Below, in pieces: positions 1-64,000 of a stretch of 64,000 bases of DNA. Every line of letters starts with the position of its first letter. The first letter of the stretch is position 1. Location of the stretch: contig NZ_WTZA01000001.1 of assembly GCF_009827495.1 (NCBI RefSeq), forward strand, positions 1,431,001 through 1,495,000, written 5' to 3'. This DNA is from Tsuneonella aeria. Lineage in GTDB: Bacteria; Pseudomonadota; Alphaproteobacteria; Sphingomonadales; Sphingomonadaceae. Position numbers and translations under genes: made by a program. The notes below the pieces were generated by a model. It saw only the letters and a list, made by a program, of their open reading frames with translations, was not told the origin of the DNA and ran no database searches.

Positions 1-347
1 CATTCGGGTGGTACACCGGCAAATACGGCACCTCGATCCGGCTGGAAGGGCGCGACCCGAGCAATTCAAACGCCCTGTCGCGGGCGATCGTCATGCACCG
101 CGCAAGCTATGCGGAGCCGTCCCACCTTAGCCGCTTCGGCAAGCTCGGCCGGTCGAACGGCTGCTTCGCGTTCAGTGACGCGGATTTCAAGCTGATGCTC
201 CTGCGCCTCGCGGGCGGCCGCTTGCTGTTTGCCGACAAGCTGGGGATCGGGCCCTATGCGGAAACGGTCAGCGAGCCGCGGCAGGACCTTCGCCTGCTGG
301 TTCCGCAAGGTGCCCCGCAGCCGCCGCCGGCCCCGGGGTCCTTCTAG
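1..347 (+). CDS. Murein L,D-transpeptidase family protein (YkuD_2-like), 3' part
   Basis: The window opens inside this gene; frame 3 is open from the first base to a TAG at 345-347. The visible 114 residues contain YTGKYGTSIRLEG, then VMHRASY and GRSNGCFAFS. This His...SxGCxxF arrangement is that of the YkuD_2 murein L,D-transpeptidase family, with the Cys of SNGCFAF as the expected nucleophile. Such proteins act on peptidoglycan in the periplasm, but the exact reaction is not shown here. The end is Pro-rich (QPPPAPGSF). The start lies outside the window, so signal peptide and length are unknown. It converges on the next gene, another L,D-transpeptidase, with only 6 bases between the stops. 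Confidence 0.75.
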   Translation, partial: FGWYTGKYGTSIRLEGRDPSNSNALSRAIVMHRASYAEPSHLSRFGKLGRSNGCFAFSDADFKLMLLRLAGGRLLFADKLGIGPYAETVSEPRQDLRLLVPQGAPQPPPAPGSF

Positions 348-353
348 CCACCC

Positions 354-1724
354 TCAGATCGTCTGGAGGTCGTCGACGATCTCCACGGCTTCCTCGCTCG
401 TGCGGCGCGCACGGTTTTCCTGGCGCGGCTTGTCGAAGCTGGCGAGGACCGGCGCGTCGCGTCCGTAGATGTCGCTGAACGTGCGCAGGTTGCCTTCGAT
501 ATCGCGGCCCATCGTGAAATAGGTGATGTAAACCGGCATCGATTTCTGGATCGGCACGCGCGTGTACTTACCGCTGGTGCTGATCGCCACGGCTTCATCC
601 GCCGCCGCCTTGCGCGTTTCGGGCGTGTTGGCGAGATTGCCGAGGATGGCGAGCGTGATCGCGAGTTCCTGCGCCCGCTCCGTGCGGATGCATCCGTGGC
701 TCAGCGCGCGATTTTCGGCGTTGAACAGGTTGCGGCTCGGCGTGTCGTGCAGGAAGATCGCATGCGGATTGGGCATGTCGAGCTTCATGAGACCGAGCGA
801 ATTGTTTGCTCCGGGCTGCTGCACGACGGTGACAAAGCCAGACTTGGGATCGCGCGTCGCCTTGTACCCGGCGGCCTTCGCCCAGCCGGGGTTCCCCAGC
901 ACCTTCGCGCCCAGCCCTTCGCCCTTCACGATGGACTGCGGCACCGTCCAGGTGGGGTTGAAGATCACGCCTTCCACCGTTTCGGCCAATTGCGGCGTCG
1001 CGGTGCGCCCCGGTTTGCCGACGATCGTCTTGTAAGTGCTGATGATCTTGTCGTTGACCGTCAGGCGCAGCTGGTATTCCGGCACGTTGGTGATCAGGTA
1101 CTGGGTACCCAGGTCCTTCGCCAGCCACCGCCAACGGTCCATGTTGGCCCGAATCAGCTTGCGCTTCGCGGCGTCCTGCGTGTTCGCGAGTTCGGCGCGG
1201 AGCGCGGCATAGTCCGGGTGTTCCGGATGGAGCGAGGCGAGCGTCTGCGCCACCGTGCGGCTGCTGAGCGCCTGTGCCATGACATCGGCCGTGCGGTATC
1301 GATCGGCATCCGGATCGACGACGAACCACTGGCGCCTGGCGTCCATCGGGGTACGCCCGTCGCGCAGGTCTTCCACCAGCCAGGCGAACGTGCGGCTGGC
1401 AACCTGGTCCAGCGCCTCGCCGTGGCCGCCTGCGATGGCCGCCTCAAGTTCGGCCGGCTTGTAATCGGCTGGATCGAGGCCTTCGGCACCGATGCCCCCG
1501 ACCACTTGCAGCAGGGCGCGCGCGTCAGCGATCGACCAGCGCTGCACATCGGGCGTGATAGGCTGGACCGTCGGCGCAGGTTGTAGCGCGGGCGGGGTAG
1601 CCGCAGCCGGCACCGATTCAGGAGGGAGCAGATTCGCGGGCGCCTTGCCTTGCGCGAAAGCAGCGCCGGGAAGCGCCATCAGCGCCGCACCGACCAACCA
1701 GACGCGCTTGTTGCCCTTGATCAC
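354..1724 (-). CDS. L,D-transpeptidase (YcbB/LdtD-like, YkuD domain)
   Basis: 456 residues from a GTG start preceded by AAGGGG. It has a signal peptide (IKGNKRVWLVGAALMALPG...AFAQ), then a Pro-rich linker and a region with RWSIADARALLQVVGGIGAEGLD, similar to the peptidoglycan-binding part of YcbB proteins. The C-terminal half is the YkuD catalytic domain: ITNVPEYQLRLTVN, FNPTWTVPQSI, AIFLHDTP, and SHGCIR with H343 and nucleophile C345. Expected role: formation of 3-3 crosslinks in peptidoglycan or anchoring of proteins to it, in the periplasm. The tail after residue 400 is charged. The family call is firm, the exact subfamily less so. Confidence 0.88.
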   Translation of the reverse strand: MIKGNKRVWLVGAALMALPGAAFAQGKAPANLLPPESVPAAATPPALQPAPTVQPITPDVQRWSIADARALLQVVGGIGAEGLDPADYKPAELEAAIAGGHGEALDQVASRTFAWLVEDLRDGRTPMDARRQWFVVDPDADRYRTADVMAQALSSRTVAQTLASLHPEHPDYAALRAELANTQDAAKRKLIRANMDRWRWLAKDLGTQYLITNVPEYQLRLTVNDKIISTYKTIVGKPGRTATPQLAETVEGVIFNPTWTVPQSIVKGEGLGAKVLGNPGWAKAAGYKATRDPKSGFVTVVQQPGANNSLGLMKLDMPNPHAIFLHDTPSRNLFNAENRALSHGCIRTERAQELAITLAILGNLANTPETRKAAADEAVAISTSGKYTRVPIQKSMPVYITYFTMGRDIEGNLRTFSDIYGRDAPVLASFDKPRQENRARRTSEEAVEIVDDLQTI

Positions 1725-1881
1725 CTGAATACCCCTTGTTCCATCGCCGCGGCATATTGCGGCCAGATCCTGAATCGTGCGGCATGTTAGCGCCGAAACC
1801 CCGCCCCCTTCAACGCGAACGGCTGAAGCCTAGCTGAATCCGTCTTGACCGGTGGCCGGATTGTCACGAACCGCGGTGCCG

Positions 1882-2790
1882 ATGGCCGGTCACCCGCAAC
1901 ACTCCGAACACGCCCTGCTGCCGGTGCTCGCCGCGGCGGCTGCCATCGCCCTGTTGAGCTGGATGGACGCTTTCATGAAGAGCGCCGCGCTGGCTGTTGG
2001 CGCGTACAGCGCCCTGCTGCTGCGCGCGCCCATTGGCTTCGCGCTGACGGCACCCGCCTGGCGCCTGACAGGAGGGAGGTGGCCGGCTCGTGCGACGCTC
2101 CGCCTCCATGTCGTGCGGGGCATCGTGATGGCGGCAATGGCATTCCTGTTCTTCTTTTCCCTGACTGTGCTGCCACTGGCCCAGGCCATCGCAATCAGCT
2201 TTATCGCCCCGCTGATCGCCCTGTTCCTGGCCAGCGTCCTGCTGGGCGAGAGGGTGCGGCGGCGGGCGATTGCCGGCGCGGTCCTGGGCCTGGGCGGAGT
2301 CGGCGTCATCCTGGCGGGCAAGATCTGGCGCGAGAGCATGGGCGACGGCGCCGCCATGGGTATTGCCGCGGTGCTCGCATCAGCACTCCTCTACGCGTGG
2401 AACCTGGTCCTGCAACGACAGCAGGCGCTCGTGGCCCGGCCGCTGGAAGTCGCCGTGTTCCAGAACGCGGTGACATTCCTGGCGCTCGCGGCCTTCGCGC
2501 CGTTTTTCCTCACGATCCCGCAGCCTGCGCAATGGAGCGACATCGCGATCAGCGCGGTCCTTTCCGTGAGCGGCGCCATTCTCTTCACCTGGGGCTACGC
2601 GCGGGCGGAGACGCAGCGGCTCGCCCCGCTCGAATACACAGGCTTCCTCTGGGCGGCGCTGTTCGGCTGGCTCTATTTCGGAGAAGCGGTGACGGGCGCA
2701 ACCACCGCCGGCGCGGTGCTGATCGTGGCCGGATGCTGGTTGGCGACAAGCGACAAGCCTGCGCGCACGGAGCAAAGCGCGACCCTTTGA
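1882..2790 (+). CDS. DMT-superfamily permease (EamA domains)
   Basis: About 302 residues from the ATG at 1882; a GTG at 1852 in frame would add ten residues and cannot be excluded, as neither has a good ribosome site. The protein is almost entirely hydrophobic, with about ten membrane spans and two EamA-type halves. Typical motifs are LTVLPLAQAIAISFIAPLIAL, LLGERVRRRAIAGAVLGLGGV in the first half and PLEYTGFLWAALFGWLYFGEAVT in the second. The substrate cannot be told; the family includes metabolite and amino acid exporters. It stands alone upstream of acnA with an 89-base gap. Confidence 0.85.
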   Translation: MAGHPQHSEHALLPVLAAAAAIALLSWMDAFMKSAALAVGAYSALLLRAPIGFALTAPAWRLTGGRWPARATLRLHVVRGIVMAAMAFLFFFSLTVLPLAQAIAISFIAPLIALFLASVLLGERVRRRAIAGAVLGLGGVGVILAGKIWRESMGDGAAMGIAAVLASALLYAWNLVLQRQQALVARPLEVAVFQNAVTFLALAAFAPFFLTIPQPAQWSDIAISAVLSVSGAILFTWGYARAETQRLAPLEYTGFLWAALFGWLYFGEAVTGATTAGAVLIVAGCWLATSDKPARTEQSATL

Positions 2791-2879
2791 AAGGTCGCTG
2801 CTGCCCTTGACCTCGGCGCCCCTGTCGCGCAGGTGCGCCTGCGAAATATCGACATCCAGACGAAGGACAGGCCCCTCCC

Positions 2880-5555
<2,676 letters not shown>

Positions 5556-5587
5556 CGCCAGCGGCCGAGACCTGGCGGCAACGAAAA

Positions 5588-5624
5588 GGGGCGGCTCCCA
5601 CGCGGGAGCCGCCCCTTCCTTTTT
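5588..5624 (+). terminator. Rho-independent terminator after acnA
   Basis: Perfect 12-bp stem GGGGCGGCTCCC / GGGAGCCGCCCC with loop ACGC, followed by TTCCTTTTT. It ends acnA and may also act for the convergent gene, though the opposite strand has only a TTTT tail. Confidence 0.93.
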
Positions 5625-5644
5625 GGCGGTCCTGCTTCGAGGGC

Positions 5645-6691
5645 TCAGTCCGCCAAGTGGTCCCTCCGCCTGCGGCGCACCAGCACCGCTGCGGCGGCCG
5701 CGCCGAACAGGATCATCACGGGAGGGGCCGGAACGGGTGTCGCGCCAGACGTTCCGCCGGACGAAGAGCTGGTGCCACCGGACGTCGAGCTGGAGCTGGA
5801 CGTCGAGCTGCTGGTCGATGAGCTTGATGATGACGAGCTGCTGCTGGATGTGGAGGAGCTCGTGCTGCTTGTGACGTTGCCCGAGGTGGATGTGCTGGTC
5901 GAGACATTGCCGGAGCTCGACGAGGAGACGTCGCCCGAAGTCGAAGTCGAGGTCGACGAATAATTGCCCGAGCTGGACGTGACATTGCCCGACGAAGTCG
6001 AGGTCGAGGTGGAACTCGTCACGTTGCCGCTGCTCGAGGACACGTTCCCCGACGTCGAACTGACGTTGCCGCTGCTAGACGTCGAAGTGCTCGTGATTCC
6101 TCCCGAAGACGTGGAGGTGGATGTCGATCCTCCTGTCGTGGAATTATCGATGTCGATCACGATTCCGCTCGAGCTGCCCGAGCTCGATCCGGTCGTCGTC
6201 GTGCTGACAACCACGCTCCCCCCGCCGGATCCACCGCCGAAGAAGCCCCCGAAGAAGCCGCCGCCGAAGCCACCGAATCCGCCGCCGCCGCCGATCAAGG
6301 TCGGCGCAGCGCTAGCGCCCCCGGTCACCGGAGGCGGCGGGGGGAGCGGGGCAAGGACCGGCACCGGTACGTTGGCATACGCGTAGGCGGGCGGGCACGG
6401 GTCGTTAGCGAGCGGGGCGACCGGCGCGGCATTCGGCGCGCCGATGGGCACCGTGGCGGGAACGCACTGGACTTCCTGCCGCATGACCTGCCGGGGCTGA
6501 GGCGCGCGCCGGGGGATGCGCCGCTGAGCAACCGGACGCTTCTTCACTGCGCGCTTCGGCTGTGCCTTGATCGATTTCACCTGCTTGACGGACGTCGCCT
6601 GCGTTTCGGCGACGTGGACCGCGCCGCCGGCAAGCAGGACGGTTCCCGCGGCCGTCGCGGAGAGTTTTGCCAGGGCCATCTTTACCGACAT
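5645..6691 (-). CDS. Ser/Thr/Gly-rich repeat protein with PEP-CTERM-like sorting signal
   Basis: 348 residues. N-terminal signal region (KMALAKLSATAAGTVLLAGG), a basic Lys/Arg-rich stretch, a Pro-rich stretch with two Cys, a Gly/Phe-rich block (GGGGGFGGFGGGFFGGFFGG), then about 150 residues of degenerate repeats built from SSSGNV/STSTSTS units. The C-terminus reads TPVPAPPVMILFGAAAAAVL followed by RRRRRD: a VPxP motif, one hydrophobic helix and an Arg cluster, the layout of PEP-CTERM/VPxP sorting signals cut by exosortases. Inferred role: a cell-surface or matrix protein passed through an exosortase, which is not in this window. Function unknown. The opposite strand is also open here, which is a by-product of the repeats. 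Confidence 0.75.
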   Translation of the reverse strand: MSVKMALAKLSATAAGTVLLAGGAVHVAETQATSVKQVKSIKAQPKRAVKKRPVAQRRIPRRAPQPRQVMRQEVQCVPATVPIGAPNAAPVAPLANDPCPPAYAYANVPVPVLAPLPPPPPVTGGASAAPTLIGGGGGFGGFGGGFFGGFFGGGSGGGSVVVSTTTTGSSSGSSSGIVIDIDNSTTGGSTSTSTSSGGITSTSTSSSGNVSSTSGNVSSSSGNVTSSTSTSTSSGNVTSSSGNYSSTSTSTSGDVSSSSSGNVSTSTSTSGNVTSSTSSSTSSSSSSSSSSSTSSSTSSSSSTSGGTSSSSGGTSGATPVPAPPVMILFGAAAAAVLVRRRRRDHLAD

Positions 6692-6918
6692 GCGTTCGAC
6701 TTTCGCTTTGCTGCGGGATCGAGCAAACCCAGGCTAACGCCGGGTTCACGCCGCTGATCGGGAAGGAAACGCGACCGGACCGCATCCGGCAATGGCGTTA
6801 GGCACGAAAATCGGCCCGAATCGGGCATTTCTTGCACGCGGCGGAGCCCGCGGGGCGACTCTGTCCCGATGTGGAACCACTCCGCAGGGCGTGCTTACCG
6901 GTTAACGGAGCCTGTCGG

Positions 6919-7947
6919 CTATTTTCCCGGATCGAAGAGCCCGGCCTGCGAACCGGTAGGCGGCTGCATTTCAAGGTGATTCCATCCGGCATCGTTGAGA
7001 CACCGGCCGCGCGCGGTGCGGGCGACGAGGCCGAGCTGGATGAGATAGGGCTCCACCACTTCCTCGATCGTGTCGCGTGGTTCGGCAAGGCCTGCCGCCA
7101 ATGTTTCGACGCCCACCGGTCCGCCCTTGTAGGTGCCGGCGATCATGCGGAGGTAACGCCGGTCCATCGCATCGAGGCCGAGTCGGTCGATCTCAAGCCG
7201 GGTGAGCGCGGCATCGGCGATGGCCGCGGTCACGGTGCCTTCGCCCGCAACATGCGCGAAATCCCGCACCCGGCGCAGAAGGCGGCCGGCCACGCGCGGC
7301 GTACCGCGACTCCGCCGCGCGATCTGGCGCGCCCCGCCAGGATCGAGCGCGAGGCCCAGCAGGTGCGCCCCGCGCGTCACCACGCGCTCCAACTCCTCGA
7401 CAGTATAGAAATTGAGGCGCACCAGAATGCCGAACCGGTCCCGCAATGGGGTCGTCAGCAGGCCCTGACGCGTGGTCGCGCCGATCAGGGTGAAAGGCGG
7501 CAGGTCGATCCGCACGCTGCGCGCCGAAGGTCCTTCCCCGATGATGAGGTCGAGCGCGCGATCCTCCATCGCCGGATAGAGCACTTCCTCTACCACCGGA
7601 TTGAGCCGATGGATCTCGTCGATGAACAGCACGTCATTGGCTTCGAGGTTCGTCAGCAGCGCGGCAAGGTCGCCCGCCCTCGCGATCACGGGGCCGCTGG
7701 TTGCGCGAAAGCCGACGCCAAGCTCCTTCGCAACGATCTGGGCCAATGTCGTCTTGCCGAGACCCGGCGGGCCGAAGAACAGTACGTGATCCATCGCCTC
7801 GCCGCGGGCCCTGGCGGCATCGACGAACACGCGCAGGTTCTCCCGCGCCGCCTCCTGCCCGACGAACTCTCCGAGAGACTTCGGACGCAGCGCGGCGTCA
7901 GGATCGTCGGGCTGGCGCTGTGGGGTGAGGGTCGGGCTATCGGTCAC
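6919..7947 (-). CDS. ruvB: Holliday junction branch migration ATPase RuvB
   Basis: 342 residues from a GTG start. Walker A GPPGLGKT at about residues 59-66, Walker B VLFIDEIH, sensor [10 protein letters not shown] and the C-terminal winged-helix part ([24 protein letters not shown]) are all present. RuvB hexamers drive branch migration of Holliday junctions on RuvA. It lies downstream of ruvA on the same strand, separated by a 26-codon reading frame whose stop overlaps the ruvB start (GTGA). That overlap supports the GTG start. Confidence 0.97.
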
Positions 7948-8024
7948 GGCATCGGCACCTGGTCAGGAATGGATGCCGAAGAGAGCTCCAGGGCGACGGA
8001 CGCGGGCCTGGCCTGTGTTCGCAT
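7944..8024 (-). CDS. Possible 26-residue ORF bridging ruvA and ruvB
   Basis: A reading frame starting [10 protein letters not shown] and ending DQVPMP fills exactly the space between ruvA and ruvB. Its ATG overlaps the ruvA stop by one base (TGATG) and its stop overlaps the ruvB GTG start by four bases (GTGA). It may simply carry terminating ribosomes from ruvA to ruvB (translational coupling). No domain is recognisable, and whether the peptide itself matters is unknown. It could be chance. Confidence 0.3.
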
Positions 8025-8620
8025 CACCCCGCCGCCCTCTGCAGCGCGACCCGGATGAGATCGCTCTCGCCCGCTCCTTCGCCAAGTTCCTCGATCGCGC
8101 GCGCGACGGCGGCAGCCGCGATCGCGGGTTTGAAGCCGAGGTTCTGGAGCGCGCTCACCGCGTCGGCACTCGCACCGCCGCGGGGGAGCGACGCGGCCGC
8201 TCCAACCGCGCCCGGCAGGGGACCTGCCTTGTCCTTCAATTCGTTGACGATCCGGCTCGCAAGCTTTGGCCCCACGCCCTGTGCGCGCGCGACAGTGGCG
8301 GCGTCCTGCGCCGCGCACGCGCGCTGGAGGTCTTCGGTCGAAAGCGCCGAGAGTATCGCGAGCGCGACCTTGCTCCCCACGCCCTGCACCTGGGTGAGCA
8401 GGCGGAACCAGTCGCGCTCGCCCGCGGTGGCGAACCCCAGGAGACGCATGTCGTTCTCGCTCACCTGGAGGTCCGTGAACAGGGTGCATGCCTCGCCCCA
8501 TTCGCCCACAGCGGCCAGGGTCTTCGACGAACAATGCACGAGGTAGCCCACCCCGGCGACGTCGATCACCGCCCAGTCGGTGCCGGTTTCGTCGAGAATG
8601 CCGCGCAGCTTCGCAATCAT
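8024..8620 (-). CDS. ruvA: Holliday junction DNA-binding protein RuvA
   Basis: 198 residues, close to the usual 200. Starts [11 protein letters not shown], has the OB-fold part ([15 protein letters not shown]), the two helix-hairpin-helix motifs ([14 protein letters not shown] and [17 protein letters not shown]) and the small C-terminal domain III ([21 protein letters not shown]). RuvA tetramers hold the four-way junction for RuvB. The ruvC gene usually found upstream in related bacteria is not here; aroC is divergent instead. Confidence 0.97.
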
Positions 8621-8818
8621 GCTTTGTTCCTGCCCGCTTCGCGGCCGTTTGGCCAGCGCTGCGTCGCGATCGTCCGCAGGCAACCGTGTACCACGGTGGA
8701 GATTGATGTTCACAACCACATGGCACACGCGGCGCGCGTAGGAAAACAATCGCGGGGCCAAGAACCCCGTGTCTCGACCACGCTCGACACGAACGGCCGT
8801 TGGATTATGAACCGCATC

Positions 8819-9904
8819 ATGAGCTGGAACACTTTCGGCCGCGTGTTGCGCATGACCACCTGGGGCGAAAGCCATGGGCCGGCGCTGGGTGCCATAATCG
8901 ATGGGTGCCCCCCGGGCCTGCTCCTGACGGAAGCCGACATCCAGCCGTTCCTCGATGCGCGGCGTCCGGGGCAAAACAAGTTCACGACCCAGCGGCAGGA
9001 ACCGGACGCGGTCCGCGTGCTGTCAGGCACTTTCGAAGGACGCACGACCGGCACGCCGATCAGCCTGATGATCGAGAACGTCGACCAGCGATCGAAGGAT
9101 TATGCGGAGGTCGCCAACGCCTACCGTCCCGGACACGCCGACTACGCCTACGACGCCAAGTACGGTTTTCGCGACTATCGTGGTGGGGGGCGCAGCTCTG
9201 CGCGGGAGACCGCCGCGCGGGTGGCGGCGGGCGCGGTTGCGCGGCTTGTTATCCCAGAGGTGCGTATCCATGCGTACGTGGTCGAGATCGGCGGTGACGC
9301 CATCGATCGCGAGCACTTCGATGCCGATGCGATCGACGCGAACCCGTTCTGGTGCCCCGACCGGGCGGCGGCCGGGCGCTGGGCGGCCGCGGTCGACGCG
9401 GCGCGGCGCGACGGATCGTCGCTAGGCGCGGTGGTGGAGTGCGTCGCCTACGGGGTGCCCGCCGGATGGGGCGCGCCGATCTATGGCAAGCTCGACGCCG
9501 ATCTTGCCGCCGCGATGATGGGCATCAATGCGGTAAAGGCGGTGGAAATCGGGGACGGTTTCGCCGCGGCCCGCGTGACCGGGGAGCAGAATGCGGACCC
9601 GATGCAGCCAGGGCCGCAGGGCCCGGTATTCGGCGCCAATCATGCGGGCGGCATCGCGGGCGGCATCTCGACCGGGCAGCCGGTGGTTGTGCGTGTGGGC
9701 TTCAAGCCGACGAGTTCGATTCTCACACCGGTGGACACGATCGACCGGGAAGGAAACGCCGCCGAAATCCGCACCAGGGGGCGGCACGATCCATGCGTCG
9801 GCATTCGCGGTGCTCCCGTCGTGGCCGCGATGATGGCGCTGGTACTGGCCGATCAAAAGCTGCTGCACCGCGCGCAGTGCGGAGGGGCGGAAATAGCGCC
9901 TTGA
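8819..9904 (+). CDS. aroC: Chorismate synthase
   Basis: 361 residues. The chosen ATG gives [20 protein letters not shown], the normal AroC N-terminus; an ATG 12 bases earlier is possible. Other signature stretches are [52 protein letters not shown] and the end part [15 protein letters not shown]. The enzyme converts EPSP to chorismate using reduced FMN, the last common step to aromatic amino acids. Its stop overlaps the start of msrQ by four bases, so the two are co-translated. Confidence 0.98.
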
Positions 9905-10485
9905 CGGCACACGCTCGCAGGCGCCCGCTGCTGTGGCTGGTGCTCGCCCTGCCCGCCCTTTGGATCGCCTGGCGCTGGTTGGCGACACCGGACGCATACG
10001 GCTTCGGACACGCCATAGGCGACAGCGGCGACTGGGCTGCCTGGCTGCTGCTGGCGACATTGGCGGTGACGCCGGTTCGGCTCGCCTTTCGCAAGTCATC
10101 GATCGCGGTCTGGGCGATACGCCGCCGGCGCGACCTGGGGGTGGCAAGCGCGCTATACGCGGCGGGCCATACCCTGATCTACCTTGTCGACAAGGGCGCC
10201 GCCGAACTCGTGCTGACAGAAGCGGCGGGCGCGGACATGCTCACCGGTTGGCTGGCCCTTGCACTGTTCATTCCGCTCGCAGCGACCTCTAATGACGTTT
10301 CGGTCCGGGCGTTGAAGCGCGGCTGGAAGCGTCTTCACCGCTTGGTCTATCCCGCCGCCATACTGGTCTTTGCGCACTGGGCGCTTGCCGCATTTGACCC
10401 GACGGTCGCCTACATCCACATCGCGATCCTGGCCCTTATCGAAGGAGCCAGGATCGCGCTGCAGTGGCGTCAGAGCGTGACGTAA
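9901..10485 (+). CDS. msrQ: Heme-binding membrane subunit MsrQ (YedZ family)
   Basis: 194 residues from a TTG start that overlaps the aroC stop (TTGA). About six membrane helices with the ferric-reductase-like fold: [59 protein letters not shown], with His residues suited to heme binding. MsrQ passes electrons from the quinone pool to periplasmic methionine sulfoxide reductase MsrP. No msrP is beside it here, so the partner must be elsewhere or replaced. The last 16 bases overlap the 3' end of the convergent gene. Confidence 0.85.
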
Positions 10486-10994
10486 TTGCGGAAGCGGGCG
10501 ACTTCGGTCGCGTCGACATACTTGCCGATCTCGCGGTCGAATTCGGCCATGTCTTCATACGGTCGATATTCCAGGAATTCGCCGATCATCCGGTCGGTCA
10601 TGCCGGGGATGAGAGCGATATCCTCGCGGCTGGCCGTGTTGAGGTTGACGGGCACGAACACGCCGTTGAGCACTTGGCTCGCTTCTGCTTGCGAACCGGT
10701 TTCCAGCAGCTTCGCGTTGAGCGCGGCCGCGCCCGCGTAGGGCCGGCCGGCCACGACGGCGGCTGCGCGTTGCGGCGTCATCCCGGGCGCGGCGGCAAGC
10801 TGCTCCTCGGTCGCGGTGTTGGCATCGAGCACGGCCGCGCTTGCCGTCGCCGCCGCGGTCGCGGCGGCATCGCTGGATGCAGCGGCGGTGGCGCCCGTCG
10901 CCGCGTCGCTATGGGCGGCGGTATCGGCCTGCGAGCAGGCGGCCAGGGCGACGCTCGCCATCATGCCAGCAGTGAGCGTGACAATCTTGCGCAT
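10470..10994 (-). CDS. Lipoprotein with helix-hairpin-helix (ComEA-like) repeats
   Basis: 174 residues from an ATG with GAGGA 8 bases upstream. Lipoprotein signal [20 protein letters not shown], an Ala-rich linker, then two HhH-like units: [22 protein letters not shown] and [22 protein letters not shown]. ComEA-type HhH domains bind DNA, but in envelope lipoproteins of this kind the role is not established. A tail-to-tail overlap of 16 bp with msrQ is seen. Confidence 0.75.
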
Positions 10995-11067
10995 TCGGTA
11001 ATCCTCATATCTATTGCGAAGAGTTTGCAGTAGCAGGCTTTCACCGGACCGGAACACATTTTCTGTT

Positions 11068-11109
11068 TTCCGATGCTCAACCATCGAAGAGTTATCGGAA
11101 ATTCCGATG
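11068..11109. promoter_or_regulatory. Candidate operator upstream of ahpC
   Basis: The perfect inverted repeat ATCGGAA-A-TTCCGAT spans 11094-11108, and the octamer TTCCGATG occurs at both 11068-11075 and 11102-11109. It lies 86-127 bases before the ahpC ATG, between ahpC and the divergent HhH lipoprotein gene. The binding protein is unknown; it does not fit the classical OxyR ATAG/CTAT spacing well. Confidence 0.4.
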
Positions 11110-11194
11110 CCAGCAATCGCACAAATCGGCTTTTGTGCAGCGCAGCAGCACTTATGTGGTCACTGCAAGTTTCATCCCGATAGGAGAATCATTC

Positions 11195-11761
11195 ATGGGT
11201 ATCATCGGCAGCACCATCCAACCGTTCACCGCGACGGCGTTCCAGGCCGGCAAGGACTTCTTTGATGTCAGCGATGCCGACGTGGCAGGCAAGTGGGCGG
11301 TTTTCTTCTTCTATCCGGCGGACTTCACGTTCGTATGTCCGACCGAACTTGAAGATCTGGGCGAACACTATGCCATGCTCCAGAAGCTTGGCGTGGACGT
11401 CTATGCGGTCAGCACCGACACCCATTTCAGCCACAAGGCGTGGCACGACACCAGCGACAAGATCGGCAAGCTGCAGTTTCCGTTCCTGGGTGACCAGAAC
11501 CACGTGCTGGCGCGCAACTTCGGCGTGCTTCGCGAAGGCCAGGGCCTCGCTGACCGCGGCACGTTCGTGGTCGATCCCGACGGTGTGATCCAGATCATGG
11601 AAATCACCTGCGAAGGCGTAGGCCGCAATGCGAACGAGCTGGTCCGCAAGATCCGCGCCGCGCAGTACGTCCGCAACAATCCCGGCCAGGTTTGCCCGGC
11701 CGCCTGGGAAGAAGGCAGCGACACCCTCGCGCCCAGCCTCGATCTCGTCGGCAAGCTCTGA
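11195..11761 (+). CDS. ahpC: Alkyl hydroperoxide reductase subunit C (2-Cys peroxiredoxin)
   Basis: 188 residues, standard for AhpC. The start has a TAGGAGAA ribosome site. Peroxidatic C48 lies in [13 protein letters not shown] and resolving C167 in NNPGQVCPA. AhpC reduces H2O2, alkyl peroxides and peroxynitrite in the cytoplasm and is re-reduced by AhpF, encoded 141 bases downstream. The upstream palindrome and the katG gene that follows suggest peroxide-responsive control of the block. Confidence 0.98.
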
Positions 11762-11842
11762 CGACACCCCATAGACGGGCCGCGGCGCATCCGCGCAGAC
11801 AGCCTGTCAAAGCCCGAGCCCTCCTCGCTCGGGTCGCTGGAA

Positions 11843-11875
11843 GGCTCGGGGCTCCCCCTCGCCCCGGGCCTTTTT
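11843..11875 (+). terminator. Terminator-like hairpin between ahpC and ahpF
   Basis: Stem GGCTCGGGG / CCCCGGGCC (one T-G pair) followed by TTTTT, located after ahpC and before ahpF. It probably makes ahpC transcripts more abundant than ahpC-ahpF read-through, which fits the excess of AhpC normally needed over AhpF. Confidence 0.75.
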
Positions 11876-11902
11876 CCTCCAACCGTTCAAAGGACTTCCG
11901 CC

Positions 11903-13492
11903 ATGCTCGAAGCCGCGATGCAGACCCAGCTCAAGACCTACCTCGCCAACCTGCGCGAGCCGATCGAGCTGATCGCCTCGGTGGGCGACGATGCGCGGAG
12001 CCAGCAGACGCGCGAGCTGCTTACCGGCATTGCCGCGCTGCATGACATGGTCAGCGCCAGCTTCGAAGGAACCGACGAACGGCGCCCGAGCTTCATCATT
12101 CGCCGCGCAAGCGATCCGGCGCGCTGGGTGCGCTTTGCCGGCTTGCCGATGGGGCACGAGTTCACCTCCCTCGTCCTGGCCCTGCTGTGGGCCGGTGGCC
12201 ATCCGCCCAAGGTGGACGCTGAACAGCTCCAGCAGATCCGCGATCTGGAAGGCGACTTCGCTTTCGAGATGTATTTCTCCCTATCGTGCCACAATTGCCC
12301 CGACGTGGTGCAGGCCCTGACGCTGATGGCGTTCGAAAATCCGCGCATCACCGCCACCCTGATCGAAGGCGGTGCCTATCAGGACGAGGTCGAGGAACGC
12401 GGGGTCATGGCCGTCCCGGCGACCTTCCTTAACGGCGAACCGTTCTGGAACGGCAAGATGGACCTTGCCGAAATCCTTGCCCGGCTGGACAGCGGCGCAG
12501 GCGACAAGGCGGCGGAGAAGCTGAACGCAGCCGAACCGTTTGAAGTGCTGGTGATCGGCGGCGGCCCGGCCGGCGTCGCGGCGTCGATCTACACCGCGCG
12601 CAAGGGCTTCCGCACGGCCATCGCGGCCGAGCGCATGGGCGGCCAGCTCAACGACACACTGGGCATCGAGAATCTGCCCGGCACCGCCTATACCGAAGGA
12701 CCGCGGCTCGCCGCCGACCTCAAGGCGCAGGTCGACAGCAACGGCATCGAGATCTTCAACCTCGCCCAGGCGGTACGCCTGGAACCAGCCGCGGAAGCCG
12801 GCGGCCTCGCCACCGTGCACTTCGCTGGTGGCGGTGCCCTCAAGGCGCGCAGCGTCATCCTCGCGACGGGCGCCCGCTGGCGCACGCTGGGCGTGCCCGG
12901 TGAAGCGGAATACCGTAACAAGGGGGTGGCCTATTGCCCGCACTGCGACGGTCCCCTGTTCAAGGGTAAGCGCGTGGCCGTGATCGGCGGCGGCAACTCC
13001 GGCGTTGAGGCAGCGATCGATCTTGCGGGCATCGTGAAGCACGTTACACTGGTCGAATACGACAACGTCTTGCGCGCCGACGCTGTCCTGCAGGACAAGC
13101 TGCGCTCCATGGCCAACGTCGAGATCGTGACCAGCGCCCAGACGACCGAGGTGCTCGGCGACAGCGACCGCGTCAACGGCATGGTCCTGCGCGACCGGGA
13201 TAGCGGCGACGAACGTCGGATCGAACTGGAAGGCGTATTCGTCCAGATCGGCCTGGTCCCGAACACCGAATGGCTGGCCGAAAGCGGGCTGGAGCTTTCG
13301 CAGCATGGCGAGATCGTCAACGATATCGCCGGGCGCACGAACCTGCCGGGCGTGTTCGCAGCGGGCGATGCTACCACGGTTCCCTACAAGCAGATCGTGG
13401 TCGCCATGGGTAGCGGATCGAAGGCCGCGCTGGCGGCGTTCGATTACATCATCCGCACCGCGCCGGCCGACCAGATCGCGCAGGCCGCCTGA
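11903..13492 (+). CDS. ahpF: Alkyl hydroperoxide reductase subunit F
   Basis: 529 residues. The N-terminal tandem thioredoxin-fold domain carries C129 and C132 (SCHNCPD). The thioredoxin-reductase-like part has the FAD motif [21 protein letters not shown], redox pair C345/C348 ([12 protein letters not shown]), NADH motif [14 protein letters not shown] and the C-terminal [16 protein letters not shown]. It transfers electrons from NADH to AhpC. AAGGA lies 8 bases before the chosen ATG; an ATG 15 bases later is a weaker choice. All catalytic cysteines are at the E. coli positions. Confidence 0.98.
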
Positions 13493-13619
13493 CCTGCGGG
13501 ACAGCCTGGTGATCATCGGTCCAATCTATCAATGAAGCGCAATCAATCGATTTGACCCGCTCGCGGGCGAGGCGCATCATCCTTGTCACATGGCGCAAAA
13601 AAGCGCCGGTGCTTTGTGA

Positions 13620-15848
<2,229 letters not shown>

Positions 15849-15871
15849 CCGGGCCGATCGGATCGTACAGA

Positions 15872-15903
15872 GGCCCCTGGCACGAGATGCCGGGGCCCTT
15901 TTT
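15872..15903 (+). terminator. Rho-independent terminator after katG
   Basis: Stem GGCCCCTGGCA / TGCCGGGGCC with one bulged base and loop CGAGA, followed by a run of T. It ends katG before the convergent smr operon. Confidence 0.85.
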
Positions 15904-15956
15904 GCGTGCAACGGGGCGGCGCAGATAGGTTGGTGCGCGGTCGATTCAGGCCGAAA

Positions 15957-16532
15957 TCAGCGGCGACGCTTCAGCACCAGGTAGAATGCACCTTCCGCGC
16001 CGTGGCGACGGTGCGCCGGACGAATGGCGGCGATATCAGACCGGTGCGGACCGGCGGCGAGCCAGTCGAGCACCTTTGCCCGGATCGCGCCGCGGCGGCT
16101 GCCACGGTCGGCGGCATCGACCGGGCGCGGCTTGCCGGCGATCACAAGCACGACCCGGGCGCCCATCGCCTTGGCCTGCGACAGCCCCGCATCGAGCCGC
16201 GCGTGGGCCTGGTCGAGCGTGTGGCCGTGCAGGTCCAGCGTGAAGTCGGGCGTGATCGCGCCTGCGCGAAAGCGGCGATCCCAGTGCGAATCGAGCCCAG
16301 GCGAGGCAGACGGCGTCCGCTCGCCCGGTGAAGCTGGCAGGCGCGGGCTTTGCGGCGGGTGACGAGGGGGGAGCGAGGGCGGCGGCGTGGCCGCTTTCCC
16401 GACGGGCGTAGCGTCTTCGGACCCGTGCGGTGCGCCCTTCACGCTTCGCACCGGGTGCAGCGCCGTCACCGTCGCCGCCACGTGCGCCCAGGCCGCAGCC
16501 TCCTCCGCGGACAGGCCGCGCGGCGCCTTCAT
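15957..16532 (-). CDS. Smr-domain protein
   Basis: 191 residues. The N-terminal half is a Pro/Ser-rich linker. The C-terminal half is an Smr domain: FTLDLHGHTLDQAHARLDAGL (the LDLHG motif), VVLVIAGKPR, IRAKVLDWLAAG, and HGAEGAFYLVLKRRR. Stand-alone Smr proteins are linked to nucleic acid cleavage or binding. The ATG overlaps the mltA stop (ATGA), so it is the last gene of the timA-like/mltA/smr operon; this small gene order is common in alphaproteobacteria. Confidence 0.87.
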   Translation of the reverse strand: MKAPRGLSAEEAAAWAHVAATVTALHPVRSVKGAPHGSEDATPVGKAATPPPSLPPRHPPQSPRLPASPGERTPSASPGLDSHWDRRFRAGAITPDFTLDLHGHTLDQAHARLDAGLSQAKAMGARVVLVIAGKPRPVDAADRGSRRGAIRAKVLDWLAAGPHRSDIAAIRPAHRRHGAEGAFYLVLKRRR

Positions 16533-17752
16533 CGCTGGCGCAGGCGATCGAGCGTCCCCTTGGGCAGCAGCAGGAGCGCGCTCCCCCGCGCGGACATGCC
16601 CCCGGCGATCGTGCGGGCATCGTCGCCGGCACCCCAGAAGGTGTCGAAGCGGTTAGCCCCCTTGATCGCGCCCCCGGTATCCTGGGCGATCCACAGCCCG
16701 TTTGCTTCGGGCTGGTCCATTTCCAGCCAGACCGGTGCGCCCAGGGGGACGAACGCCGGATCGACGGCGACCGAGCTTTCCCGCCGGACCGGCACGTTGA
16801 GCGCGCCCAATGGACCGTCACCGGTCAGCTCGCGGAAGAAAATCCAGCTCTTGTTCTCGTTCATCACCGCGGCGCCGCCATCGGGCTGCGCGCGCAGGAA
16901 CTGCATGATGCCCTGCATCGATGTGGCGTAGGGTGTGCCGGGACCGATCAGCCCCCGGTCGCGCAGCACTTTGCCGATGCCGAGATATTCGCGGCCGTTC
17001 TGCCCGGCGTATCCGATCCGCATGACCGAACCATCAGGCGCGACCAGGCGCCCTGATCCCTGAATCTGGAGGAAGAAGAATTCTACCGGATCGGCCACCC
17101 AGGCGATCTCCAGCCCACGATTGGCGAGCGCGCCGGAAACGATTTCCGACCTTTCGTAATAGGGCACGAACGCGCCGCTCGCATCGCGCCGCCCCAGTGG
17201 GGCACGGCCTGTACGCTCGGCCGCGGGCACGCTGTCGGGCCAGCCGCGCTCCAGTTCCGGGGGCAGGGAATAGACCGGCTGGCTGTAGCCGGGCAGAGGC
17301 AGGCGCGATCCGCGAATGTCGGGTTCGTAATATCCGGTCGCGAACGCGGTGCCGGGACCCACGCGCACGGTTTCGAAATAGCGATCGAAGAATGCGGTCG
17401 GTTCGGCCGTGCCCCAGCTCCGTGCGGCGGTGCACGCCGGTTCCCAGTGGGATCCGCTCGTCAGCCCGCTGGCATCTGCGCGCGAGAGGAGGCGCGGGCA
17501 GCTTTCCCGGAAGCTCGCGATCGCGGCTGCCGCATCGCCGCGCCCGACGGGAAGCGAGGAGATAGCCGGTCCGGCCGTCAGCCCGGCACTGATCGCGTTG
17601 GTGGGCGTGACCGGCGGAGGTATGACGACGGCTGGCGGCGGGGTCGGCGACGGCGGCAGCGGCACGGGGCCAGTCGCAGGGGGAGGTACCACTCGGCATC
17701 CGGCAAGGGCCAGCGGCACGATTGCGGCCATCGCCGCCACCTTCAAACGCAT
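16529..17752 (-). CDS. mltA: Membrane-bound lytic murein transglycosylase A
   Basis: 407 residues. The chosen ATG gives MRLKVAAMAAIVPLALAGC, a lipoprotein signal with lipobox LAGC, and has GGAAGGGGG upstream; an ATG 18 bases earlier is less likely. The MltA domain is seen (FATGYYEPDIRGSRLPLPGY, FFLQIQGSGRLVAPDGSVMRIGYAGQNGREYLGIGKVL). So is the C-terminal 3D domain (IAQDTGGAIKGANRFDTFWG) with the catalytic Asp. It cleaves peptidoglycan to 1,6-anhydro products in the periplasm. Second gene of its operon, 39 bases after the timA-like gene. Confidence 0.95.
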   Translation of the reverse strand: MRLKVAAMAAIVPLALAGCRVVPPPATGPVPLPPSPTPPPAVVIPPPVTPTNAISAGLTAGPAISSLPVGRGDAAAAIASFRESCPRLLSRADASGLTSGSHWEPACTAARSWGTAEPTAFFDRYFETVRVGPGTAFATGYYEPDIRGSRLPLPGYSQPVYSLPPELERGWPDSVPAAERTGRAPLGRRDASGAFVPYYERSEIVSGALANRGLEIAWVADPVEFFFLQIQGSGRLVAPDGSVMRIGYAGQNGREYLGIGKVLRDRGLIGPGTPYATSMQGIMQFLRAQPDGGAAVMNENKSWIFFRELTGDGPLGALNVPVRRESSVAVDPAFVPLGAPVWLEMDQPEANGLWIAQDTGGAIKGANRFDTFWGAGDDARTIAGGMSARGSALLLLPKGTLDRLRQR

Positions 17753-17791
17753 ATGCCCCCTTCCCGGCATTCGATCCCGCGGACGCGCCGC

Positions 17792-18451
17792 TCAGGCTTC
17801 GTCCGTCTCGTCGAGAAGCCAGTGTGGATCGGCAGTGCGCACGTCGCGCTTGAACGTCCAAAGATCGCGCGCCTCGACCGCGTCGGTGAGCGATCCAGCA
17901 ACGACAGCGCCATCCCGGTCGCGGGTGACGGCCGCGATGTCGGCGACAAACCGCACGGTGACGCGCGCGGTCTGGCCTGCCGCCAGTTCGGCGCTGTCGA
18001 TCACGGCGTCTTCAATCCGGACGAGCCGGTTTTCCAGTGTCTCGCCAGCGGCTTCGCGCGCGTCGATCGCTGCTTCGAAACCGGCGTAAACGTCATCGTC
18101 GCACAGTTCCTTCAGCGTCTCGCGGTCGCCACGCCAGAACGCTTCCAGGATCATGCCGTATGCCGCCTTCGCACCCTCGAGGAACCCCGATACGTCGAAC
18201 GTCTTGTCGGCGGCCGCGATCTCCCGCACGCCGCGCTCCACTGCCGGCAGCGCGCCTTCCAGGGCGGCGGGGCGGAAGGGCTGGGCGTTGCGCGGCGGCG
18301 GCAGCGCGCCCGGCTGATCAGCGCGTCCCGGCTGGTCGAACCGCGTGGGAACCGGCTCCTCCTCGTGCTCGGCACGGCGGCCCAGCACCGAATAGAGGCG
18401 CAGGCCCAGGAATGCCGCGATCATGGCGAGGATGACGATCTGAATAATCAC
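17792..18451 (-). CDS. Tim44-like (TimA-type) inner-membrane protein
   Basis: 219 residues from a GTG giving an N-terminal anchor IIQIVILAMIAAFLGLRLYS, the usual beginning of bacterial Tim44-like proteins. Then come a charged/Pro-rich linker and the Tim44 domain (FLEGAKAAYGMILEAFWRGDRETLKELCDDDVYAGFEAAI, LWTFKRDVRTADPHWLLDETDEA). Mitochondrial Tim44 acts in protein import; the bacterial version has been linked to envelope functions, but its job here is inferred. It is divergent from secB and leads the mltA/smr operon. Confidence 0.88.
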   Translation of the reverse strand: MIIQIVILAMIAAFLGLRLYSVLGRRAEHEEEPVPTRFDQPGRADQPGALPPPRNAQPFRPAALEGALPAVERGVREIAAADKTFDVSGFLEGAKAAYGMILEAFWRGDRETLKELCDDDVYAGFEAAIDAREAAGETLENRLVRIEDAVIDSAELAAGQTARVTVRFVADIAAVTRDRDGAVVAGSLTDAVEARDLWTFKRDVRTADPHWLLDETDEA

Positions 18452-18671
18452 GGTTTCGATCCGTTTTTCACATGGGGCGGCGACGTGCTCACCGGCCGCG
18501 CCCCGGTTTGAACCATGGTGCCCTAGATAGGGGCAAAACACAAACCCGCAACGCACGGGCGGGCCATTCGGGTGCGGCGTTGCGGCCGGCGGCGGGGGGT
18601 GCTAGGCGCGCGGCCATTATCCCCGCGCCAAGCCGCAGCTTCGCGCACAGCCTGCAGGAAACCCCGATACC

Positions 18672-19214
18672 ATGGCCGACGAAGGCGACGTACTGACCAA
18701 CCTCGATCTCGACAACACCGCCGCCGGCAACGGCGCCGACAACCAGCCGGTTGCCGGGATCATCAACCAATACGTCAAGGACCTGTCGGTCGAGAACCCG
18801 AACGCGCCGGCATGCTTCCAGTGGCAGAGCCAGCCGAACATCGATCTGCAGTTCAACATCGGCTCGCAGCGGGTGAACGAGGAACTGCACGAGGTTGAGC
18901 TGAAGGTGAAGGTCACAGCGACGTCCACCGAAGGGGAACTCTACCTTGTCGAGCTGGCCTATTGCGGCCTCATCGGCATGCGCAACATTCCCGAGGAACA
19001 GGGCCATGCGTTCCTGTTCGCCGAAGCGCCGCGCATCCTGTTCCCGTTCGCCCGCCGGGTGATCTCCGATGCCACCCGCGACCTCGGATTCCAGCCGCTG
19101 ATGATCGATCCGATCGATTTCAACGGCCTGTACCTGCAGCAGATGCAGCGCCGCGCCGACGAGGAGGCCGCCGCCGCCGCCAACGGCGTCCCGCCGCCGG
19201 CCGGCCAGGCCTGA
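18672..19214 (+). CDS. secB: Protein-export chaperone SecB
   Basis: 180 residues. The SecB core is clear: INQYVKDLSVENPNAPACFQW, DLQFNIGSQRVNEELHEVELKVKV, YLVELAYCGLIGMRNIPEEQ, LFPFARRVISDATRDLGFQPLMIDPIDF. The tetramer keeps preproteins unfolded and delivers them to SecA. The end (ADEEAAAAANGVPPPAGQA) is a variable tail. It is divergent from the timA-like gene and 31 bases upstream of murJ. Confidence 0.97.
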   Translation: MADEGDVLTNLDLDNTAAGNGADNQPVAGIINQYVKDLSVENPNAPACFQWQSQPNIDLQFNIGSQRVNEELHEVELKVKVTATSTEGELYLVELAYCGLIGMRNIPEEQGHAFLFAEAPRILFPFARRVISDATRDLGFQPLMIDPIDFNGLYLQQMQRRADEEAAAAANGVPPPAGQA

Positions 19215-19245
19215 GAAGTCACGCTCTGTCCCGGGCAATGCGCGG

Positions 19246-20844
19246 GTGAGCAATCTCGTCCGCAGCGTCGGGACGATCGGCGCGCTGACCGCGGTCAGCC
19301 GCGTGTTCGGCTTCATGCGCGACATGCTGCTCAGCCGCGTGCTCGGCGCCGGGCTGGCGGCCGACGCGTGGCAACTCGCCTTCACGCTGCCCAACACCTT
19401 CCGCCGGTTGTTCGCCGAAGGGGCCTTCAGCGTCGCCTTCGTGCCGATGTATTCGCGCAAGCTGCACGCGGAGGACGGGGGAGAGGCGGCGGCGGACGCC
19501 TTTGCCGGCGACGTGCTGTCGGTGTTCGTCTGGGTGCTGCTCGGATTCTCCGCGCTGTGCATGATCGCGATGCCCGGCATCGTCTGGCTGCTCGCGCGCG
19601 AATACCAGGACGTGCCGGGCAAGTTCGAATTGTCAATCTGGCTCAGCCGGATGACATTTCCTTATCTCGGCCTCGTCAGCCTGGTGGCGATGCTGTCCGG
19701 CGTGCTCAATGCGCGGAGCCGCTTCGCCCCCGGCGCCTTCGCCCCGGTGTTCCTCAACATCGTGATGATCGGCGGGATCGTGGCGGGTTGGTATTTGCGC
19801 GGTGACGACGGCAGCGATGCGGTGGTCGCCTGGGCGCTCGCCATTTCGCTGTGCCTCGCCGGGATCGTGCAGCTCGGCTACATGAGCTGGGCCGCCCGGC
19901 GCGCCGGGGTGCGGCTGAAGGTCACGCGGCCGCGGTTTTCGCCCGAGGTCAAGCGACTCGGCATACTGATCCTGCCGGCCACGTTCGGCGCGGGGATCTA
20001 CCAGATCAGCCAGTTGGTCGACACGTTCTTCGCCACCAGCCTGCCGCAGGGATCGCTCACCCTGCTGAAGCTTGCCGACCGGCTGAACCAGATGCCGCTG
20101 GGCATCTTCGGCATCGCGCTCGGCACGGCCATCCTGCCGATGCTGGCGCGCCACATCCAGAGCGGCGACGCGGCCGAAGCGCAGCGCCTGCAGGGCAACG
20201 CGGTAGAAGTCGGCACGCTGCTGACCCTGCCGGCCGCCGCGGCGCTGGCGATCTGCGCGCCGGCCTTCGTCACCGCGTTCTTCGTCGGCGGCAAGATGAC
20301 CATGGCGGATGGGGCGATCATGGCCGACATAGTGGTTGCGCTCGTCTGCGGCCTGCCTGCCTATGTCCTGGTCAAGGTGTTCCAGCCGGCGTTCTTCAGC
20401 CGCGAGGACACCCGCACCCCGGTGTGGATCGCGGCGGCCGCGCTTTCCATCAACATCGCGCTAAATTTCTGGGTCGTGCCGCGATACGGCATCGTCGGCC
20501 TCGCCGCCGCGACGGCGTTCACCGCCACGCTCAACGTGTGCCTGCTGTACATCATGCTGCAGCGCCGCGGCTGGTTCCGCATGACCGCGCGGCTCGCCAG
20601 CCGGATCGCCCGGCAGGTTCTCGCGACCGCGGTGATGGGCGCTTTCCTGTGGTGGCTGATGCCGCGGATGGCGGAATGGTACGCGGGGAACGTCATCGAA
20701 CGCGTTGCCTCGCTCGCGGCGCTGACGCTGGGCGGCCTGGCGATTTTCTTTGGCGCGGCTTTCGTGCTCGGCGCCCTCGACAAGGACCTCATCGGCCAGC
20801 TACGGCGCCGTCGTCCGGGCCGACCGGTCGATCTGGCGGAATAG
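19246..20844 (+). CDS. murJ: Lipid II flippase MurJ
   Basis: 532 residues from a GTG start (SNLVRSVGTIGALTAVSRVFGFMRDMLLSRVLGAG). About 14 membrane helices; typical MurJ stretches include RRLFAEGAFSVAFVPMYSRKL, MTFPYLGLVSLVAMLSGVLNA, ISQLVDTFFATSLPQGSLTLLKLADRLNQMPLGIFGIALGTAILP and KVFQPAFFSREDTRTPVW. It moves lipid II across the inner membrane for peptidoglycan synthesis. It precedes trpS by two bases. Confidence 0.97.
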   Translation: MSNLVRSVGTIGALTAVSRVFGFMRDMLLSRVLGAGLAADAWQLAFTLPNTFRRLFAEGAFSVAFVPMYSRKLHAEDGGEAAADAFAGDVLSVFVWVLLGFSALCMIAMPGIVWLLAREYQDVPGKFELSIWLSRMTFPYLGLVSLVAMLSGVLNARSRFAPGAFAPVFLNIVMIGGIVAGWYLRGDDGSDAVVAWALAISLCLAGIVQLGYMSWAARRAGVRLKVTRPRFSPEVKRLGILILPATFGAGIYQISQLVDTFFATSLPQGSLTLLKLADRLNQMPLGIFGIALGTAILPMLARHIQSGDAAEAQRLQGNAVEVGTLLTLPAAAALAICAPAFVTAFFVGGKMTMADGAIMADIVVALVCGLPAYVLVKVFQPAFFSREDTRTPVWIAAAALSINIALNFWVVPRYGIVGLAAATAFTATLNVCLLYIMLQRRGWFRMTARLASRIARQVLATAVMGAFLWWLMPRMAEWYAGNVIERVASLAALTLGGLAIFFGAAFVLGALDKDLIGQLRRRRPGRPVDLAE

Positions 20845-20846
20845 AA

Positions 20847-21860
20847 ATGCGCGTCGTCTCCGGCATCCAGCCCACTGGCAACCTTCATCTCGGCAACTAC
20901 CTGGGCGCGATCCGCAACTGGGTGCGGATGCAGGACGAACTGGGCGACGATGGCCAGTGCCTGTTCTTCCTGGCCGACCTTCACGCCATCAGCCAGCCGC
21001 ACGAGCCCGCACAGCTGCGCCGCGCCACGCTGGAAATGGCCGCGGCCCTGGTGGCCTGCGGGATCGATCCTGCCCGCTCCGTCCTGTTCAACCAGGCGCA
21101 AGTCCCCGCCCATGCGGAGCTGCAATGGCTGCTCAACGGCACCGCCCGCATGGGCTGGCTCAATCGCATGACGCAGTGGAAGGACAAGGCGGGCAAGAAC
21201 CGCGAAGGCCAGTCGGTGGCGCTGTTCACCTATCCGGTGCTGCAGGCGGCCGACGTGCTGCTTTACCAGGCGACTCACGTCCCGGTGGGCGAGGACCAGA
21301 AGCAGCATCTCGAATTCGCGCGCGACGTCGCGCAGAAGTTCAACAACGACTTCGCGAGCGAAGGTGCTCCGGTCTTCACTTTGCCCGATCCGATCACCCC
21401 GCCCGATGCGGCGCGGATCATGTCCTTGCGCGACGGCGCCGCGAAGATGAGCAAGTCCGATCCCAGCGACATGAGCCGGATCAACCTGGTCGACGATCCC
21501 GATCTCGTCATGACGAAGGTCAAAAAGGCCCGGACCGACCCGGAACCGCTGCCGTCCGAAGCGGCGGGCCTAGCCGGCAGGCCGGAAGCTGCGAACCTCG
21601 TCGCGATCTATGCCGTCCTCACCGGAGAACCGGTAGATTCCGTGCTGGCGCAGATGGGCGGCAAGGGCTTCGGCGCGTTCAAGCCGCTGCTGGGCGAAGT
21701 GCTGGTGGAAACGCTGCGCCCCATATCCGCGCGCTTCCGCGCCTTGCTGGCCGACCGCGAGGAACTGGATGCGATTCTCGCCCGCGGCAGCGCCCGCGCG
21801 CGCGAAATCGCCCAGCCAACGCTCGACAGGACATACGCGGCGCTCGGCCTGGTGCGCTAA
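20847..21860 (+). CDS. trpS: Tryptophanyl-tRNA synthetase
   Basis: 337 residues, class I synthetase. The HIGH-type motif HLGN is at residues 14-17 (SGIQPTGNLHLGNYLGAIRNW) and KMSKS at 200-204. GEDQKQHLEFARD and TDPEPLPSE are also typical. It charges tRNA-Trp. Only two bases separate it from the murJ stop, so the two are one transcript. Confidence 0.98.
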   Translation: MRVVSGIQPTGNLHLGNYLGAIRNWVRMQDELGDDGQCLFFLADLHAISQPHEPAQLRRATLEMAAALVACGIDPARSVLFNQAQVPAHAELQWLLNGTARMGWLNRMTQWKDKAGKNREGQSVALFTYPVLQAADVLLYQATHVPVGEDQKQHLEFARDVAQKFNNDFASEGAPVFTLPDPITPPDAARIMSLRDGAAKMSKSDPSDMSRINLVDDPDLVMTKVKKARTDPEPLPSEAAGLAGRPEAANLVAIYAVLTGEPVDSVLAQMGGKGFGAFKPLLGEVLVETLRPISARFRALLADREELDAILARGSARAREIAQPTLDRTYAALGLVR

Positions 21861-21989
21861 CTTTTCTGAAGTACACCATTCAAACTCGGTTCACCGCACC
21901 TACTTTACACCCTGCCGCACAGATGACAGCCTGAGCCGGTCCGATACCGGGCCGACCGCGCTCGTCGCTTTCGATCAAGGGGTTCGCCA

Positions 21990-22697
21990 ATGTCATTTCT
22001 GACCGATTGGGGTCGCAAGTTGAAGATGGTCGCAGTGCCGCTGGCACTGGGCGCCCTCGCAGCCTGCGCCACCCCGTTCAACGCCAATGTCCAGCGCTAT
22101 CAGGCGCAGCTTCCCGCGCCGCAGGGCCAGACGTTCGCCGTGGTGGCCGAAGATCCCTCGCTCGCCGGCGGGCTGGAGTTTTCGCAGTACGCGGACTTCG
22201 TCGAAGCCAACATGACCCGGCTGGGTTACACCCAGGCCGCATCGCCGCAGTCAGCCGACCTGCTCGTCCGCTTCGATTACGGCGTCGACCGGGGGCGCGA
22301 ACGCGTCCGCCGCACCGGCTTCCGCGATCCGTTCTATAGCCCGTGGTATGGCTACAGCCGTTTCGGCTACAGCCGCGGCTATTGGGGTCCGTCGTGGGGC
22401 GGCCGCGGTTACTGGGGCCGGCCGTGGAGCTACGGCTTCTATGATCCGTGGTTCGACAACGGCGTCGACGTTTACACCGTTTACAACAGCGAGATCGACC
22501 TGAAGATCGATTCGCGCGCCACCGGCCAGCGCCTCTTCGAAGGCAAGGCCCAGGCAGTGTCCACGTCCAACCGGTTGCAGTACCTCGTGCCCAACCTGGT
22601 CGAGGCGATGTTCACCGACTTCCCCGGCCGCAGTGGTGAGACGGTGCGCATCTCGATTGCGCCGGAAAACCAGCCGGTCCAGCGCAACCGGCGCTGA
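21990..22697 (+). CDS. DUF4136-like lipoprotein
   Basis: 235 residues. Signal with lipobox (MVAVPLALGALAAC), then the DUF4136 pattern: QGQTFAVVAEDPSLAGGLEFSQYADFVEANMTRLGYTQAASPQSADLLVRFDYGVD. The centre is very rich in Tyr, Trp and Gly (WYGYSRFGYSRGYWGPSWGG). It ends with LVEAMFTDFPGRSGETVRISI. An outer-membrane or periplasmic lipoprotein of unknown function, flanked by gaps and probably transcribed alone. Confidence 0.8.
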   Translation: MSFLTDWGRKLKMVAVPLALGALAACATPFNANVQRYQAQLPAPQGQTFAVVAEDPSLAGGLEFSQYADFVEANMTRLGYTQAASPQSADLLVRFDYGVDRGRERVRRTGFRDPFYSPWYGYSRFGYSRGYWGPSWGGRGYWGRPWSYGFYDPWFDNGVDVYTVYNSEIDLKIDSRATGQRLFEGKAQAVSTSNRLQYLVPNLVEAMFTDFPGRSGETVRISIAPENQPVQRNRR

Positions 22698-22761
22698 TCG
22701 CGAAACCTTTGGGGGCAACCTCGAGCGGGGCGGGTCGCAGAGATGCGGCCCGCCCTTTCGC

Positions 22762-23301
22762 TTATGCCAGCGCTCCGCCGGTGAAATCGTCCCGCGTGAT
22801 TTCGTAAACGACATGTCGCACCGGGCGGCCCTGGTAAGCGCCGTCTTCCACCCAGCCTTCGACCAGCCGGCCGCCGACCCTTTCGATCGCCTTGCGCGAA
22901 CGGAGATTGCCTTCCCCGATGCGGAACAGGACGCGGGGAAAACGGGCAAGCGCATGGCCGATCATCAGCCGCTTGATCTCGCGATTCATCCCGGTTCCCC
23001 AGTGCGTGCGGGCAAGGAATGTCCAGCCGATCTCGATCTCGCGCGGGTCGAGCGGGCAGGGACGGAATTGCGAGCTCCCCGCGATGGCGCCGCTCGGGCG
23101 ATGGACCGCCACCAGCGCACCGCCGGCCGCCAGCGCGTCTTCGAAGAACGTGCGGAATACGTCTTCCCGCCAGCGGTCGTGCACGGGGTGCTGTTCCCAC
23201 AACAGCGGGTCGCGCGCGACCGCGTAGAGCGCGTCCCAGTCGTCCGCCTGCAGTGGCCGCAAATGGACGGCGCCGCCCTGGAGAATAGGCTGGCGGTTCA
23301 C
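22762..23301 (-). CDS. GNAT-family N-acetyltransferase (RimJ/RimL-like)
   Basis: 179 residues from a GTG start. GNAT pattern: VHLRPLQADDWDALYAVARDPLLWEQHP, ALVAVHRPSGAIAGSS, EIEIGWTFLARTHWGTGMNREIKRLMIGHAL (acetyl-CoA site region) and NLRSRKAIERVGGRLVEG. Acetylates an amino group on an unknown small molecule or protein. Ten bases upstream of it (its 5' side) ends the aminotransferase, so they may be co-transcribed. Confidence 0.85.
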   Translation of the reverse strand: MNRQPILQGGAVHLRPLQADDWDALYAVARDPLLWEQHPVHDRWREDVFRTFFEDALAAGGALVAVHRPSGAIAGSSQFRPCPLDPREIEIGWTFLARTHWGTGMNREIKRLMIGHALARFPRVLFRIGEGNLRSRKAIERVGGRLVEGWVEDGAYQGRPVRHVVYEITRDDFTGGALA

Positions 23302-23311
23302 GCCCGCCCCG

Positions 23312-24487
23312 TCAGCGGGCGACGTCGGTCAGGGCGGCGATGAATCGCTCGATATTGTCGGCGGTGAGGCCGGCCACGTTGATGCGGCCCGACCCGGCCA
23401 TGTAGATGGCATGATCGTCACGCAGCATCGCGATCTGCTCACGCGAGAGGGGCAGCATGGAGAACAGGCCGTTCTGCGCCGCGAGCGGGGTAAGGTCGAT
23501 CGTTCCGGCGAGCCCCTGCTCGGCCAGCCGGTCCCGCACCTGGCGCATCCGCGCGCGCATCACGCCAAGTTCGTCCTGCCACTGGGCAGCGAGTTCGGCA
23601 TCGTCCAGCACCAGCCGCACCGCCGCGGCGCCGTGGTCGGGCGGCATGGACCAGTTCGCCCGCGCCAGCGCGGCCGCGTTCGACAGGATCGCCGGCAGTT
23701 GGCCGCCGTCCCGCGCCATGACGTAGAACGCGCCGACCCGGTCGCGATAGAGGCCGAAGTTCTTGTCGCAACTGTACGCCACCAGCGCTTCCGGGACGGC
23801 CGCCAGCACGGTGCGCAGGCCGACCGCGTCTGCCTCCATGCCGTGACCCAGGCCCTGGTATGCGACGTCGATGATCGGCAGCACCGCGCCGTCCGCCAGC
23901 GCAGCGGCGATCGCGTCCCACTGTTCGGGCGTGTAGTCGATGCCGGTGGGGTTGTGGCAGCAGCCATGGAGCAGCACGGCCTCGCCCGGCCCGGCGCCGC
24001 GGATCGCCTGGAGCACGGCGTCCACGTTCGCGGTGCCATCGGCGCGCGCGTGTTCGAACGGGACGGGCTCCACCTCGAGGTCCGCCAGGATCTGCGCGTG
24101 GTTCGGCCAGCTCGGCGTGCCCATGTGCACGCGGGTGACGCCCGCCGCCTTGGCGAGCGCCGCAGCCAGGCGCACGGCACCCGTGCCGCCGGGCGTCTGC
24201 ATGCCTTCGATCCGCCCGCCCATGGTGGGGTCCGTGCCGAAGATGTGCGGCATCAGGGCGTGGACGAACCCCATGTCGCCTTCGGGCCCGAGGTAGGATT
24301 TGGAAACCTGCGTCTCCACCAATCGCCGCTCGGCCGCCTTGATCGCGGCAAACACGGGCGTGTCGCCCTGCGCGGTGCGATAGACGCCCACGCCAAGATC
24401 GATCTTGTCGCTACGCGGATCGGCGGCGTGAAGCTTTATCAGCGCGAGCAGCGCATCGGGGGCGGCAGGGTCCAGGTTCTCGAGCAT
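23312..24487 (-). CDS. Aromatic/aspartate aminotransferase, class I
   Basis: 391 residues from the ATG at 24487; a GTG three codons earlier is less likely. Class I PLP enzyme of the AspC/TyrB group: KIDLGVGVYRTAQGDTPVFAAI, SYLGPEGDMGF, GGTGAVRLAAAL, HGCCHNPTGIDYTPEQWDAI, DVAYQGLGHG and the PLP Lys in SCDKNFGLYRDRVGAFYVM. It interconverts 2-oxoglutarate/glutamate with aromatic amino acids or aspartate; sequence alone does not fix the preference. The end (GRINVAGLTADNIERFIAAL) is canonical. Confidence 0.92.
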   Translation of the reverse strand: MLENLDPAAPDALLALIKLHAADPRSDKIDLGVGVYRTAQGDTPVFAAIKAAERRLVETQVSKSYLGPEGDMGFVHALMPHIFGTDPTMGGRIEGMQTPGGTGAVRLAAALAKAAGVTRVHMGTPSWPNHAQILADLEVEPVPFEHARADGTANVDAVLQAIRGAGPGEAVLLHGCCHNPTGIDYTPEQWDAIAAALADGAVLPIIDVAYQGLGHGMEADAVGLRTVLAAVPEALVAYSCDKNFGLYRDRVGAFYVMARDGGQLPAILSNAAALARANWSMPPDHGAAAVRLVLDDAELAAQWQDELGVMRARMRQVRDRLAEQGLAGTIDLTPLAAQNGLFSMLPLSREQIAMLRDDHAIYMAGSGRINVAGLTADNIERFIAALTDVAR

Positions 24488-24572
24488 GAGGGCCACTTAC
24501 CGCACGCACCAAGGGCCGCAACAGGATTTCCCGTCGCGGCCCCGGCAGGATTTCGGAACGAGCGGGGCGCCG

Positions 24573-25346
24573 TCAGAAAGGCAGCCAGCGCTGCTCCTTG
24601 GAAAACTTCATGTAACCGGCGTTGATCCCCAGCCGGAGGCCGGCCCCCACGCGGATCGGGATCAGCACGACATCGCCCTTGCGCATGTACGACGCGTTGA
24701 GGCCGCCGATGGCGTAGGCCGCGCCTTCGCCCGAAGGATAGCGCTCGAACAGCTCTTCGGTGTCGTAGAGATTGTAAACCAGCACGAACGTGTTGCCCGC
24801 GTTGGCGCCGGCGTCGAAGCCGATCGACGGCCCGGTCCAGTAGACCGGCTTCTGGCCTTCGACCTTGTGATAGAGCGTGCCCGATCCGTAACGCGCGCCC
24901 ACGATGAACGCGCCGCTCGCCTCGCGCCCCACGATATAGCCGTTGGGTTCGCCCTGCTTCGCCAGCAGATCCTCGATCATGCGTGCAAGCCCTTCGGCAC
25001 CCTTGCCGAAGACGCCCTCGGCTGCGCCGATCAGGTCGTCCTTCTTGTAGGTGTCGCCCTGCGCCGCTGCCACCGCGGGATCTCCCGCAGCCTGCGTCGC
25101 CGCGACCGATGGTTCCGGGCTCGTCACCACCGGATCGGCCCATTCGGCAGCCACTTCACCGGTCGCCGCGGTCGGCGCAGGTGCGGCATTGTATGCCGGC
25201 TGCTGCGCGGGTTGCGCCAGGTCGGCGTCGATACCCGCGTTGGGATCGACCGTTTCGATCTGCGCGAGAGCCGGTGAAGCCGCCAGCGCGGCGGCCCCGA
25301 GCGCAGCAATCCATCCGCGACGCACGAGGCGGTTGAGCATGACCAT
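24573..25346 (-). CDS. DUF1134 (EipA-type) envelope protein
   Basis: 257 residues, ATG with GGAGGG just upstream. Signal peptide (RGWIAALGAAALAASPALAQ), an Ala/Pro-rich linker to about residue 95, then the DUF1134 domain: DLIGAAEGVFGKGAEGLARMIEDLLAKQGEPNGYIVGREASGAFIVGARYG, GPSIGFDAGANAGNTFVLVYNL, INAGYMKFSKEQRWLPF. In Brucella this family (EipA) supports envelope integrity; the role here is inferred from family membership. Confidence 0.87.
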   Translation of the reverse strand: MVMLNRLVRRGWIAALGAAALAASPALAQIETVDPNAGIDADLAQPAQQPAYNAAPAPTAATGEVAAEWADPVVTSPEPSVAATQAAGDPAVAAAQGDTYKKDDLIGAAEGVFGKGAEGLARMIEDLLAKQGEPNGYIVGREASGAFIVGARYGSGTLYHKVEGQKPVYWTGPSIGFDAGANAGNTFVLVYNLYDTEELFERYPSGEGAAYAIGGLNASYMRKGDVVLIPIRVGAGLRLGINAGYMKFSKEQRWLPF

Positions 25347-25530
25347 TGTTCCCTCCATCCCCAACGCCGGGAATTCCACCACCCAAGAGACGCCCGCCGC
25401 GCTGAAGCGGCAATGAATGCGCGCCGAATGGAATCCTGTTTGCGGTGAACCGAGTCTTTTCACGGCCGCCGTCGACCCCCTTGCCGCCCCCACACCCCGC
25501 CGCTATAGGCCCCGCTCGCCGCTGCGATCC

Positions 25531-25623
25531 GGAGACGTGGGTGAGTGGCTGAAACCAACGGTTTGCTAAACCGTCGTACTGGTAAATCCGGTACCGAGGG
25601 TTCGAATCCCTCCGTCTCCGCCA
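25531..25623 (+). tRNA. tRNA-Ser(GCT)
   Basis: Acceptor GGAGACG pairs with CGTCTCC; the anticodon loop TTGCTAA gives GCT at 25565-25567. It has a long variable arm (GTACTGGTAAATCCGGTAC), as in serine tRNAs, a T-loop TTCGAAT, and encoded CCA. Its 3' end is the insertion point of the islands that follow. Confidence 0.97.
25602..25623 (+). repeat. Attachment copy 1: 3' end of tRNA-Ser(GCT)
   Basis: The last 22 bases of the tRNA recur exactly at 49474-49495. A 16-bp block, 25610-25625, recurs at 40162-40177. All copies point the same way, as expected for tRNA-targeted integration that restores the gene. Confidence 0.85.
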
Positions 25624-25665
25624 CTTTCCTCTGAAACAATTGTGTTTTTACGAATAAGGACGCGT

Positions 25666-25690
25666 CGTTCCCATAACCGCTCCCCGATAA
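25666..25690. repeat. Left-end arm-like repeat of element 1
   Basis: A 25-base block beginning CGTTCCCATAACC that recurs at 40009-40033 with one mismatch. It lies 41 bases inside the tRNA attachment copy. Probably an integrase arm-type binding site. Confidence 0.65.
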
Positions 25691-25760
25691 GCCGCTCGCT
25701 TTGTTGTGTTTGGATTGAGGCTGGCGCATTCTTGCCAGCAACGCGCGGAAGGGGGCTTCG

Positions 25761-26201
25761 ATGTCATTTTTGAAACGGTTGTTTGGCGTGAAGCCGGACA
25801 GACGCAGCGCCAAACAAACTGGATTTTTCTGGCAGCGTGCCGAGCTACCGGCGCTGGCGGCCGGACGGGGTTTCAACCAGGACGTTGTTGGCGAGTCGTT
25901 CCACAAGGCGATATTGAAGCGCATTACAGGCGGCTCAACCCGTTTCGGTGTGACAGTTGATAAGACGGCTGAATTAGTGATCGGGGCTTTCGAAGGATCG
26001 CCTGCCCTTTTCGTTTTCATCGAGGGCCAGCGCGTCGGTTCTATTTCGCGGCTGGAATCTGGCGAGTTAATGGCCGAATTGTTAGCGGTTGCGCCGAACG
26101 GACATGCCACATCGAAAGCGAACGTGGGCGCAGGATATGAAGGCGCGGACTATTGCGTTCGCCTGAGCCTTGCTCGGCCACTCAGGGTTCGTAGCGCCTA
26201 A
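25761..26201 (+). CDS. Small HIRAN-like domain protein
   Basis: 146 residues, with a clear AAGGGGG ribosome site. Residues about 40-100 read FNQDVVGESFHKAILKRI...AELVIGAFEG...ALFVFIEGQRVGSISRLES. This resembles the HIRAN-like pattern (VVGESxY...AVxVxIxGxxVGYLSR) of small proteins that bind DNA ends or occur with repair enzymes. Similarity is by eye. It is the first gene in the island, facing away from the tRNA, and opposite to the SRAP gene next door. Confidence 0.5.
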   Translation: MSFLKRLFGVKPDRRSAKQTGFFWQRAELPALAAGRGFNQDVVGESFHKAILKRITGGSTRFGVTVDKTAELVIGAFEGSPALFVFIEGQRVGSISRLESGELMAELLAVAPNGHATSKANVGAGYEGADYCVRLSLARPLRVRSA

Positions 26202-26265
26202 CGAATCCTGCTCATTTCATTCCCTTGGCGCAGCGCACCGCCGCCACCGCGATGCGCGCCGGTCC

Positions 26266-26868
26266 CTAGCGCGCGCTCCATTTCTGCGTCGTCCGGTCTA
26301 ACATAACGGCCCCTTCAAACGGCACACATAGAGCCTTGGCGTCCGCGACTGTCCCGCGCAGCCACGCCTCATAATCACGCTCTGCCAGCAAAACTGGCAT
26401 CCGGTCATGGCATTCCGCCGCAGCTCCGCAGCTGTCAGTCATTACCATCGAATAGACTTCGCCCCATTCTTCGCTCGCGCGCCAGATACCAGCAGCGGCA
26501 AACACTTCGCGGTCGGGCAATCGCAACCAGGTTCGCGTCATTGCGCCTTTCGGCCCCTCCGCTTCCGCCCAGCCGGTCATGGGGATGAGACAGCGCCGCT
26601 CCTCAAAACTATAGCGCCACATGTAGCTGCCAAGCTTGTCGCTGCGCGCATTGTTTACCGGGCGAGGTTTCAGCAACTGCCCTTTCGCTCCCTTCATCGC
26701 CAGCGGGAAACCCCAAGTCATCCGCCGCAGGTCGCCTTGCGCCACAACCGCGCCCGGATAGCCGGGATAAACCTCTTCCCCCAAGTTCGCGCCTGTCATT
26801 GCATTCTGCACGCCGAACAGCCGCGCGACCTCCGCCGTGGCCTTGGTCATGCGATAGAGATTGCACAT
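26266..26868 (-). CDS. SRAP-family (YedK/HMCES-like) abasic-site protein
   Basis: 200 residues starting Met-Cys, so C2 is exposed after Met removal, as required. The active-site set is present: C2, N73 (PVNNARSD), E102 (GWAEAEG) and H154 (CHDRMPVLL). The family forms a thiazolidine crosslink with abasic sites in single-stranded DNA. The usual YEW around the Glu is AEA here, a divergence more common in mobile-element copies. On an element with its own primase it could protect ssDNA intermediates; that is inference. Confidence 0.88.
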   Translation of the reverse strand: MCNLYRMTKATAEVARLFGVQNAMTGANLGEEVYPGYPGAVVAQGDLRRMTWGFPLAMKGAKGQLLKPRPVNNARSDKLGSYMWRYSFEERRCLIPMTGWAEAEGPKGAMTRTWLRLPDREVFAAAGIWRASEEWGEVYSMVMTDSCGAAAECHDRMPVLLAERDYEAWLRGTVADAKALCVPFEGAVMLDRTTQKWSAR

Positions 26869-26906
26869 TGTTGCCTACTCTCTTCTCCGACTCGTTTGTT
26901 CTCGCC

Positions 26907-27158
26907 ATGTTCCAGCGAATGGCCGATTACACCAGCCCCAAGCCCATCGATCCAATCTGGTATCAGCCGCATGCCTTTCTGCGAGTCCAATGCGGTTGCG
27001 GGCGAAACGAAACGTATGAGCTTAGCGAGTTTGCGGATTATCACCGCGTGGACCGGCGCACAAAGCTCTATCGGCTGATCGCCCGGCTGCGGTGCGAGAC
27101 GTGCGGGGCGCGCCCAGAAGCGGAGGTTACACGCTGGCGAAACGGAAACCGGCGTTAA
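26907..27158 (+). CDS. Small zinc-ribbon-like protein
   Basis: 83 residues (MFQRMADYTSPKPIDPIWYQ...). Two Cys pairs, QCGCGRNET and RCETCGARPEA, are about 45 residues apart and could bind zinc. The rest is basic and rich in Arg. No family recognised. It faces opposite to the SRAP gene, sharing the 38-base space upstream of both. Confidence 0.5.
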   Translation: MFQRMADYTSPKPIDPIWYQPHAFLRVQCGCGRNETYELSEFADYHRVDRRTKLYRLIARLRCETCGARPEAEVTRWRNGNRR

Positions 27159-27197
27159 TCCTCGTTCTTGGAAGCTGCATGGGTCTGGCTGCGCGCC

Positions 27198-27467
27198 TTA
27201 ATTCAGCTCATGTCGCACCAGCCGCGCAATCTCTCTTAGGTATCGCGCCGCCGCCATGGTTTCGGCGGATCGCCCGCCATGCTTCCAGGCGTTGCGATTG
27301 CCTTTAGGTGCGCCGGGGTTCGTCCCGCCGTGCATTCGGCACCGCTTCCGCCCTTTCACCGCCGGGGATTGGCATTCCGCTCCCGAACGGGTCCGCGCCA
27401 AGCAACGCGGGGCCGATCCTAGGCGCGCCGTTTGTGGTTGCTTGGGATTGATCGTCGGCTTTTCCAT
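27198..27467 (-). CDS. Small island protein with HGG...GAPKGNRNAxKHG motif
   Basis: 89 residues; the ATG follows GGGGGGAAG, a strong ribosome site. Contains CLARTRSGAECQSPAVKGRKRCRMHGGTNPGAPKGNRNAWKHGG: a Cys pair and the basic Gly/Asn/His motif seen in many small proteins of alphaproteobacterial islands and prophages. Function unknown; nucleic acid binding is plausible. It overlaps the next upstream gene by 164 bases in another frame. Confidence 0.65.
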   Translation of the reverse strand: MEKPTINPKQPQTARLGSAPRCLARTRSGAECQSPAVKGRKRCRMHGGTNPGAPKGNRNAWKHGGRSAETMAAARYLREIARLVRHELN

Positions 27468-28185
27468 TTTGCTTCCCCCCGTTATGGACATTCTCGGCAA
27501 TGACGGCCTGCCCGCCCCGATTATCGACGTGGATATGCTTCACGATCTGTTCCCCGCCCCGGCGCATCCGGGCCAGCGTTTCCATTTGCCGCTGAGAGGT
27601 TCCCAGCAGTTTCGTCGCCAGGTTCCCGAAAGTCTGAGCGTGCGGCACCCATTCCGCCGATCCTAGTTGGCTCAGCGCGCGGATCGCCGCGTCATGGGTG
27701 CAATACATCTGCACCAGCAACAAAGCCTCCGCCTGATCCTGAGGCTTCATGTTCTCGATGAATGAAAGCGCCGCGTTATAGCGGCCCTCATTGTCAGCGC
27801 CGACTGAGCCGAGATAGCGCAGCAGTTCTTGGGCGCGCGCGTTTATCGGATCGATCGAGCTGGCAGCGAAGGTGTCATGCAGCTTGAGGCTGGCCAGTAG
27901 TTCGCTCTTGCCGTGCGGGGCGATGCTCCAGCCTCCGTCCGGTTTGCGCGTCATCTTAACCTTTGCAGGGTCTCCACGCTTGCGAAAGGCGCGGACGAGG
28001 CGAGTTAGTTCCTCTTGCTCAGTTTCGCTCAGATCATCCCAGCCGGGCACGTTGCGCGCCAGAGAGCGCATGGCTTTGTCCGGATCGTCCGTGCCCGGAT
28101 CGGGAAGGTCGATCGTTTTGCTAGGCGTGTTTGCCTTGGATTTTGCAACCGGTTGCTTCCGTTTCGCCTTGTTCGTCGCGCCCAT
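27304..28185 (-). CDS. Conserved island protein of unknown function
   Basis: 293 residues from an ATG with GGAGG-like purines upstream. Basic Lys-rich N-terminus, then helical sequence: NARAQELLRYLGSVGADNEGRYNAALSFIENMKPQDQAEALLLVQMYCTHDAAIRALSQLG, FGNLATKLLGTSQRQMETLARMRRGGEQIVKHIHV. I recall this pattern from sphingomonad and rhizobial islands, often paired with the HGG protein, but no function is known. The C-terminal 55 codons share DNA with that smaller gene in another frame. Confidence 0.7.
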   Translation of the reverse strand: MGATNKAKRKQPVAKSKANTPSKTIDLPDPGTDDPDKAMRSLARNVPGWDDLSETEQEELTRLVRAFRKRGDPAKVKMTRKPDGGWSIAPHGKSELLASLKLHDTFAASSIDPINARAQELLRYLGSVGADNEGRYNAALSFIENMKPQDQAEALLLVQMYCTHDAAIRALSQLGSAEWVPHAQTFGNLATKLLGTSQRQMETLARMRRGGEQIVKHIHVDNRGGQAVIAENVHNGGKQNGKADDQSQATTNGAPRIGPALLGADPFGSGMPIPGGERAEAVPNARRDEPRRT

Positions 28186-28281
28186 TTTCCCGCACCTCCA
28201 AAATCGATCCTCAGTCGCCTTCACCCGCACCACACCACCACCTCACCCCTATAAATAGGGGTGGTGGTGTGGGCAGGTTCT

Positions 28282-29559
28282 TCACGGATCAGCGCCCGCA
28301 CCTTCCGCACTTTCCGCACCACACGTTGCAAGGTGCGGACGGCTGCCAATCTCGCTGGGGTCAACCGGCTTGCCGACGATCACAAAAGGCACGTCCCTGC
28401 CGTTGAGCGTCCGGTGCTCGACCGCGAGCGCGCCGTTCTTTCGCCACGTGCGCAGGATCGCCTTGATGCGCCCTCGATCGGTATCGGCGGACAGGCCCGC
28501 CACTCTGGCGACAAGATGGCCGACCCAGTCCTTGGCCTGCACGCTTTCGCGCCAGTCGCCCGTCGGCAGCCCCTGCTGGACCATGTAGAGGTGCCATGTA
28601 GTCAAGCCGTGGAACACGTCCGGCTTTTCCCAGAGCGTCGCCACGCCGACAAAATCGGACGGCTCCAGCCCATCACCATTGTCGAGGCTCTGGCTTTCGA
28701 GCTTGATCCACGTGGCAGCATCGGGCGGTGCGCGGTTGGCTTTGCCGGTGTCGATCCGCACCAGCGAGCGCCGTTCCTGAGGATTGACTATGCCCAGTTC
28801 CTCGGCTTCCTTGTCGCCCATGGGATTGATCGGAAGCACGACGCGGGCGGCATCGCGCAAGGCAACCGCGCCGCGCCCGTCCTCAGCCGTCACCTCGCGC
28901 CCGCCGAGCTTGCGCGTGTGGTGCACCAGGACGATCGCAGAGCCGGTTTCCTGAGCCAGCCGCTTCCACCGCTTCGTGATGGCGTCGATCGCCTCGTTCG
29001 AGCTTTCCCGCACCGCATGGCTCGACACGAACGGATCGACGATCACGGTTGCGATGCCGCGTTCGCGGATCGTCGCGGCGAGCTGGGCGAAGACTTCCTC
29101 CGCCAGCGTGAAGCCGTCCCGATCCTCGCTTGCCGTGCAGAGCGGCTGAACTAGGCCGCTGTCGAGGTGCAGCCGGTCCCCGCAATCGGCTGGCCCGATG
29201 CCATGATAGGCGCAGGCGGCGGACAGTTGACGGTTCAGTTCGTCGGGGCCGTCCTCAAGGTTGAAGATCCAAACCGCTTGCGGCCCGCGATGGATCGGCT
29301 TGCCCAAGAGAGGCTGCCCGCTGGCGAGACTTAGCGCGATCGTGTTGCCGATCGTGCTCTTGCCGGTGCCCCCCGGCGCGATGATCGCCGTCACCTCTCC
29401 TCGCAAGAGCCAGTGCCCCATGAGCCATTGCCGCCGTGGTAGCGAGGCAGGGTCCGGGAAGCGGAACGGAGTGGCGCGCAGGGCAGAGTGCCCGGCGATA
29501 CGTGCCGCCGCTTCATCCGGCTGGAGTGCGGCAAGATCGAGGGGTTCGGGGTTCAACAT
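28282..29559 (-). CDS. RepA-like AAA ATPase (replicative helicase type)
   Basis: 425 residues. Walker A APGGTGKST at residues 61-69, AVWIFNLEDGPDELNRQL, Walker B-like TVIVDPFVSSH, and SAIVLVHHTRKLGG are the features of the AAA_25/RepA hexameric helicase family. The C-terminal third looks like a winged-helix region (GRIKAILRTWRKNGALAVEH). With the overlapping primase gene it probably forms the replication unit of the element. It overlaps the primase end by 7 bases. Confidence 0.85.
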   Translation of the reverse strand: MLNPEPLDLAALQPDEAAARIAGHSALRATPFRFPDPASLPRRQWLMGHWLLRGEVTAIIAPGGTGKSTIGNTIALSLASGQPLLGKPIHRGPQAVWIFNLEDGPDELNRQLSAACAYHGIGPADCGDRLHLDSGLVQPLCTASEDRDGFTLAEEVFAQLAATIRERGIATVIVDPFVSSHAVRESSNEAIDAITKRWKRLAQETGSAIVLVHHTRKLGGREVTAEDGRGAVALRDAARVVLPINPMGDKEAEELGIVNPQERRSLVRIDTGKANRAPPDAATWIKLESQSLDNGDGLEPSDFVGVATLWEKPDVFHGLTTWHLYMVQQGLPTGDWRESVQAKDWVGHLVARVAGLSADTDRGRIKAILRTWRKNGALAVEHRTLNGRDVPFVIVGKPVDPSEIGSRPHLATCGAESAEGAGADP

Positions 29560-30485
29560 TTCTCAACACCCCGCGCCGCTTCGACGCGCGCTGCCACGTG
29601 CTCGCGCGGAATGTCCGCAAAATCGGCTCCTGAGTCCCCTGAGCGGCCTTCGGCCCTTGTGGGCACCGCCACATAGCCGCCAACCGCCTGAGCGGCCTTC
29701 CTAGCCGCCTCCAGCCCCAAGTTGGTGGGCAGGTGGCAATCGTCGTCCGCTGCGATCACAATCTCGCGCGTCGGGAAGAGCTTCCGCATGGACCGCGCGA
29801 CCGGCTCTAAATTGCGGGCCGACATCGCGGCGGCAACGCCGTAGCCGGTTGCGGAATGGATCGCCGCCACGGTGGCGAAGCCTTCCCCGATCACCAGCGG
29901 CCCTGCCGATGGCCTGCCGTCGCTCAGGTGGACGCCATGGGGCCAGAACAGCCCAGCCGTGCGAGCATCCTTGCCGAATAGCTTGAATCCATCGGGCCGG
30001 ATGCGCTGAACGTTCCACAGGCGAAAGCCGGGATCGACCATCGGCACCAGCAACTCGCGCCCGGCCTGCCGCACTCCGAACGGCTCCAGTGCCTTGGCGA
30101 CAAGATAGGGGTGCGCGGGATCGGCCCGGCTGGCGTTGCGCCATAGGTCCGCCGCTACGCGCGCCGCCGTTTCCTCGGCTGCCAGCCGCGCGCGCTTGCG
30201 GGCCAACTCAGATTGCCGGATCGATCGTCGCTCCGCCGCTGTCAGCTCGCGCGCGCCCGCGCGAGATTGTCCGAGAAACCCGTCCGCGCGCAGCATGGCC
30301 TTGACCGCCAGCGCATCGGCCTGTGTGCCGTTGTAGCAGGCGACAAGGCAACCATCCGGCGCAAGCGCGCTGGCCTTGATCGCAGTCCCCCGATCACGGC
30401 TGGAATGCCCCGGCGTCGGGATCAACGCGTTGCCCTTGCACACCTTGCCGCCGTAGTGCCGCGCTATCGCGTCAACGTCGATCAC
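29553..30485 (-). CDS. Toprim-domain primase
   Basis: 310 residues. The N-terminus (MIDVDAIARHYGGKVCKGNALIPTPGHSSRDRGTAI) resembles primase zinc-finger-less variants. The toprim domain shows PLVIGEGFATVAAIHSATGYGVAAAMSARNL and EIVIAADDDCH, with the catalytic Glu and the Asp-x-Asp. It would make primers on single-stranded element DNA. Adjacent to the RepA-like helicase, both reading leftward. Confidence 0.85.
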   Translation of the reverse strand: MIDVDAIARHYGGKVCKGNALIPTPGHSSRDRGTAIKASALAPDGCLVACYNGTQADALAVKAMLRADGFLGQSRAGARELTAAERRSIRQSELARKRARLAAEETAARVAADLWRNASRADPAHPYLVAKALEPFGVRQAGRELLVPMVDPGFRLWNVQRIRPDGFKLFGKDARTAGLFWPHGVHLSDGRPSAGPLVIGEGFATVAAIHSATGYGVAAAMSARNLEPVARSMRKLFPTREIVIAADDDCHLPTNLGLEAARKAAQAVGGYVAVPTRAEGRSGDSGADFADIPREHVAARVEAARGVEKC

Positions 30486-30793
30486 AGGGCGGCCCTCCCC
30501 TTGTCGGTCAGCCTGAGCACGGACGCGCTCTTGCCGCTGGGATTGCGCCGCCGCGCGCCGGTCGGTTCGACCAGGCCCATGGCCCGCAACTCGGAAAAGC
30601 GCGGCTGGAGCGATTCACGGGTCACACCGGAAGCCGCGACAGCCTCTAGCGGCGTGGCCTCCCCCAGCCGGGCAAGCGTCCGCATGGCGAGGCGGCGAAG
30701 GCGCGAGACACTGGGAGCGATCGAGCCGGCAGCAGCTTGGCTTGTGCCGTCCGCGCCCTTCGCGCCGGGTTCATCGGGAGAGCAGTCAGACAT
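30482..30793 (-). CDS. Winged-helix-like DNA-binding protein
   Basis: 103 residues from ATG (MSDCSPDEPGAKG). The second half, LRRLAMRTLARLGEATPLEAVAASGVTRESLQPRFSELRAMGLVEPTG...GKSASVLRLTDKGRAAL, has the helix-turn-helix plus wing layout of a small regulator. Its stop overlaps the primase ATG (ATGA), so it is part of the same transcript and may regulate replication. Confidence 0.65.
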   Translation of the reverse strand: MSDCSPDEPGAKGADGTSQAAAGSIAPSVSRLRRLAMRTLARLGEATPLEAVAASGVTRESLQPRFSELRAMGLVEPTGARRRNPSGKSASVLRLTDKGRAAL

Positions 30794-30971
30794 TGCCCAC
30801 GCCTCCCTCTGCCAGCCGCGCCAGAAACCGCTCGCCAAGATGGAGCGCGATCAGCTCGGGGATTGCTTGCGGGGGTGAAGCGGGAGGGGTAAGGGGATCA
30901 CGGAACCAGCCGCCACAGCTATTCCGCGATGCCCGCGCCTCACCCGCGCGGGTTTCGCTTATCTGGGGCAC
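30786..30971 (-). CDS. Small hypothetical protein in the replication operon
   Basis: 61 residues from a GTG three bases after the AlpA-like stop, overlapping the next gene by 8 bases. The sequence (MPQISETRAGEARASRNSCG...PELIALHLGERFLARLAEGG) shows no domain. It is kept because of the tight operon fit, but it could be non-coding. Confidence 0.4.
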   Translation of the reverse strand: MPQISETRAGEARASRNSCGGWFRDPLTPPASPPQAIPELIALHLGERFLARLAEGGVGNV

Positions 30972-30974
30972 GGC

Positions 30975-31163
30975 TCATGCCTCCCCGGCGATCAACGCAT
31001 GCAGGCTATCCGCCGGAATGACGGTGCGCCCGCCAATGCGGACGGCCCTCAGGCGATTTGCGGCTATGTGCGCGTAGAGCGTCGTCCGCCCCAGACTGGA
31101 CGCCTTGCAGGCTTCCTTGATGGAATAGGCGATCTTGGGAGGATCGTTGGTGTCGGTCTGCAT
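30975..31163 (-). CDS. AlpA/excisionase-like helix-turn-helix protein
   Basis: 62 residues. IAYSIKEACKASSLGRTTLYAHIAANRLRAVRIGGRTVIPADSLHALIAG is a MerR-type helix-turn-helix as in AlpA and excisionases, which activate or direct excision of P4-type islands. First gene of the small regulatory/replication run that reads through the primase and ATPase. Confidence 0.75.
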   Translation of the reverse strand: MQTDTNDPPKIAYSIKEACKASSLGRTTLYAHIAANRLRAVRIGGRTVIPADSLHALIAGEA

Positions 31164-31255
31164 CGGTTTTCCTCGTTCGTGAGTGAACGAGGCCAACAAG
31201 CGTCAGCAGAATACCCGCAGCAAATTACCCATGTGCGGCAATGGATGCGCCTTTT

Positions 31256-32629
31256 TCATGCGCCTTTTTTAGGTCGCCCCCCCGGCTTCCAACGTCCCTT
31301 AATCAGTTCGCGCACGGCGGTGGTCGCCACGTTCTGAAAACCCGGTTCCAGCCGCATTTCCTTAGCGATCGTCCGCCCATCCATCCCGCGAGACTTCATT
31401 TCATCAGCCTTCGCCAAAATCTCATCGTCGCTCGGCGGACGCCCGGCCTTGACCGATGGCGCTCTAGTGCGGGCGGTGCTCTCGGGCGACTCCGAAGGCA
31501 TGATGGCGTGAACGCCTTTCGCGCGGTGTGAAGGCGGCTCGGGGCAGTTAGTCACGCTGACCAGCGGTTCGCCGATACGCGCCGCCAGCGTGCTCCGTTT
31601 GAACCTGTCCCAATCTCCTTTCAAAATCCAAAGGGCAGTGCCTGCGAGTGGTTCGCGCCCGTTCGTAGGTTCGTAGATGCCGTTTTTTAGTGTCCTGAAA
31701 TTCAGCTCGCGCAACGCATGGCGATCGATCGGATGGGCGCCATTGACGAGCATCGTGTAGAGTAGGAGCTTACCAGATTGCACCGCCTCTCGAACGTAGA
31801 ACATGGCGACTTCCCGCGTCTGCCACTCGCGCAGTAGATCGCTGTCGGAGCTGTAAAACTTAAATTCGATGGCGGTTTCTGAATCACTCAGGTCCGGCCC
31901 GTTGCTTATGCCGTTAGCCAGATCAGCCACCGCATCGTTTAGGCGGATCGAGTTGGGAACAGCGATGCCATCGAGCCGCCTGAGCTGTCCTGCTCCGCCA
32001 TGATATGGCGGTGCAACCAGTTGCAAATTCGGCGCAAACTTTGGCTCCCTAGTGCCGGGACTCTTAGCCACACCCGGCAGTCTTTCGGCGTCCACCTCGG
32101 TAGCGAAGCTCACCCAATCATCGCACTTCACGAACAGCGGGCGCTCCCATAGCCAAGGCCGATCGGCGTCCGCCTTGTACTCCTCCGACTGCGGGCAGAA
32201 CACGCCTCCAGCGATAGATCGCTTGTCTATGGTCGCCAACGCCCCGACTGCCACCAGCCTTTCCGGCTCCCCATGCGGCGCAACCCAAATTGGCAAGTCT
32301 CCTGAGCGAATGGCGTAGGAGATGCGGCGGTCCATGTCCTCCAGATTGGCCTGCCGTCGCAACCAATCTGATCGCTGATCCTCCGGTATGGCTTGCGCTA
32401 GATCCACCATGCGAGGGGGCAATTCAGACGGGAAAGGCCACCGCTCCGAACGGTCGGCCAAATCGATCCAGCAGCGGGACAGCTCATAGGCATCGGAAAC
32501 CGCTGGCCCGCGATGCTTGTCCCCGTAACGCTTGCCAGCAAGCGCGGCATCGCTGCCTTGGAGCGGCGCGGGCACCACAACGCCCCGTTCGTCATATTGC
32601 GTCAAATCCGCCTCCCAAGCGGCTCCCAT
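31256..32629 (-). CDS. Large island protein of unknown function with C-terminal DNA-binding-like region
   Basis: 457 residues from the ATG at 32629 (MGAAWEADLTQYDERG); the frame stays open upstream to about 32779, so the start is uncertain. No domain recognised in the body, which has many Trp and charged residues (SYAIRSGDLPIWVAPHGEPERLVAVGAL, YYVREAVQSGKLLLY-like helix). The C-terminus, GRPPSDDEILAKADEMKSRGMDGRTIAKEMRLEPGFQNVATTAVRELI followed by a Lys/Arg/Gly-rich tail, looks like a helix-turn-helix. Possibly a regulator or DNA-processing protein of the element. Confidence 0.6.
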   Translation of the reverse strand: MGAAWEADLTQYDERGVVVPAPLQGSDAALAGKRYGDKHRGPAVSDAYELSRCWIDLADRSERWPFPSELPPRMVDLAQAIPEDQRSDWLRRQANLEDMDRRISYAIRSGDLPIWVAPHGEPERLVAVGALATIDKRSIAGGVFCPQSEEYKADADRPWLWERPLFVKCDDWVSFATEVDAERLPGVAKSPGTREPKFAPNLQLVAPPYHGGAGQLRRLDGIAVPNSIRLNDAVADLANGISNGPDLSDSETAIEFKFYSSDSDLLREWQTREVAMFYVREAVQSGKLLLYTMLVNGAHPIDRHALRELNFRTLKNGIYEPTNGREPLAGTALWILKGDWDRFKRSTLAARIGEPLVSVTNCPEPPSHRAKGVHAIMPSESPESTARTRAPSVKAGRPPSDDEILAKADEMKSRGMDGRTIAKEMRLEPGFQNVATTAVRELIKGRWKPGGRPKKGA

Positions 32630-32760
32630 GGTGAAGCGGGGAAGCGCGTGGGATGCGCGCTTGTCGGCAGGCCTGCCTATCCCCACCGCAGCTTCTAAGG
32701 CCTCAGGTTGCGGCCTGCCAGCCGCGCTCAGAAACCATCCGCATATTCGCCAGGATCGCC

Positions 32761-32799
32761 AAAAGCTGCCAGTCCGCAAACGACCCCTTTGCGGACATT
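32761..32799. repeat. Structured intergenic repeat, copy A (right half)
   Basis: AAAAGCTGCC followed by the perfect hairpin GTCCGCAAA / TTTGCGGAC with loop CGACCCC, then ATT. It matches the right half of copies B and C and lies 40 bases before the PIG-L start codon. Confidence 0.75.
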
Positions 32800-32838
32800 A
32801 TCTGAAGGTTATAGCATCGCACGTGTAGGAGCCACGCC

Positions 32839-33765
32839 ATGTCTCTCATTGCCGCTCTGCTTTTGACTGCTGCCTCGGCTGCACCAGCGAACGAGTTTGC
32901 TTGGCCAGGGCCGGTTTCGGACCAACGCATTTTGTTTGCCGGAGCGCACCCCGACGACGAGTGGGGCGTGGCGCCGCTTCTCGCCGAAGCGTGCGTCGAT
33001 GGAGGCGCCAAGTGCCATTTTGTAGTCGCGTCCGAAGCTCGCAGCTATGGATGCGTGCCCAGCATTGGTTTGCGCGACCCGGAAGAGTGCACCCGTATCC
33101 GTCGCGAGGAGATGCGCAAATCTGCAGACCTGTTCGGTGCGACGCTAGACTTCTTCGGCTGGGAGGACTTCTTCTACGGCTTCAATCAGTCGGGATTGAG
33201 CAGGACCATTGCAGATTGGAGTAGCGCGGTAGGTGGCCGTAGTTCCTTGGTGGCTCGCTGGGCGAAGGTGCTTCGTGAGAAGCGACCGACCGTAGTGTTC
33301 ACGCTCGACCCTCGGCACGGTTCGACTTGTCATCCTGGGCACAGAGCTGCGGCAACGCTCTTGCTGGAGGCAGTGGAGCGCCTGCCACCTAAAGCACGTC
33401 CGCAGGTATGGCTCGAACAGACTGACAATATCGACAGCCGCAGCCCGGCTGTTGAAGCTGCCAACAAAGAGGTGGGTTACGTCGCTTGGCCAGATGCCGG
33501 TCACGTGGCCTGGTTTGATGCTGATCGTAAGCTCAAGAATGGTTCAACAGCATACGACTACGCTCTCGCTGTCAGACGGACCCACGCCAGCCAATTTCCA
33601 GAAGAGGCCTCAGGCAAGCTAAGACCGAGTGCAGAACCGACTTTGAGGCGCGTGCCGTTGCTTCGGTATACCGGCCCAATGACGGATGATTTCTGCACTT
33701 CCTTAGGCATCGATCTGCCAACCTTCGACATTCCCGGCAATAAGACGCGGCTGGGACTGGAATAG
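32839..33765 (+). CDS. Secreted PIG-L/LmbE-family deacetylase
   Basis: 308 residues with TAGGAG at a good distance. N-terminal signal peptide (SLIAALLLTAASAAPANE). The zinc motif AHPDDE is in ILFAGAHPDDEWGVAPLLAEA and the second metal site in STCHPGHRAAATLLLEAV. PIG-L enzymes remove N-acetyl groups from GlcNAc-type substrates; the substrate here is unknown. The signal peptide places it outside the cytoplasm, so envelope glycan or an exogenous sugar is likely. First cargo gene on the plus strand, between repeats A and B, in AT-richer DNA. Confidence 0.82.
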   Translation: MSLIAALLLTAASAAPANEFAWPGPVSDQRILFAGAHPDDEWGVAPLLAEACVDGGAKCHFVVASEARSYGCVPSIGLRDPEECTRIRREEMRKSADLFGATLDFFGWEDFFYGFNQSGLSRTIADWSSAVGGRSSLVARWAKVLREKRPTVVFTLDPRHGSTCHPGHRAAATLLLEAVERLPPKARPQVWLEQTDNIDSRSPAVEAANKEVGYVAWPDAGHVAWFDADRKLKNGSTAYDYALAVRRTHASQFPEEASGKLRPSAEPTLRRVPLLRYTGPMTDDFCTSLGIDLPTFDIPGNKTRLGLE

Positions 33766-33800
33766 CGCTTTCGTCGTCGCTGACCTGCGCCTTCGGGCTA

Positions 33801-33925
33801 ATGTCGGTTTCCCACCCAGTATCCGACGTTGACGACCGGCTTTGTCGAGCCTGAGAGCCGACTGTCGGCTTCGGAATCCTCCTGGTCAAAAACCTGCCTG
33901 TCGGCATACGACCCATTGCTGTCAT
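33801..33925. repeat. Structured intergenic repeat, copy B (full length)
   Basis: Left part has stem GTCGG (33803-33807) / CCGAC (33823-33827); a middle GACTGTCGGCTT; right part AAAAACCTGCCTGTCGGC and a weaker hairpin. Same layout as copy C, with paired base changes in the left stem. It fills the space between PIG-L and YoaK. Confidence 0.75.
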
Positions 33926-34011
33926 CGTTTCTCGCGCTAGCTTAGCGCTATGCCTTGGCCGTTCGTGATAGACGTAAACAAGTTCTCGTCGGTCCCTCTC
34001 AAGGGGCAGTG

Positions 34012-34671
34012 ATGCTGCGTTACGAGAGAGACAAGCGTGTACTGGCGATGGGCTACGCTGCCCTGGCCGGTGCGGTCGACGCCATCGGTTTTCTGAAGTC
34101 AGGCGGTTTGTTCGTATCTTTTATGACCGGCAACTCCACCCGGCTTGCGGTCGGGCTGGCCGAAACCGCACCCGTGGGCGCAGCGGCGGCCGCACTTATC
34201 GCTCTGTTCGTCACGGGCGTTATACTAAGTGTGGTCATCAGCGAGAGCGTGATCGCCCGTTACCGTAAGGTCACCGCCACACTTGTCGTTGCTACCGTCC
34301 TGATTGCCGCCGCAGCGGCCGACAGCTTCGGCTCTGACAGGTTGGCCATTGCCTGCCTGTGCATCGCGATGGGTGCTGCCAACGCCATATTCAGGCGCGA
34401 CGGGGAAGTCAGCATTGGGGTCACCTACATGACCGGCACGCTTGTTAAGCTGGGGCATCGATTGGCTGATGCGTTGCGAGGTTCGCACGAAGCTTCGTGG
34501 TTGCCATACCTTCTGCTCTGGCTTTCCCTTGTGGCTGGAGGGATTACCGGCGCCCTCGGGTTCGTGTTGGCGGCTAATGCCAGTCTGTGGGGCACCGCAA
34601 TCGCGTCCATGTCCCTTGTCATCGCCACTTGGTGGGTCACTAGAGAACGAGAGCCGCCTGGCATCAGTTGA
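34012..34671 (+). CDS. YoaK/DUF1275-family membrane protein
   Basis: 219 residues from ATG (MLRYERDKRVLAMGYAALAGAVDAIGFL). About six membrane spans; GGLFVSFMTGNSTRLAVGLAE and GEVSIGVTYMTGTLVKLG are the two repeated DUF1275 motifs (TGN / TGT). Function not established for the family. It sits between repeats B and C in the island cargo. Confidence 0.85.
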   Translation: MLRYERDKRVLAMGYAALAGAVDAIGFLKSGGLFVSFMTGNSTRLAVGLAETAPVGAAAAALIALFVTGVILSVVISESVIARYRKVTATLVVATVLIAAAAADSFGSDRLAIACLCIAMGAANAIFRRDGEVSIGVTYMTGTLVKLGHRLADALRGSHEASWLPYLLLWLSLVAGGITGALGFVLAANASLWGTAIASMSLVIATWWVTREREPPGIS

Positions 34672-34693
34672 GCAGCGTTGCTTTAGGAAGCTG

Positions 34694-34819
34694 TGTCCGC
34701 TTCCCACCCAATATCGGACGTTAGCTACTGGCTCCGCATCGCCTGAAACCAGACTGTCCGCTTTCCGCGCTTCGCTGTCGAAAAGCTGCCCGTCCGCTAA
34801 CGACCCCGTTGCGGACATT
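34694..34819. repeat. Structured intergenic repeat, copy C (full length)
   Basis: Left stem GTCCG (34695-34699) / CGGAC (34715-34719), middle GACTGTCCGCTT, right AAAAGCTGCC and hairpin GTCCGC-TAACG...CGTT-GCGGAC (34792-34816). It follows the YoaK gene and is the best-preserved copy. Confidence 0.78.
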
Positions 34820-34916
34820 CAGCCGACTCCAGATCATTGGCGAATTACGCCCGTCATCTGGCAGTCGGGTGATACCGCACCTGTGGGCTAACCCTGAACC
34901 AGAGGGCGGTGGCTAA

Positions 34917-35492
34917 TTGAACCCCTCTGGAACCTCTCACTGGTCCACCCCTTTTGAGAGCATGTTATTCGACGGTTTCCATTCACTACTCCGGATAACC
35001 CTTGGGGCGATCACCGCTTACGCAGCATTGATCATCTTCCTGCGCATCTCTGGAAAGCGCTCGCTCGCAAAACTTAACGCCTTTGACTTCGTTATCACTG
35101 TCGCCTTGGGCTCCACCCTTGCAAGCTTCATACTCAGCAAGGATGTTTCATTTGCGGACGGGTTGTTGGCGTTAGCCATCTTGCTTGGGCTGCAATATGC
35201 CATCAGCCGTGCGTCCATCGCTTCTGATAAGTTTGGAAGACTTGTGCGCTCACAGCCCCGGCTCCTGTTGAAAGACGGGCTGTTCGACGAGGGCGCTTTG
35301 CAGGAGGAGCGCGTCACGCTCGCGGAGGGCATGGCGGCCATCCGCAAGCACGGGATCGGCAACCCCACAGACGTTGCGGCCGTGATACTAGAGACGGATG
35401 GCAGCCTGAGCGTAATTGCAGCTGTGCAATCTGATCAGCTGACCTCGTTGGAGGATGTAAAAGGCTTTGAACCGAGCGGAGGACGTCGGTGA
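34917..35492 (+). CDS. YetF/DUF421-family membrane protein
   Basis: 191 residues from a TTG at 34917, or 176 from the ATG at 34962; neither start is certain. Two to three N-terminal membrane helices (ITLGAITAYAALIIFLRISGKRSLAKLNAFDFVITVALGSTLASFIL), then the soluble YetF domain (PRLLLKDGLFDEGALQEERVTLAEGMAAIRKHGIGNPTDVAAVILETDGSLSVI). The family is linked with stress and sporulation in Bacillus; the role here is unknown. It leads a three-gene plus-strand set with DUF2254 and BON-MscS. Confidence 0.88.
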   Translation: MNPSGTSHWSTPFESMLFDGFHSLLRITLGAITAYAALIIFLRISGKRSLAKLNAFDFVITVALGSTLASFILSKDVSFADGLLALAILLGLQYAISRASIASDKFGRLVRSQPRLLLKDGLFDEGALQEERVTLAEGMAAIRKHGIGNPTDVAAVILETDGSLSVIAAVQSDQLTSLEDVKGFEPSGGRR

Positions 35493-35559
35493 CTAGATAT
35501 GGTGCTTGTCTATTATTCCACGCCCTGACCTTCGGGCGGCCCCAAGAACGGCATGCTTC

Positions 35560-36888
35560 ATGAACGGCCGGCTGAGAGCCAGTATCTACATGTTGCGCTC
35601 AAGCTATTGGTTCATCCCATCCATGATGGCCATTATCGCCATCGGGCTCGGCGTGGTGATGATATGGGTCGATGCGCGGTTCAGTCACGGGTGGATCGAG
35701 GGACTTAGTTGGTATCAGCAGGTGCGGCCTGAAGGCGCACGCGAAATCCTGTCGACGATCGCCGGGTCGATGATAACCGTGGCTGGTGTGGTTTTCTCAA
35801 TCACTATCGTCGCGCTGTCCTACGCTTCCAGCCAATACGGCCCGCGTGTTCTCACGAACTTCATGAGCGATCGAGGTAACACAATTACGCTGGGCACGTT
35901 TATCGCGACGTTTCTCTATTGTCTTGTAGTGCTCCGGACGATCCGGGGCGGCGACGATGCCTTCGTCCCTCAGTATGCCGTTTTCGTGGCCATGCTTCTC
36001 GCAGGCTGCTCGATTGGGGTGCTGATTTATTTCATCCATCATGTCCCTCAAAGCATCCACATCAACCACGTCGTAGCTCGCATCGGAGAGCAGCTCATCG
36101 CCGATACCTCGGAGCGGTTCCCCGCACGAATTGGTTTAAAGCCCGACGGCTCCCACGTGGGTCACGCGGTGCCGGCCACCCACACCGTGCAGGTTTTCAG
36201 CAACGAGGCGGGTTACATTCAAAGCATAGACGAGGACGGCATTCTTGGCCTCGCCACCCAAGCCGACGCACTCATCAAACTAGAGCTTGGCCCCGGAGAC
36301 TTCACCTCGGCGGGACGCACGCTCGCCGAGGTGACCTATTGGAAGCGCTGGGACCAAGAGCGGTCTGATCAGTTACGCGCGTGTTTGACGGTCGGGAAAA
36401 AGCGCACGCCTGAGAACGATTTGCTGTTTCTGGTGAGCGAGCTTGTTGAGATTGCAGCTCGCGCATTGTCACCAGGAGTGAATGACCCGATGACCGCTGT
36501 GACCTGCCTCGACTGGCTCGGCGCAGGGGGCGCAGAACTTGCTGGTCGCGAAATGCCCGATGCTGTGCGGGTGGATGAGGCGGGGCGCCCTCGTGTAATC
36601 GTGCAGCCCAACAGCTTTTCAGAATTTCTGGCAGAGAGCTTTAGCAGGTTGCGAAGCTACGTAGCCGGTGACGTTATTGCGAGCCTGCATTTTCTGGACG
36701 TGATCGGCATCCTGTCGAAAGCTTGCCTGTGCCGTGAACAGATAGACGAGCTCAATGCAGAGTTGACGCTGCTGATTGAACAGGCCCAGGACCGCCTAAA
36801 TGGCCCAGGGCTGCGCGCCGTCCAGGAGCGCGGGAAGTTGGTCGAAGCAACCCTTAAGCATCGTGCACAATCTGTCACTTTCGCTTAG
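35560..36888 (+). CDS. DUF2254 predicted membrane protein
   Basis: 442 residues from ATG (MNGRLRASIYMLRSSYWFIPSMMAI). Four membrane helices in the first 200 residues, with the characteristic AREILSTIAGSMITVAGVVFSITIVALSYASSQYGPRVLTNFMSDRGNTITLG. The C-terminal soluble region is ARALSPGVNDPMTAVTCLDWLGAG and GDVIASLHFLDVIG. Function unknown. 67 bases after YetF and upstream of MscS, likely a common transcript. Confidence 0.88.
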   Translation: MNGRLRASIYMLRSSYWFIPSMMAIIAIGLGVVMIWVDARFSHGWIEGLSWYQQVRPEGAREILSTIAGSMITVAGVVFSITIVALSYASSQYGPRVLTNFMSDRGNTITLGTFIATFLYCLVVLRTIRGGDDAFVPQYAVFVAMLLAGCSIGVLIYFIHHVPQSIHINHVVARIGEQLIADTSERFPARIGLKPDGSHVGHAVPATHTVQVFSNEAGYIQSIDEDGILGLATQADALIKLELGPGDFTSAGRTLAEVTYWKRWDQERSDQLRACLTVGKKRTPENDLLFLVSELVEIAARALSPGVNDPMTAVTCLDWLGAGGAELAGREMPDAVRVDEAGRPRVIVQPNSFSEFLAESFSRLRSYVAGDVIASLHFLDVIGILSKACLCREQIDELNAELTLLIEQAQDRLNGPGLRAVQERGKLVEATLKHRAQSVTFA

Positions 36889-37113
36889 ACATCGAAGTTG
36901 TCTAGCAATCGGCCGGGTGGCCTCAGTTGAGGCACGCCAAGATTTCCCACGAGACGAGCTTCGGAACGGACCAGCGATAGCGGGCTGCGCTGATCCCTTC
37001 AGCTTTCGCAGCTTGTGGGTGAGACTGGCTTGGAGCTTACTTCAATGCGGGTTTGCTCAACGACACGCTTCCGGGATACCGACACACGATCCTTCATGGG
37101 ATAAAGTCTGTCT

Positions 37114-38493
37114 ATGAAGTCCGCCCTGATCTTAGCTGCATTTGTCTTCAGCCTCGTCAGTTATCCCTGTGGCGCGCAAAGCGGGCCTGTGGCGGGAGTG
37201 GACCCGTCCCCCATTGCGTCTTCCCCCGACGGCACGGCTACGATTTCGTCAACTGAGGCCGCAAACCAGGACAGCGACATCGCCTCGCGACTGCAGGGCA
37301 TATACCGCGAGCTGGATGGTCTGGAGCCGATCCAAGTGGCGGTCGACTCAGGCGTTGTCGTGTTGTCCGGCTCGCTTGTTCAGTCGGGAGACATCGACCG
37401 AGCTCGGCAGATCGCGCTACGAGTCGACGGCGTCGTCGCGGTGCAGAACAATCTCAAGAAATCTGGAGACGTGTCGGAGACACTGTCTCCGGTTATGGCG
37501 CGGCTCAAGGAGCGCCTCGATCAGATAGTCAAATTTCTGCCCCTTTTAGCGATCGCGCTGATCATCATGGTGCTGTTCTGGCTCTTGGGAAGCGCGCTTG
37601 CACGCGCGCGGTCTTTCTGGAACCGGATATCACCCAACAGCTTCCTTGCCGACCTTTTGGCGACGACCGCGCGACTGCTGGTGATCGTGACGGGCCTTGT
37701 CATCGCACTGGACCTTCTGGGTGCGACGACCTTACTTGGCGCGATATTGGGGTCGGCAGGTGTCGTCGGTTTGGCCATCGGTTTCGCCGTAAAGGATACG
37801 GTCGACAACTACGTCAGCTCTATCATGCTATCGATCCGGCAGCCTTTCCGTGCCCATGATCATGTCGTGATCGGAGACCGGGAGGGGCTTGTGATCCGTC
37901 TAACCAGCCGGGCTACGATCCTGATGACGCTAGAGGGCAACCACCTCCGCATTCCCAACAGCACCGTCTTTATGTCCGAGATACTGAACTACACCCGCAA
38001 TTCGGAAAGGCGGTTTGAATTCACGCTCGGGATTGATGCCGAAGATGATCCTGGTGAGGCTATGAGGGTAGGCATCGATCGCTTGAGTGAGTTACCATTC
38101 TTGCTGCGTGATCCTGCGCCGAGTGCGCGGCTGGATGAGGTTGGCGATAGCAATATAATACTAAAATTCCTCGGCTGGATCGATCAGACCGAAACTGATT
38201 GGTTCAAGGCCCGAAGTGCGGCAATCCGCGCGGTGAAGATGGCCCTGGAAGCGCAAGGCTTTGGGCTCCCCGAACCAACTTATCGTCTCCGCTTTGATCA
38301 CGGCCACCCGCTAGAGATCGCACGAAGCGGCGCACCTGCTCTCCGTAAGAAATTCAAGGGCGAGGACAAAGCGACGATGGCCGTGGATCATCAAGACGTA
38401 GCTGCCGAAACTAATATCGAAAAGAAGGTCACTGAAGAGCGCGAAAGAAGCGTGGAGGAAGATATGCTAGATCGCAGGAGACCTATCGAATAA
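37114..38493 (+). CDS. Mechanosensitive channel (MscS) with N-terminal BON domain
   Basis: 459 residues. Signal peptide (MKSALILAAFVFSLVSYPCGA), then a periplasmic BON-like domain at about 60-115 (GLEPIQVAVDSGVVVLSGSLVQSGDIDRARQIALRVDGVVAVQNNL). Three helices follow, including the pore-type TLLGAILGSAGVVGLAIGFAVKDTVDNYVSSIMLSIRQPF, then the MscS beta domain (LMTLEGNHLRIPNSTVFMSEILNYTRNSERRFEF) and a long charged tail. Releases solutes under hypo-osmotic shock. The BON domain may tie gating to lipid or surface contact. 225 bases of non-coding DNA precede it. Confidence 0.88.
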   Translation: MKSALILAAFVFSLVSYPCGAQSGPVAGVDPSPIASSPDGTATISSTEAANQDSDIASRLQGIYRELDGLEPIQVAVDSGVVVLSGSLVQSGDIDRARQIALRVDGVVAVQNNLKKSGDVSETLSPVMARLKERLDQIVKFLPLLAIALIIMVLFWLLGSALARARSFWNRISPNSFLADLLATTARLLVIVTGLVIALDLLGATTLLGAILGSAGVVGLAIGFAVKDTVDNYVSSIMLSIRQPFRAHDHVVIGDREGLVIRLTSRATILMTLEGNHLRIPNSTVFMSEILNYTRNSERRFEFTLGIDAEDDPGEAMRVGIDRLSELPFLLRDPAPSARLDEVGDSNIILKFLGWIDQTETDWFKARSAAIRAVKMALEAQGFGLPEPTYRLRFDHGHPLEIARSGAPALRKKFKGEDKATMAVDHQDVAAETNIEKKVTEERERSVEEDMLDRRRPIE

Positions 38494-38671
38494 CGCGAGG
38501 TCGAAAACAATGCTGTCATGTATCACCTCTGGAGAGGTTAACTCTCCGAATGCTCTTCGCGATTGCATTGTGCGCACGGCTCAATGGAATGGCCTCCGAG
38601 GTGAACAATTCGCCCTACTTGGGCTAGCGGTTTGTGGCACAACTCCGGGCGTTCAAAAAGGCTCGGACGAT

Positions 38672-38718
38672 TGTCCGCTTTCCACCCAATTGCAGACGCT
38701 AGGCAACGTCCGCTTTCC
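38672..38718. repeat. Structured intergenic repeat, copy D (left half)
   Basis: GTCCGC (38673-38678), the shared CTTTCCACCCAAT stretch, and GCAGAC (38692-38697), followed by a further GTCCGCTTTCC. It overlaps the integrase stop codon and marks the end of the cargo. Confidence 0.65.
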
Positions 38719-39946
38719 TGATCGGCGTCACCTTTGCACCAGCCGCGCCATCGCTCGCGCAGTAGGCCGCCCAATCATCCATCAGCCGCCGTCGTTTGTC
38801 GAACAGGTCGCCGCGCCGATAAGCCCGCTCCACCTTGTTCTCGATCGTGTGAGCGAGCGCCATTTCCGCCACTTCATGGGCATACCCGGTGCATTCGGCT
38901 GCCCAATCGCGGAAGCCCGAACGGAAGCCGTGCACGGTCGCGCCAACCTTCATTCGGCGCATGAGCATTCCCATTGCCATGCCGGACAACTGGCCGCCCT
39001 TCGCGCCGGGAAACAGATAGTCGCTGCCGAGCGGCTGGAGGCGTTCGAGGATAGCAACAGCGCGCGGGGACAGCGGGACGCGATGCTCTTTCGCGGCCTT
39101 CATGCGGTCGGCTGGGATCGCCCAGATTGCCTTGTCCAAATCGACCTCTGCCCAAGTCGCGCCGATCACCTCGCCAGAGCGGGCAGCGGTGAGGATCGTA
39201 AATTCCAGCGCCAGCGCCGCCACGGCGTCTCGCTTGTGCAGCGCGCGCACGAATGCGGGTATTTCCTCATAGGGGAGCGCCTTGTGGTGCCCTCGCGACA
39301 GGCGGGTGCGAGCGGGCAGAATTTGCGCAAGGTGGCCGCGCCAGCGCGCCGGGTTCTCCCCATGGCGATAGCCGCGCGCCTTGGCGCTATCGAGCACGGT
39401 TTCAATCCGCCCGCGAATCCGGCTGGCAGTCTCGGCTTTCCCCTTCCAGATTGGCTCCAGGATCTTGAGCACGTGCGCCGTCTCGACCTCGGCAACCGGC
39501 AAATTACCGATCACGGGATAAACATAGGTGTCGAGCGTGTTGCGCCATTGCTGGCGATGCTTGGGATTGCGCCAGCTTTCCTCGTTCGCCGCGATGTAGG
39601 CCGCTGCCACGTCCCTGAACGTGGTTCCGGCCACCTTGGCAGCCTGAGCCGCCGCAAGCGCCTCAGCGGCCTCCCGATCGCGTTCCTCCAGCGGATCGAC
39701 GCCTGCCTTAACCTTCAAGCGCAGCGCCGCCGCTTCGTCCCGAGCATCGGCAAGTGACATTCCGCCCTGCCCAGCCGCACCAAGGCCAACGTCGCGCGAT
39801 TTGCCGTTGAGCATGAAGCGATAGACCCATGAGCGTGCCCCACTCGGTTTGACCAGCAAATGCAGCCCGGCCCCGTCCGCATGCCGTCCCGGCTTGGCGT
39901 TCTTCACCGCAAGAGGGGTTAGCGCGTTACTCAGCTTCCTTGGCAT
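38699..39946 (-). CDS. P4-type tyrosine integrase
   Basis: 415 residues with AGGGAG upstream. N-terminal DUF4102 arm-binding domain (LTPLAVKNAKPGRHADGAGLHLLVKPSGARSWVYRF), SAM-like core domain, and catalytic domain with R256 (TAARSGEV), H339 and R342 (HGFRSGFRDWA), H366 (AHTIENKVERAYRRG) and nucleophile Y376. It catalyses insertion and excision at the tRNA-Ser 3' end. It lies 216 bases inside the 40162-40177 attachment copy, with arm-like repeats between. Confidence 0.95.
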   Translation of the reverse strand: MPRKLSNALTPLAVKNAKPGRHADGAGLHLLVKPSGARSWVYRFMLNGKSRDVGLGAAGQGGMSLADARDEAAALRLKVKAGVDPLEERDREAAEALAAAQAAKVAGTTFRDVAAAYIAANEESWRNPKHRQQWRNTLDTYVYPVIGNLPVAEVETAHVLKILEPIWKGKAETASRIRGRIETVLDSAKARGYRHGENPARWRGHLAQILPARTRLSRGHHKALPYEEIPAFVRALHKRDAVAALALEFTILTAARSGEVIGATWAEVDLDKAIWAIPADRMKAAKEHRVPLSPRAVAILERLQPLGSDYLFPGAKGGQLSGMAMGMLMRRMKVGATVHGFRSGFRDWAAECTGYAHEVAEMALAHTIENKVERAYRRGDLFDKRRRLMDDWAAYCASDGAAGAKVTPIRKADVA

Positions 39947-40008
39947 TTCGGCTCCCTGTCAGGGAATCGAACCTGCCAGCGCCCTGCCACATTGGCGGAA
40001 TTAGCAGC

Positions 40009-40052
40009 CGTTCCCATAACCGTTCCCCGATAATAGCGGGGTTTTATGGGAA
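40009..40052. repeat. Right-end arm-like repeat and palindrome of element 1
   Basis: CGTTCCCATAA (40009-40019) and TTATGGGAACG (40042-40052) form a perfect 11-bp inverted repeat enclosing CCCCG/CGGGG, a strong hairpin. The first 25 bases repeat the left-end block at 25666-25690 with one change. GTTCCC units lie 12 bases apart. Upstream of the integrase gene; likely integrase binding or promoter region. Confidence 0.65.
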
Positions 40053-40161
40053 CGCAACGGAACACATGCGGACGGTCAAAACGCCGAAATGGCGTAAAAT
40101 CCTACGTGCTGCAGGGGTTTCTAGGACAAATCCGAATACATCCGGCAGGTAGTAAGGCGGA

Positions 40162-40177
40162 CTCCGTCTCCGCCACT
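40162..40177 (+). repeat. Attachment copy 2
   Basis: CTCCGTCTCCGCCACT, identical to 25610-25625 (tRNA-Ser 3' end, CCA and two more bases). Right end of element 1 and, on the tandem reading, left end of element 2. Confidence 0.85.
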
Positions 40178-40232
40178 CGCCCCAGGGTAAACTCCTCAAG
40201 TTGTGAAATAATTCAGTAATTACCCTGCTGGG

Positions 40233-40252
40233 GTTCCCACCGCCGTTCCCAC
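40233..40252 (+). repeat. Arm-like repeat pair, left copy
   Basis: GTTCCCAC-CGCC-GTTCCCAC, two octamers with a 12-bp period, 56 bases inside attachment copy 2. Same heptamer core as the element 1 ends. Confidence 0.55.
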
Positions 40253-40339
40253 TGCACGATGTGGTTGTCGGCGATCAATGGTGAACGGGACAGGACAAGA
40301 GGGGCGGCGGAGGCAATGCAGAGATGCGCTCTTCCGCCT

Positions 40340-40378
40340 GATTAGGTCCGCACCCTAATGGATTAGGTCGGCCTAATC
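40340..40378. promoter_or_regulatory. Tandem ATTAGG...CCTAAT palindromes
   Basis: Two adjacent inverted repeats share the same arms: ATTAGG (40341-40346) / CCTAAT (40354-40359), and GATTAGG (40361-40367) / CCTAATC (40372-40378). The ATTAGG half-sites start 21 bp apart, two helix turns. This is the layout of a cooperative operator, but no gene is recognisable next to it. Confidence 0.4.
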
Positions 40379-40674
40379 GCCTGCGGGCGACGTCGCGAGA
40401 GGCGGAACCGGGCAACTCCGCGGAATCTGGCATTTTGCCATGCCTTTGGCTGACCCAATCCAACCTAATTACCCTCCTCTCTCGCTCGCTCTTTCCGCAG
40501 GAGAAAAGCAAAGAAAGCGCCCGCGACTCTGCGCCAGAACGCACTGCCAAAACTGACAATTCATTCTGCGCTGTAGATGGCGTTCTAGCGCGGACCGGTC
40601 AGCCAAATCGGTATCACTCTTTTCCTAGCCGAGTGAGTGCAGATCACCGGCTTCATGGCCGAGCCGGTCTGCTC

Positions 40675-40694
40675 GTGGGAACTGCCGTGGGAAC
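40675..40694 (-). repeat. Arm-like repeat pair, inverted copy
   Basis: GTGGGAAC-TGCC-GTGGGAAC, the reverse complement of the pair at 40233-40252 with 18 of 20 bases kept. The two enclose about 420 bp. Confidence 0.55.
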
Positions 40695-41162
40695 CAGCTT
40701 GGGCCGTGAGTTCGCGACCCAGAGAAAACTGCCATGAATCACGCCACGGAGGCGGATCGAACCTCAGCCGAACCATTTCTGTGAGAGCTCCTGAGAAGCA
40801 AGGGTGCTGAGAGCCAGGTCCCTCTCGGTGGATCTGCCCTTCTACACCCCCCCCACGGGGTACACGTGGCGCAGGGAGGGGGGGCGTCTTCCCTGAACGG
40901 TTCCATGCAGGTGATCTAAGGCTAGATATCCCAGGATGAGAGCACCCGACGACCCACCGCTCTGCCCAAACCAAAGCTGCACTTCCGCTTTGCGCCTTCA
41001 TTCCGGACGTTAAGCGTCGCCGCAGAACAGCCCGGAAGCTGCCTTCTGCGTGAGCCGGTCAGCGACAAATTTCACCCTTAGTGGGTGCCCCGATGCTTAG
41101 CGCAGACGAGTGGTCACTTGGCCGCTCACGGGGCATCCTTAAATGGGAGCAGTCGTATTAAC

Positions 41163-42197
41163 TCAATGATGCAGCCCTAGGCTCGCTATGACATCCGCCC
41201 AAGACACCAGCTTGAAGTTTTGCGCCGCTGGTGCGTTGACCCCGTCCTGCACTACCAGCAGCCCCGTTGGATAGTCCGGTCCGAAATCCCCGAGCACGAG
41301 GGCGATGCCATCGGTTTCCTCGGTGCTGCCGACCACGCCGCGGCCGACGCGGAAGCGGCCCGCCGGACGCAACGACGGCAATTCGTACAACACGTAAGCA
41401 TTGTCACCCTGGCTGGAGGCGACCAGCCACCCGCCGTCGGCGCCGCTTTCCGCCAGTGCCAACCCTTCGACATCCGCGACCAGATGCCGGCCGTCGGCGG
41501 GCGCGACGAGCGTGGCCGTCTCGCTGCCACCCGGCCCGACCTCGAAGCGCCAGATGCCGACGTCTTCTTCGCCCACGTAAAGCAGCCCGCTGCGCTGATC
41601 GACCACGCAACCCTCCGGCTGGGTGGCGAGCTTGAGCGAGCGCACTGTCGTGCCGCTCACCGCGCCGCCGCTCACCTCCAGGCGAACCTGTTCGATCCGC
41701 CCGGTCTTGAGCACCGAAAAGGCGAACAACTCGTCGCCGAGCTGGGCGAGACACACCCCATAGGCTTCGCCGGCCCCGCCGCTCACCTCGCCCAGCGCCA
41801 CCAGCTGCCCGCCAGTTGTGTCGAGGCGGTAGAGACGCAACCTGGCGCCGGCGAGGTCATTTCGGTCGCTGGCAGCGACCAGCACGGTGCCATCAGCCAA
41901 GGTCGTCAGGTCAACGTTGTTCAACCGGCCGGCAGGCTCAAACGAACGCACCTTTCCGTCGAGGCCATAGACGTACAAGCCGGCCTTCTTGTCGGTCGCG
42001 ACAATCAGGCTGGCGGCGGGGTCGGCGGCGTTGCGCCAGATCGCGGGATCGTCCGCCGCATCGGCGGCGACCGTGCCGACCGGCGTGGTTTCCCCGCGGG
42101 CGGTAACGGTGACGGCCGGCAGCGAGTTCGGCACCGGCGCGGTGGTGGTGCAGCCCGCGGTCGCCGCGAGCAGCGCGAGAGTAAAAACCCGGCGCAT
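41163..42197 (-). CDS. Beta-propeller phytase (3-phytase family)
   Basis: 344 residues. Signal with lipobox-like end (MRRVFTLALLAATAGC), so probably a lipoprotein. Propeller motifs of the family: DAADDPAIW, GLYVYGLDGKVRSF, GRLNNVDLTTL, CVVDQRSGLLYVGEEDVGIWRFEV, DVEGLALAE, SQGDNAYVLYEL, STEETDGIAL; the acidic residues are the Ca2+/phosphate ligands. It releases phosphate from phytate outside the inner membrane. The ATG overlaps the receptor stop (TGATG), so the two proteins are made together. Confidence 0.9.
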   Translation of the reverse strand: MRRVFTLALLAATAGCTTTAPVPNSLPAVTVTARGETTPVGTVAADAADDPAIWRNAADPAASLIVATDKKAGLYVYGLDGKVRSFEPAGRLNNVDLTTLADGTVLVAASDRNDLAGARLRLYRLDTTGGQLVALGEVSGGAGEAYGVCLAQLGDELFAFSVLKTGRIEQVRLEVSGGAVSGTTVRSLKLATQPEGCVVDQRSGLLYVGEEDVGIWRFEVGPGGSETATLVAPADGRHLVADVEGLALAESGADGGWLVASSQGDNAYVLYELPSLRPAGRFRVGRGVVGSTEETDGIALVLGDFGPDYPTGLLVVQDGVNAPAAQNFKLVSWADVIASLGLHH

Positions 42198-44533
42198 CAG
42201 AAGGCGTACCTTGCGACGACCTGGAACACCGGTCCGGCGCGCTCACTCTCGAGCTCGTACTCGTCGAAGTCGCGGTCGATCTGGTCTGCGATGGTGGTGA
42301 ACTTGTTGAACGTTTCAGCCTTCGCGCTGTCCAGTAGGTTCGATCCCACCGCGCGGATGGTGAAGCTGTCACCGATGCGCTTTTCGACGAACACCTCCAG
42401 GTCCGCGCCGTACGTGGTGCGCACTTCCTCGCCTACCAGACGGTCAACCGCCGCCCCCTGCTTGCGGTAGGTGGCGCCGAACGCCGCAGCCAGCGTACGC
42501 AGGTTCTGGATGAAGCCGAAGTTGTAGACGTATTTCGACTGGCCGTTGAACCGCCGCTCACCGAACTGGTCGGTGATGTTGCTATCCAGAAGCGACAGGT
42601 TGCCGAACACACCAGTGTCGCGCAGGCCGATGAAGCCAAGGTCGGACGACAGGTCGAATTCGATGCCGTACACCTCGCCGTTGCCCGCATTGCGCGGCTG
42701 GAGGACGAAGGTGCCAGCGCCTTCCGAGCCTTCCGCTCCGGTGTTGGCGATCTCGACCAGATCTTTCACGTCGCGGTAGAACAGGTTGACGCCAATTACA
42801 CCAGTGCGGCCAATGCGGTGCTCGTACCCCAGGTCCGCGCCCCACGCAGTCTCGGGCCTGAGCAGCGGGTTGCCGAGCAGGTCGTTGTCGCCAAGCTCCG
42901 CCTCTAGCAGCGCGGGCGAGATATAGTCGAACCGTGGGCGGCGCATGGTCCGCGCGACCGAGCCGGTCACCCGGCCAGCGCCGACCTGGTACTTGAACGA
43001 GGCGGAGGGCAGCAGCGCATCGTAATCGGTGCGCGAACTGCCGAGCCCGGCGCCGACCGTCTGGTCGTCGATACGAACCTCGGTGTTTTCCCACCGCACG
43101 CCCGCTTCGAAGCGGAGCGGCCCGCTGTCGCCTTCGACCAGCGCGTAAACGTCGCGGCGATCTTCGTCGATCGTGTTGAGGCCGCCGGCGGCGGGCTGGA
43201 GCGCGGGGAAGTTGTCCGGCGCGAATTCGCCCGGATCGCGGCTGAACTGGTCGTAGCCGCTACGGTCCGCGGCGGTGAGGTTGAAGCGGCTGCGGATCGT
43301 CTGAATATTGGTCGCCCGATCCTTATTCTGCGCAAAGGCGCCGATCGCGAAGTCGACTCCGCTGCCGAGTCCGAACACGTGCTCCAGCTTGGCGAACACT
43401 TCGTCGTCGCGGGTCGTGCGGGTGGTCAGGTCGCCGGTGAAGCGCGGAGCGGAGCGGTCGAAATCGACCTCGTATTCGAATTCGTCCTGCGCATCGTCGA
43501 ACCGGGCGAAGCCGACCCGCAGCTTGGTCTCGCCCAGCGCCCAGCGGTGGTCGAGCTCAGCGCCCAGAGACCAGCTTTCCTGGTCAATCGAATTGACGTT
43601 GGCGTTGTCGGTCAACAGATTGCCCGGGGTGCTGGTGCGCACCGGACCGGTGATCGCGGTCGGATCGTCATACTCGAAGGACCGTTCGCTCTCGGTACGG
43701 TCGGTCCGGACGTACGAGCCGGAAATCTCGAAATCGGTCGTTGCCCCCTCGATGCCCCAGGCGACGTTGCCCGAGTAATCGGTGCCGTTGCGGATGTCGG
43801 TCTGGTCTTCGCGGTTGTCGAATTCGTTCGTCGCAAAGTCGGGATCGTTCTCGGGCGAGTCGCCGAACCGCAGGCTGCTCTTCTTCTTGGGGTTATAGCG
43901 GCCTTGCACGTTGGCGCCGAGCAGCACTCGTCCAGGCCCCAGCGCGCCGCCATAATAGAAGCCGCTGCTCGGCTTGACCTTGCCGTCGTCGAACAACAGC
44001 GCGCCGCCCCGGACGTAGCCGCCATCGAGGGTGTAGCCATCACGCAGCACGATGTTGAGCGTGCCCGCGACCGCATCGCCCGAACGGCGAGCGGAGGACG
44101 ACCTGACAATCTCCACCTGCTTGATCAGTTCGGCTGGAATGCGGTCGAGGAAGAACGAGCGATCCGCCTGGCCGCCGGGGACCTTCTCACCATTGATCAG
44201 GATCTGCGTGTATCCGGGATCCAGCCCGCGTAACCGCGCGCCGTCGCTTTCGATCACGTCCGACAGGAAAGTGACCGATGGCACGCGCTTCAGGGCATCG
44301 CCCGCGGTCAGCGGTTCGAACCGCTGGAAGTATTCCTCGTCATACACCAGCACCGGCTCGGCCGCCTCGCTGCGATTGCGGAAGCCGATATCAGCCTGGA
44401 CGACGATCTCCTGGCTGGTCTTGATATCGCGGTCGGGCCTTTCGGCTACGCTGTCGGGGTTGTCGGCGGTCTGGGCGAAAGCGGGCGTGACGGCGAGCGC
44501 AAGCATGCTTGCGCCGCAAAACAAACGAATCAT
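42197..44533 (-). CDS. TonB-dependent receptor coupled to phytase
   Basis: 778 residues. Signal peptide (MIRLFCGASMLALAVTPAFAQ). The plug domain has DALKRVPSVTFLSDVIESDGARLRGLDPGYTQILINGEKVPGG and VEIVRSSSARRSGDAVAGTLNIVLRDG. A long barrel follows, ending PVFQVVARYAF with a terminal Phe. It lies directly upstream of the phytase with overlapping stop/start and behind a Pho box, so the natural guess is uptake of phytate or inositol phosphates across the outer membrane. Confidence 0.92.
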   Translation of the reverse strand: MIRLFCGASMLALAVTPAFAQTADNPDSVAERPDRDIKTSQEIVVQADIGFRNRSEAAEPVLVYDEEYFQRFEPLTAGDALKRVPSVTFLSDVIESDGARLRGLDPGYTQILINGEKVPGGQADRSFFLDRIPAELIKQVEIVRSSSARRSGDAVAGTLNIVLRDGYTLDGGYVRGGALLFDDGKVKPSSGFYYGGALGPGRVLLGANVQGRYNPKKKSSLRFGDSPENDPDFATNEFDNREDQTDIRNGTDYSGNVAWGIEGATTDFEISGSYVRTDRTESERSFEYDDPTAITGPVRTSTPGNLLTDNANVNSIDQESWSLGAELDHRWALGETKLRVGFARFDDAQDEFEYEVDFDRSAPRFTGDLTTRTTRDDEVFAKLEHVFGLGSGVDFAIGAFAQNKDRATNIQTIRSRFNLTAADRSGYDQFSRDPGEFAPDNFPALQPAAGGLNTIDEDRRDVYALVEGDSGPLRFEAGVRWENTEVRIDDQTVGAGLGSSRTDYDALLPSASFKYQVGAGRVTGSVARTMRRPRFDYISPALLEAELGDNDLLGNPLLRPETAWGADLGYEHRIGRTGVIGVNLFYRDVKDLVEIANTGAEGSEGAGTFVLQPRNAGNGEVYGIEFDLSSDLGFIGLRDTGVFGNLSLLDSNITDQFGERRFNGQSKYVYNFGFIQNLRTLAAAFGATYRKQGAAVDRLVGEEVRTTYGADLEVFVEKRIGDSFTIRAVGSNLLDSAKAETFNKFTTIADQIDRDFDEYELESERAGPVFQVVARYAF

Positions 44534-44607
44534 AAATTCTCGAGCCCCTCGGTCGGTGAACTGAGCCGGCCGCTAGGGTTGCAATGTTACGGGATCGCGG
44601 ACTCTGC

Positions 44608-44625
44608 ATGACAGACGCGTGACAG
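44608..44625 (-). promoter_or_regulatory. Pho box upstream of the TonB receptor-phytase operon
   Basis: On the minus strand: CTGTCAC-GCGT-CTGTCAT. Two 7-base half-sites with the 4-base spacer of the classical PhoB box; 13 of 14 half-site bases match CTGTCAT repeated. It lies 75 bases before the receptor ATG, with TAACAT 18 bases downstream as a possible -10. PhoB control under phosphate starvation is therefore likely; phoB/phoR are not in the window. Confidence 0.8.
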
Positions 44626-44650
44626 GCGCTTTCCGCCGGCTTCCACGCGG

Positions 44651-46168
44651 TCAGGCGCCCAGCGCGCCTTCCGGCGTTTCGCTGACCGCGACGACCGGTT
44701 TCAGGCCGATCCATTCGGCCAGCTGCTTCAGGTCGCCCTTGACTTGCTCCGACAACAGTTGCGCGCGCGACGGGTGAAGCCACAGGCGCAGCACGCGATC
44801 GCTGCGGATCAGCCGGCTGGTGATCAGCGACACCCGCGAGCCCGATCCCAGGCGCTTGCACAGGCGGAAGGCCATGCCCCAGGTGACCGCTTCGCGCAGC
44901 GCCCCGGCGTCAGCGAGCCGCGCCAACTCGGGCCGGTCGATCGGTTGCTTGCCACCAGCGGCGAGCAGCGTGGCGGCGATCCGCGCGCGGCCAGCCGCGT
45001 CAAGGCCGACCCAGCGCTTTTCCATCGCCCAGTCGTAAGCCTGCCGCGCCCGCAGGTTGGGCTCGATGTGACCCATCGCCAGCGCCAGCAGGATCGCGGC
45101 GAAGCGCAACCGCTCCGCGGCGGGGTCGTTGCCCGGCACCGCGTCGGCGGTCCACGCTGCAATGATCGCGGCCAGCGCCGGCGCGCCGCCGCGCGTCTCG
45201 GTGAAATGCGCCACCGCGGCGATCAGCGGGTCCTGCCGGCGTAGTTCGTGGTCGAGCCGCTGGAACAGCAACCCCTCGCGCAGGCCCCAAGAAGAAAATA
45301 CCAGGCTGTCGCGCTGCAATTCTCCCAGCATCAGCCGCAGCAAGGCCGCCGCATCCGGCAGCGCGCCGGCGCGGGTGGCTGATATGCCCGGCAGCGCGGC
45401 CAGCCGCTCAGGGTCCATCCGCTCGACCCGGCCGGCGAGCGCTTCGGCCTCGGCGCGCGTCAGAACGAAACCATGCGGATCGCTTAGCGGGTATTTGCCA
45501 TCGCGCATCGCCAGCACTGCCAGCGCGCGCCACGTACCGCCGACCATGTACATGGGTCCTGGATCGGCAGCCTCCCAGCCGACCCTACCGATCGCGGCGC
45601 TCACCTCCTTGTCGAACGATCGCGCTCCCCTGGCCCGCAAGGCGGGCAGCCGCAGCGTGCCGAACGGCAGGCTGACGCCATCGTGGCAGTCGCCATCGCC
45701 GATCGTCACCAGTTCCAAGCTGCCCCCGCCCAGGTCGGCCACGGTTCCGCGGGCACCGGGAAATGCGCCGATCACCCCGAAGGCGGAGGCGCGCGCTTCC
45801 TCGTCGCCCGCCAGGAGCCGGGGCGCCAAGCCGAGAGCGCGCACCTGAGCGAGGAACTCCTCGCCGTTGCTTGAATCGCGCACGGCGGCGGTCGCCACCG
45901 TCTGCACGTCAGCGATCGCGAAATCCTCGATGATGGTGGCATAGCGGGCGAGCGCGCGGAGCGCGCTGTCCATCGCCTTGTCGGCCATCTTGCCGGTGAG
46001 TGCCAGGTCCCGCCCTAGCTTGGCGCTGTCTCGTTCGTTGAACCACACCCGCGGAGCGCGCGTAGGGCCGGCGTAGATCACCAGCCGGACGGTGTTCGAC
46101 CCGATGTCGATGACCGCGCGATCAGGTCCCGCGCCTTGCTCGAAACTCGCCGGCCGCCCGCGCGTCAC
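44651..46168 (-). CDS. ppx: Ppx/GppA-family exopolyphosphatase
   Basis: 505 residues from a GTG that overlaps the ppk stop (GTGA). ASKHA-type phosphate-binding motifs: AVIDIGSNTVRLVIY, ATAAVRDSSNGEEFL, GTVADLGGGSLELVTIGDG, LPFGTLRL, MYMVGGTWRALA. The C-terminal HD-like helical region and extra tail (RLIRSDRVLRLWLHPSRAQLL) follow. It degrades polyphosphate (or pppGpp) in the cytoplasm. Translationally coupled to ppk, which makes the polymer. Confidence 0.92.
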   Translation of the reverse strand: MTRGRPASFEQGAGPDRAVIDIGSNTVRLVIYAGPTRAPRVWFNERDSAKLGRDLALTGKMADKAMDSALRALARYATIIEDFAIADVQTVATAAVRDSSNGEEFLAQVRALGLAPRLLAGDEEARASAFGVIGAFPGARGTVADLGGGSLELVTIGDGDCHDGVSLPFGTLRLPALRARGARSFDKEVSAAIGRVGWEAADPGPMYMVGGTWRALAVLAMRDGKYPLSDPHGFVLTRAEAEALAGRVERMDPERLAALPGISATRAGALPDAAALLRLMLGELQRDSLVFSSWGLREGLLFQRLDHELRRQDPLIAAVAHFTETRGGAPALAAIIAAWTADAVPGNDPAAERLRFAAILLALAMGHIEPNLRARQAYDWAMEKRWVGLDAAGRARIAATLLAAGGKQPIDRPELARLADAGALREAVTWGMAFRLCKRLGSGSRVSLITSRLIRSDRVLRLWLHPSRAQLLSEQVKGDLKQLAEWIGLKPVVAVSETPEGALGA

Positions 46169-48315
46169 ACGGCGCCCCGGCGGAGCTTCAGCTTGGGCAC
46201 GCGGCTATCAGCCAGCGCGCCGCCCCGGCCGGACAGCGAAGGGTTGGTCATGAAGTACTCATGTAAGTTGAAGCCATCGCCGCTTGCTTCCACCCGCTCA
46301 TACGTGCCGTCGCTGCCGTCGAGCAGCCAGCTTTGCTCGGTATCGATCAGGTTGGCCAGCAACACTTGTTCCAGCACCTGGCTGTGCACGGTCGGGTTAA
46401 GGATCGGCACCAGCACCTCTACGCGGCGTTTGAGGTTCCGGCTCATCGCATCGGCGCTTGAAATGAACACTTGAGCATGCTCGCTGGGCAGCGTGTGGCC
46501 ATTGCCGAACGCCCAGATTCGGCTGTGCTCCAAAAAGCGGCCGATGATCGATTTCACCGCAATGTTATCCGACAGGCCGTCCACCGACGGGCGCAGGCAG
46601 CAGATGCCGCGCACGACCAGCACCACCTTCACGCCAGCCTGCCCGGCGGCGTACAGTCGGTCGATGATCCCTCTTTCGGTCAGCGCATTGAGCTTTGCCC
46701 AGATCGCCGCCGGGCGCCCGGCGGCCGCATGCTCCGCCTCGCGATCGATCAGGCCGTAGAGCCGATCGCGCAAGGTCAGCGGGGAGATCGCCAGCAGCTC
46801 GGTTTCCTGCGGCTCGACATACCCGGTGACGAAGTTGAACACTTTGGCGGCGTCGCGACCGAGTGAAGGATCGGCAGTGAAGAAGCTGAGGTCGGTGTAC
46901 ACCCGCGCGGTCTGCGGATGGTAGTTGCCGGTACCGAAATGGCAGTATGTTCGGTACGCATTGTCTTCCCGCCGGACAACCATCGAGATCTTGGCGTGGG
47001 TCTTCCATTCGACGAAGCCGTAGATAACCTGAACGCCCGCTCGCTCCAGTTCGCTCGCCCACTTGAGGTTCTGCTCCTCGTCGAAGCGCGCCTTCAGCTC
47101 GACCACGGCGGTGACCGACTTTCCGGCTTCCGCGGCCGAGATCAGCGCGGCGACCACCGGCGACTGGTTCCCAGCGCGGTACAACGTCTGCTTGATCGAT
47201 ACGACGTGCGGATCGGCGGCCGCCTGCAAGAGGAAATCGACCACCACTTCGAAGCTTTCGTAGGGATGGTGGATGACGATGTCCTTTTCTCGGATTGCCG
47301 CGAAGCAATCACCGTCGTGCTCCAGGATCCGCTCGGGATATCGCGGCGCATAGGGCGCGAACTTGAGGTCGGGGCGGTCTTCGGCGACCACCTCGAGTAG
47401 CCCGTTGATGCCGATCAATCCGGCATTGCGGTTGATCGTTGGCTGGTCGACTGCGAGTTGGTCGATCAGCAGCTGCTCGGCGACAGGGTCGAAGCCCTGG
47501 TCGATTTCCAGCAGGACAACCCGCCCGCGACGTCGGCGCTGGATCGCGGAGCGGAAATATCGAACCAGGTCTTCGGCCTCTTCCTCAAGCTCGATATCGC
47601 TATCGCGCAACACGCGAAATGTGCCGTGTCCGTCTATCCGAAATCCTGGAAACAGCAGCGATGCATAGCGCGAGATCACCTGCTCGACCGCGATGTAGCT
47701 CGGACGCTCTCCTGGCACGCGCACGAGCCGCGGGATGGCGTTCGGGATCAACACCATCTCCACCAAGGTGCTGCCGTCGTCGATCCTGGTCAGCGTGAAC
47801 AGGGTGCCGATGCCCTGGTTGGCGACGAACGGGAACGGGTGCGCCGGGTCGATCGCCTGCGGGGTGATAACCGGCACGAGATGATCGAGGAAGTACTGCC
47901 GCAGCCAGTCCTCGGCGGCCGGGTCGATGGCGTCCGCCATCGCCAGGTGGATGCCGCAGTCCGCCAGCAGCGGAACTAGATCCTGCAGGATCGCCTGCTG
48001 GCTCTGTTCCAGTTCGCGCACTTTGGCGTGTATCGCGGTCAGCTGCTGGCTGGGGGTCAAGCCGTCGATCGACAGCTTGGGCACTTGGCCGCGGACTTGC
48101 GCCGCCAAGCCCGCCACCCGGATCATCATGAACTCATCGAGATTGCTGCCGGAAATCGACAGGAAGCGGAGTCGCTCGAGCGGCGGATAGGCCGCGTTGC
48201 TGGCTTCCGCCAAAACACGTTCGTTGAATGACAGCCAGCTGATTTCGCGGTTGAAGTATCGCGTCCGCGCCTCACCGATGGAGGTGGGCTGGCTACCCGT
48301 GCTGTTCAAATTCAT
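46165..48315 (-). CDS. ppk1: Polyphosphate kinase PPK1
   Basis: 716 residues from the ATG at 48315 (MNLNSTGSQPTSIGEARTRYFNREISWLSFNERVLAEA). An earlier GTG or similar start would give a poorly conserved extension. PPK1 motifs: LRFLSISGSNLDEFMMIRVAGL, phosphohistidine H440 in WKTHAKISMVVRRE, CHFGTGNYHPQTARVYTDLSFFTAD, and H597 in IIGRFLEHSRIWAFG. It builds polyphosphate reversibly from ATP. A weak Pho-box-like site lies upstream at 48366-48383. It is followed by ppx with a four-base overlap. Confidence 0.96.
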   Translation of the reverse strand: MNLNSTGSQPTSIGEARTRYFNREISWLSFNERVLAEASNAAYPPLERLRFLSISGSNLDEFMMIRVAGLAAQVRGQVPKLSIDGLTPSQQLTAIHAKVRELEQSQQAILQDLVPLLADCGIHLAMADAIDPAAEDWLRQYFLDHLVPVITPQAIDPAHPFPFVANQGIGTLFTLTRIDDGSTLVEMVLIPNAIPRLVRVPGERPSYIAVEQVISRYASLLFPGFRIDGHGTFRVLRDSDIELEEEAEDLVRYFRSAIQRRRRGRVVLLEIDQGFDPVAEQLLIDQLAVDQPTINRNAGLIGINGLLEVVAEDRPDLKFAPYAPRYPERILEHDGDCFAAIREKDIVIHHPYESFEVVVDFLLQAAADPHVVSIKQTLYRAGNQSPVVAALISAAEAGKSVTAVVELKARFDEEQNLKWASELERAGVQVIYGFVEWKTHAKISMVVRREDNAYRTYCHFGTGNYHPQTARVYTDLSFFTADPSLGRDAAKVFNFVTGYVEPQETELLAISPLTLRDRLYGLIDREAEHAAAGRPAAIWAKLNALTERGIIDRLYAAGQAGVKVVLVVRGICCLRPSVDGLSDNIAVKSIIGRFLEHSRIWAFGNGHTLPSEHAQVFISSADAMSRNLKRRVEVLVPILNPTVHSQVLEQVLLANLIDTEQSWLLDGSDGTYERVEASGDGFNLHEYFMTNPSLSGRGGALADSRVPKLKLRRGAV

Positions 48316-48365
48316 GACGCCCCAATGGCCCGGCCGGCTTACCGGAAGACGCGTGCGGGAATCAG

Positions 48366-48383
48366 ATGTCAGTTTCGCGACAA
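48366..48383 (-). promoter_or_regulatory. Weak Pho-box-like site upstream of ppk
   Basis: Minus strand TTGTCGC-GAAA-CTGACAT: the right spacing, one half-site close to CTGTCAT (6 of 7), the other poor (4 of 7). It lies 51 bases before the ppk ATG. May be chance. Confidence 0.3.
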
Positions 48384-48401
48384 CGAGGTGGAAATCGCCG
48401 C

Positions 48402-48662
48402 TCAATGCGTCCCGGCGGGAGGCGCCGGCGGGTCCATCATCTTGGTCGCCTTGCGCCCGATCTGCCCCAGCGACCCTTTCCCCTCCAGCGTCTTTTCACC
48501 GAGATAAGCCGCCAGCGATGTGGCAGCGGACAACGCGAGGGTTCGCGCCTCGGGGTGCTCGAGCAAGCCGATTAACTTTCGCAAGTCCTTGCGTGTCCCC
48601 TTGGACAACTTGAACCCGAAAATCCGCTTGGGAATTGTCACCTTCTTGTCGGGCTTTGCCAT
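48402..48662 (-). CDS. Small basic protein upstream of ppk
   Basis: 86 residues: MAKPDKKVTIPKRIFGFKLSKGTRKDLRKLIGLLEHPEARTLALSAATSLAAYLGEK and a tail. The pattern of a Lys-rich start, IPKRIxGxKLxKxxRK, then a hydrophobic helical end resembles small conserved proteins of sphingomonads; I cannot name a function. The frame runs on upstream into the broken gene, but the ATG here and the change of composition suggest an independent gene. It ends 86 bases before ppk. Confidence 0.6.
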   Translation of the reverse strand: MAKPDKKVTIPKRIFGFKLSKGTRKDLRKLIGLLEHPEARTLALSAATSLAAYLGEKTLEGKGSLGQIGRKATKMMDPPAPPAGTH

Positions 48663-49187
48663 GCTTGCACAAGGCGCCGCCAGCGTCGGCTTCGATGCCG
48701 CGTTCGCGCATAGCCCAATGGACGATGGCCTTGCTCGGATAGCGCGTTCCGTCGTGGACCAGCCAGTATCGGTTAGGCAGACGCGAACCTCGAGCGTACT
48801 CACGAAGTCTTGCGGCGAGCTGGCGGCATCGCAGGCTGCGATCGCTGCGAGAATGGCTTGGCGGTCGAGGCCGGACAAGCGGCCGCTCGGGCTGGCCTCG
48901 GCTTCGCAGAAGCGACGGTAGGTGGTCAGGGCCGATCGATAGGATGCCAGATTGTTGTAGAGATGCCCATCGATGGCGAGCGCTGTAAGGTTTGGCCGCC
49001 CCGCCGCTTCATCGGCGGTTGAATAAGCGAAGGTTTCGAGCAGCGACGCCATCCGGTTTTGCCGAAAGTGTTCGTCGAGGTCACCGTGGGCCTGATCGAC
49101 TCGTCTGGCGTCCGACATCTTGGTGCCGATGCTACTCGGCGCGAGCTCCTGTGTCTCAAGCCACGTCCTGTATTCCTGATCTCTCAC
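48663..49187 (-). pseudogene. Broken N-terminal part of a restriction-type (ScoMcrA-like) gene
   Basis: MRDQEYRTWLETQELAPSSIGTKMSDARRVDQAHGDLDEHF...LASYRSALTTYRRFCE resembles the N-terminal SAM-like region of restriction-associated proteins. After about residue 128 this frame loses sense, while another frame of the same strand continues with RYWLVHDGTRYPSKAIVHWAMRERGIEADAGGALC, the YWLVHDGxRYPSKAI motif of McrA-type head domains. So a frameshift lies near 48790-48805. The coding sense then stops at the start of the 86-residue gene, so the rest (HNH or other nuclease) is gone. Likely a defence-gene remnant at the element end. Confidence 0.7.
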
Positions 49188-49473
49188 CCGCGCTGCTCCA
49201 GTATCCTCTGAGGCTTGCCATCGAACGTCATCGCGACAGATTCGGACGCAGGCAAAAGTTCAGTTCGTTGGTCAACGAGCTTGGCAGATCGGAGCTACAA
49301 CTCATAGAGGCGGTCTTGGTCGGCGGGCGGGGAAAGGTCGCGGAACTAGGTTTCCGCCAGTCACGCTCCCACCGCCCAATATTCGATCAAAATAAACCTG
49401 GGGTATATTATGGGGTAAAATACAGGGTCGATTCAAGGTTCAACTCTTAAGTTCAATTGGTTAGCGCCTGAGG
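49188..49473. other. Spacer between the broken gene and attachment copy 3
   Basis: No gene with clear sense. It becomes AT-richer towards 49380-49440 and holds the TGGGGTA pair at 49399-49417. Confidence 0.5.
49399..49417 (+). repeat. TGGGGTA direct repeat near attachment copy 3
   Basis: TGGGGTATATTATGGGGTA: two heptamers with a 12-bp period, 57 bases before the attachment copy. The same period is seen at the other element ends, which suggests integrase arm sites. Confidence 0.45.
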
Positions 49474-49495
49474 TCGAATCCCTCCGTCTCCGCCA
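49474..49495 (+). repeat. Attachment copy 3: 22-bp tRNA-Ser 3' end
   Basis: Exact copy of 25602-25623, from the T-loop to CCA, preceded by AGG. No tRNA structure can be formed upstream, so it is a duplicated tRNA end and not a gene. Confidence 0.85.
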
Positions 49496-49720
49496 GGACT
49501 GCTTTCGCAAGCATCCATATAGCGGCCAGCGACACCGTTACAGCCAATTCCGAGGTGTGGACGGCAAAGCCGAGACAGCCGCCGCGTTTGCCAACGGATC
49601 TGCGCTGAGCTCGATTGCGCGCGCCGTTGGCGACCGACCGATGCCCCGGCGCTTGCTTCTGGCCAGCTCTCAGGAGTCCTGTACGGAGTATTCGAAATCC
49701 GCAGTCCGCCAGCCTGACAA

Positions 49721-49797
49721 TGGCGCGCCCGGCAGGACTCGAACCTGCTGCCTCAAGATTAGAAGTCTCGCGCTCTATCCAGATGAGCTACGGGCGC
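49721..49797 (-). tRNA. tRNA-Arg(TCT)
   Basis: Acceptor GCGCCCG / CGGGCGC, D-arm GCTC...GAGC, anticodon stem CGAGA/TCTTG with loop CTTCTAA (TCT), T-arm GCAGG-TTCGAGT-CCTGC, encoded CCA. Reads AGA. Confidence 0.95.
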
Positions 49798-49856
49798 GCG
49801 CCGGGGCTGCGCATAGCGTGCTTTTCCCATCCGACAAATCGGGATAACCGGCACCG

Positions 49857-50597
49857 ATGGCTGAAACGGTAACACGCATCGAAGGCGATGCCGCCGCGCC
49901 CCGGCAGTTCCGCTATTACGATCTTGTCATGGCGGCATTCGTCGCCATCCTGCTGCTATCGAACGTGATCGGCGCCGCCAAGCCAAGTTATGTCACCCTG
50001 CCCGGCGGCATGGAATGGTCGTTCGGCGCCGGGGTATTGTTCTTCCCCATCAGCTACATCATCGGCGATGTTCTGACCGAAGTGTATGGATATGCCCGCG
50101 CGCGCCGGGTGATCTGGACCGGGTTTGCCGCGCTCGCATTCATGGCCTTCATGGCCTGGGTTGTGGTCGCGCTGCCCCCGGCAGACGGGTGGCCCGGCCA
50201 GCCGGCTTACGAGTTCGTGTTCGGCAATTCATGGCGCATCGTCGCCGCGTCCATGGTGGCGTTCTGGGCGGGGGAGTTCGCCAACAGCTTCGTACTCGCC
50301 CGCATGAAGGTCCGCACCGGGGGCAAGCACTTGTGGGCGCGCACGATCGGATCGACCGTGGTCGGCCAGGGCCTCGACAGCCTGATATTCTATCCTCTGG
50401 CGTTCTACGGCATCGCCGGCTGGCCGCCCGAACAGCTGATGCAGGTCGTGCTGTCGCAATGGGCGATCAAGACCGCTTGGGAAGCGGCACTGACGCCGCT
50501 CACTTATCTGGTGATCGGCGCGCTCAAGCGGCGCGAAGGGGTGGAGGTGTTCGATACCGGCACCGATTTTTCGCCCTTCGGCCGGCGGGGCGCCTGA
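49857..50597 (+). CDS. Queuosine precursor transporter (YhhQ/VUT family)
   Basis: 246 residues, about six membrane helices. Family stretches: AAFVAILLLSNVIGAAKPSYVTLPGG, GAGVLFFPISYIIGDVLTEVYGYARARRVIWTGF, EFANSFVLARMKVRTGGKHLWARTIGSTVVGQGLDSLIFYPLAFYG, QWAIKTAWEAALTPLTYLVIGALKRREGVEVFD. Imports preQ0/preQ1 for queuosine tRNA modification. First intact gene after the tandem islands; tRNA-Arg lies just upstream on the other strand. Confidence 0.92.
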   Translation: MAETVTRIEGDAAAPRQFRYYDLVMAAFVAILLLSNVIGAAKPSYVTLPGGMEWSFGAGVLFFPISYIIGDVLTEVYGYARARRVIWTGFAALAFMAFMAWVVVALPPADGWPGQPAYEFVFGNSWRIVAASMVAFWAGEFANSFVLARMKVRTGGKHLWARTIGSTVVGQGLDSLIFYPLAFYGIAGWPPEQLMQVVLSQWAIKTAWEAALTPLTYLVIGALKRREGVEVFDTGTDFSPFGRRGA

Positions 50598-50606
50598 CGC
50601 AAACGA

Positions 50607-50632
50607 AGGGCCGGACGTCGCCGCCCGGCCCT
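50607..50632. terminator. Hairpin between convergent yhhQ-type and TonB genes
   Basis: Perfect 8-bp stem AGGGCCGG / CCGGCCCT with a 10-base loop, but without a T-run on either side. A weak bidirectional terminator candidate. Confidence 0.5.
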
Positions 50633-50658
50633 CCCGCTTCACGCCCGTCCGCAGCTTT

Positions 50659-53268
50659 TCAGAATTTCGTGCGCACGGTCACGCCGTAGGTGCGCGGTTC
50701 TTCCAGGAAAGCGATCCGCGAACGCTGGCCCGCACCGCCGCGCAGCGGGGTGTTCGCGGTGATGCCGCGGGTAATCTCGTTCGACAGGTTCACGCCCCAC
50801 ACCTCGAACGAGAACCGTTCATCCGAGGTGCTGATGCCCAGCCGCGCGTTCACCTTGAAATAATCCTCCTGGTAATCGAACGGCAGCAGCGCAAAGGGCG
50901 GCGCGGATTCGCTGGGCGTGGTGCTCGTCCGCCGCTTGCCGGAATAGGCCGCGTTGACGTTCGCCAGCAGCCCCCAGCCCGATGCGTTCGAGGGCCCGTG
51001 ATACGTGATCCCGGCCACGCCGCTCCACTTCGGCGCGTTGGTCAGTGGCTGCCCGCACAGGGTTCGCACGGTTGCCAGCGCGCCGCCGGTGATCCCTTCA
51101 TCGCAATCGCCCGGATAACGTGCGTCGACATAAGTAACCGATGCGTTGATGGTCATGTGCGGGTCGAACCGGGCGGCTAACTCCAGTTCCGCCCCGGTCG
51201 ACTTGGCCGAAGCGACGTTGAACGTCTGGAACTGCACGCCGGTGAATTCCAGCACCTGGAAATCGGTCATGTCCATGTGGAACACGGCCAGGTTGGCGGT
51301 CGCTCGGTTGTTGAGCAGCGACGTCTTGATGCCGATTTCATAGGCATCAACCTTTTCGGAATCGAACCGCGGGTCGAGCCCGCCCGCCGCAGCCGCGGGA
51401 TCGAGGTTGAACCCGCCTGACTTGAAGCCGTGCGCGAAGCTGGCGTAGGCGAGGAAGCCCGCGTTGTTGTTGTAGGCGAGCTGCGCCGTGTAGGTCAGCT
51501 CGTTGTCCTTGAACCGAAGGTCGAATTCGCGCGGCAGCGGCAGGAATGTCGACGCCGGAAGGTTGGCCTGGGTCGCGAAGGGGAAACAGCTCAACCCCAG
51601 CGCGCCTCCGGCAAGCGCCTGCGCCGTTGCCGCGGGCAGCCCCACGATCCCGGTGAGGTTCGTGATGATATTGCTGAACCCGCCCGCGATCGTTGCGCAC
51701 GCCGGCGAACTGGCGGAAAGCTGGTCGAAGGCGCCATCCTTCGTCTCGTCGACATAGCGCGCGCCCAGCGTCACGCTGATGTTTTCCGTCACATCGAACA
51801 CGTTGTGCGTGAACACCGAAAAGCTCTTGGCATCCTGCGTGAAGCGATTGACCGCAAAGCTGCCCGATGAATTCACGCCAACCACGTTCGGCAGCGCGAA
51901 GTTGGGCACCGGCCCCACGCCGGGAATCACGGTGACGCCGGTCGCCTGGGCCAGACGGGTCAGGGCGAACAGGGGATTGGGGCCGAACGGCCTGAACCCG
52001 TTGCCGAGCGCGTTGAACAGCTGGGTCGAGGCATAGGCCTGGTAATCCGGCCCCAGCGTCATCGACTGGATCTCGTCGATCTTCTCGTCGGAGTAATAGG
52101 CCCCGATCAGCCAGTCGAACCGGTCGTTGAATGCCGCGCCCTGCAGGCGCAGTTCGTGCGTCATCACCTTGTTGGTGCCGCCACTGTAAGGCGCATCGGG
52201 CGAAAAGCTGCTCGGCCCCACCTGGTACACGTCGAGACCCACGAAGTCGTCCTGCCCGGACTGCGCTTTGAACCGGCGGTAGGAACCGATGTAGGTGAGG
52301 TCCGCCGCGCCCAGTCCCAATTTCACCTCGCCCGAAACGCCCCATTGCTTCGTCGCGTTGTAGAACCCGTCGTCGCTGGAGATGCGGTCCTGCACCGAGC
52401 CGGGACCGAAATCGATGACGCCGCCATTCGGGGGCAGGCCGTAGGCGGCAAAGGCTCCGGCGTTGCGCAGCTCGGTTTCGCGAATGATCACCGCCGAACA
52501 GCAGTTTTCGTCCGATTCCGCGTAGTCGCCAATCAGCCGCACGCTGAGATCGGCGGTGGGTTCCCACAATGCCTGGCCGCGCAGAATGAACCGGTCGCGG
52601 TTGCCGCTTTCCGCCCCGCTGATCGAGCTGTTGATGATGCCGTCGCGCTTGCGATAGGCGCCCGACAGGCGAAGTCCGAGCTGCCCCTCGATAACCGGCG
52701 CACTGACACCCGCCTGCGCGCCGATGTAGTCGAGGTTGCCGTAACTGGCGTTGGCGAAGCCTTCGAATTCGTTGAGGTTGGGCCGCCGGGTCGTGATGTT
52801 GAGCGCGCCCGCCGATGTGTTGCGGCCGAACAGCGTGCCTTGCGGGCCGCGCAGGATCTCCAGCCGCTCCAGATCGAGCAGATCGCCCAGCGCGATGCCG
52901 GGGCGCGACTGATACACGCCGTCGATGAACACGCCGACCGAGCTTTCGAGGCCGGTGTTATTGCCCGTGGTGCCGACGCCGCGGATGCGGATGGAGGTTC
53001 CTTGCGTTTCAGTCTGGGAGGACTGGATGTTGAAACTGGGGGAGATCGATGACAGCGTCCTGATATCCATCACCCCCTGCCGCTCGAGTTCGGCGGGCTG
53101 GACAGCGGTGACCGCGATCGGAATATCCTGGACGTCTGCGGCACGCAGCGTGGCGGTGACGATGATCACGTCCCGTTCGTTGGCCTGGCCGGCAGTCGTG
53201 TCTTGAGCGTGAGCACAAGCTGGCACGATTGCGCACGCGCTCGCGAACAGGGCAGCCTTCCCCCTCAT
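50659..53268 (-). CDS. TonB-dependent receptor, substrate unknown
   Basis: 869 residues from ATG with GGAGAGG upstream. Signal peptide (KAALFASACAIVPACAHAQ). Plug: VIIVTATLRAADVQDIPIAVTAVQPAELERQGVMDIRTLSSISPSFN, TSIRIRGVGTTGNNTGLESSVGVFIDGVYQSRPG, LERLEILRGPQGTLFGRNTSAGALNITTRRP. The barrel ends EEPRTYGVTVRTKF. This is the large subgroup of sphingomonad receptors with an N-terminal VTATxR box and no clear substrate. Divergent from the cobalamin operon. Confidence 0.93.
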   Translation of the reverse strand: MRGKAALFASACAIVPACAHAQDTTAGQANERDVIIVTATLRAADVQDIPIAVTAVQPAELERQGVMDIRTLSSISPSFNIQSSQTETQGTSIRIRGVGTTGNNTGLESSVGVFIDGVYQSRPGIALGDLLDLERLEILRGPQGTLFGRNTSAGALNITTRRPNLNEFEGFANASYGNLDYIGAQAGVSAPVIEGQLGLRLSGAYRKRDGIINSSISGAESGNRDRFILRGQALWEPTADLSVRLIGDYAESDENCCSAVIIRETELRNAGAFAAYGLPPNGGVIDFGPGSVQDRISSDDGFYNATKQWGVSGEVKLGLGAADLTYIGSYRRFKAQSGQDDFVGLDVYQVGPSSFSPDAPYSGGTNKVMTHELRLQGAAFNDRFDWLIGAYYSDEKIDEIQSMTLGPDYQAYASTQLFNALGNGFRPFGPNPLFALTRLAQATGVTVIPGVGPVPNFALPNVVGVNSSGSFAVNRFTQDAKSFSVFTHNVFDVTENISVTLGARYVDETKDGAFDQLSASSPACATIAGGFSNIITNLTGIVGLPAATAQALAGGALGLSCFPFATQANLPASTFLPLPREFDLRFKDNELTYTAQLAYNNNAGFLAYASFAHGFKSGGFNLDPAAAAGGLDPRFDSEKVDAYEIGIKTSLLNNRATANLAVFHMDMTDFQVLEFTGVQFQTFNVASAKSTGAELELAARFDPHMTINASVTYVDARYPGDCDEGITGGALATVRTLCGQPLTNAPKWSGVAGITYHGPSNASGWGLLANVNAAYSGKRRTSTTPSESAPPFALLPFDYQEDYFKVNARLGISTSDERFSFEVWGVNLSNEITRGITANTPLRGGAGQRSRIAFLEEPRTYGVTVRTKF

Positions 53269-53504
53269 CAATCCTCTCCTCGATGAGCCGTCTAGAGCGC
53301 GGCTTCAATCCCGCTGAAGCTAATCCTATTTCTCGTCCGCTGGCAATAACGCCATACTTGCAGCGCGGATCGCCGATTTACGCAACAAAAATGCGCGAAG
53401 GAGATTTGTCCGCGGACTGCAACCGGCGCGCTCGCGCGGCCGCGGGGAATGCTCACTCCTCCCATCCCCATTGACATGGCAAATGGCCGCGGACATTGGG
53501 CGGG

Positions 53505-53682
53505 CAGACGGTGCCGGGGCGTTCGCGCTTCGGCTAAGAGGGAAGCCGGTCAGATGCCGGCGCTGTGCCCGCAACTGTAGGCCGGGAGCCCCGAACCACT
53601 CAATGTCACTGGCCAGGCAGCAGCCTTGCCGGGAAGACGGTTCGACGGCAGTGATCGGCAAGCCAGGAAACCTGCCGTCGCG
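53505..53682 (+). promoter_or_regulatory. Cobalamin (AdoCbl) riboswitch
   Basis: The B12 box AGCCAGGAAACCTGCC is at 53661-53676. Upstream are GGGAAGCCGGT, GATGCCGGCGCTGTGCCCGC (conserved core pairing region) and GCCGGGAAGACGG, in the right order for a class I cobalamin riboswitch. It lies about 170 bases before btuB. It should lower expression of the B12 uptake operon when adenosylcobalamin is plentiful. Confidence 0.95.
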
Positions 53683-53851
53683 TCGTTCGTCCGGGGCCGG
53701 GATCAGCCTATCGGGACAGGAAACGCGCGTTTCCGTCAGTAACGACAGCGTGCCGGTTTCCGGGGCAGCGGTGAACACCGCGGCCGGCCATTCTGTCGTC
53801 TGACCGCGCGGGCACCGGGCCCCTGTGCGGGATACCTGACTGGACGCCCTG

Positions 53852-55759
53852 ATGCCCGCATTCCGTTACCTGCTCGCCGCCGCTCCGCTGCTTTCGTTCC
53901 CCTCGCTCGCCGTTGCCGAGACCGGACCGGTGGACGCCGGCACCATCATCGTGACAGCCACCCGAACGGAGCGCCCCGTGGAGAGCGTGGGCCAGTCGGT
54001 CACGATCGTCGACGAGGAAGAGATCGCCGCGCGCCAGGCAGTCTCTGCGATCGACATCCTGCGCACCGTGCCGGGGGTTCGCTTCAATCGCAACGGAGGG
54101 CTCGGCGCCGCGGCCGGACTGTCTATCCGCGGTGCCGAGAGCGACCATACCGTAGTCTTGATCGACGGGGTGAAGCTCAACGATCCCGCGGCGCCCGGCG
54201 CCGGGTTCGACTTTGGCCCCCTTCTGATGGGCAACATTGCCCGGGTGGAAGTCGTGCGGGGCGCGCAGTCGGTTCTTTACGGCAGCCAAGCGATCGGCGG
54301 CGTCGTCAACCTGATCACCCGCACGGCGACCGATCCATTCGCACTGGATGCACGCGCCGAGTACGGCAGCCGCGACACTGCGCACCTGGTGGGCAACGTG
54401 AGCGGTCGCGCCGGGGCGGCGAGCGGCAGCCTGGGCATCACATATCTTCGCACGGACGGCATATCGGCGTTCTCGAGCGAACGGGGCGGTGCGGAACGCG
54501 ACGGGTTCGAAAGCATCGGGGGCAACGGGCGCTTGACGGTGGACGTCAGCGATACGGTCTCGCTGGATCTGCGCGGGTTCTACGCCGATGCGTCGATCGA
54601 CCTCGACGGGTTTCCCCCGCCCCTCTACGCGTTTTCGGACACGGCCGACCGCTCGTTTCGAAAGGACCTCGTGGGATACGCAGGCGTCAATGCCGCGCTG
54701 CTCCAGGGGCGCTTCCGCAATCGCCTCGGCATTGCCTACACACGCGTCGACCGTCGCAACGTGGATCGATCGCTGGACACGGCCGTGGAAACGTTCGCAT
54801 CGGAAGGGACCAACCGTCGCTTCGAATACCAGGGAGTGCTGGACCTGTCCCGCGCCACCCAGCTCGTCATGGGTGCGGAGCACGAGGAATCCCGCTACGC
54901 CAGTTCGAATTACGGCGGCCCGGACGACCGCGAGAGCGTGACCGTCCAGTCGCTTTACGGCCAACTCAGCCTGGCACCATTGCCGGGCCTGTCGCTGATC
55001 GGCGGCGTTCGACATGACGATCACCGGACCTTCGGCGGCGAGACCACCGTGGCCGGAAACGCCGCCTGGTCACCCAACGGCGGGGCGACGGTAATCCGGG
55101 CAAGCTATGGCGAAGGGTTCAAGGCGCCGTCGCTGTTCCAGTTGTTCAGCGATTACGGCAACACGGCGCTGCAGCCCGAACGTGCGCGCACCCGCGATGT
55201 GGGCATCACGCACGCGTTTCTGGATCGGCGGGCGCAAGTCGGCGTGACCTGGTTCAACCGCACCGCGACCAATCTCATCGCCTATGTCTCGTGCTTTGGC
55301 AGCACCGATGCGCTCTGCGCGGAGCGCCCGTTCGGCACGTACGACAACATCGCCCGCGCCAAGGCCGACGGCTGGGAATTCACTCTCGGCCTGGAGCCGG
55401 TGGACGGGTTCGACCTTGCACTCCAATATTCGGTGGTCGACGCCTTCGACCGTGTATCGGGCCGGCGCCTTGCACGCCGCGCGCGGGAGAGCGCCAGCCT
55501 GGTGGCCGACTGGCGCGCACCCAGCGGCCTGTCCCTGGGTATGACCGTCCTGATGACGGGCGACAGCTTCGAAGATGCGGCCAACACCGCGCCGCTCGAC
55601 GGATACGTGGAGACGGACCTGCGCGCCGGCTTCGCGCTGACCCCCCAGATCGAGGTGTTCGGCCGGATCGATAACCTGTTCGACGCCCGGTACGAGACCG
55701 CCCTGCTCTACGGCCAGCCGGGTCGATCGGTCACCGCCGGGTTGCGGTACAGCATGTGA
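53852..55759 (+). CDS. btuB: Vitamin B12 TonB-dependent receptor
   Basis: 635 residues, the size of BtuB. Signal peptide (YLLAAAPLLSFPSLAVAE), TonB box-like TIIVTATRTERPVESV, plug VSAIDILRTVPGVRFNRNGGLGAAAGLSIRGAESDHTVVLIDGVKLNDPAAPGAGFDFGPLLMGNIARVEVVRGAQSVLYGSQAIGGVVNLITR. Barrel end RIDNLFDARYETALLYGQPGRSVTAGLRYSM. It brings cobalamin across the outer membrane. Behind the riboswitch and overlapping btuF by one base. Confidence 0.95.
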   Translation: MPAFRYLLAAAPLLSFPSLAVAETGPVDAGTIIVTATRTERPVESVGQSVTIVDEEEIAARQAVSAIDILRTVPGVRFNRNGGLGAAAGLSIRGAESDHTVVLIDGVKLNDPAAPGAGFDFGPLLMGNIARVEVVRGAQSVLYGSQAIGGVVNLITRTATDPFALDARAEYGSRDTAHLVGNVSGRAGAASGSLGITYLRTDGISAFSSERGGAERDGFESIGGNGRLTVDVSDTVSLDLRGFYADASIDLDGFPPPLYAFSDTADRSFRKDLVGYAGVNAALLQGRFRNRLGIAYTRVDRRNVDRSLDTAVETFASEGTNRRFEYQGVLDLSRATQLVMGAEHEESRYASSNYGGPDDRESVTVQSLYGQLSLAPLPGLSLIGGVRHDDHRTFGGETTVAGNAAWSPNGGATVIRASYGEGFKAPSLFQLFSDYGNTALQPERARTRDVGITHAFLDRRAQVGVTWFNRTATNLIAYVSCFGSTDALCAERPFGTYDNIARAKADGWEFTLGLEPVDGFDLALQYSVVDAFDRVSGRRLARRARESASLVADWRAPSGLSLGMTVLMTGDSFEDAANTAPLDGYVETDLRAGFALTPQIEVFGRIDNLFDARYETALLYGQPGRSVTAGLRYSM

Positions 55760-56607
55760 TGGCGCGCGGGGGCAGTCTGGCAGCACTGGCCGCAGTCCTT
55801 GGGCTGGCCGGTTGCGTCCCGGCGGCCGCCCCCACGCGCGCGGCGCCGCTGCGGATCGTCAGCCTGGATTACTGCGCGGACCAGTTCGTGCTCCGTTTCG
55901 CGCCGCGCGCCCATATCGCGGGGCTGTCGCCCGACGCGGGCAAGCCATTTTCCTATATGCGGGCGGCGGCGCAGGGGGTCCCGACGATCCGCCCCCGCAC
56001 GGACGACGTGCTTGCGCTGCGACCCGACGTGGTCGTGCGTTCCTACGGAGGCGGGCCCGGAATAGAGCGCGCGCTCGGGCAGGCCAGAGTGCGGGTGATC
56101 CAGCTGGGGTTTCCCGAAACCCTCGCCGATGTGCGGAGCGAGGTGGTCCGCGTCGGCGCGGCGCTCGGCGACCCGAAGGAAGCGGAGGTCGTGGCGAAGG
56201 CGATGGACCGCCGCCTCGCCTCCATTCCGCAACCATCGGGCGGGCGGCCGCGCGCGCTCTACATGACAGCGGGCGGGGTCACCGCCGGTCCCGGCACGCT
56301 CGTGCACGAACTGTTCGAAGCGGCGGGACTCGACAATTTCCAGGATCGGCCCGGATGGAACCCGATCCCGCTGGAACGCCTGGCCTACTCACGGCCCGAT
56401 CTGATCGCGGCGGCCTCGTTCGCCGGCGCCGGTGGCAACATCGACAGCTGGAGCGCCGCCCGCCATCCCTTGGCGCTGGCCCCCCTGCGCGCAGGGCCGC
56501 AGGTCGGAATCGAAGGCGCGTGGACTTCGTGCGGCGGCTGGTTCCTGGTCGATGCGGTGGAAGCCCTCGCCCGTCACCGGGCCGCCATGGAGAGCACGGG
56601 CCGATGA
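55759..56607 (+). CDS. btuF: Cobalamin ABC transporter substrate-binding protein
   Basis: 282 residues from the ATG that overlaps the btuB stop (TGATG); a GTG one codon earlier also exists. Lipobox in LAALAAVLGLAGC. Periplasmic binding-protein fold: LRIVSLDYCADQFVLRFAPRAHIAGLSPDA, ALRPDVVVRSYGGGPG, RALYMTAGGVTAGPGTLVHELFEAAGLDNF. It captures B12 in the periplasm for BtuCD. Four-base overlap with btuC. Confidence 0.9.
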   Translation: MARGGSLAALAAVLGLAGCVPAAAPTRAAPLRIVSLDYCADQFVLRFAPRAHIAGLSPDAGKPFSYMRAAAQGVPTIRPRTDDVLALRPDVVVRSYGGGPGIERALGQARVRVIQLGFPETLADVRSEVVRVGAALGDPKEAEVVAKAMDRRLASIPQPSGGRPRALYMTAGGVTAGPGTLVHELFEAAGLDNFQDRPGWNPIPLERLAYSRPDLIAAASFAGAGGNIDSWSAARHPLALAPLRAGPQVGIEGAWTSCGGWFLVDAVEALARHRAAMESTGR

Positions 56608-57581
56608 CGCGGATTTCCGTCATTCTGTCCGCGGTGCTGCTGCTCGCGATCGCAGGCTCCGTGGCTATTGGATCGGTGCCGCTACCCCTCGAACGCATGA
56701 TGGCTGCGCTGGTGTTCTCGGGCCCTGTCGGGGACCAGCTTGTGGTGTGGCAGATCCGGCTGCCGCGCGCCCTGGCCGCCGCAGTCGTCGGCGGATCGCT
56801 CGGCATGTGCGGGGCGGCACTGCAGGGCCTGTTGCGCAATCCCCTGGCTGAGCCGGGAATCCTCGGCGTCTCGGCATCCTCTGCCCTGGCCGCGAGCGGC
56901 GTACTGGCGTTCGGCATCACGGCGGCGGGACCGCTGACCCTGCCCATCGCGGCCATCGCCGGTGCGCTGGCGGCGACATTCATCCTCACGATCCTGACCC
57001 GGCAGAACGGTTCGGCATTGACCCTGATCCTGGTCGGAGTGGGCATTTCGAGCTTCGCGGGGGCGCTGATGGCACTGGTCATGAACCTGGCGCCCAACCC
57101 GTTCACGCTTGCCGACATGGTCAACTGGATGCTGGGGTCGGTTGCGAACCGCAGCCTGACCGACCTTGCCTTCGCCGCGCCTTTCATCGCCGCCGGATGC
57201 GCTATGCTGTTGGCCGGCGGGCGTGGCCTTTCGGCGCTTGCCCTGGGGGAAGAGGCGGCGGCGGGCATGGGTCTCGACCTTGCGCGGCAACGCCTCGTGA
57301 TAACGCTCGGCGCCGGGCTGGCGACTGGGGGCGCGGTGGCACTGGCGGGGAGCATCGGCTTCGTCGGGATCGTGGCGCCGCATCTTGTCCGCCCCCACGT
57401 ACGCCACGATCCTGCGCGGGTGATGATCCCGGCCGCCCTCCTCGGCGCGCTGATGCTGGTGGCGGCCGACGTCGCGGTCCGCCTGATCCCGACCGATGCG
57501 GAGCTCAAACTGGGCGTGGTCGCCGCGCTGATTGGCGCGCCGGTCTTCGTGTGGATCGCATCGCGGCGGAGGTTGGCGTGA
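56604..57581 (+). CDS. btuC: Cobalamin ABC transporter permease
   Basis: 325 residues, FecCD/BtuC family with about ten helices: QIRLPRALAAAVVGGSLGMCGAALQGLLRNPLAEPGILGVSASSAL, LVGVGISSFAGALMALVMN, and GSIGFVGIVAPHLVRPHVRHDPARVMIPAALLGALMLVAADVAVRLI (coupling helix region). Forms the membrane channel with BtuD. The ATG overlaps the btuF stop and the stop overlaps the btuD GTG. Confidence 0.95.
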   Translation: MTRISVILSAVLLLAIAGSVAIGSVPLPLERMMAALVFSGPVGDQLVVWQIRLPRALAAAVVGGSLGMCGAALQGLLRNPLAEPGILGVSASSALAASGVLAFGITAAGPLTLPIAAIAGALAATFILTILTRQNGSALTLILVGVGISSFAGALMALVMNLAPNPFTLADMVNWMLGSVANRSLTDLAFAAPFIAAGCAMLLAGGRGLSALALGEEAAAGMGLDLARQRLVITLGAGLATGGAVALAGSIGFVGIVAPHLVRPHVRHDPARVMIPAALLGALMLVAADVAVRLIPTDAELKLGVVAALIGAPVFVWIASRRRLA

Positions 57582-58354
57582 CAGTGCTGGCGATGACCGA
57601 TGTGGACTATTCCCGCCGCGGCACTCCGCTGGTGAAGGACGCCTGTCTGACGCTGCGACCGGGCGAGCTGACGGTGCTCGTGGGCCCGAATGGCGCCGGC
57701 AAGTCCACGCTGCTGCGCCTCGCGCTCGGCCTGCTAGCTCCCGACCGGGGAACCGTGACGATGCATGGCAGGCCGGTGGGGACGCTGCGCCCTGCCGAGC
57801 GCGCCCGACTGGTCGCCTACCTGCCGCAGACCCGCGACCTTGCATGGGCCCAGCCGGTGCGCGACGTGGTGGCGTTGGGTCGCTTCGCTTATGGCGCGGC
57901 GCCGGGCCTGCTGAGCCAGGCCGACGCTGCTGCGCTGGCGGAGGCCCTGGCGCAATGCGATCTCGATCATCTGGCGGATCGCCCAACCGATACCCTGTCG
58001 GGCGGCGAGCTGGGCCGGGTCCACCTTGCACGCGCCCTGGCTGCCCGGACGCCTCTCATCCTCGCGGACGAGCCTGTGACCGCGCTCGATCCGCGTTACC
58101 AGCATGCGGCCATGCGGATATTCCGGGCGGCAGCAGACGCCGGGCGCGGCGTGCTGGCGGTGGTGCACGACCTGTCGCTCGCCGCGCGTTATGCGAATCG
58201 TATCGTGTGGATGAAAGGCGGCGCGATCGTCGCGGACGGAGCCCCCGCGGAAACCGTCGACGCCGGACGCCTGCGCGCGGTCTTCGGGATCGAGGCGGAG
58301 GTCACCGCGTCCCGCGGTGGATGGCCGCTGGTGGAAGTGCTCGGGCCGGTGTGA
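57578..58354 (+). CDS. btuD: Cobalamin ABC transporter ATPase
   Basis: 258 residues from GTG. Walker A GPNGAGKST at 36-44, Q-loop YLPQTRDLAW, signature DTLSGGELGRVHLARALA, Walker B LILADEPVTALDP, and switch His in VVHDLSLAARY. It powers B12 import with BtuC and BtuF. Last gene of the riboswitch-controlled operon; no B12 biosynthesis genes follow, so this is an uptake operon. Confidence 0.95.
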   Translation: MTVLAMTDVDYSRRGTPLVKDACLTLRPGELTVLVGPNGAGKSTLLRLALGLLAPDRGTVTMHGRPVGTLRPAERARLVAYLPQTRDLAWAQPVRDVVALGRFAYGAAPGLLSQADAAALAEALAQCDLDHLADRPTDTLSGGELGRVHLARALAARTPLILADEPVTALDPRYQHAAMRIFRAAADAGRGVLAVVHDLSLAARYANRIVWMKGGAIVADGAPAETVDAGRLRAVFGIEAEVTASRGGWPLVEVLGPV

Positions 58355-58367
58355 GCCGGCGAGCGGC

Positions 58368-58613
58368 TCAGCTCTTCAGGAAAGCCGCCAGTTCCTCGCT
58401 CCCGCCGACCGCCTCGTCGTCGATGAGCACCAGCGGCGTTGTCGCGACGCCATGCTCGCTCTTGAACGCTTCCACTTCCTCGCGGCTGGAGAGGATGCGG
58501 TCGTCGACCGTGTAGCCGGCATCTTCCAGCATTTCCCGGGCGCGCACGCCGAAAGGGCACGTGTGATCCGGCAGGATCATGCGATAGAGGATGGCGGTCT
58601 TTTCGTCGGGCAT
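58368..58613 (-). CDS. Glutaredoxin-like protein with CPFG site
   Basis: 81 residues: MPDEKTAILYRMILPDHTCPFGVRAREMLEDAGYTVDDRILSSREEVEAFKSEHGVATTPLVLIDDEAVGGSEELAAFLKS. Thioredoxin fold with one active-site Cys (CPFG instead of CPYC), TTPLVLID as the cis-Pro loop and GGSEEL for glutathione binding. A monothiol-type glutaredoxin, so perhaps deglutathionylation or iron-sulfur handling; not certain. Convergent with btuD. Confidence 0.8.
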   Translation of the reverse strand: MPDEKTAILYRMILPDHTCPFGVRAREMLEDAGYTVDDRILSSREEVEAFKSEHGVATTPLVLIDDEAVGGSEELAAFLKS

Positions 58614-58684
58614 GGATCTGCGCTCCGGCCAAGGGTTCTCTTCCCAAGCGCCGGAGCAGCCAGCCAGTTCCACGAGCGAGCCGC

Positions 58685-59458
58685 TCAGTCGCGGAATGAA
58701 GGATCGATCCGGTCGAGCTTCCGCAGGAGAGCAGGCCACGCGAGCATTTGCGCCAGCGCGCCCATGCCCCTCGGGTTGCTCTGCTCCTTGACTTTCTCCG
58801 GCGTTCCCTGCGGCGGGGTGTTGAGGTTCTCGCGCCCGGCCGCCAGCATGTGGACCTGCGCCTCGCACGCGCGTTCGAGGAAATAGAGGCGCAGGAAGCA
58901 CGCCGCCACATTCTCCCCCACCGTCAGCGTGCCATGGTTGCGCAGGATCATCGCGTTGCGCGTGCCGAGATCGGCGACGAGCCGCTCGCGCTCCTCGAGA
59001 TCTGTCGCGATGCCTTCGTAGTCGTGATAGGCCACGTCGTGCGCGGCGATCATCGCGGTCTGGGTGTGCGGCAACAGGCCCCACTCCATTGCCGAGACCG
59101 CCTGCCCGTGCGGCGTGTGGAGATGCATCACCGCCTGCGCGTCCTCCCGCGCCATATGGATCGCGGAATGGATCGTGAACCCCGCCGGATTGACCGGGTG
59201 CGTCGCCGGACCCACCGGCGCGCCATCGACGTCGATCTTGACCAGCGAGGATGCCGTGATCTCTTCGAACATCATGTCGTAGGGGTTGATCAGGAAATGG
59301 TGCTCCGGCCCCGGCACGCGGGCGGAAAGGTGCGTGAAGATGAGGTCATCCCAGCCGTAGAGCGCCACCAGGCGATACGCCGCCGCCAGGTCCACCCGCG
59401 CGGCCCATTCGGCTGGGGCCATGTCGTCATTGGAATGGGTCTTGCCGGCCGTCGCCAT
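58685..59458 (-). CDS. Class II aldolase/adducin-family protein
   Basis: 257 residues from ATG with GAGGAGA upstream. Domain landmarks: RVDLAAAYRLVALYGWDDLIFTHLSARVPGPEHHFLINPYDMMFEEITASSLVKID, the metal-binding HLHTPHGQAVSAM, and RNHGTLTVGENVAACFLRLYFLERACEAQVHM. Such proteins act as aldolases, epimerases or decarboxylases; the substrate is not evident. It probably precedes the glutaredoxin in a two-gene unit (71 bases apart). Confidence 0.87.
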   Translation of the reverse strand: MATAGKTHSNDDMAPAEWAARVDLAAAYRLVALYGWDDLIFTHLSARVPGPEHHFLINPYDMMFEEITASSLVKIDVDGAPVGPATHPVNPAGFTIHSAIHMAREDAQAVMHLHTPHGQAVSAMEWGLLPHTQTAMIAAHDVAYHDYEGIATDLEERERLVADLGTRNAMILRNHGTLTVGENVAACFLRLYFLERACEAQVHMLAAGRENLNTPPQGTPEKVKEQSNPRGMGALAQMLAWPALLRKLDRIDPSFRD

Positions 59459-59587
59459 GATTGTCTCCTCGCGATATTCTTCGCGCCCAAGATAGCGCAG
59501 CGATGCGGCGTTGTCGCGGGGAGTGGCCAAGCACGGCGTTCCCGCCTAGGTGAAGCGCGCAAGGCAAAGGGTTCGAGACCAAGGCAG

Positions 59588-59923
59588 ATGGCCCGCAAAC
59601 ATCCCAAACACGGACCGCGAGAGGACTTCGGCGCCGAAGAGGACGCGCCGCCTCCGCCAGAGTGCTGGCTGTGTGAGCGGCCGGGCGGGCGGACGATCGT
59701 CTGGCATCATCCTGTTCCGAAGAGCCGCGGCGGGCGCGATGTCGTGCCGATGCATCCTATCTGCCAGCAGACCCTGACGGCCACCTTCACGAATGCCGAG
59801 CTCCAGCGCTACGGCCTCGACGTGGAAGGATTGCGGGCCCACCCCACCGTGCGCAAGTTCATCGATTGGGTCGCGAAGAAGGACCCCGATTTCAACGCCG
59901 CGACGGCGAAGAAGCAGCGCTGA
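59588..59923 (+). CDS. HNH-type protein
   Basis: 111 residues. ECWLCERPGGRTIVWHHPVPKSRGGRDVVPMHPICQQTLTATFTNAELQRYG has CxxC, the HH of the metal site, and a second Cys; this is a conserved alphaproteobacterial HNH family that often carries housekeeping neighbours. The third residue pair of the classic motif (N/H) is partly replaced (ICQQT), so nuclease activity is uncertain. 29 bases upstream of trhO. Confidence 0.8.
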   Translation: MARKHPKHGPREDFGAEEDAPPPPECWLCERPGGRTIVWHHPVPKSRGGRDVVPMHPICQQTLTATFTNAELQRYGLDVEGLRAHPTVRKFIDWVAKKDPDFNAATAKKQR

Positions 59924-59952
59924 TATCCGTGCGCGCCGACGCCTCCCGCCAA

Positions 59953-60909
59953 ATGACCGATTCCCGTCCCGGCCCTCACCCCGTTTGCGTCGCGGCGCTG
60001 TACCATTTCACGCCGATGGAAGACTGCGCCCGGCTTCAGGCCGGATTGCGCCGCGCTTGCCGTGACAATGGCGTGCGCGGCACGCTGTTGCTGGCGCCAG
60101 AGGGCATCAACGGCACGATCGCCGGCCCCGATCAAGGCATCGCGAACGTCCTCGATCATATCCGCGCCCTGCCCGGTTGCGGCGGCCTCGACGTCAAGTA
60201 TTCGCGCGCGGAAGCGATGCCGTTCCACCGCATGAAGGTGCGCATCAAGGCCGAGATCGTGACCATGGGACAGCCCGGGATCGATCCGGCGGCGAATGCG
60301 GGCACATACGTGTCGCCGCTCGAGTGGAACGCGCTGATCGACGATCCGGATACGATCGTGATCGACACCCGCAACGCCTACGAAGTGGCCATCGGTTCCT
60401 TCGCGGGCGCGGTCGATCCCGGGACGGAGACCTTCCGCGACTTTCCCGCCTGGTACGCCCGGGAACGCGAGGCTCTGCTCGGCGGCGGCATCCCGCGGAA
60501 GGTCGCCATGTTCTGCACGGGCGGCATCCGCTGCGAGAAGGCTTCGGCATGGCTGAAAACGCAAGGCCTCGATGACGTGTACCACCTCAAGGGCGGCGTC
60601 CTCGCATATCTCGAACAGGTTTCGCCGGCCGACAGCCGATGGAAAGGCGAATGCTTCGTGTTCGATCAGCGTGTGTCTGTGGGCCACGGGCTCACGCCGG
60701 GGACGCACGCGCTTTGCTTCGCCTGCCGCCGGCCGGTCGCGCCCGCGGACAGGGCATCGCCGCTTTACGAAGAAGGGGCGAGCTGCCCGGCTTGTCACGG
60801 CGAGCGAGACGAGGGCCAGCGCGCATCCTACCGCGAGCGGCACCGGCAAGAACGTCTCGCGGCCGCGCGCGGCGGCGCCCATGTCGGGGCGGTCCAGGAT
60901 GAGGGATGA
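59953..60909 (+). CDS. trhO: tRNA uridine(34) hydroxylase TrhO (rhodanese-like)
   Basis: 318 residues from the ATG MTDSRPGPHPV. N-terminal acylphosphatase-like part (GTLLLAPEGINGTIAGPDQGI, MPFHRMKVRIKAEIVTMG), rhodanese domain (VIDTRNAYEVAIGSFAGAVDPGTETFRDFP) with the active-site C188 in FCTGGIRCEKASAWL, and a C-terminal Cys cluster (CFACRRPV, CPACHGE). It uses oxygen to make 5-hydroxyuridine at tRNA position 34. Overlaps the GST start by 11 bases. Confidence 0.93.
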   Translation: MTDSRPGPHPVCVAALYHFTPMEDCARLQAGLRRACRDNGVRGTLLLAPEGINGTIAGPDQGIANVLDHIRALPGCGGLDVKYSRAEAMPFHRMKVRIKAEIVTMGQPGIDPAANAGTYVSPLEWNALIDDPDTIVIDTRNAYEVAIGSFAGAVDPGTETFRDFPAWYAREREALLGGGIPRKVAMFCTGGIRCEKASAWLKTQGLDDVYHLKGGVLAYLEQVSPADSRWKGECFVFDQRVSVGHGLTPGTHALCFACRRPVAPADRASPLYEEGASCPACHGERDEGQRASYRERHRQERLAAARGGAHVGAVQDEG

Positions 60910-61549
60910 GGCGCGCGCGCCTGTCCTCTACAGCTTTCGCCGCTGCCCTTATGCCATGCGCGCGCGGCTGGCCCTCGTCATCAGCGGAATACGCTGCGAG
61001 CTGCGCGAGGTGTCATTGAAAGACAAGCCGGAATCCATGCTGGCCGCGTCGCCCAAGGGTACGGTGCCGGTGCTGATCGCCCCAGACGGGGCGGTGATCG
61101 AGGAAAGCCTCGACATCATGCACTGGGCGCTCGGCCGCCACGATCCCGAAGGATGGCTGGAACGCGACGATCCGGATCTGGTCGCGCGCAACGACACCGC
61201 GTTCAAGTTCGATCTCGACAGGTACAAGTACGCCAGCCGCCATGGGACAGACCCGCAGGTCCACCGGGCCAGCGGGCTCATGTTTCTGCGTGACCTCGAA
61301 GCACGGTTGTCCAGGACAAACTGGCTGTGCGGGGCCGCACGGGGCTTCGCCGATGCCGCCATCCTGCCGTTCGTCCGTCAGTTTGCGGCCGTCGAACCCG
61401 ATTGGTTCAAGACGCAGGCCATGCCCCGTCTGTCATCGTGGCTGGCCGGTTTCCTTGCATCACCGCTCTACGCAGCGGTCATGACGAGGATCAGGCCGTG
61501 GCAACCGGGGGATGCGATCCTGGTCTTGGGCGCAGAGGAGGAGCGCTGA
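60899..61549 (+). CDS. Glutathione S-transferase family protein
   Basis: 216 residues from ATG inside the end of trhO. N-terminal thioredoxin fold with VLYSFRRCPYAMRARLALVISGI (C16 instead of Ser/Tyr as the likely glutathione-contact residue), GTVPVLIAPDGAVIEESLDIMHW (cis-Pro and glutathione-binding loop), then an all-helical C-terminal domain (GAARGFADAAILPFVRQFAAVEPDWF). Cys-type GSTs act as thiol transferases. Coupled to trhO. Confidence 0.88.
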   Translation: MRDEARAPVLYSFRRCPYAMRARLALVISGIRCELREVSLKDKPESMLAASPKGTVPVLIAPDGAVIEESLDIMHWALGRHDPEGWLERDDPDLVARNDTAFKFDLDRYKYASRHGTDPQVHRASGLMFLRDLEARLSRTNWLCGAARGFADAAILPFVRQFAAVEPDWFKTQAMPRLSSWLAGFLASPLYAAVMTRIRPWQPGDAILVLGAEEER

Positions 61550-61966
61550 CTACGAGGTTTGGGAACGCTTCGCCGTGGTGGTAGCCGAGCGGCGGCTCAT
61601 TGGATTGGAAGGTGCGGACAGGCGCACCCTCGACACCCCCCTCAACGCCATCGTCATTCGAATTTCGGTCGAAGGGCTTAGCACCCGCGCTGTGGCGATC
61701 GCCGCCGAGCGGGGAGCTGCGCGCGTATATGAACGTGCCGAGGATATCGCTGATAGAGCGGTGCTCCAGGCGTGAGCACAGTCGCGGCGAGCGCCCAACC
61801 TGCCGGAGATGGTCAACGGTGAGACCATCTCCGCCGCGAAGGGCACCGGTTGTTCGCCGTGCTCATTAGCCACATCGACATGACCCCACGAACCGACGGC
61901 AAGCGCGTAACGGACCTGACGCTCCATCGCGATCTCGGCGATGTTCCGAACCTGGAGACCCAGAAC
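61550..61966. other. Spacer before the rRNA operon end
   Basis: About 417 bases without a recognised gene. A plus-strand frame at 61512-61775 (87 codons, ...VAIAAERGAARVYERAEDIADRAVLQA) has plausible composition but no family and overlaps the GST end. A perfect 10-bp inverted repeat GGAGATGGTC / GACCATCTCC (61805-61832) has no T-run. Confidence 0.5.
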
Positions 61967-62006
61967 GTACAAAGCCCGCCGCTCCGGAGAGCGGCGGGCT
62001 TTGTAC
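61967..62006 (-). terminator. rRNA operon terminator hairpin
   Basis: Perfect 18-bp inverted repeat (arms start GTACAAAGCCCGCC) with the 4-base loop, 8 bases beyond the tRNA-fMet 3' end. Very stable; ends the minus-strand rRNA operon and is palindromic enough to act both ways. Confidence 0.85.
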
Positions 62007-62014
62007 GCTGGCGT

Positions 62015-62091
<77 letters not shown>

Positions 62092-62191
62092 GCACCGTGG
62101 AATGGCGTCGGCAAAGACGCCAAAAGGGCCAACCTTGCGGGTCGGCCCTTTGACTTGTGAATGGGTTATACCTGCACCCGCCGGCTTCAAT

Positions 62192-62306
62192 GCCTGGCAA
62201 CGACCTACTCTTCCAACGCTTGAGCGTTAGTACCATCGGCGCTGTCAGGTTTCACGGCCGAGTTCGAGATGGGATCGGGTGGGTCACTGACGCTATGGTC
62301 ACCAAG
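62192..62306 (-). rRNA. rrf: 5S ribosomal RNA
   Basis: On the minus strand it runs GCTTGGTGACCATAGCG...CCCGATCCCATCTCGAACTC...GATGGTACTAACGCTC...AGAGTAGGTCGTTGCCAGGC, the standard 5S sequence. Ends are accurate to a few bases. Confidence 0.93.
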
Positions 62307-62424
62307 CAATGAAGCTGGCGGATGCGGGATTTAATCGATGCACTTGCATGTGTTTAGATGAGCGTCTGGCTGGACGATCTTCCTTCAACAACAGGCAGGC
62401 CTGTCATTGATGGTGCAGATTCAT

Positions 62425-64000
<1,576 letters not shown>

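What the first reader, a model, noticed from the sequence alone, without database searches (positions are those of the whole stretch)
41163..48662. Phosphorus-scavenging and storage set inside an island-like segment, with a near-perfect Pho box
Phytase and a TonB receptor overlap by one base and lie behind CTGTCAC-GCGT-CTGTCAT (44608-44625). Directly upstream on the same strand are ppx and ppk, also translationally coupled, with a weaker Pho-like site at 48366-48383. Together: import or breakdown of phytate outside, and storage of the phosphate as polyphosphate inside. Finding these together between tRNA-end repeats suggests a transferable phosphate module. I do not know of this arrangement being described.
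Basis: partly seen in the sequence, partly recalled or inferred. Interest (0 to 1): 0.75.

Follow-up and report, generated by a model that had tools for sequence, protein, structure and literature searches.

The report
Phosphate scavenging-and-storage genes on an island
In one Tsuneonella bacterium a mobile-looking stretch of DNA carries both genes to harvest phosphate from phytate and the genome's only known-type genes to store it as polyphosphate, which are missing from their usual place; the parts are known, but their repeated pairing in related bacteria was not found in print.

Summary
They sit between 22-bp tRNA-Ser 3'-end repeats (25602, 49474; 16-bp copy at 40162) with a P4-type integrase.

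The genus's usual site (metZ-apaG-[ppx-ppk]-lysR) is empty here, and the island copy does not group with congeners' copies (AU p=0.0019 for PPK+PPX; PPK alone p=0.145): loss, then regain by transfer. (2) Four genome sites match the Pho box with at most one mismatch; two others lie at a phosphate-selective porin and a PBP-family gene. (3) Phytase lies within 6 kb of ppk in 12 of 148 related genomes (about 0.5 expected), in four arrangements and four PPK clades, often with phoX. The window's order occurred once.

Not supported: the weak Pho site before ppk (chance level); transfer as one unit. Open: a clean empty island site, because the right flank is rearranged. New variant of a known kind; moderate interest.

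The parts
46165..48405 (-). ppk (polyphosphate kinase 1); the only PF02503 match of the genome; likely start ATG 48315
44651..46168 (-). ppx (Ppx/GppA family); start GTG overlaps the ppk stop by 4 nt
44608..44625 (-). Pho box, 1 mismatch, 25 nt after the ppx stop and 74 nt before the receptor ATG
42197..44533 (-). TonB-dependent receptor (Plug plus barrel)
41163..42197 (-). beta-propeller phytase; N-terminus MRRVFTLALLAATAGC reads as a lipoprotein signal (my reading, no tool)
48366..48383 (-). weak Pho-like site before ppk, 4 mismatches: chance level
25531..25623 (+). tRNA-Ser(gct), proposed integration site; 3' end 25602-25623 is the left repeat
40162..40177 (+). 16-bp copy of the tRNA-Ser 3' end, 216 nt before the integrase start
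49474..49495 (+). 22-bp copy of the tRNA-Ser 3' end, right repeat
38699..39946 (-). P4-type tyrosine integrase (Arm-DNA-bind_3, Phage_int_M, Phage_integrase)
   Evidence: relatives near tRNA-Ser in two congeners
48402..49187 (-). 261-aa open frame without a family match; by eye a gene remnant

Best explanation
The four genes form a phosphorus acquisition-and-storage locus on a tRNA-Ser island of a Tsuneonella species. When phosphate runs low, PhoB~P binds 44608-44625 and drives receptor plus phytase. The receptor brings phytate, its metal complexes or partly dephosphorylated products across the outer membrane; the phytase, a likely lipoprotein, releases phosphate, which enters by the porin and the Pst-type system. 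PPK1 banks surplus phosphate as polyphosphate and PPX gives it back. ppk-ppx is probably read from a promoter that is not PhoB-type; only 117 nt, without a terminator-like site, separate ppx from the receptor, so read-through is possible. In evolution, the lineage lost ppk-ppx at the genus's usual site and regained a pair by transfer from another erythrobacterial lineage, next to a receptor-phytase pair. Shown by sequence: gene content, overlaps, repeats and integrase, empty usual site, foreign ppk-ppx, Pho box. Inferred: PhoB binding, substrate of the receptor, benefit of storage, mobility.
For: Genes. Pho box: one of 4 sites with at most 1 mismatch in the genome; of the other three, one lies 58 nt before a Porin_O_P gene and one overlaps the start of the longest frame of a PBP-family gene. 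In 74 phytase loci (6 of 80 dropped for short flanks), 57 have a frame of 600 aa or more ending within 300 bp upstream; 16 of these 57 have a site with at most 3 mismatches around its start, 15 of the 16 on the gene's strand, against 2.5% of 1390 control 500-mers. Island: repeats and integrase. Empty usual site: apaG and lysR abut, 13 bp between aligned blocks, where congener G153 has ppx-ppk between them. Foreign ppk-ppx: AU p=0.0025 for PPX, 0.0019 for PPK+PPX. Coupling: phytase within 6 kb of ppk in 12 of 148 genomes; at least 6 changes of linkage on a 56-row PPK tree; among 360 near-complete genomes phytase is in 183 of 345 with ppk and 1 of 15 without, Fisher p=0.0003. No terminator-like site in 44534-44650.
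Against: PPK alone does not reject grouping with the congeners (AU p=0.145). The ppk Pho-like site is at chance level, and in Caulobacter ppk1 is starvation-induced but PhoB-independent (PMC11208175, passages read). No genome with the same order was found, so unit transfer is unshown, and the phytase has other nearest kin than ppk-ppx (supports only 84-89). A clean empty island site is not shown: the window's right flank (tRNA-Arg) lies 50 kb or more from tRNA-Ser, or on another contig, in all 10 congeners, and tRNA-Arg's usual neighbour sits on contig C2 here. GC of 40178-49473 (0.644) is near its surroundings (0.65-0.67). The fourth strong Pho site lies before a transglycosylase in a type IV secretion region, not an obvious phosphate gene. 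The co-occurrence test is not corrected for kinship; without Tsuneonella p=0.017.
Confidence: 0.7

Rival explanations
1. Chance neighbours in an integration hotspot: the receptor-phytase pair and ppk-ppx were brought to tRNA-Ser separately and have no regulatory or functional tie.
For: The tRNA-Ser 3' flank differs among the congeners; ppk-ppx and phytase have different nearest kin; ppk lacks a significant Pho box; the window's order is seen once in 148 genomes.
Against: Phytase within 6 kb of ppk in 12 of 148 genomes where about 0.5 is expected, in four arrangements, in four PPK clades.
Confidence: 0.2
2. The window's ppk-ppx is the native pair, relocated within the genome beside receptor-phytase and fast-evolving, so that it only seems foreign.
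For: PPK alone does not reject a Tsuneonella clade (AU p=0.145); the window row has a fairly long end branch (0.29-0.40); the usual site is empty in this genome, as relocation would leave it.
Against: PPX and PPK+PPX reject it (p=0.0025, 0.0019); in both trees the window groups with G246 inside another starred clade; six congeners also lost the pair at that site and have none elsewhere, so loss alone is common in the genus.
Confidence: 0.1
3. The locus serves iron or metal uptake: the receptor imports metal-phytate complexes as siderophore-like ligands, and phosphate is a by-product.
For: TonB receptors of this kind commonly take up iron chelates, and weak matches to siderophore receptors appear; PMC3400609 notes that phytic acid chelates iron (passage read).
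Against: A Pho box, not a Fur box, was found at the promoter (Fur boxes were not searched for); neighbours in related loci are phoX and ppk-ppx.
Confidence: 0.1

Closest known systems
TonB receptor-phytase pairs (Citromicrobium, PMC3400609; Flavobacterium johnsoniae Fjoh_1367/1368, PMC8115612; passages read)
   Same: A TonB-dependent transporter gene beside a PF02333 phytase; in F. johnsoniae both are induced by phosphate depletion.
   Different: In the passages seen, no ppk-ppx beside them and no island. F. johnsoniae has a polyphosphate-kinase-like gene in another phosphate-induced cluster (PUSIII, Fjoh_3851).
PhoB regulon of Caulobacter crescentus (PMC11208175, passages read)
   Same: PhoB regulon includes TonB receptors and a phytase; ppk1 responds to phosphate starvation.
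   Different: There ppk1 is PhoB-independent; whether it lies near the phytase was not checked.
Pho regulon in general (PMC4415409, passages read)
   Same: Phytases and Ppk are listed among genes induced on phosphate starvation.
   Different: Scattered operons, not one locus on an island.
Sphingomonad loci found here: G225 (receptor-phytase-phoX-ppk-ppx, one strand), genus g69 incl. Altererythrobacter CC-YST694 (receptor-phytase-phoX facing ppx-ppk), Sphingorhabdus/Sphingopyxis (ppk-ppx divergent from receptor-phytase)
   Same: Same gene families within 6 kb.
   Different: Other orders and strands, phoX in several, no tRNA repeats looked for.
tRNA-targeted genomic islands with P4-type integrase
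   Same: tRNA 3'-end direct repeats, integrase, cargo, variable flank among congeners.
   Different: Integrase beside the middle repeat and reading away from it; right flank rearranged; excision untested.

Membership tests
Beta-propeller phytase (PF02333) | Match above the Pfam cut-off over most of the profile | tested here: met
   221.6 bits against 21, profile 11-357 of 375; like 1poo, E 1.3e-58. NCBIfam's myxosortase-dependent phytase model is not met (176 against 440 bits)
Beta-propeller phytase (PF02333) | Calcium-dependent phytate hydrolysis | not testable with these tools
   needs enzyme assay
Polyphosphate kinase 1 | Curated model above cut-off | tested here: met
   NF003919 1103.9 against 908; TIGR03705 882 against 466
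Exopolyphosphatase (Ppx/GppA) | Pfam PF02541 above cut-off | tested here: met
   155.6 against 27 bits
Exopolyphosphatase (Ppx/GppA) | NCBIfam exopolyphosphatase TIGR03706 above cut-off | tested here: not met
   258.1 against 307 bits; a GppA-like activity is not excluded
TonB-dependent receptor | Plug and barrel domains | tested here: met
   PF07715 and PF00593 above cut-off; subfamily TIGR01782 not met, 178.5 against 310
Pho regulon | Pho box upstream beyond chance | tested here: met
   1 mismatch; genome-wide control; receptor-phytase loci elsewhere
Pho regulon | PhoB binding and induction by low phosphate | not testable with these tools
   needs experiment; a phoB gene was not searched for
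tRNA genomic island | Integrase and direct repeats of the tRNA 3' end | tested here: met
tRNA genomic island | Empty site in a relative with both flanks joined | tested here: inconclusive
   left flank conserved in 11 of 11, right flank not adjacent in 10 congeners
tRNA genomic island | Excision or transfer | not testable with these tools
   needs PCR for a circle

The most novel reading that the evidence does not exclude
In sphingomonads, phytate scavenging (receptor, phytase, phoX) and polyphosphate storage (ppk-ppx) are selected as one functional locus that has been assembled at least four times and can be carried on islands: phytase is of use mainly to cells that can bank the phosphate, so phytase hardly occurs without ppk, and a lineage that had lost polyphosphate synthesis regained it together with phytase.
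Probability: 0.35. Interest if true: 0.65.

Novelty: new variant of a known kind. Interest (0 to 1): 0.45.

Why it matters
It links two processes usually studied apart, harvest of phytate phosphorus and its storage, by a repeated gene neighbourhood, and gives a concrete case of loss and regain of polyphosphate synthesis on an island. In Tsuneonella, 6 of 11 species genomes have no ppk1, so the genus is a natural test of what polyphosphate is for.

Tried and rejected
Rejected: ppk-ppx-receptor-phytase as core order. Rejected: a second ppk1 in the genome. Rejected: the weak ppk Pho site as evidence; upstream of 38 ppk genes, sites with at most 4 mismatches occur in 12 of 38 against 17% of controls, and with at most 2 in 2 of 38 (L112, L176) against 0.3%, so single loci may have one, the window not clearly. 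Not decided: an excess of unit transfer; plasmid records gave no close kin (phytase best about 60% identity in 21 records, ppk best 62% in 99 records; whether any record holds both was not checked). Led nowhere: sigma-70 promoter scan (1 found, 1.0 expected); repeat search at large; left-flank alignment of congeners by the tRNA-Arg side. A parsimony count on the first PPK tree gave only 2 changes, because mostly linked loci had been sampled; after adding 20 unlinked rows it gave 6. No structure was predicted. PPK2, phoB and phoX were not searched for in the window's genome.

The 12 linked genomes are not independent (6 of one genus). Co-occurrence counts take any match at E 0.001 or better, some of them weak.
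Full report
What is there. Four genes on the minus strand, in transcription order ppk (46165-48405), ppx (44651-46168), TonB receptor (42197-44533), phytase (41163-42197), all with clear family matches (solved relatives). ppk and ppx overlap by 4 nt, receptor and phytase by 1 nt; the 1-nt overlap is kept in other loci, for example L112, L147, L168, L206, L210, L216, L308, L309, L313 by frame ends. Between ppx and receptor lie 117 nt with the Pho box 25 nt after the ppx stop and no terminator-like site.

Pho control. The box has one mismatch. In the whole genome 4 sites have at most 1 mismatch and 8 at most 2; the reversed pattern gives 1. Of the other three strong sites, one is 58 nt before a Porin_O_P gene (L322:7003-8367:-), one overlaps the start of the longest frame of a PBP-family gene next to it (L322:5884-6987:-), and one is 30 nt before a transglycosylase frame in a type IV secretion region. 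In other sphingomonads, 16 of 57 phytase loci with a long frame directly upstream have a site with at most 3 mismatches near that frame's start, 15 of them on its strand, against 2.5% of 1390 control pieces. The site before ppk has 4 mismatches and is at chance level. This fits Caulobacter, where phytase and TonB receptors belong to the PhoB regulon while ppk1 responds to starvation without PhoB (PMC11208175, passages).

Island. The 22-bp 3' end of tRNA-Ser(gct) (25602-25623) recurs at 49474-49495 and 16 bp of it at 40162-40177, next to a P4-type integrase at 38699-39946. So the phosphate genes lie in the outer 9.3-kb part, 40178-49473. The tRNA-Ser with its left side is found in all 11 genomes of the genus. 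The 3' flanks of the 10 congeners (one only about 0.6 kb long) share no block over 200 bp with each other; G126 shares 373 bp at 66% with the window's integrase, and G153 three pieces of 181-293 bp with the window at 27-33 kb; nothing matched the 40-49 kb part. By protein, relatives of the integrase lie near tRNA-Ser in G126 (48%) and G152 (31%). The right flank is not simple: tRNA-Arg and Vut_1 are conserved in all 11 genomes, but in the 10 congeners they lie 50 kb or more from tRNA-Ser or on another contig, and the sequence usually beside tRNA-Arg is on contig C2 in this genome. A clean insertion is therefore likely, not shown.

Loss and regain. The genome has one PF02503 match. The genus (Tsuneonella, inferred because contig length and phytase place of G151 equal those of T. 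flava MS1-4) has ppk in 5 of 11 genomes. In G151, G153, G155 and G156 ppk-ppx lies between apaG and lysR; in the window's genome apaG and lysR abut with 13 bp between the aligned blocks, and six congeners without any ppk also have apaG and lysR within about 2.2 kb. The window's PPK is 69-73% identical to the congeners' but 78-79% to proteins, several named Croceibacterium. Trees put window PPK and PPX with G246 in a clade without the congeners. A Tsuneonella clade with the window is rejected for PPX (p=0.0025) and PPK+PPX (p=0.0019; 31 rows, 4 long-branched loci left out), not for PPK alone (p=0.145; 36 rows). The phytase groups, with support 84-89 only, with that of Tsuneonella sp. HG094 and metagenome proteins, not with Croceibacterium phytases or T. 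flava's. So the locus is probably composite.

Recurrence. Among 80 named phytase loci, 14 hold ppk within the fetched flanks. In the survey, 12 of 148 genomes have phytase within 6 kb of ppk; the next are at 22-24 kb (3 genomes), then 52 kb and more; about 0.9 are expected within 10 kb, so about 0.5 within 6 kb. Arrangements: facing each other (six of genus g69, G274, G369), back to back (G199, G352), receptor-phytase-phoX-ppk-ppx on one strand (G225), and the window's order (once). phoX was confirmed in L147 (G069), L176, L308 (G369), L309 (G225) and L313 (G240); it is absent between the genes in G274, G138 and the Sphingorhabdus-type loci looked at. On a PPK tree of 56 rows the linked state needs 6 changes, in four separate groups. 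Near-complete genomes with phytase but no ppk are rare: 1 of 15 without ppk against 183 of 345 with it, p=0.0003; without Tsuneonella 1 of 9 against 179 of 340, p=0.017; not corrected for kinship.

Print. Ten searches of the paper library showed no description of phytase beside ppk-ppx; only open-licence papers are held, and most hits were seen as listings. Receptor-phytase pairs are known (PMC3400609, PMC8115612, passages). F. johnsoniae has a polyphosphate-kinase-like gene in a phosphate-induced TonB cluster (PMC8115612, passage), a partial forerunner.

Verdict. The new points are the empty native site, the foreign origin and the recurrence of the pairing.

Noticed in passing
Tsuneonella genomes (G047, G126, G149, G150, G152, G154): Six of 11 genomes of the genus have no ppk1 match, and the pair is missing between apaG and lysR; none of the six has a phytase match.
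   Followed up: partly
window 25531-25623 and congener loci L133-L142: tRNA-Ser(gct) is an integration hotspot: each congener has different DNA at its 3' side.
   Followed up: partly
window 26266-38493: Inner part of the island: SRAP, AAA_25 and Toprim genes (phage-like replication set), then PIG-L, DUF1275, YetF, DUF2254 and an MscS channel: perhaps a membrane-stress cargo.
   Followed up: no
window 49721-49797 and G000:C2 about 221 kb: The usual 3' neighbour of tRNA-Arg lies on another contig in this genome: a large rearrangement at this site.
   Followed up: partly
G000:C2:211444-211461 (L323:5444-5461): A strong Pho-box match 30 nt before a transglycosylase frame beside a TrbE/VirB4 gene: perhaps phosphate-controlled type IV secretion, or chance.
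   Followed up: no
G067, G081, G083 (L002-L004): Phytases of about 690 aa with two PF02333 domains in one open frame.
   Followed up: no
window 48402-49187: A 261-aa frame without family match directly before ppk; by eye a remnant of one or two genes.
   Followed up: no
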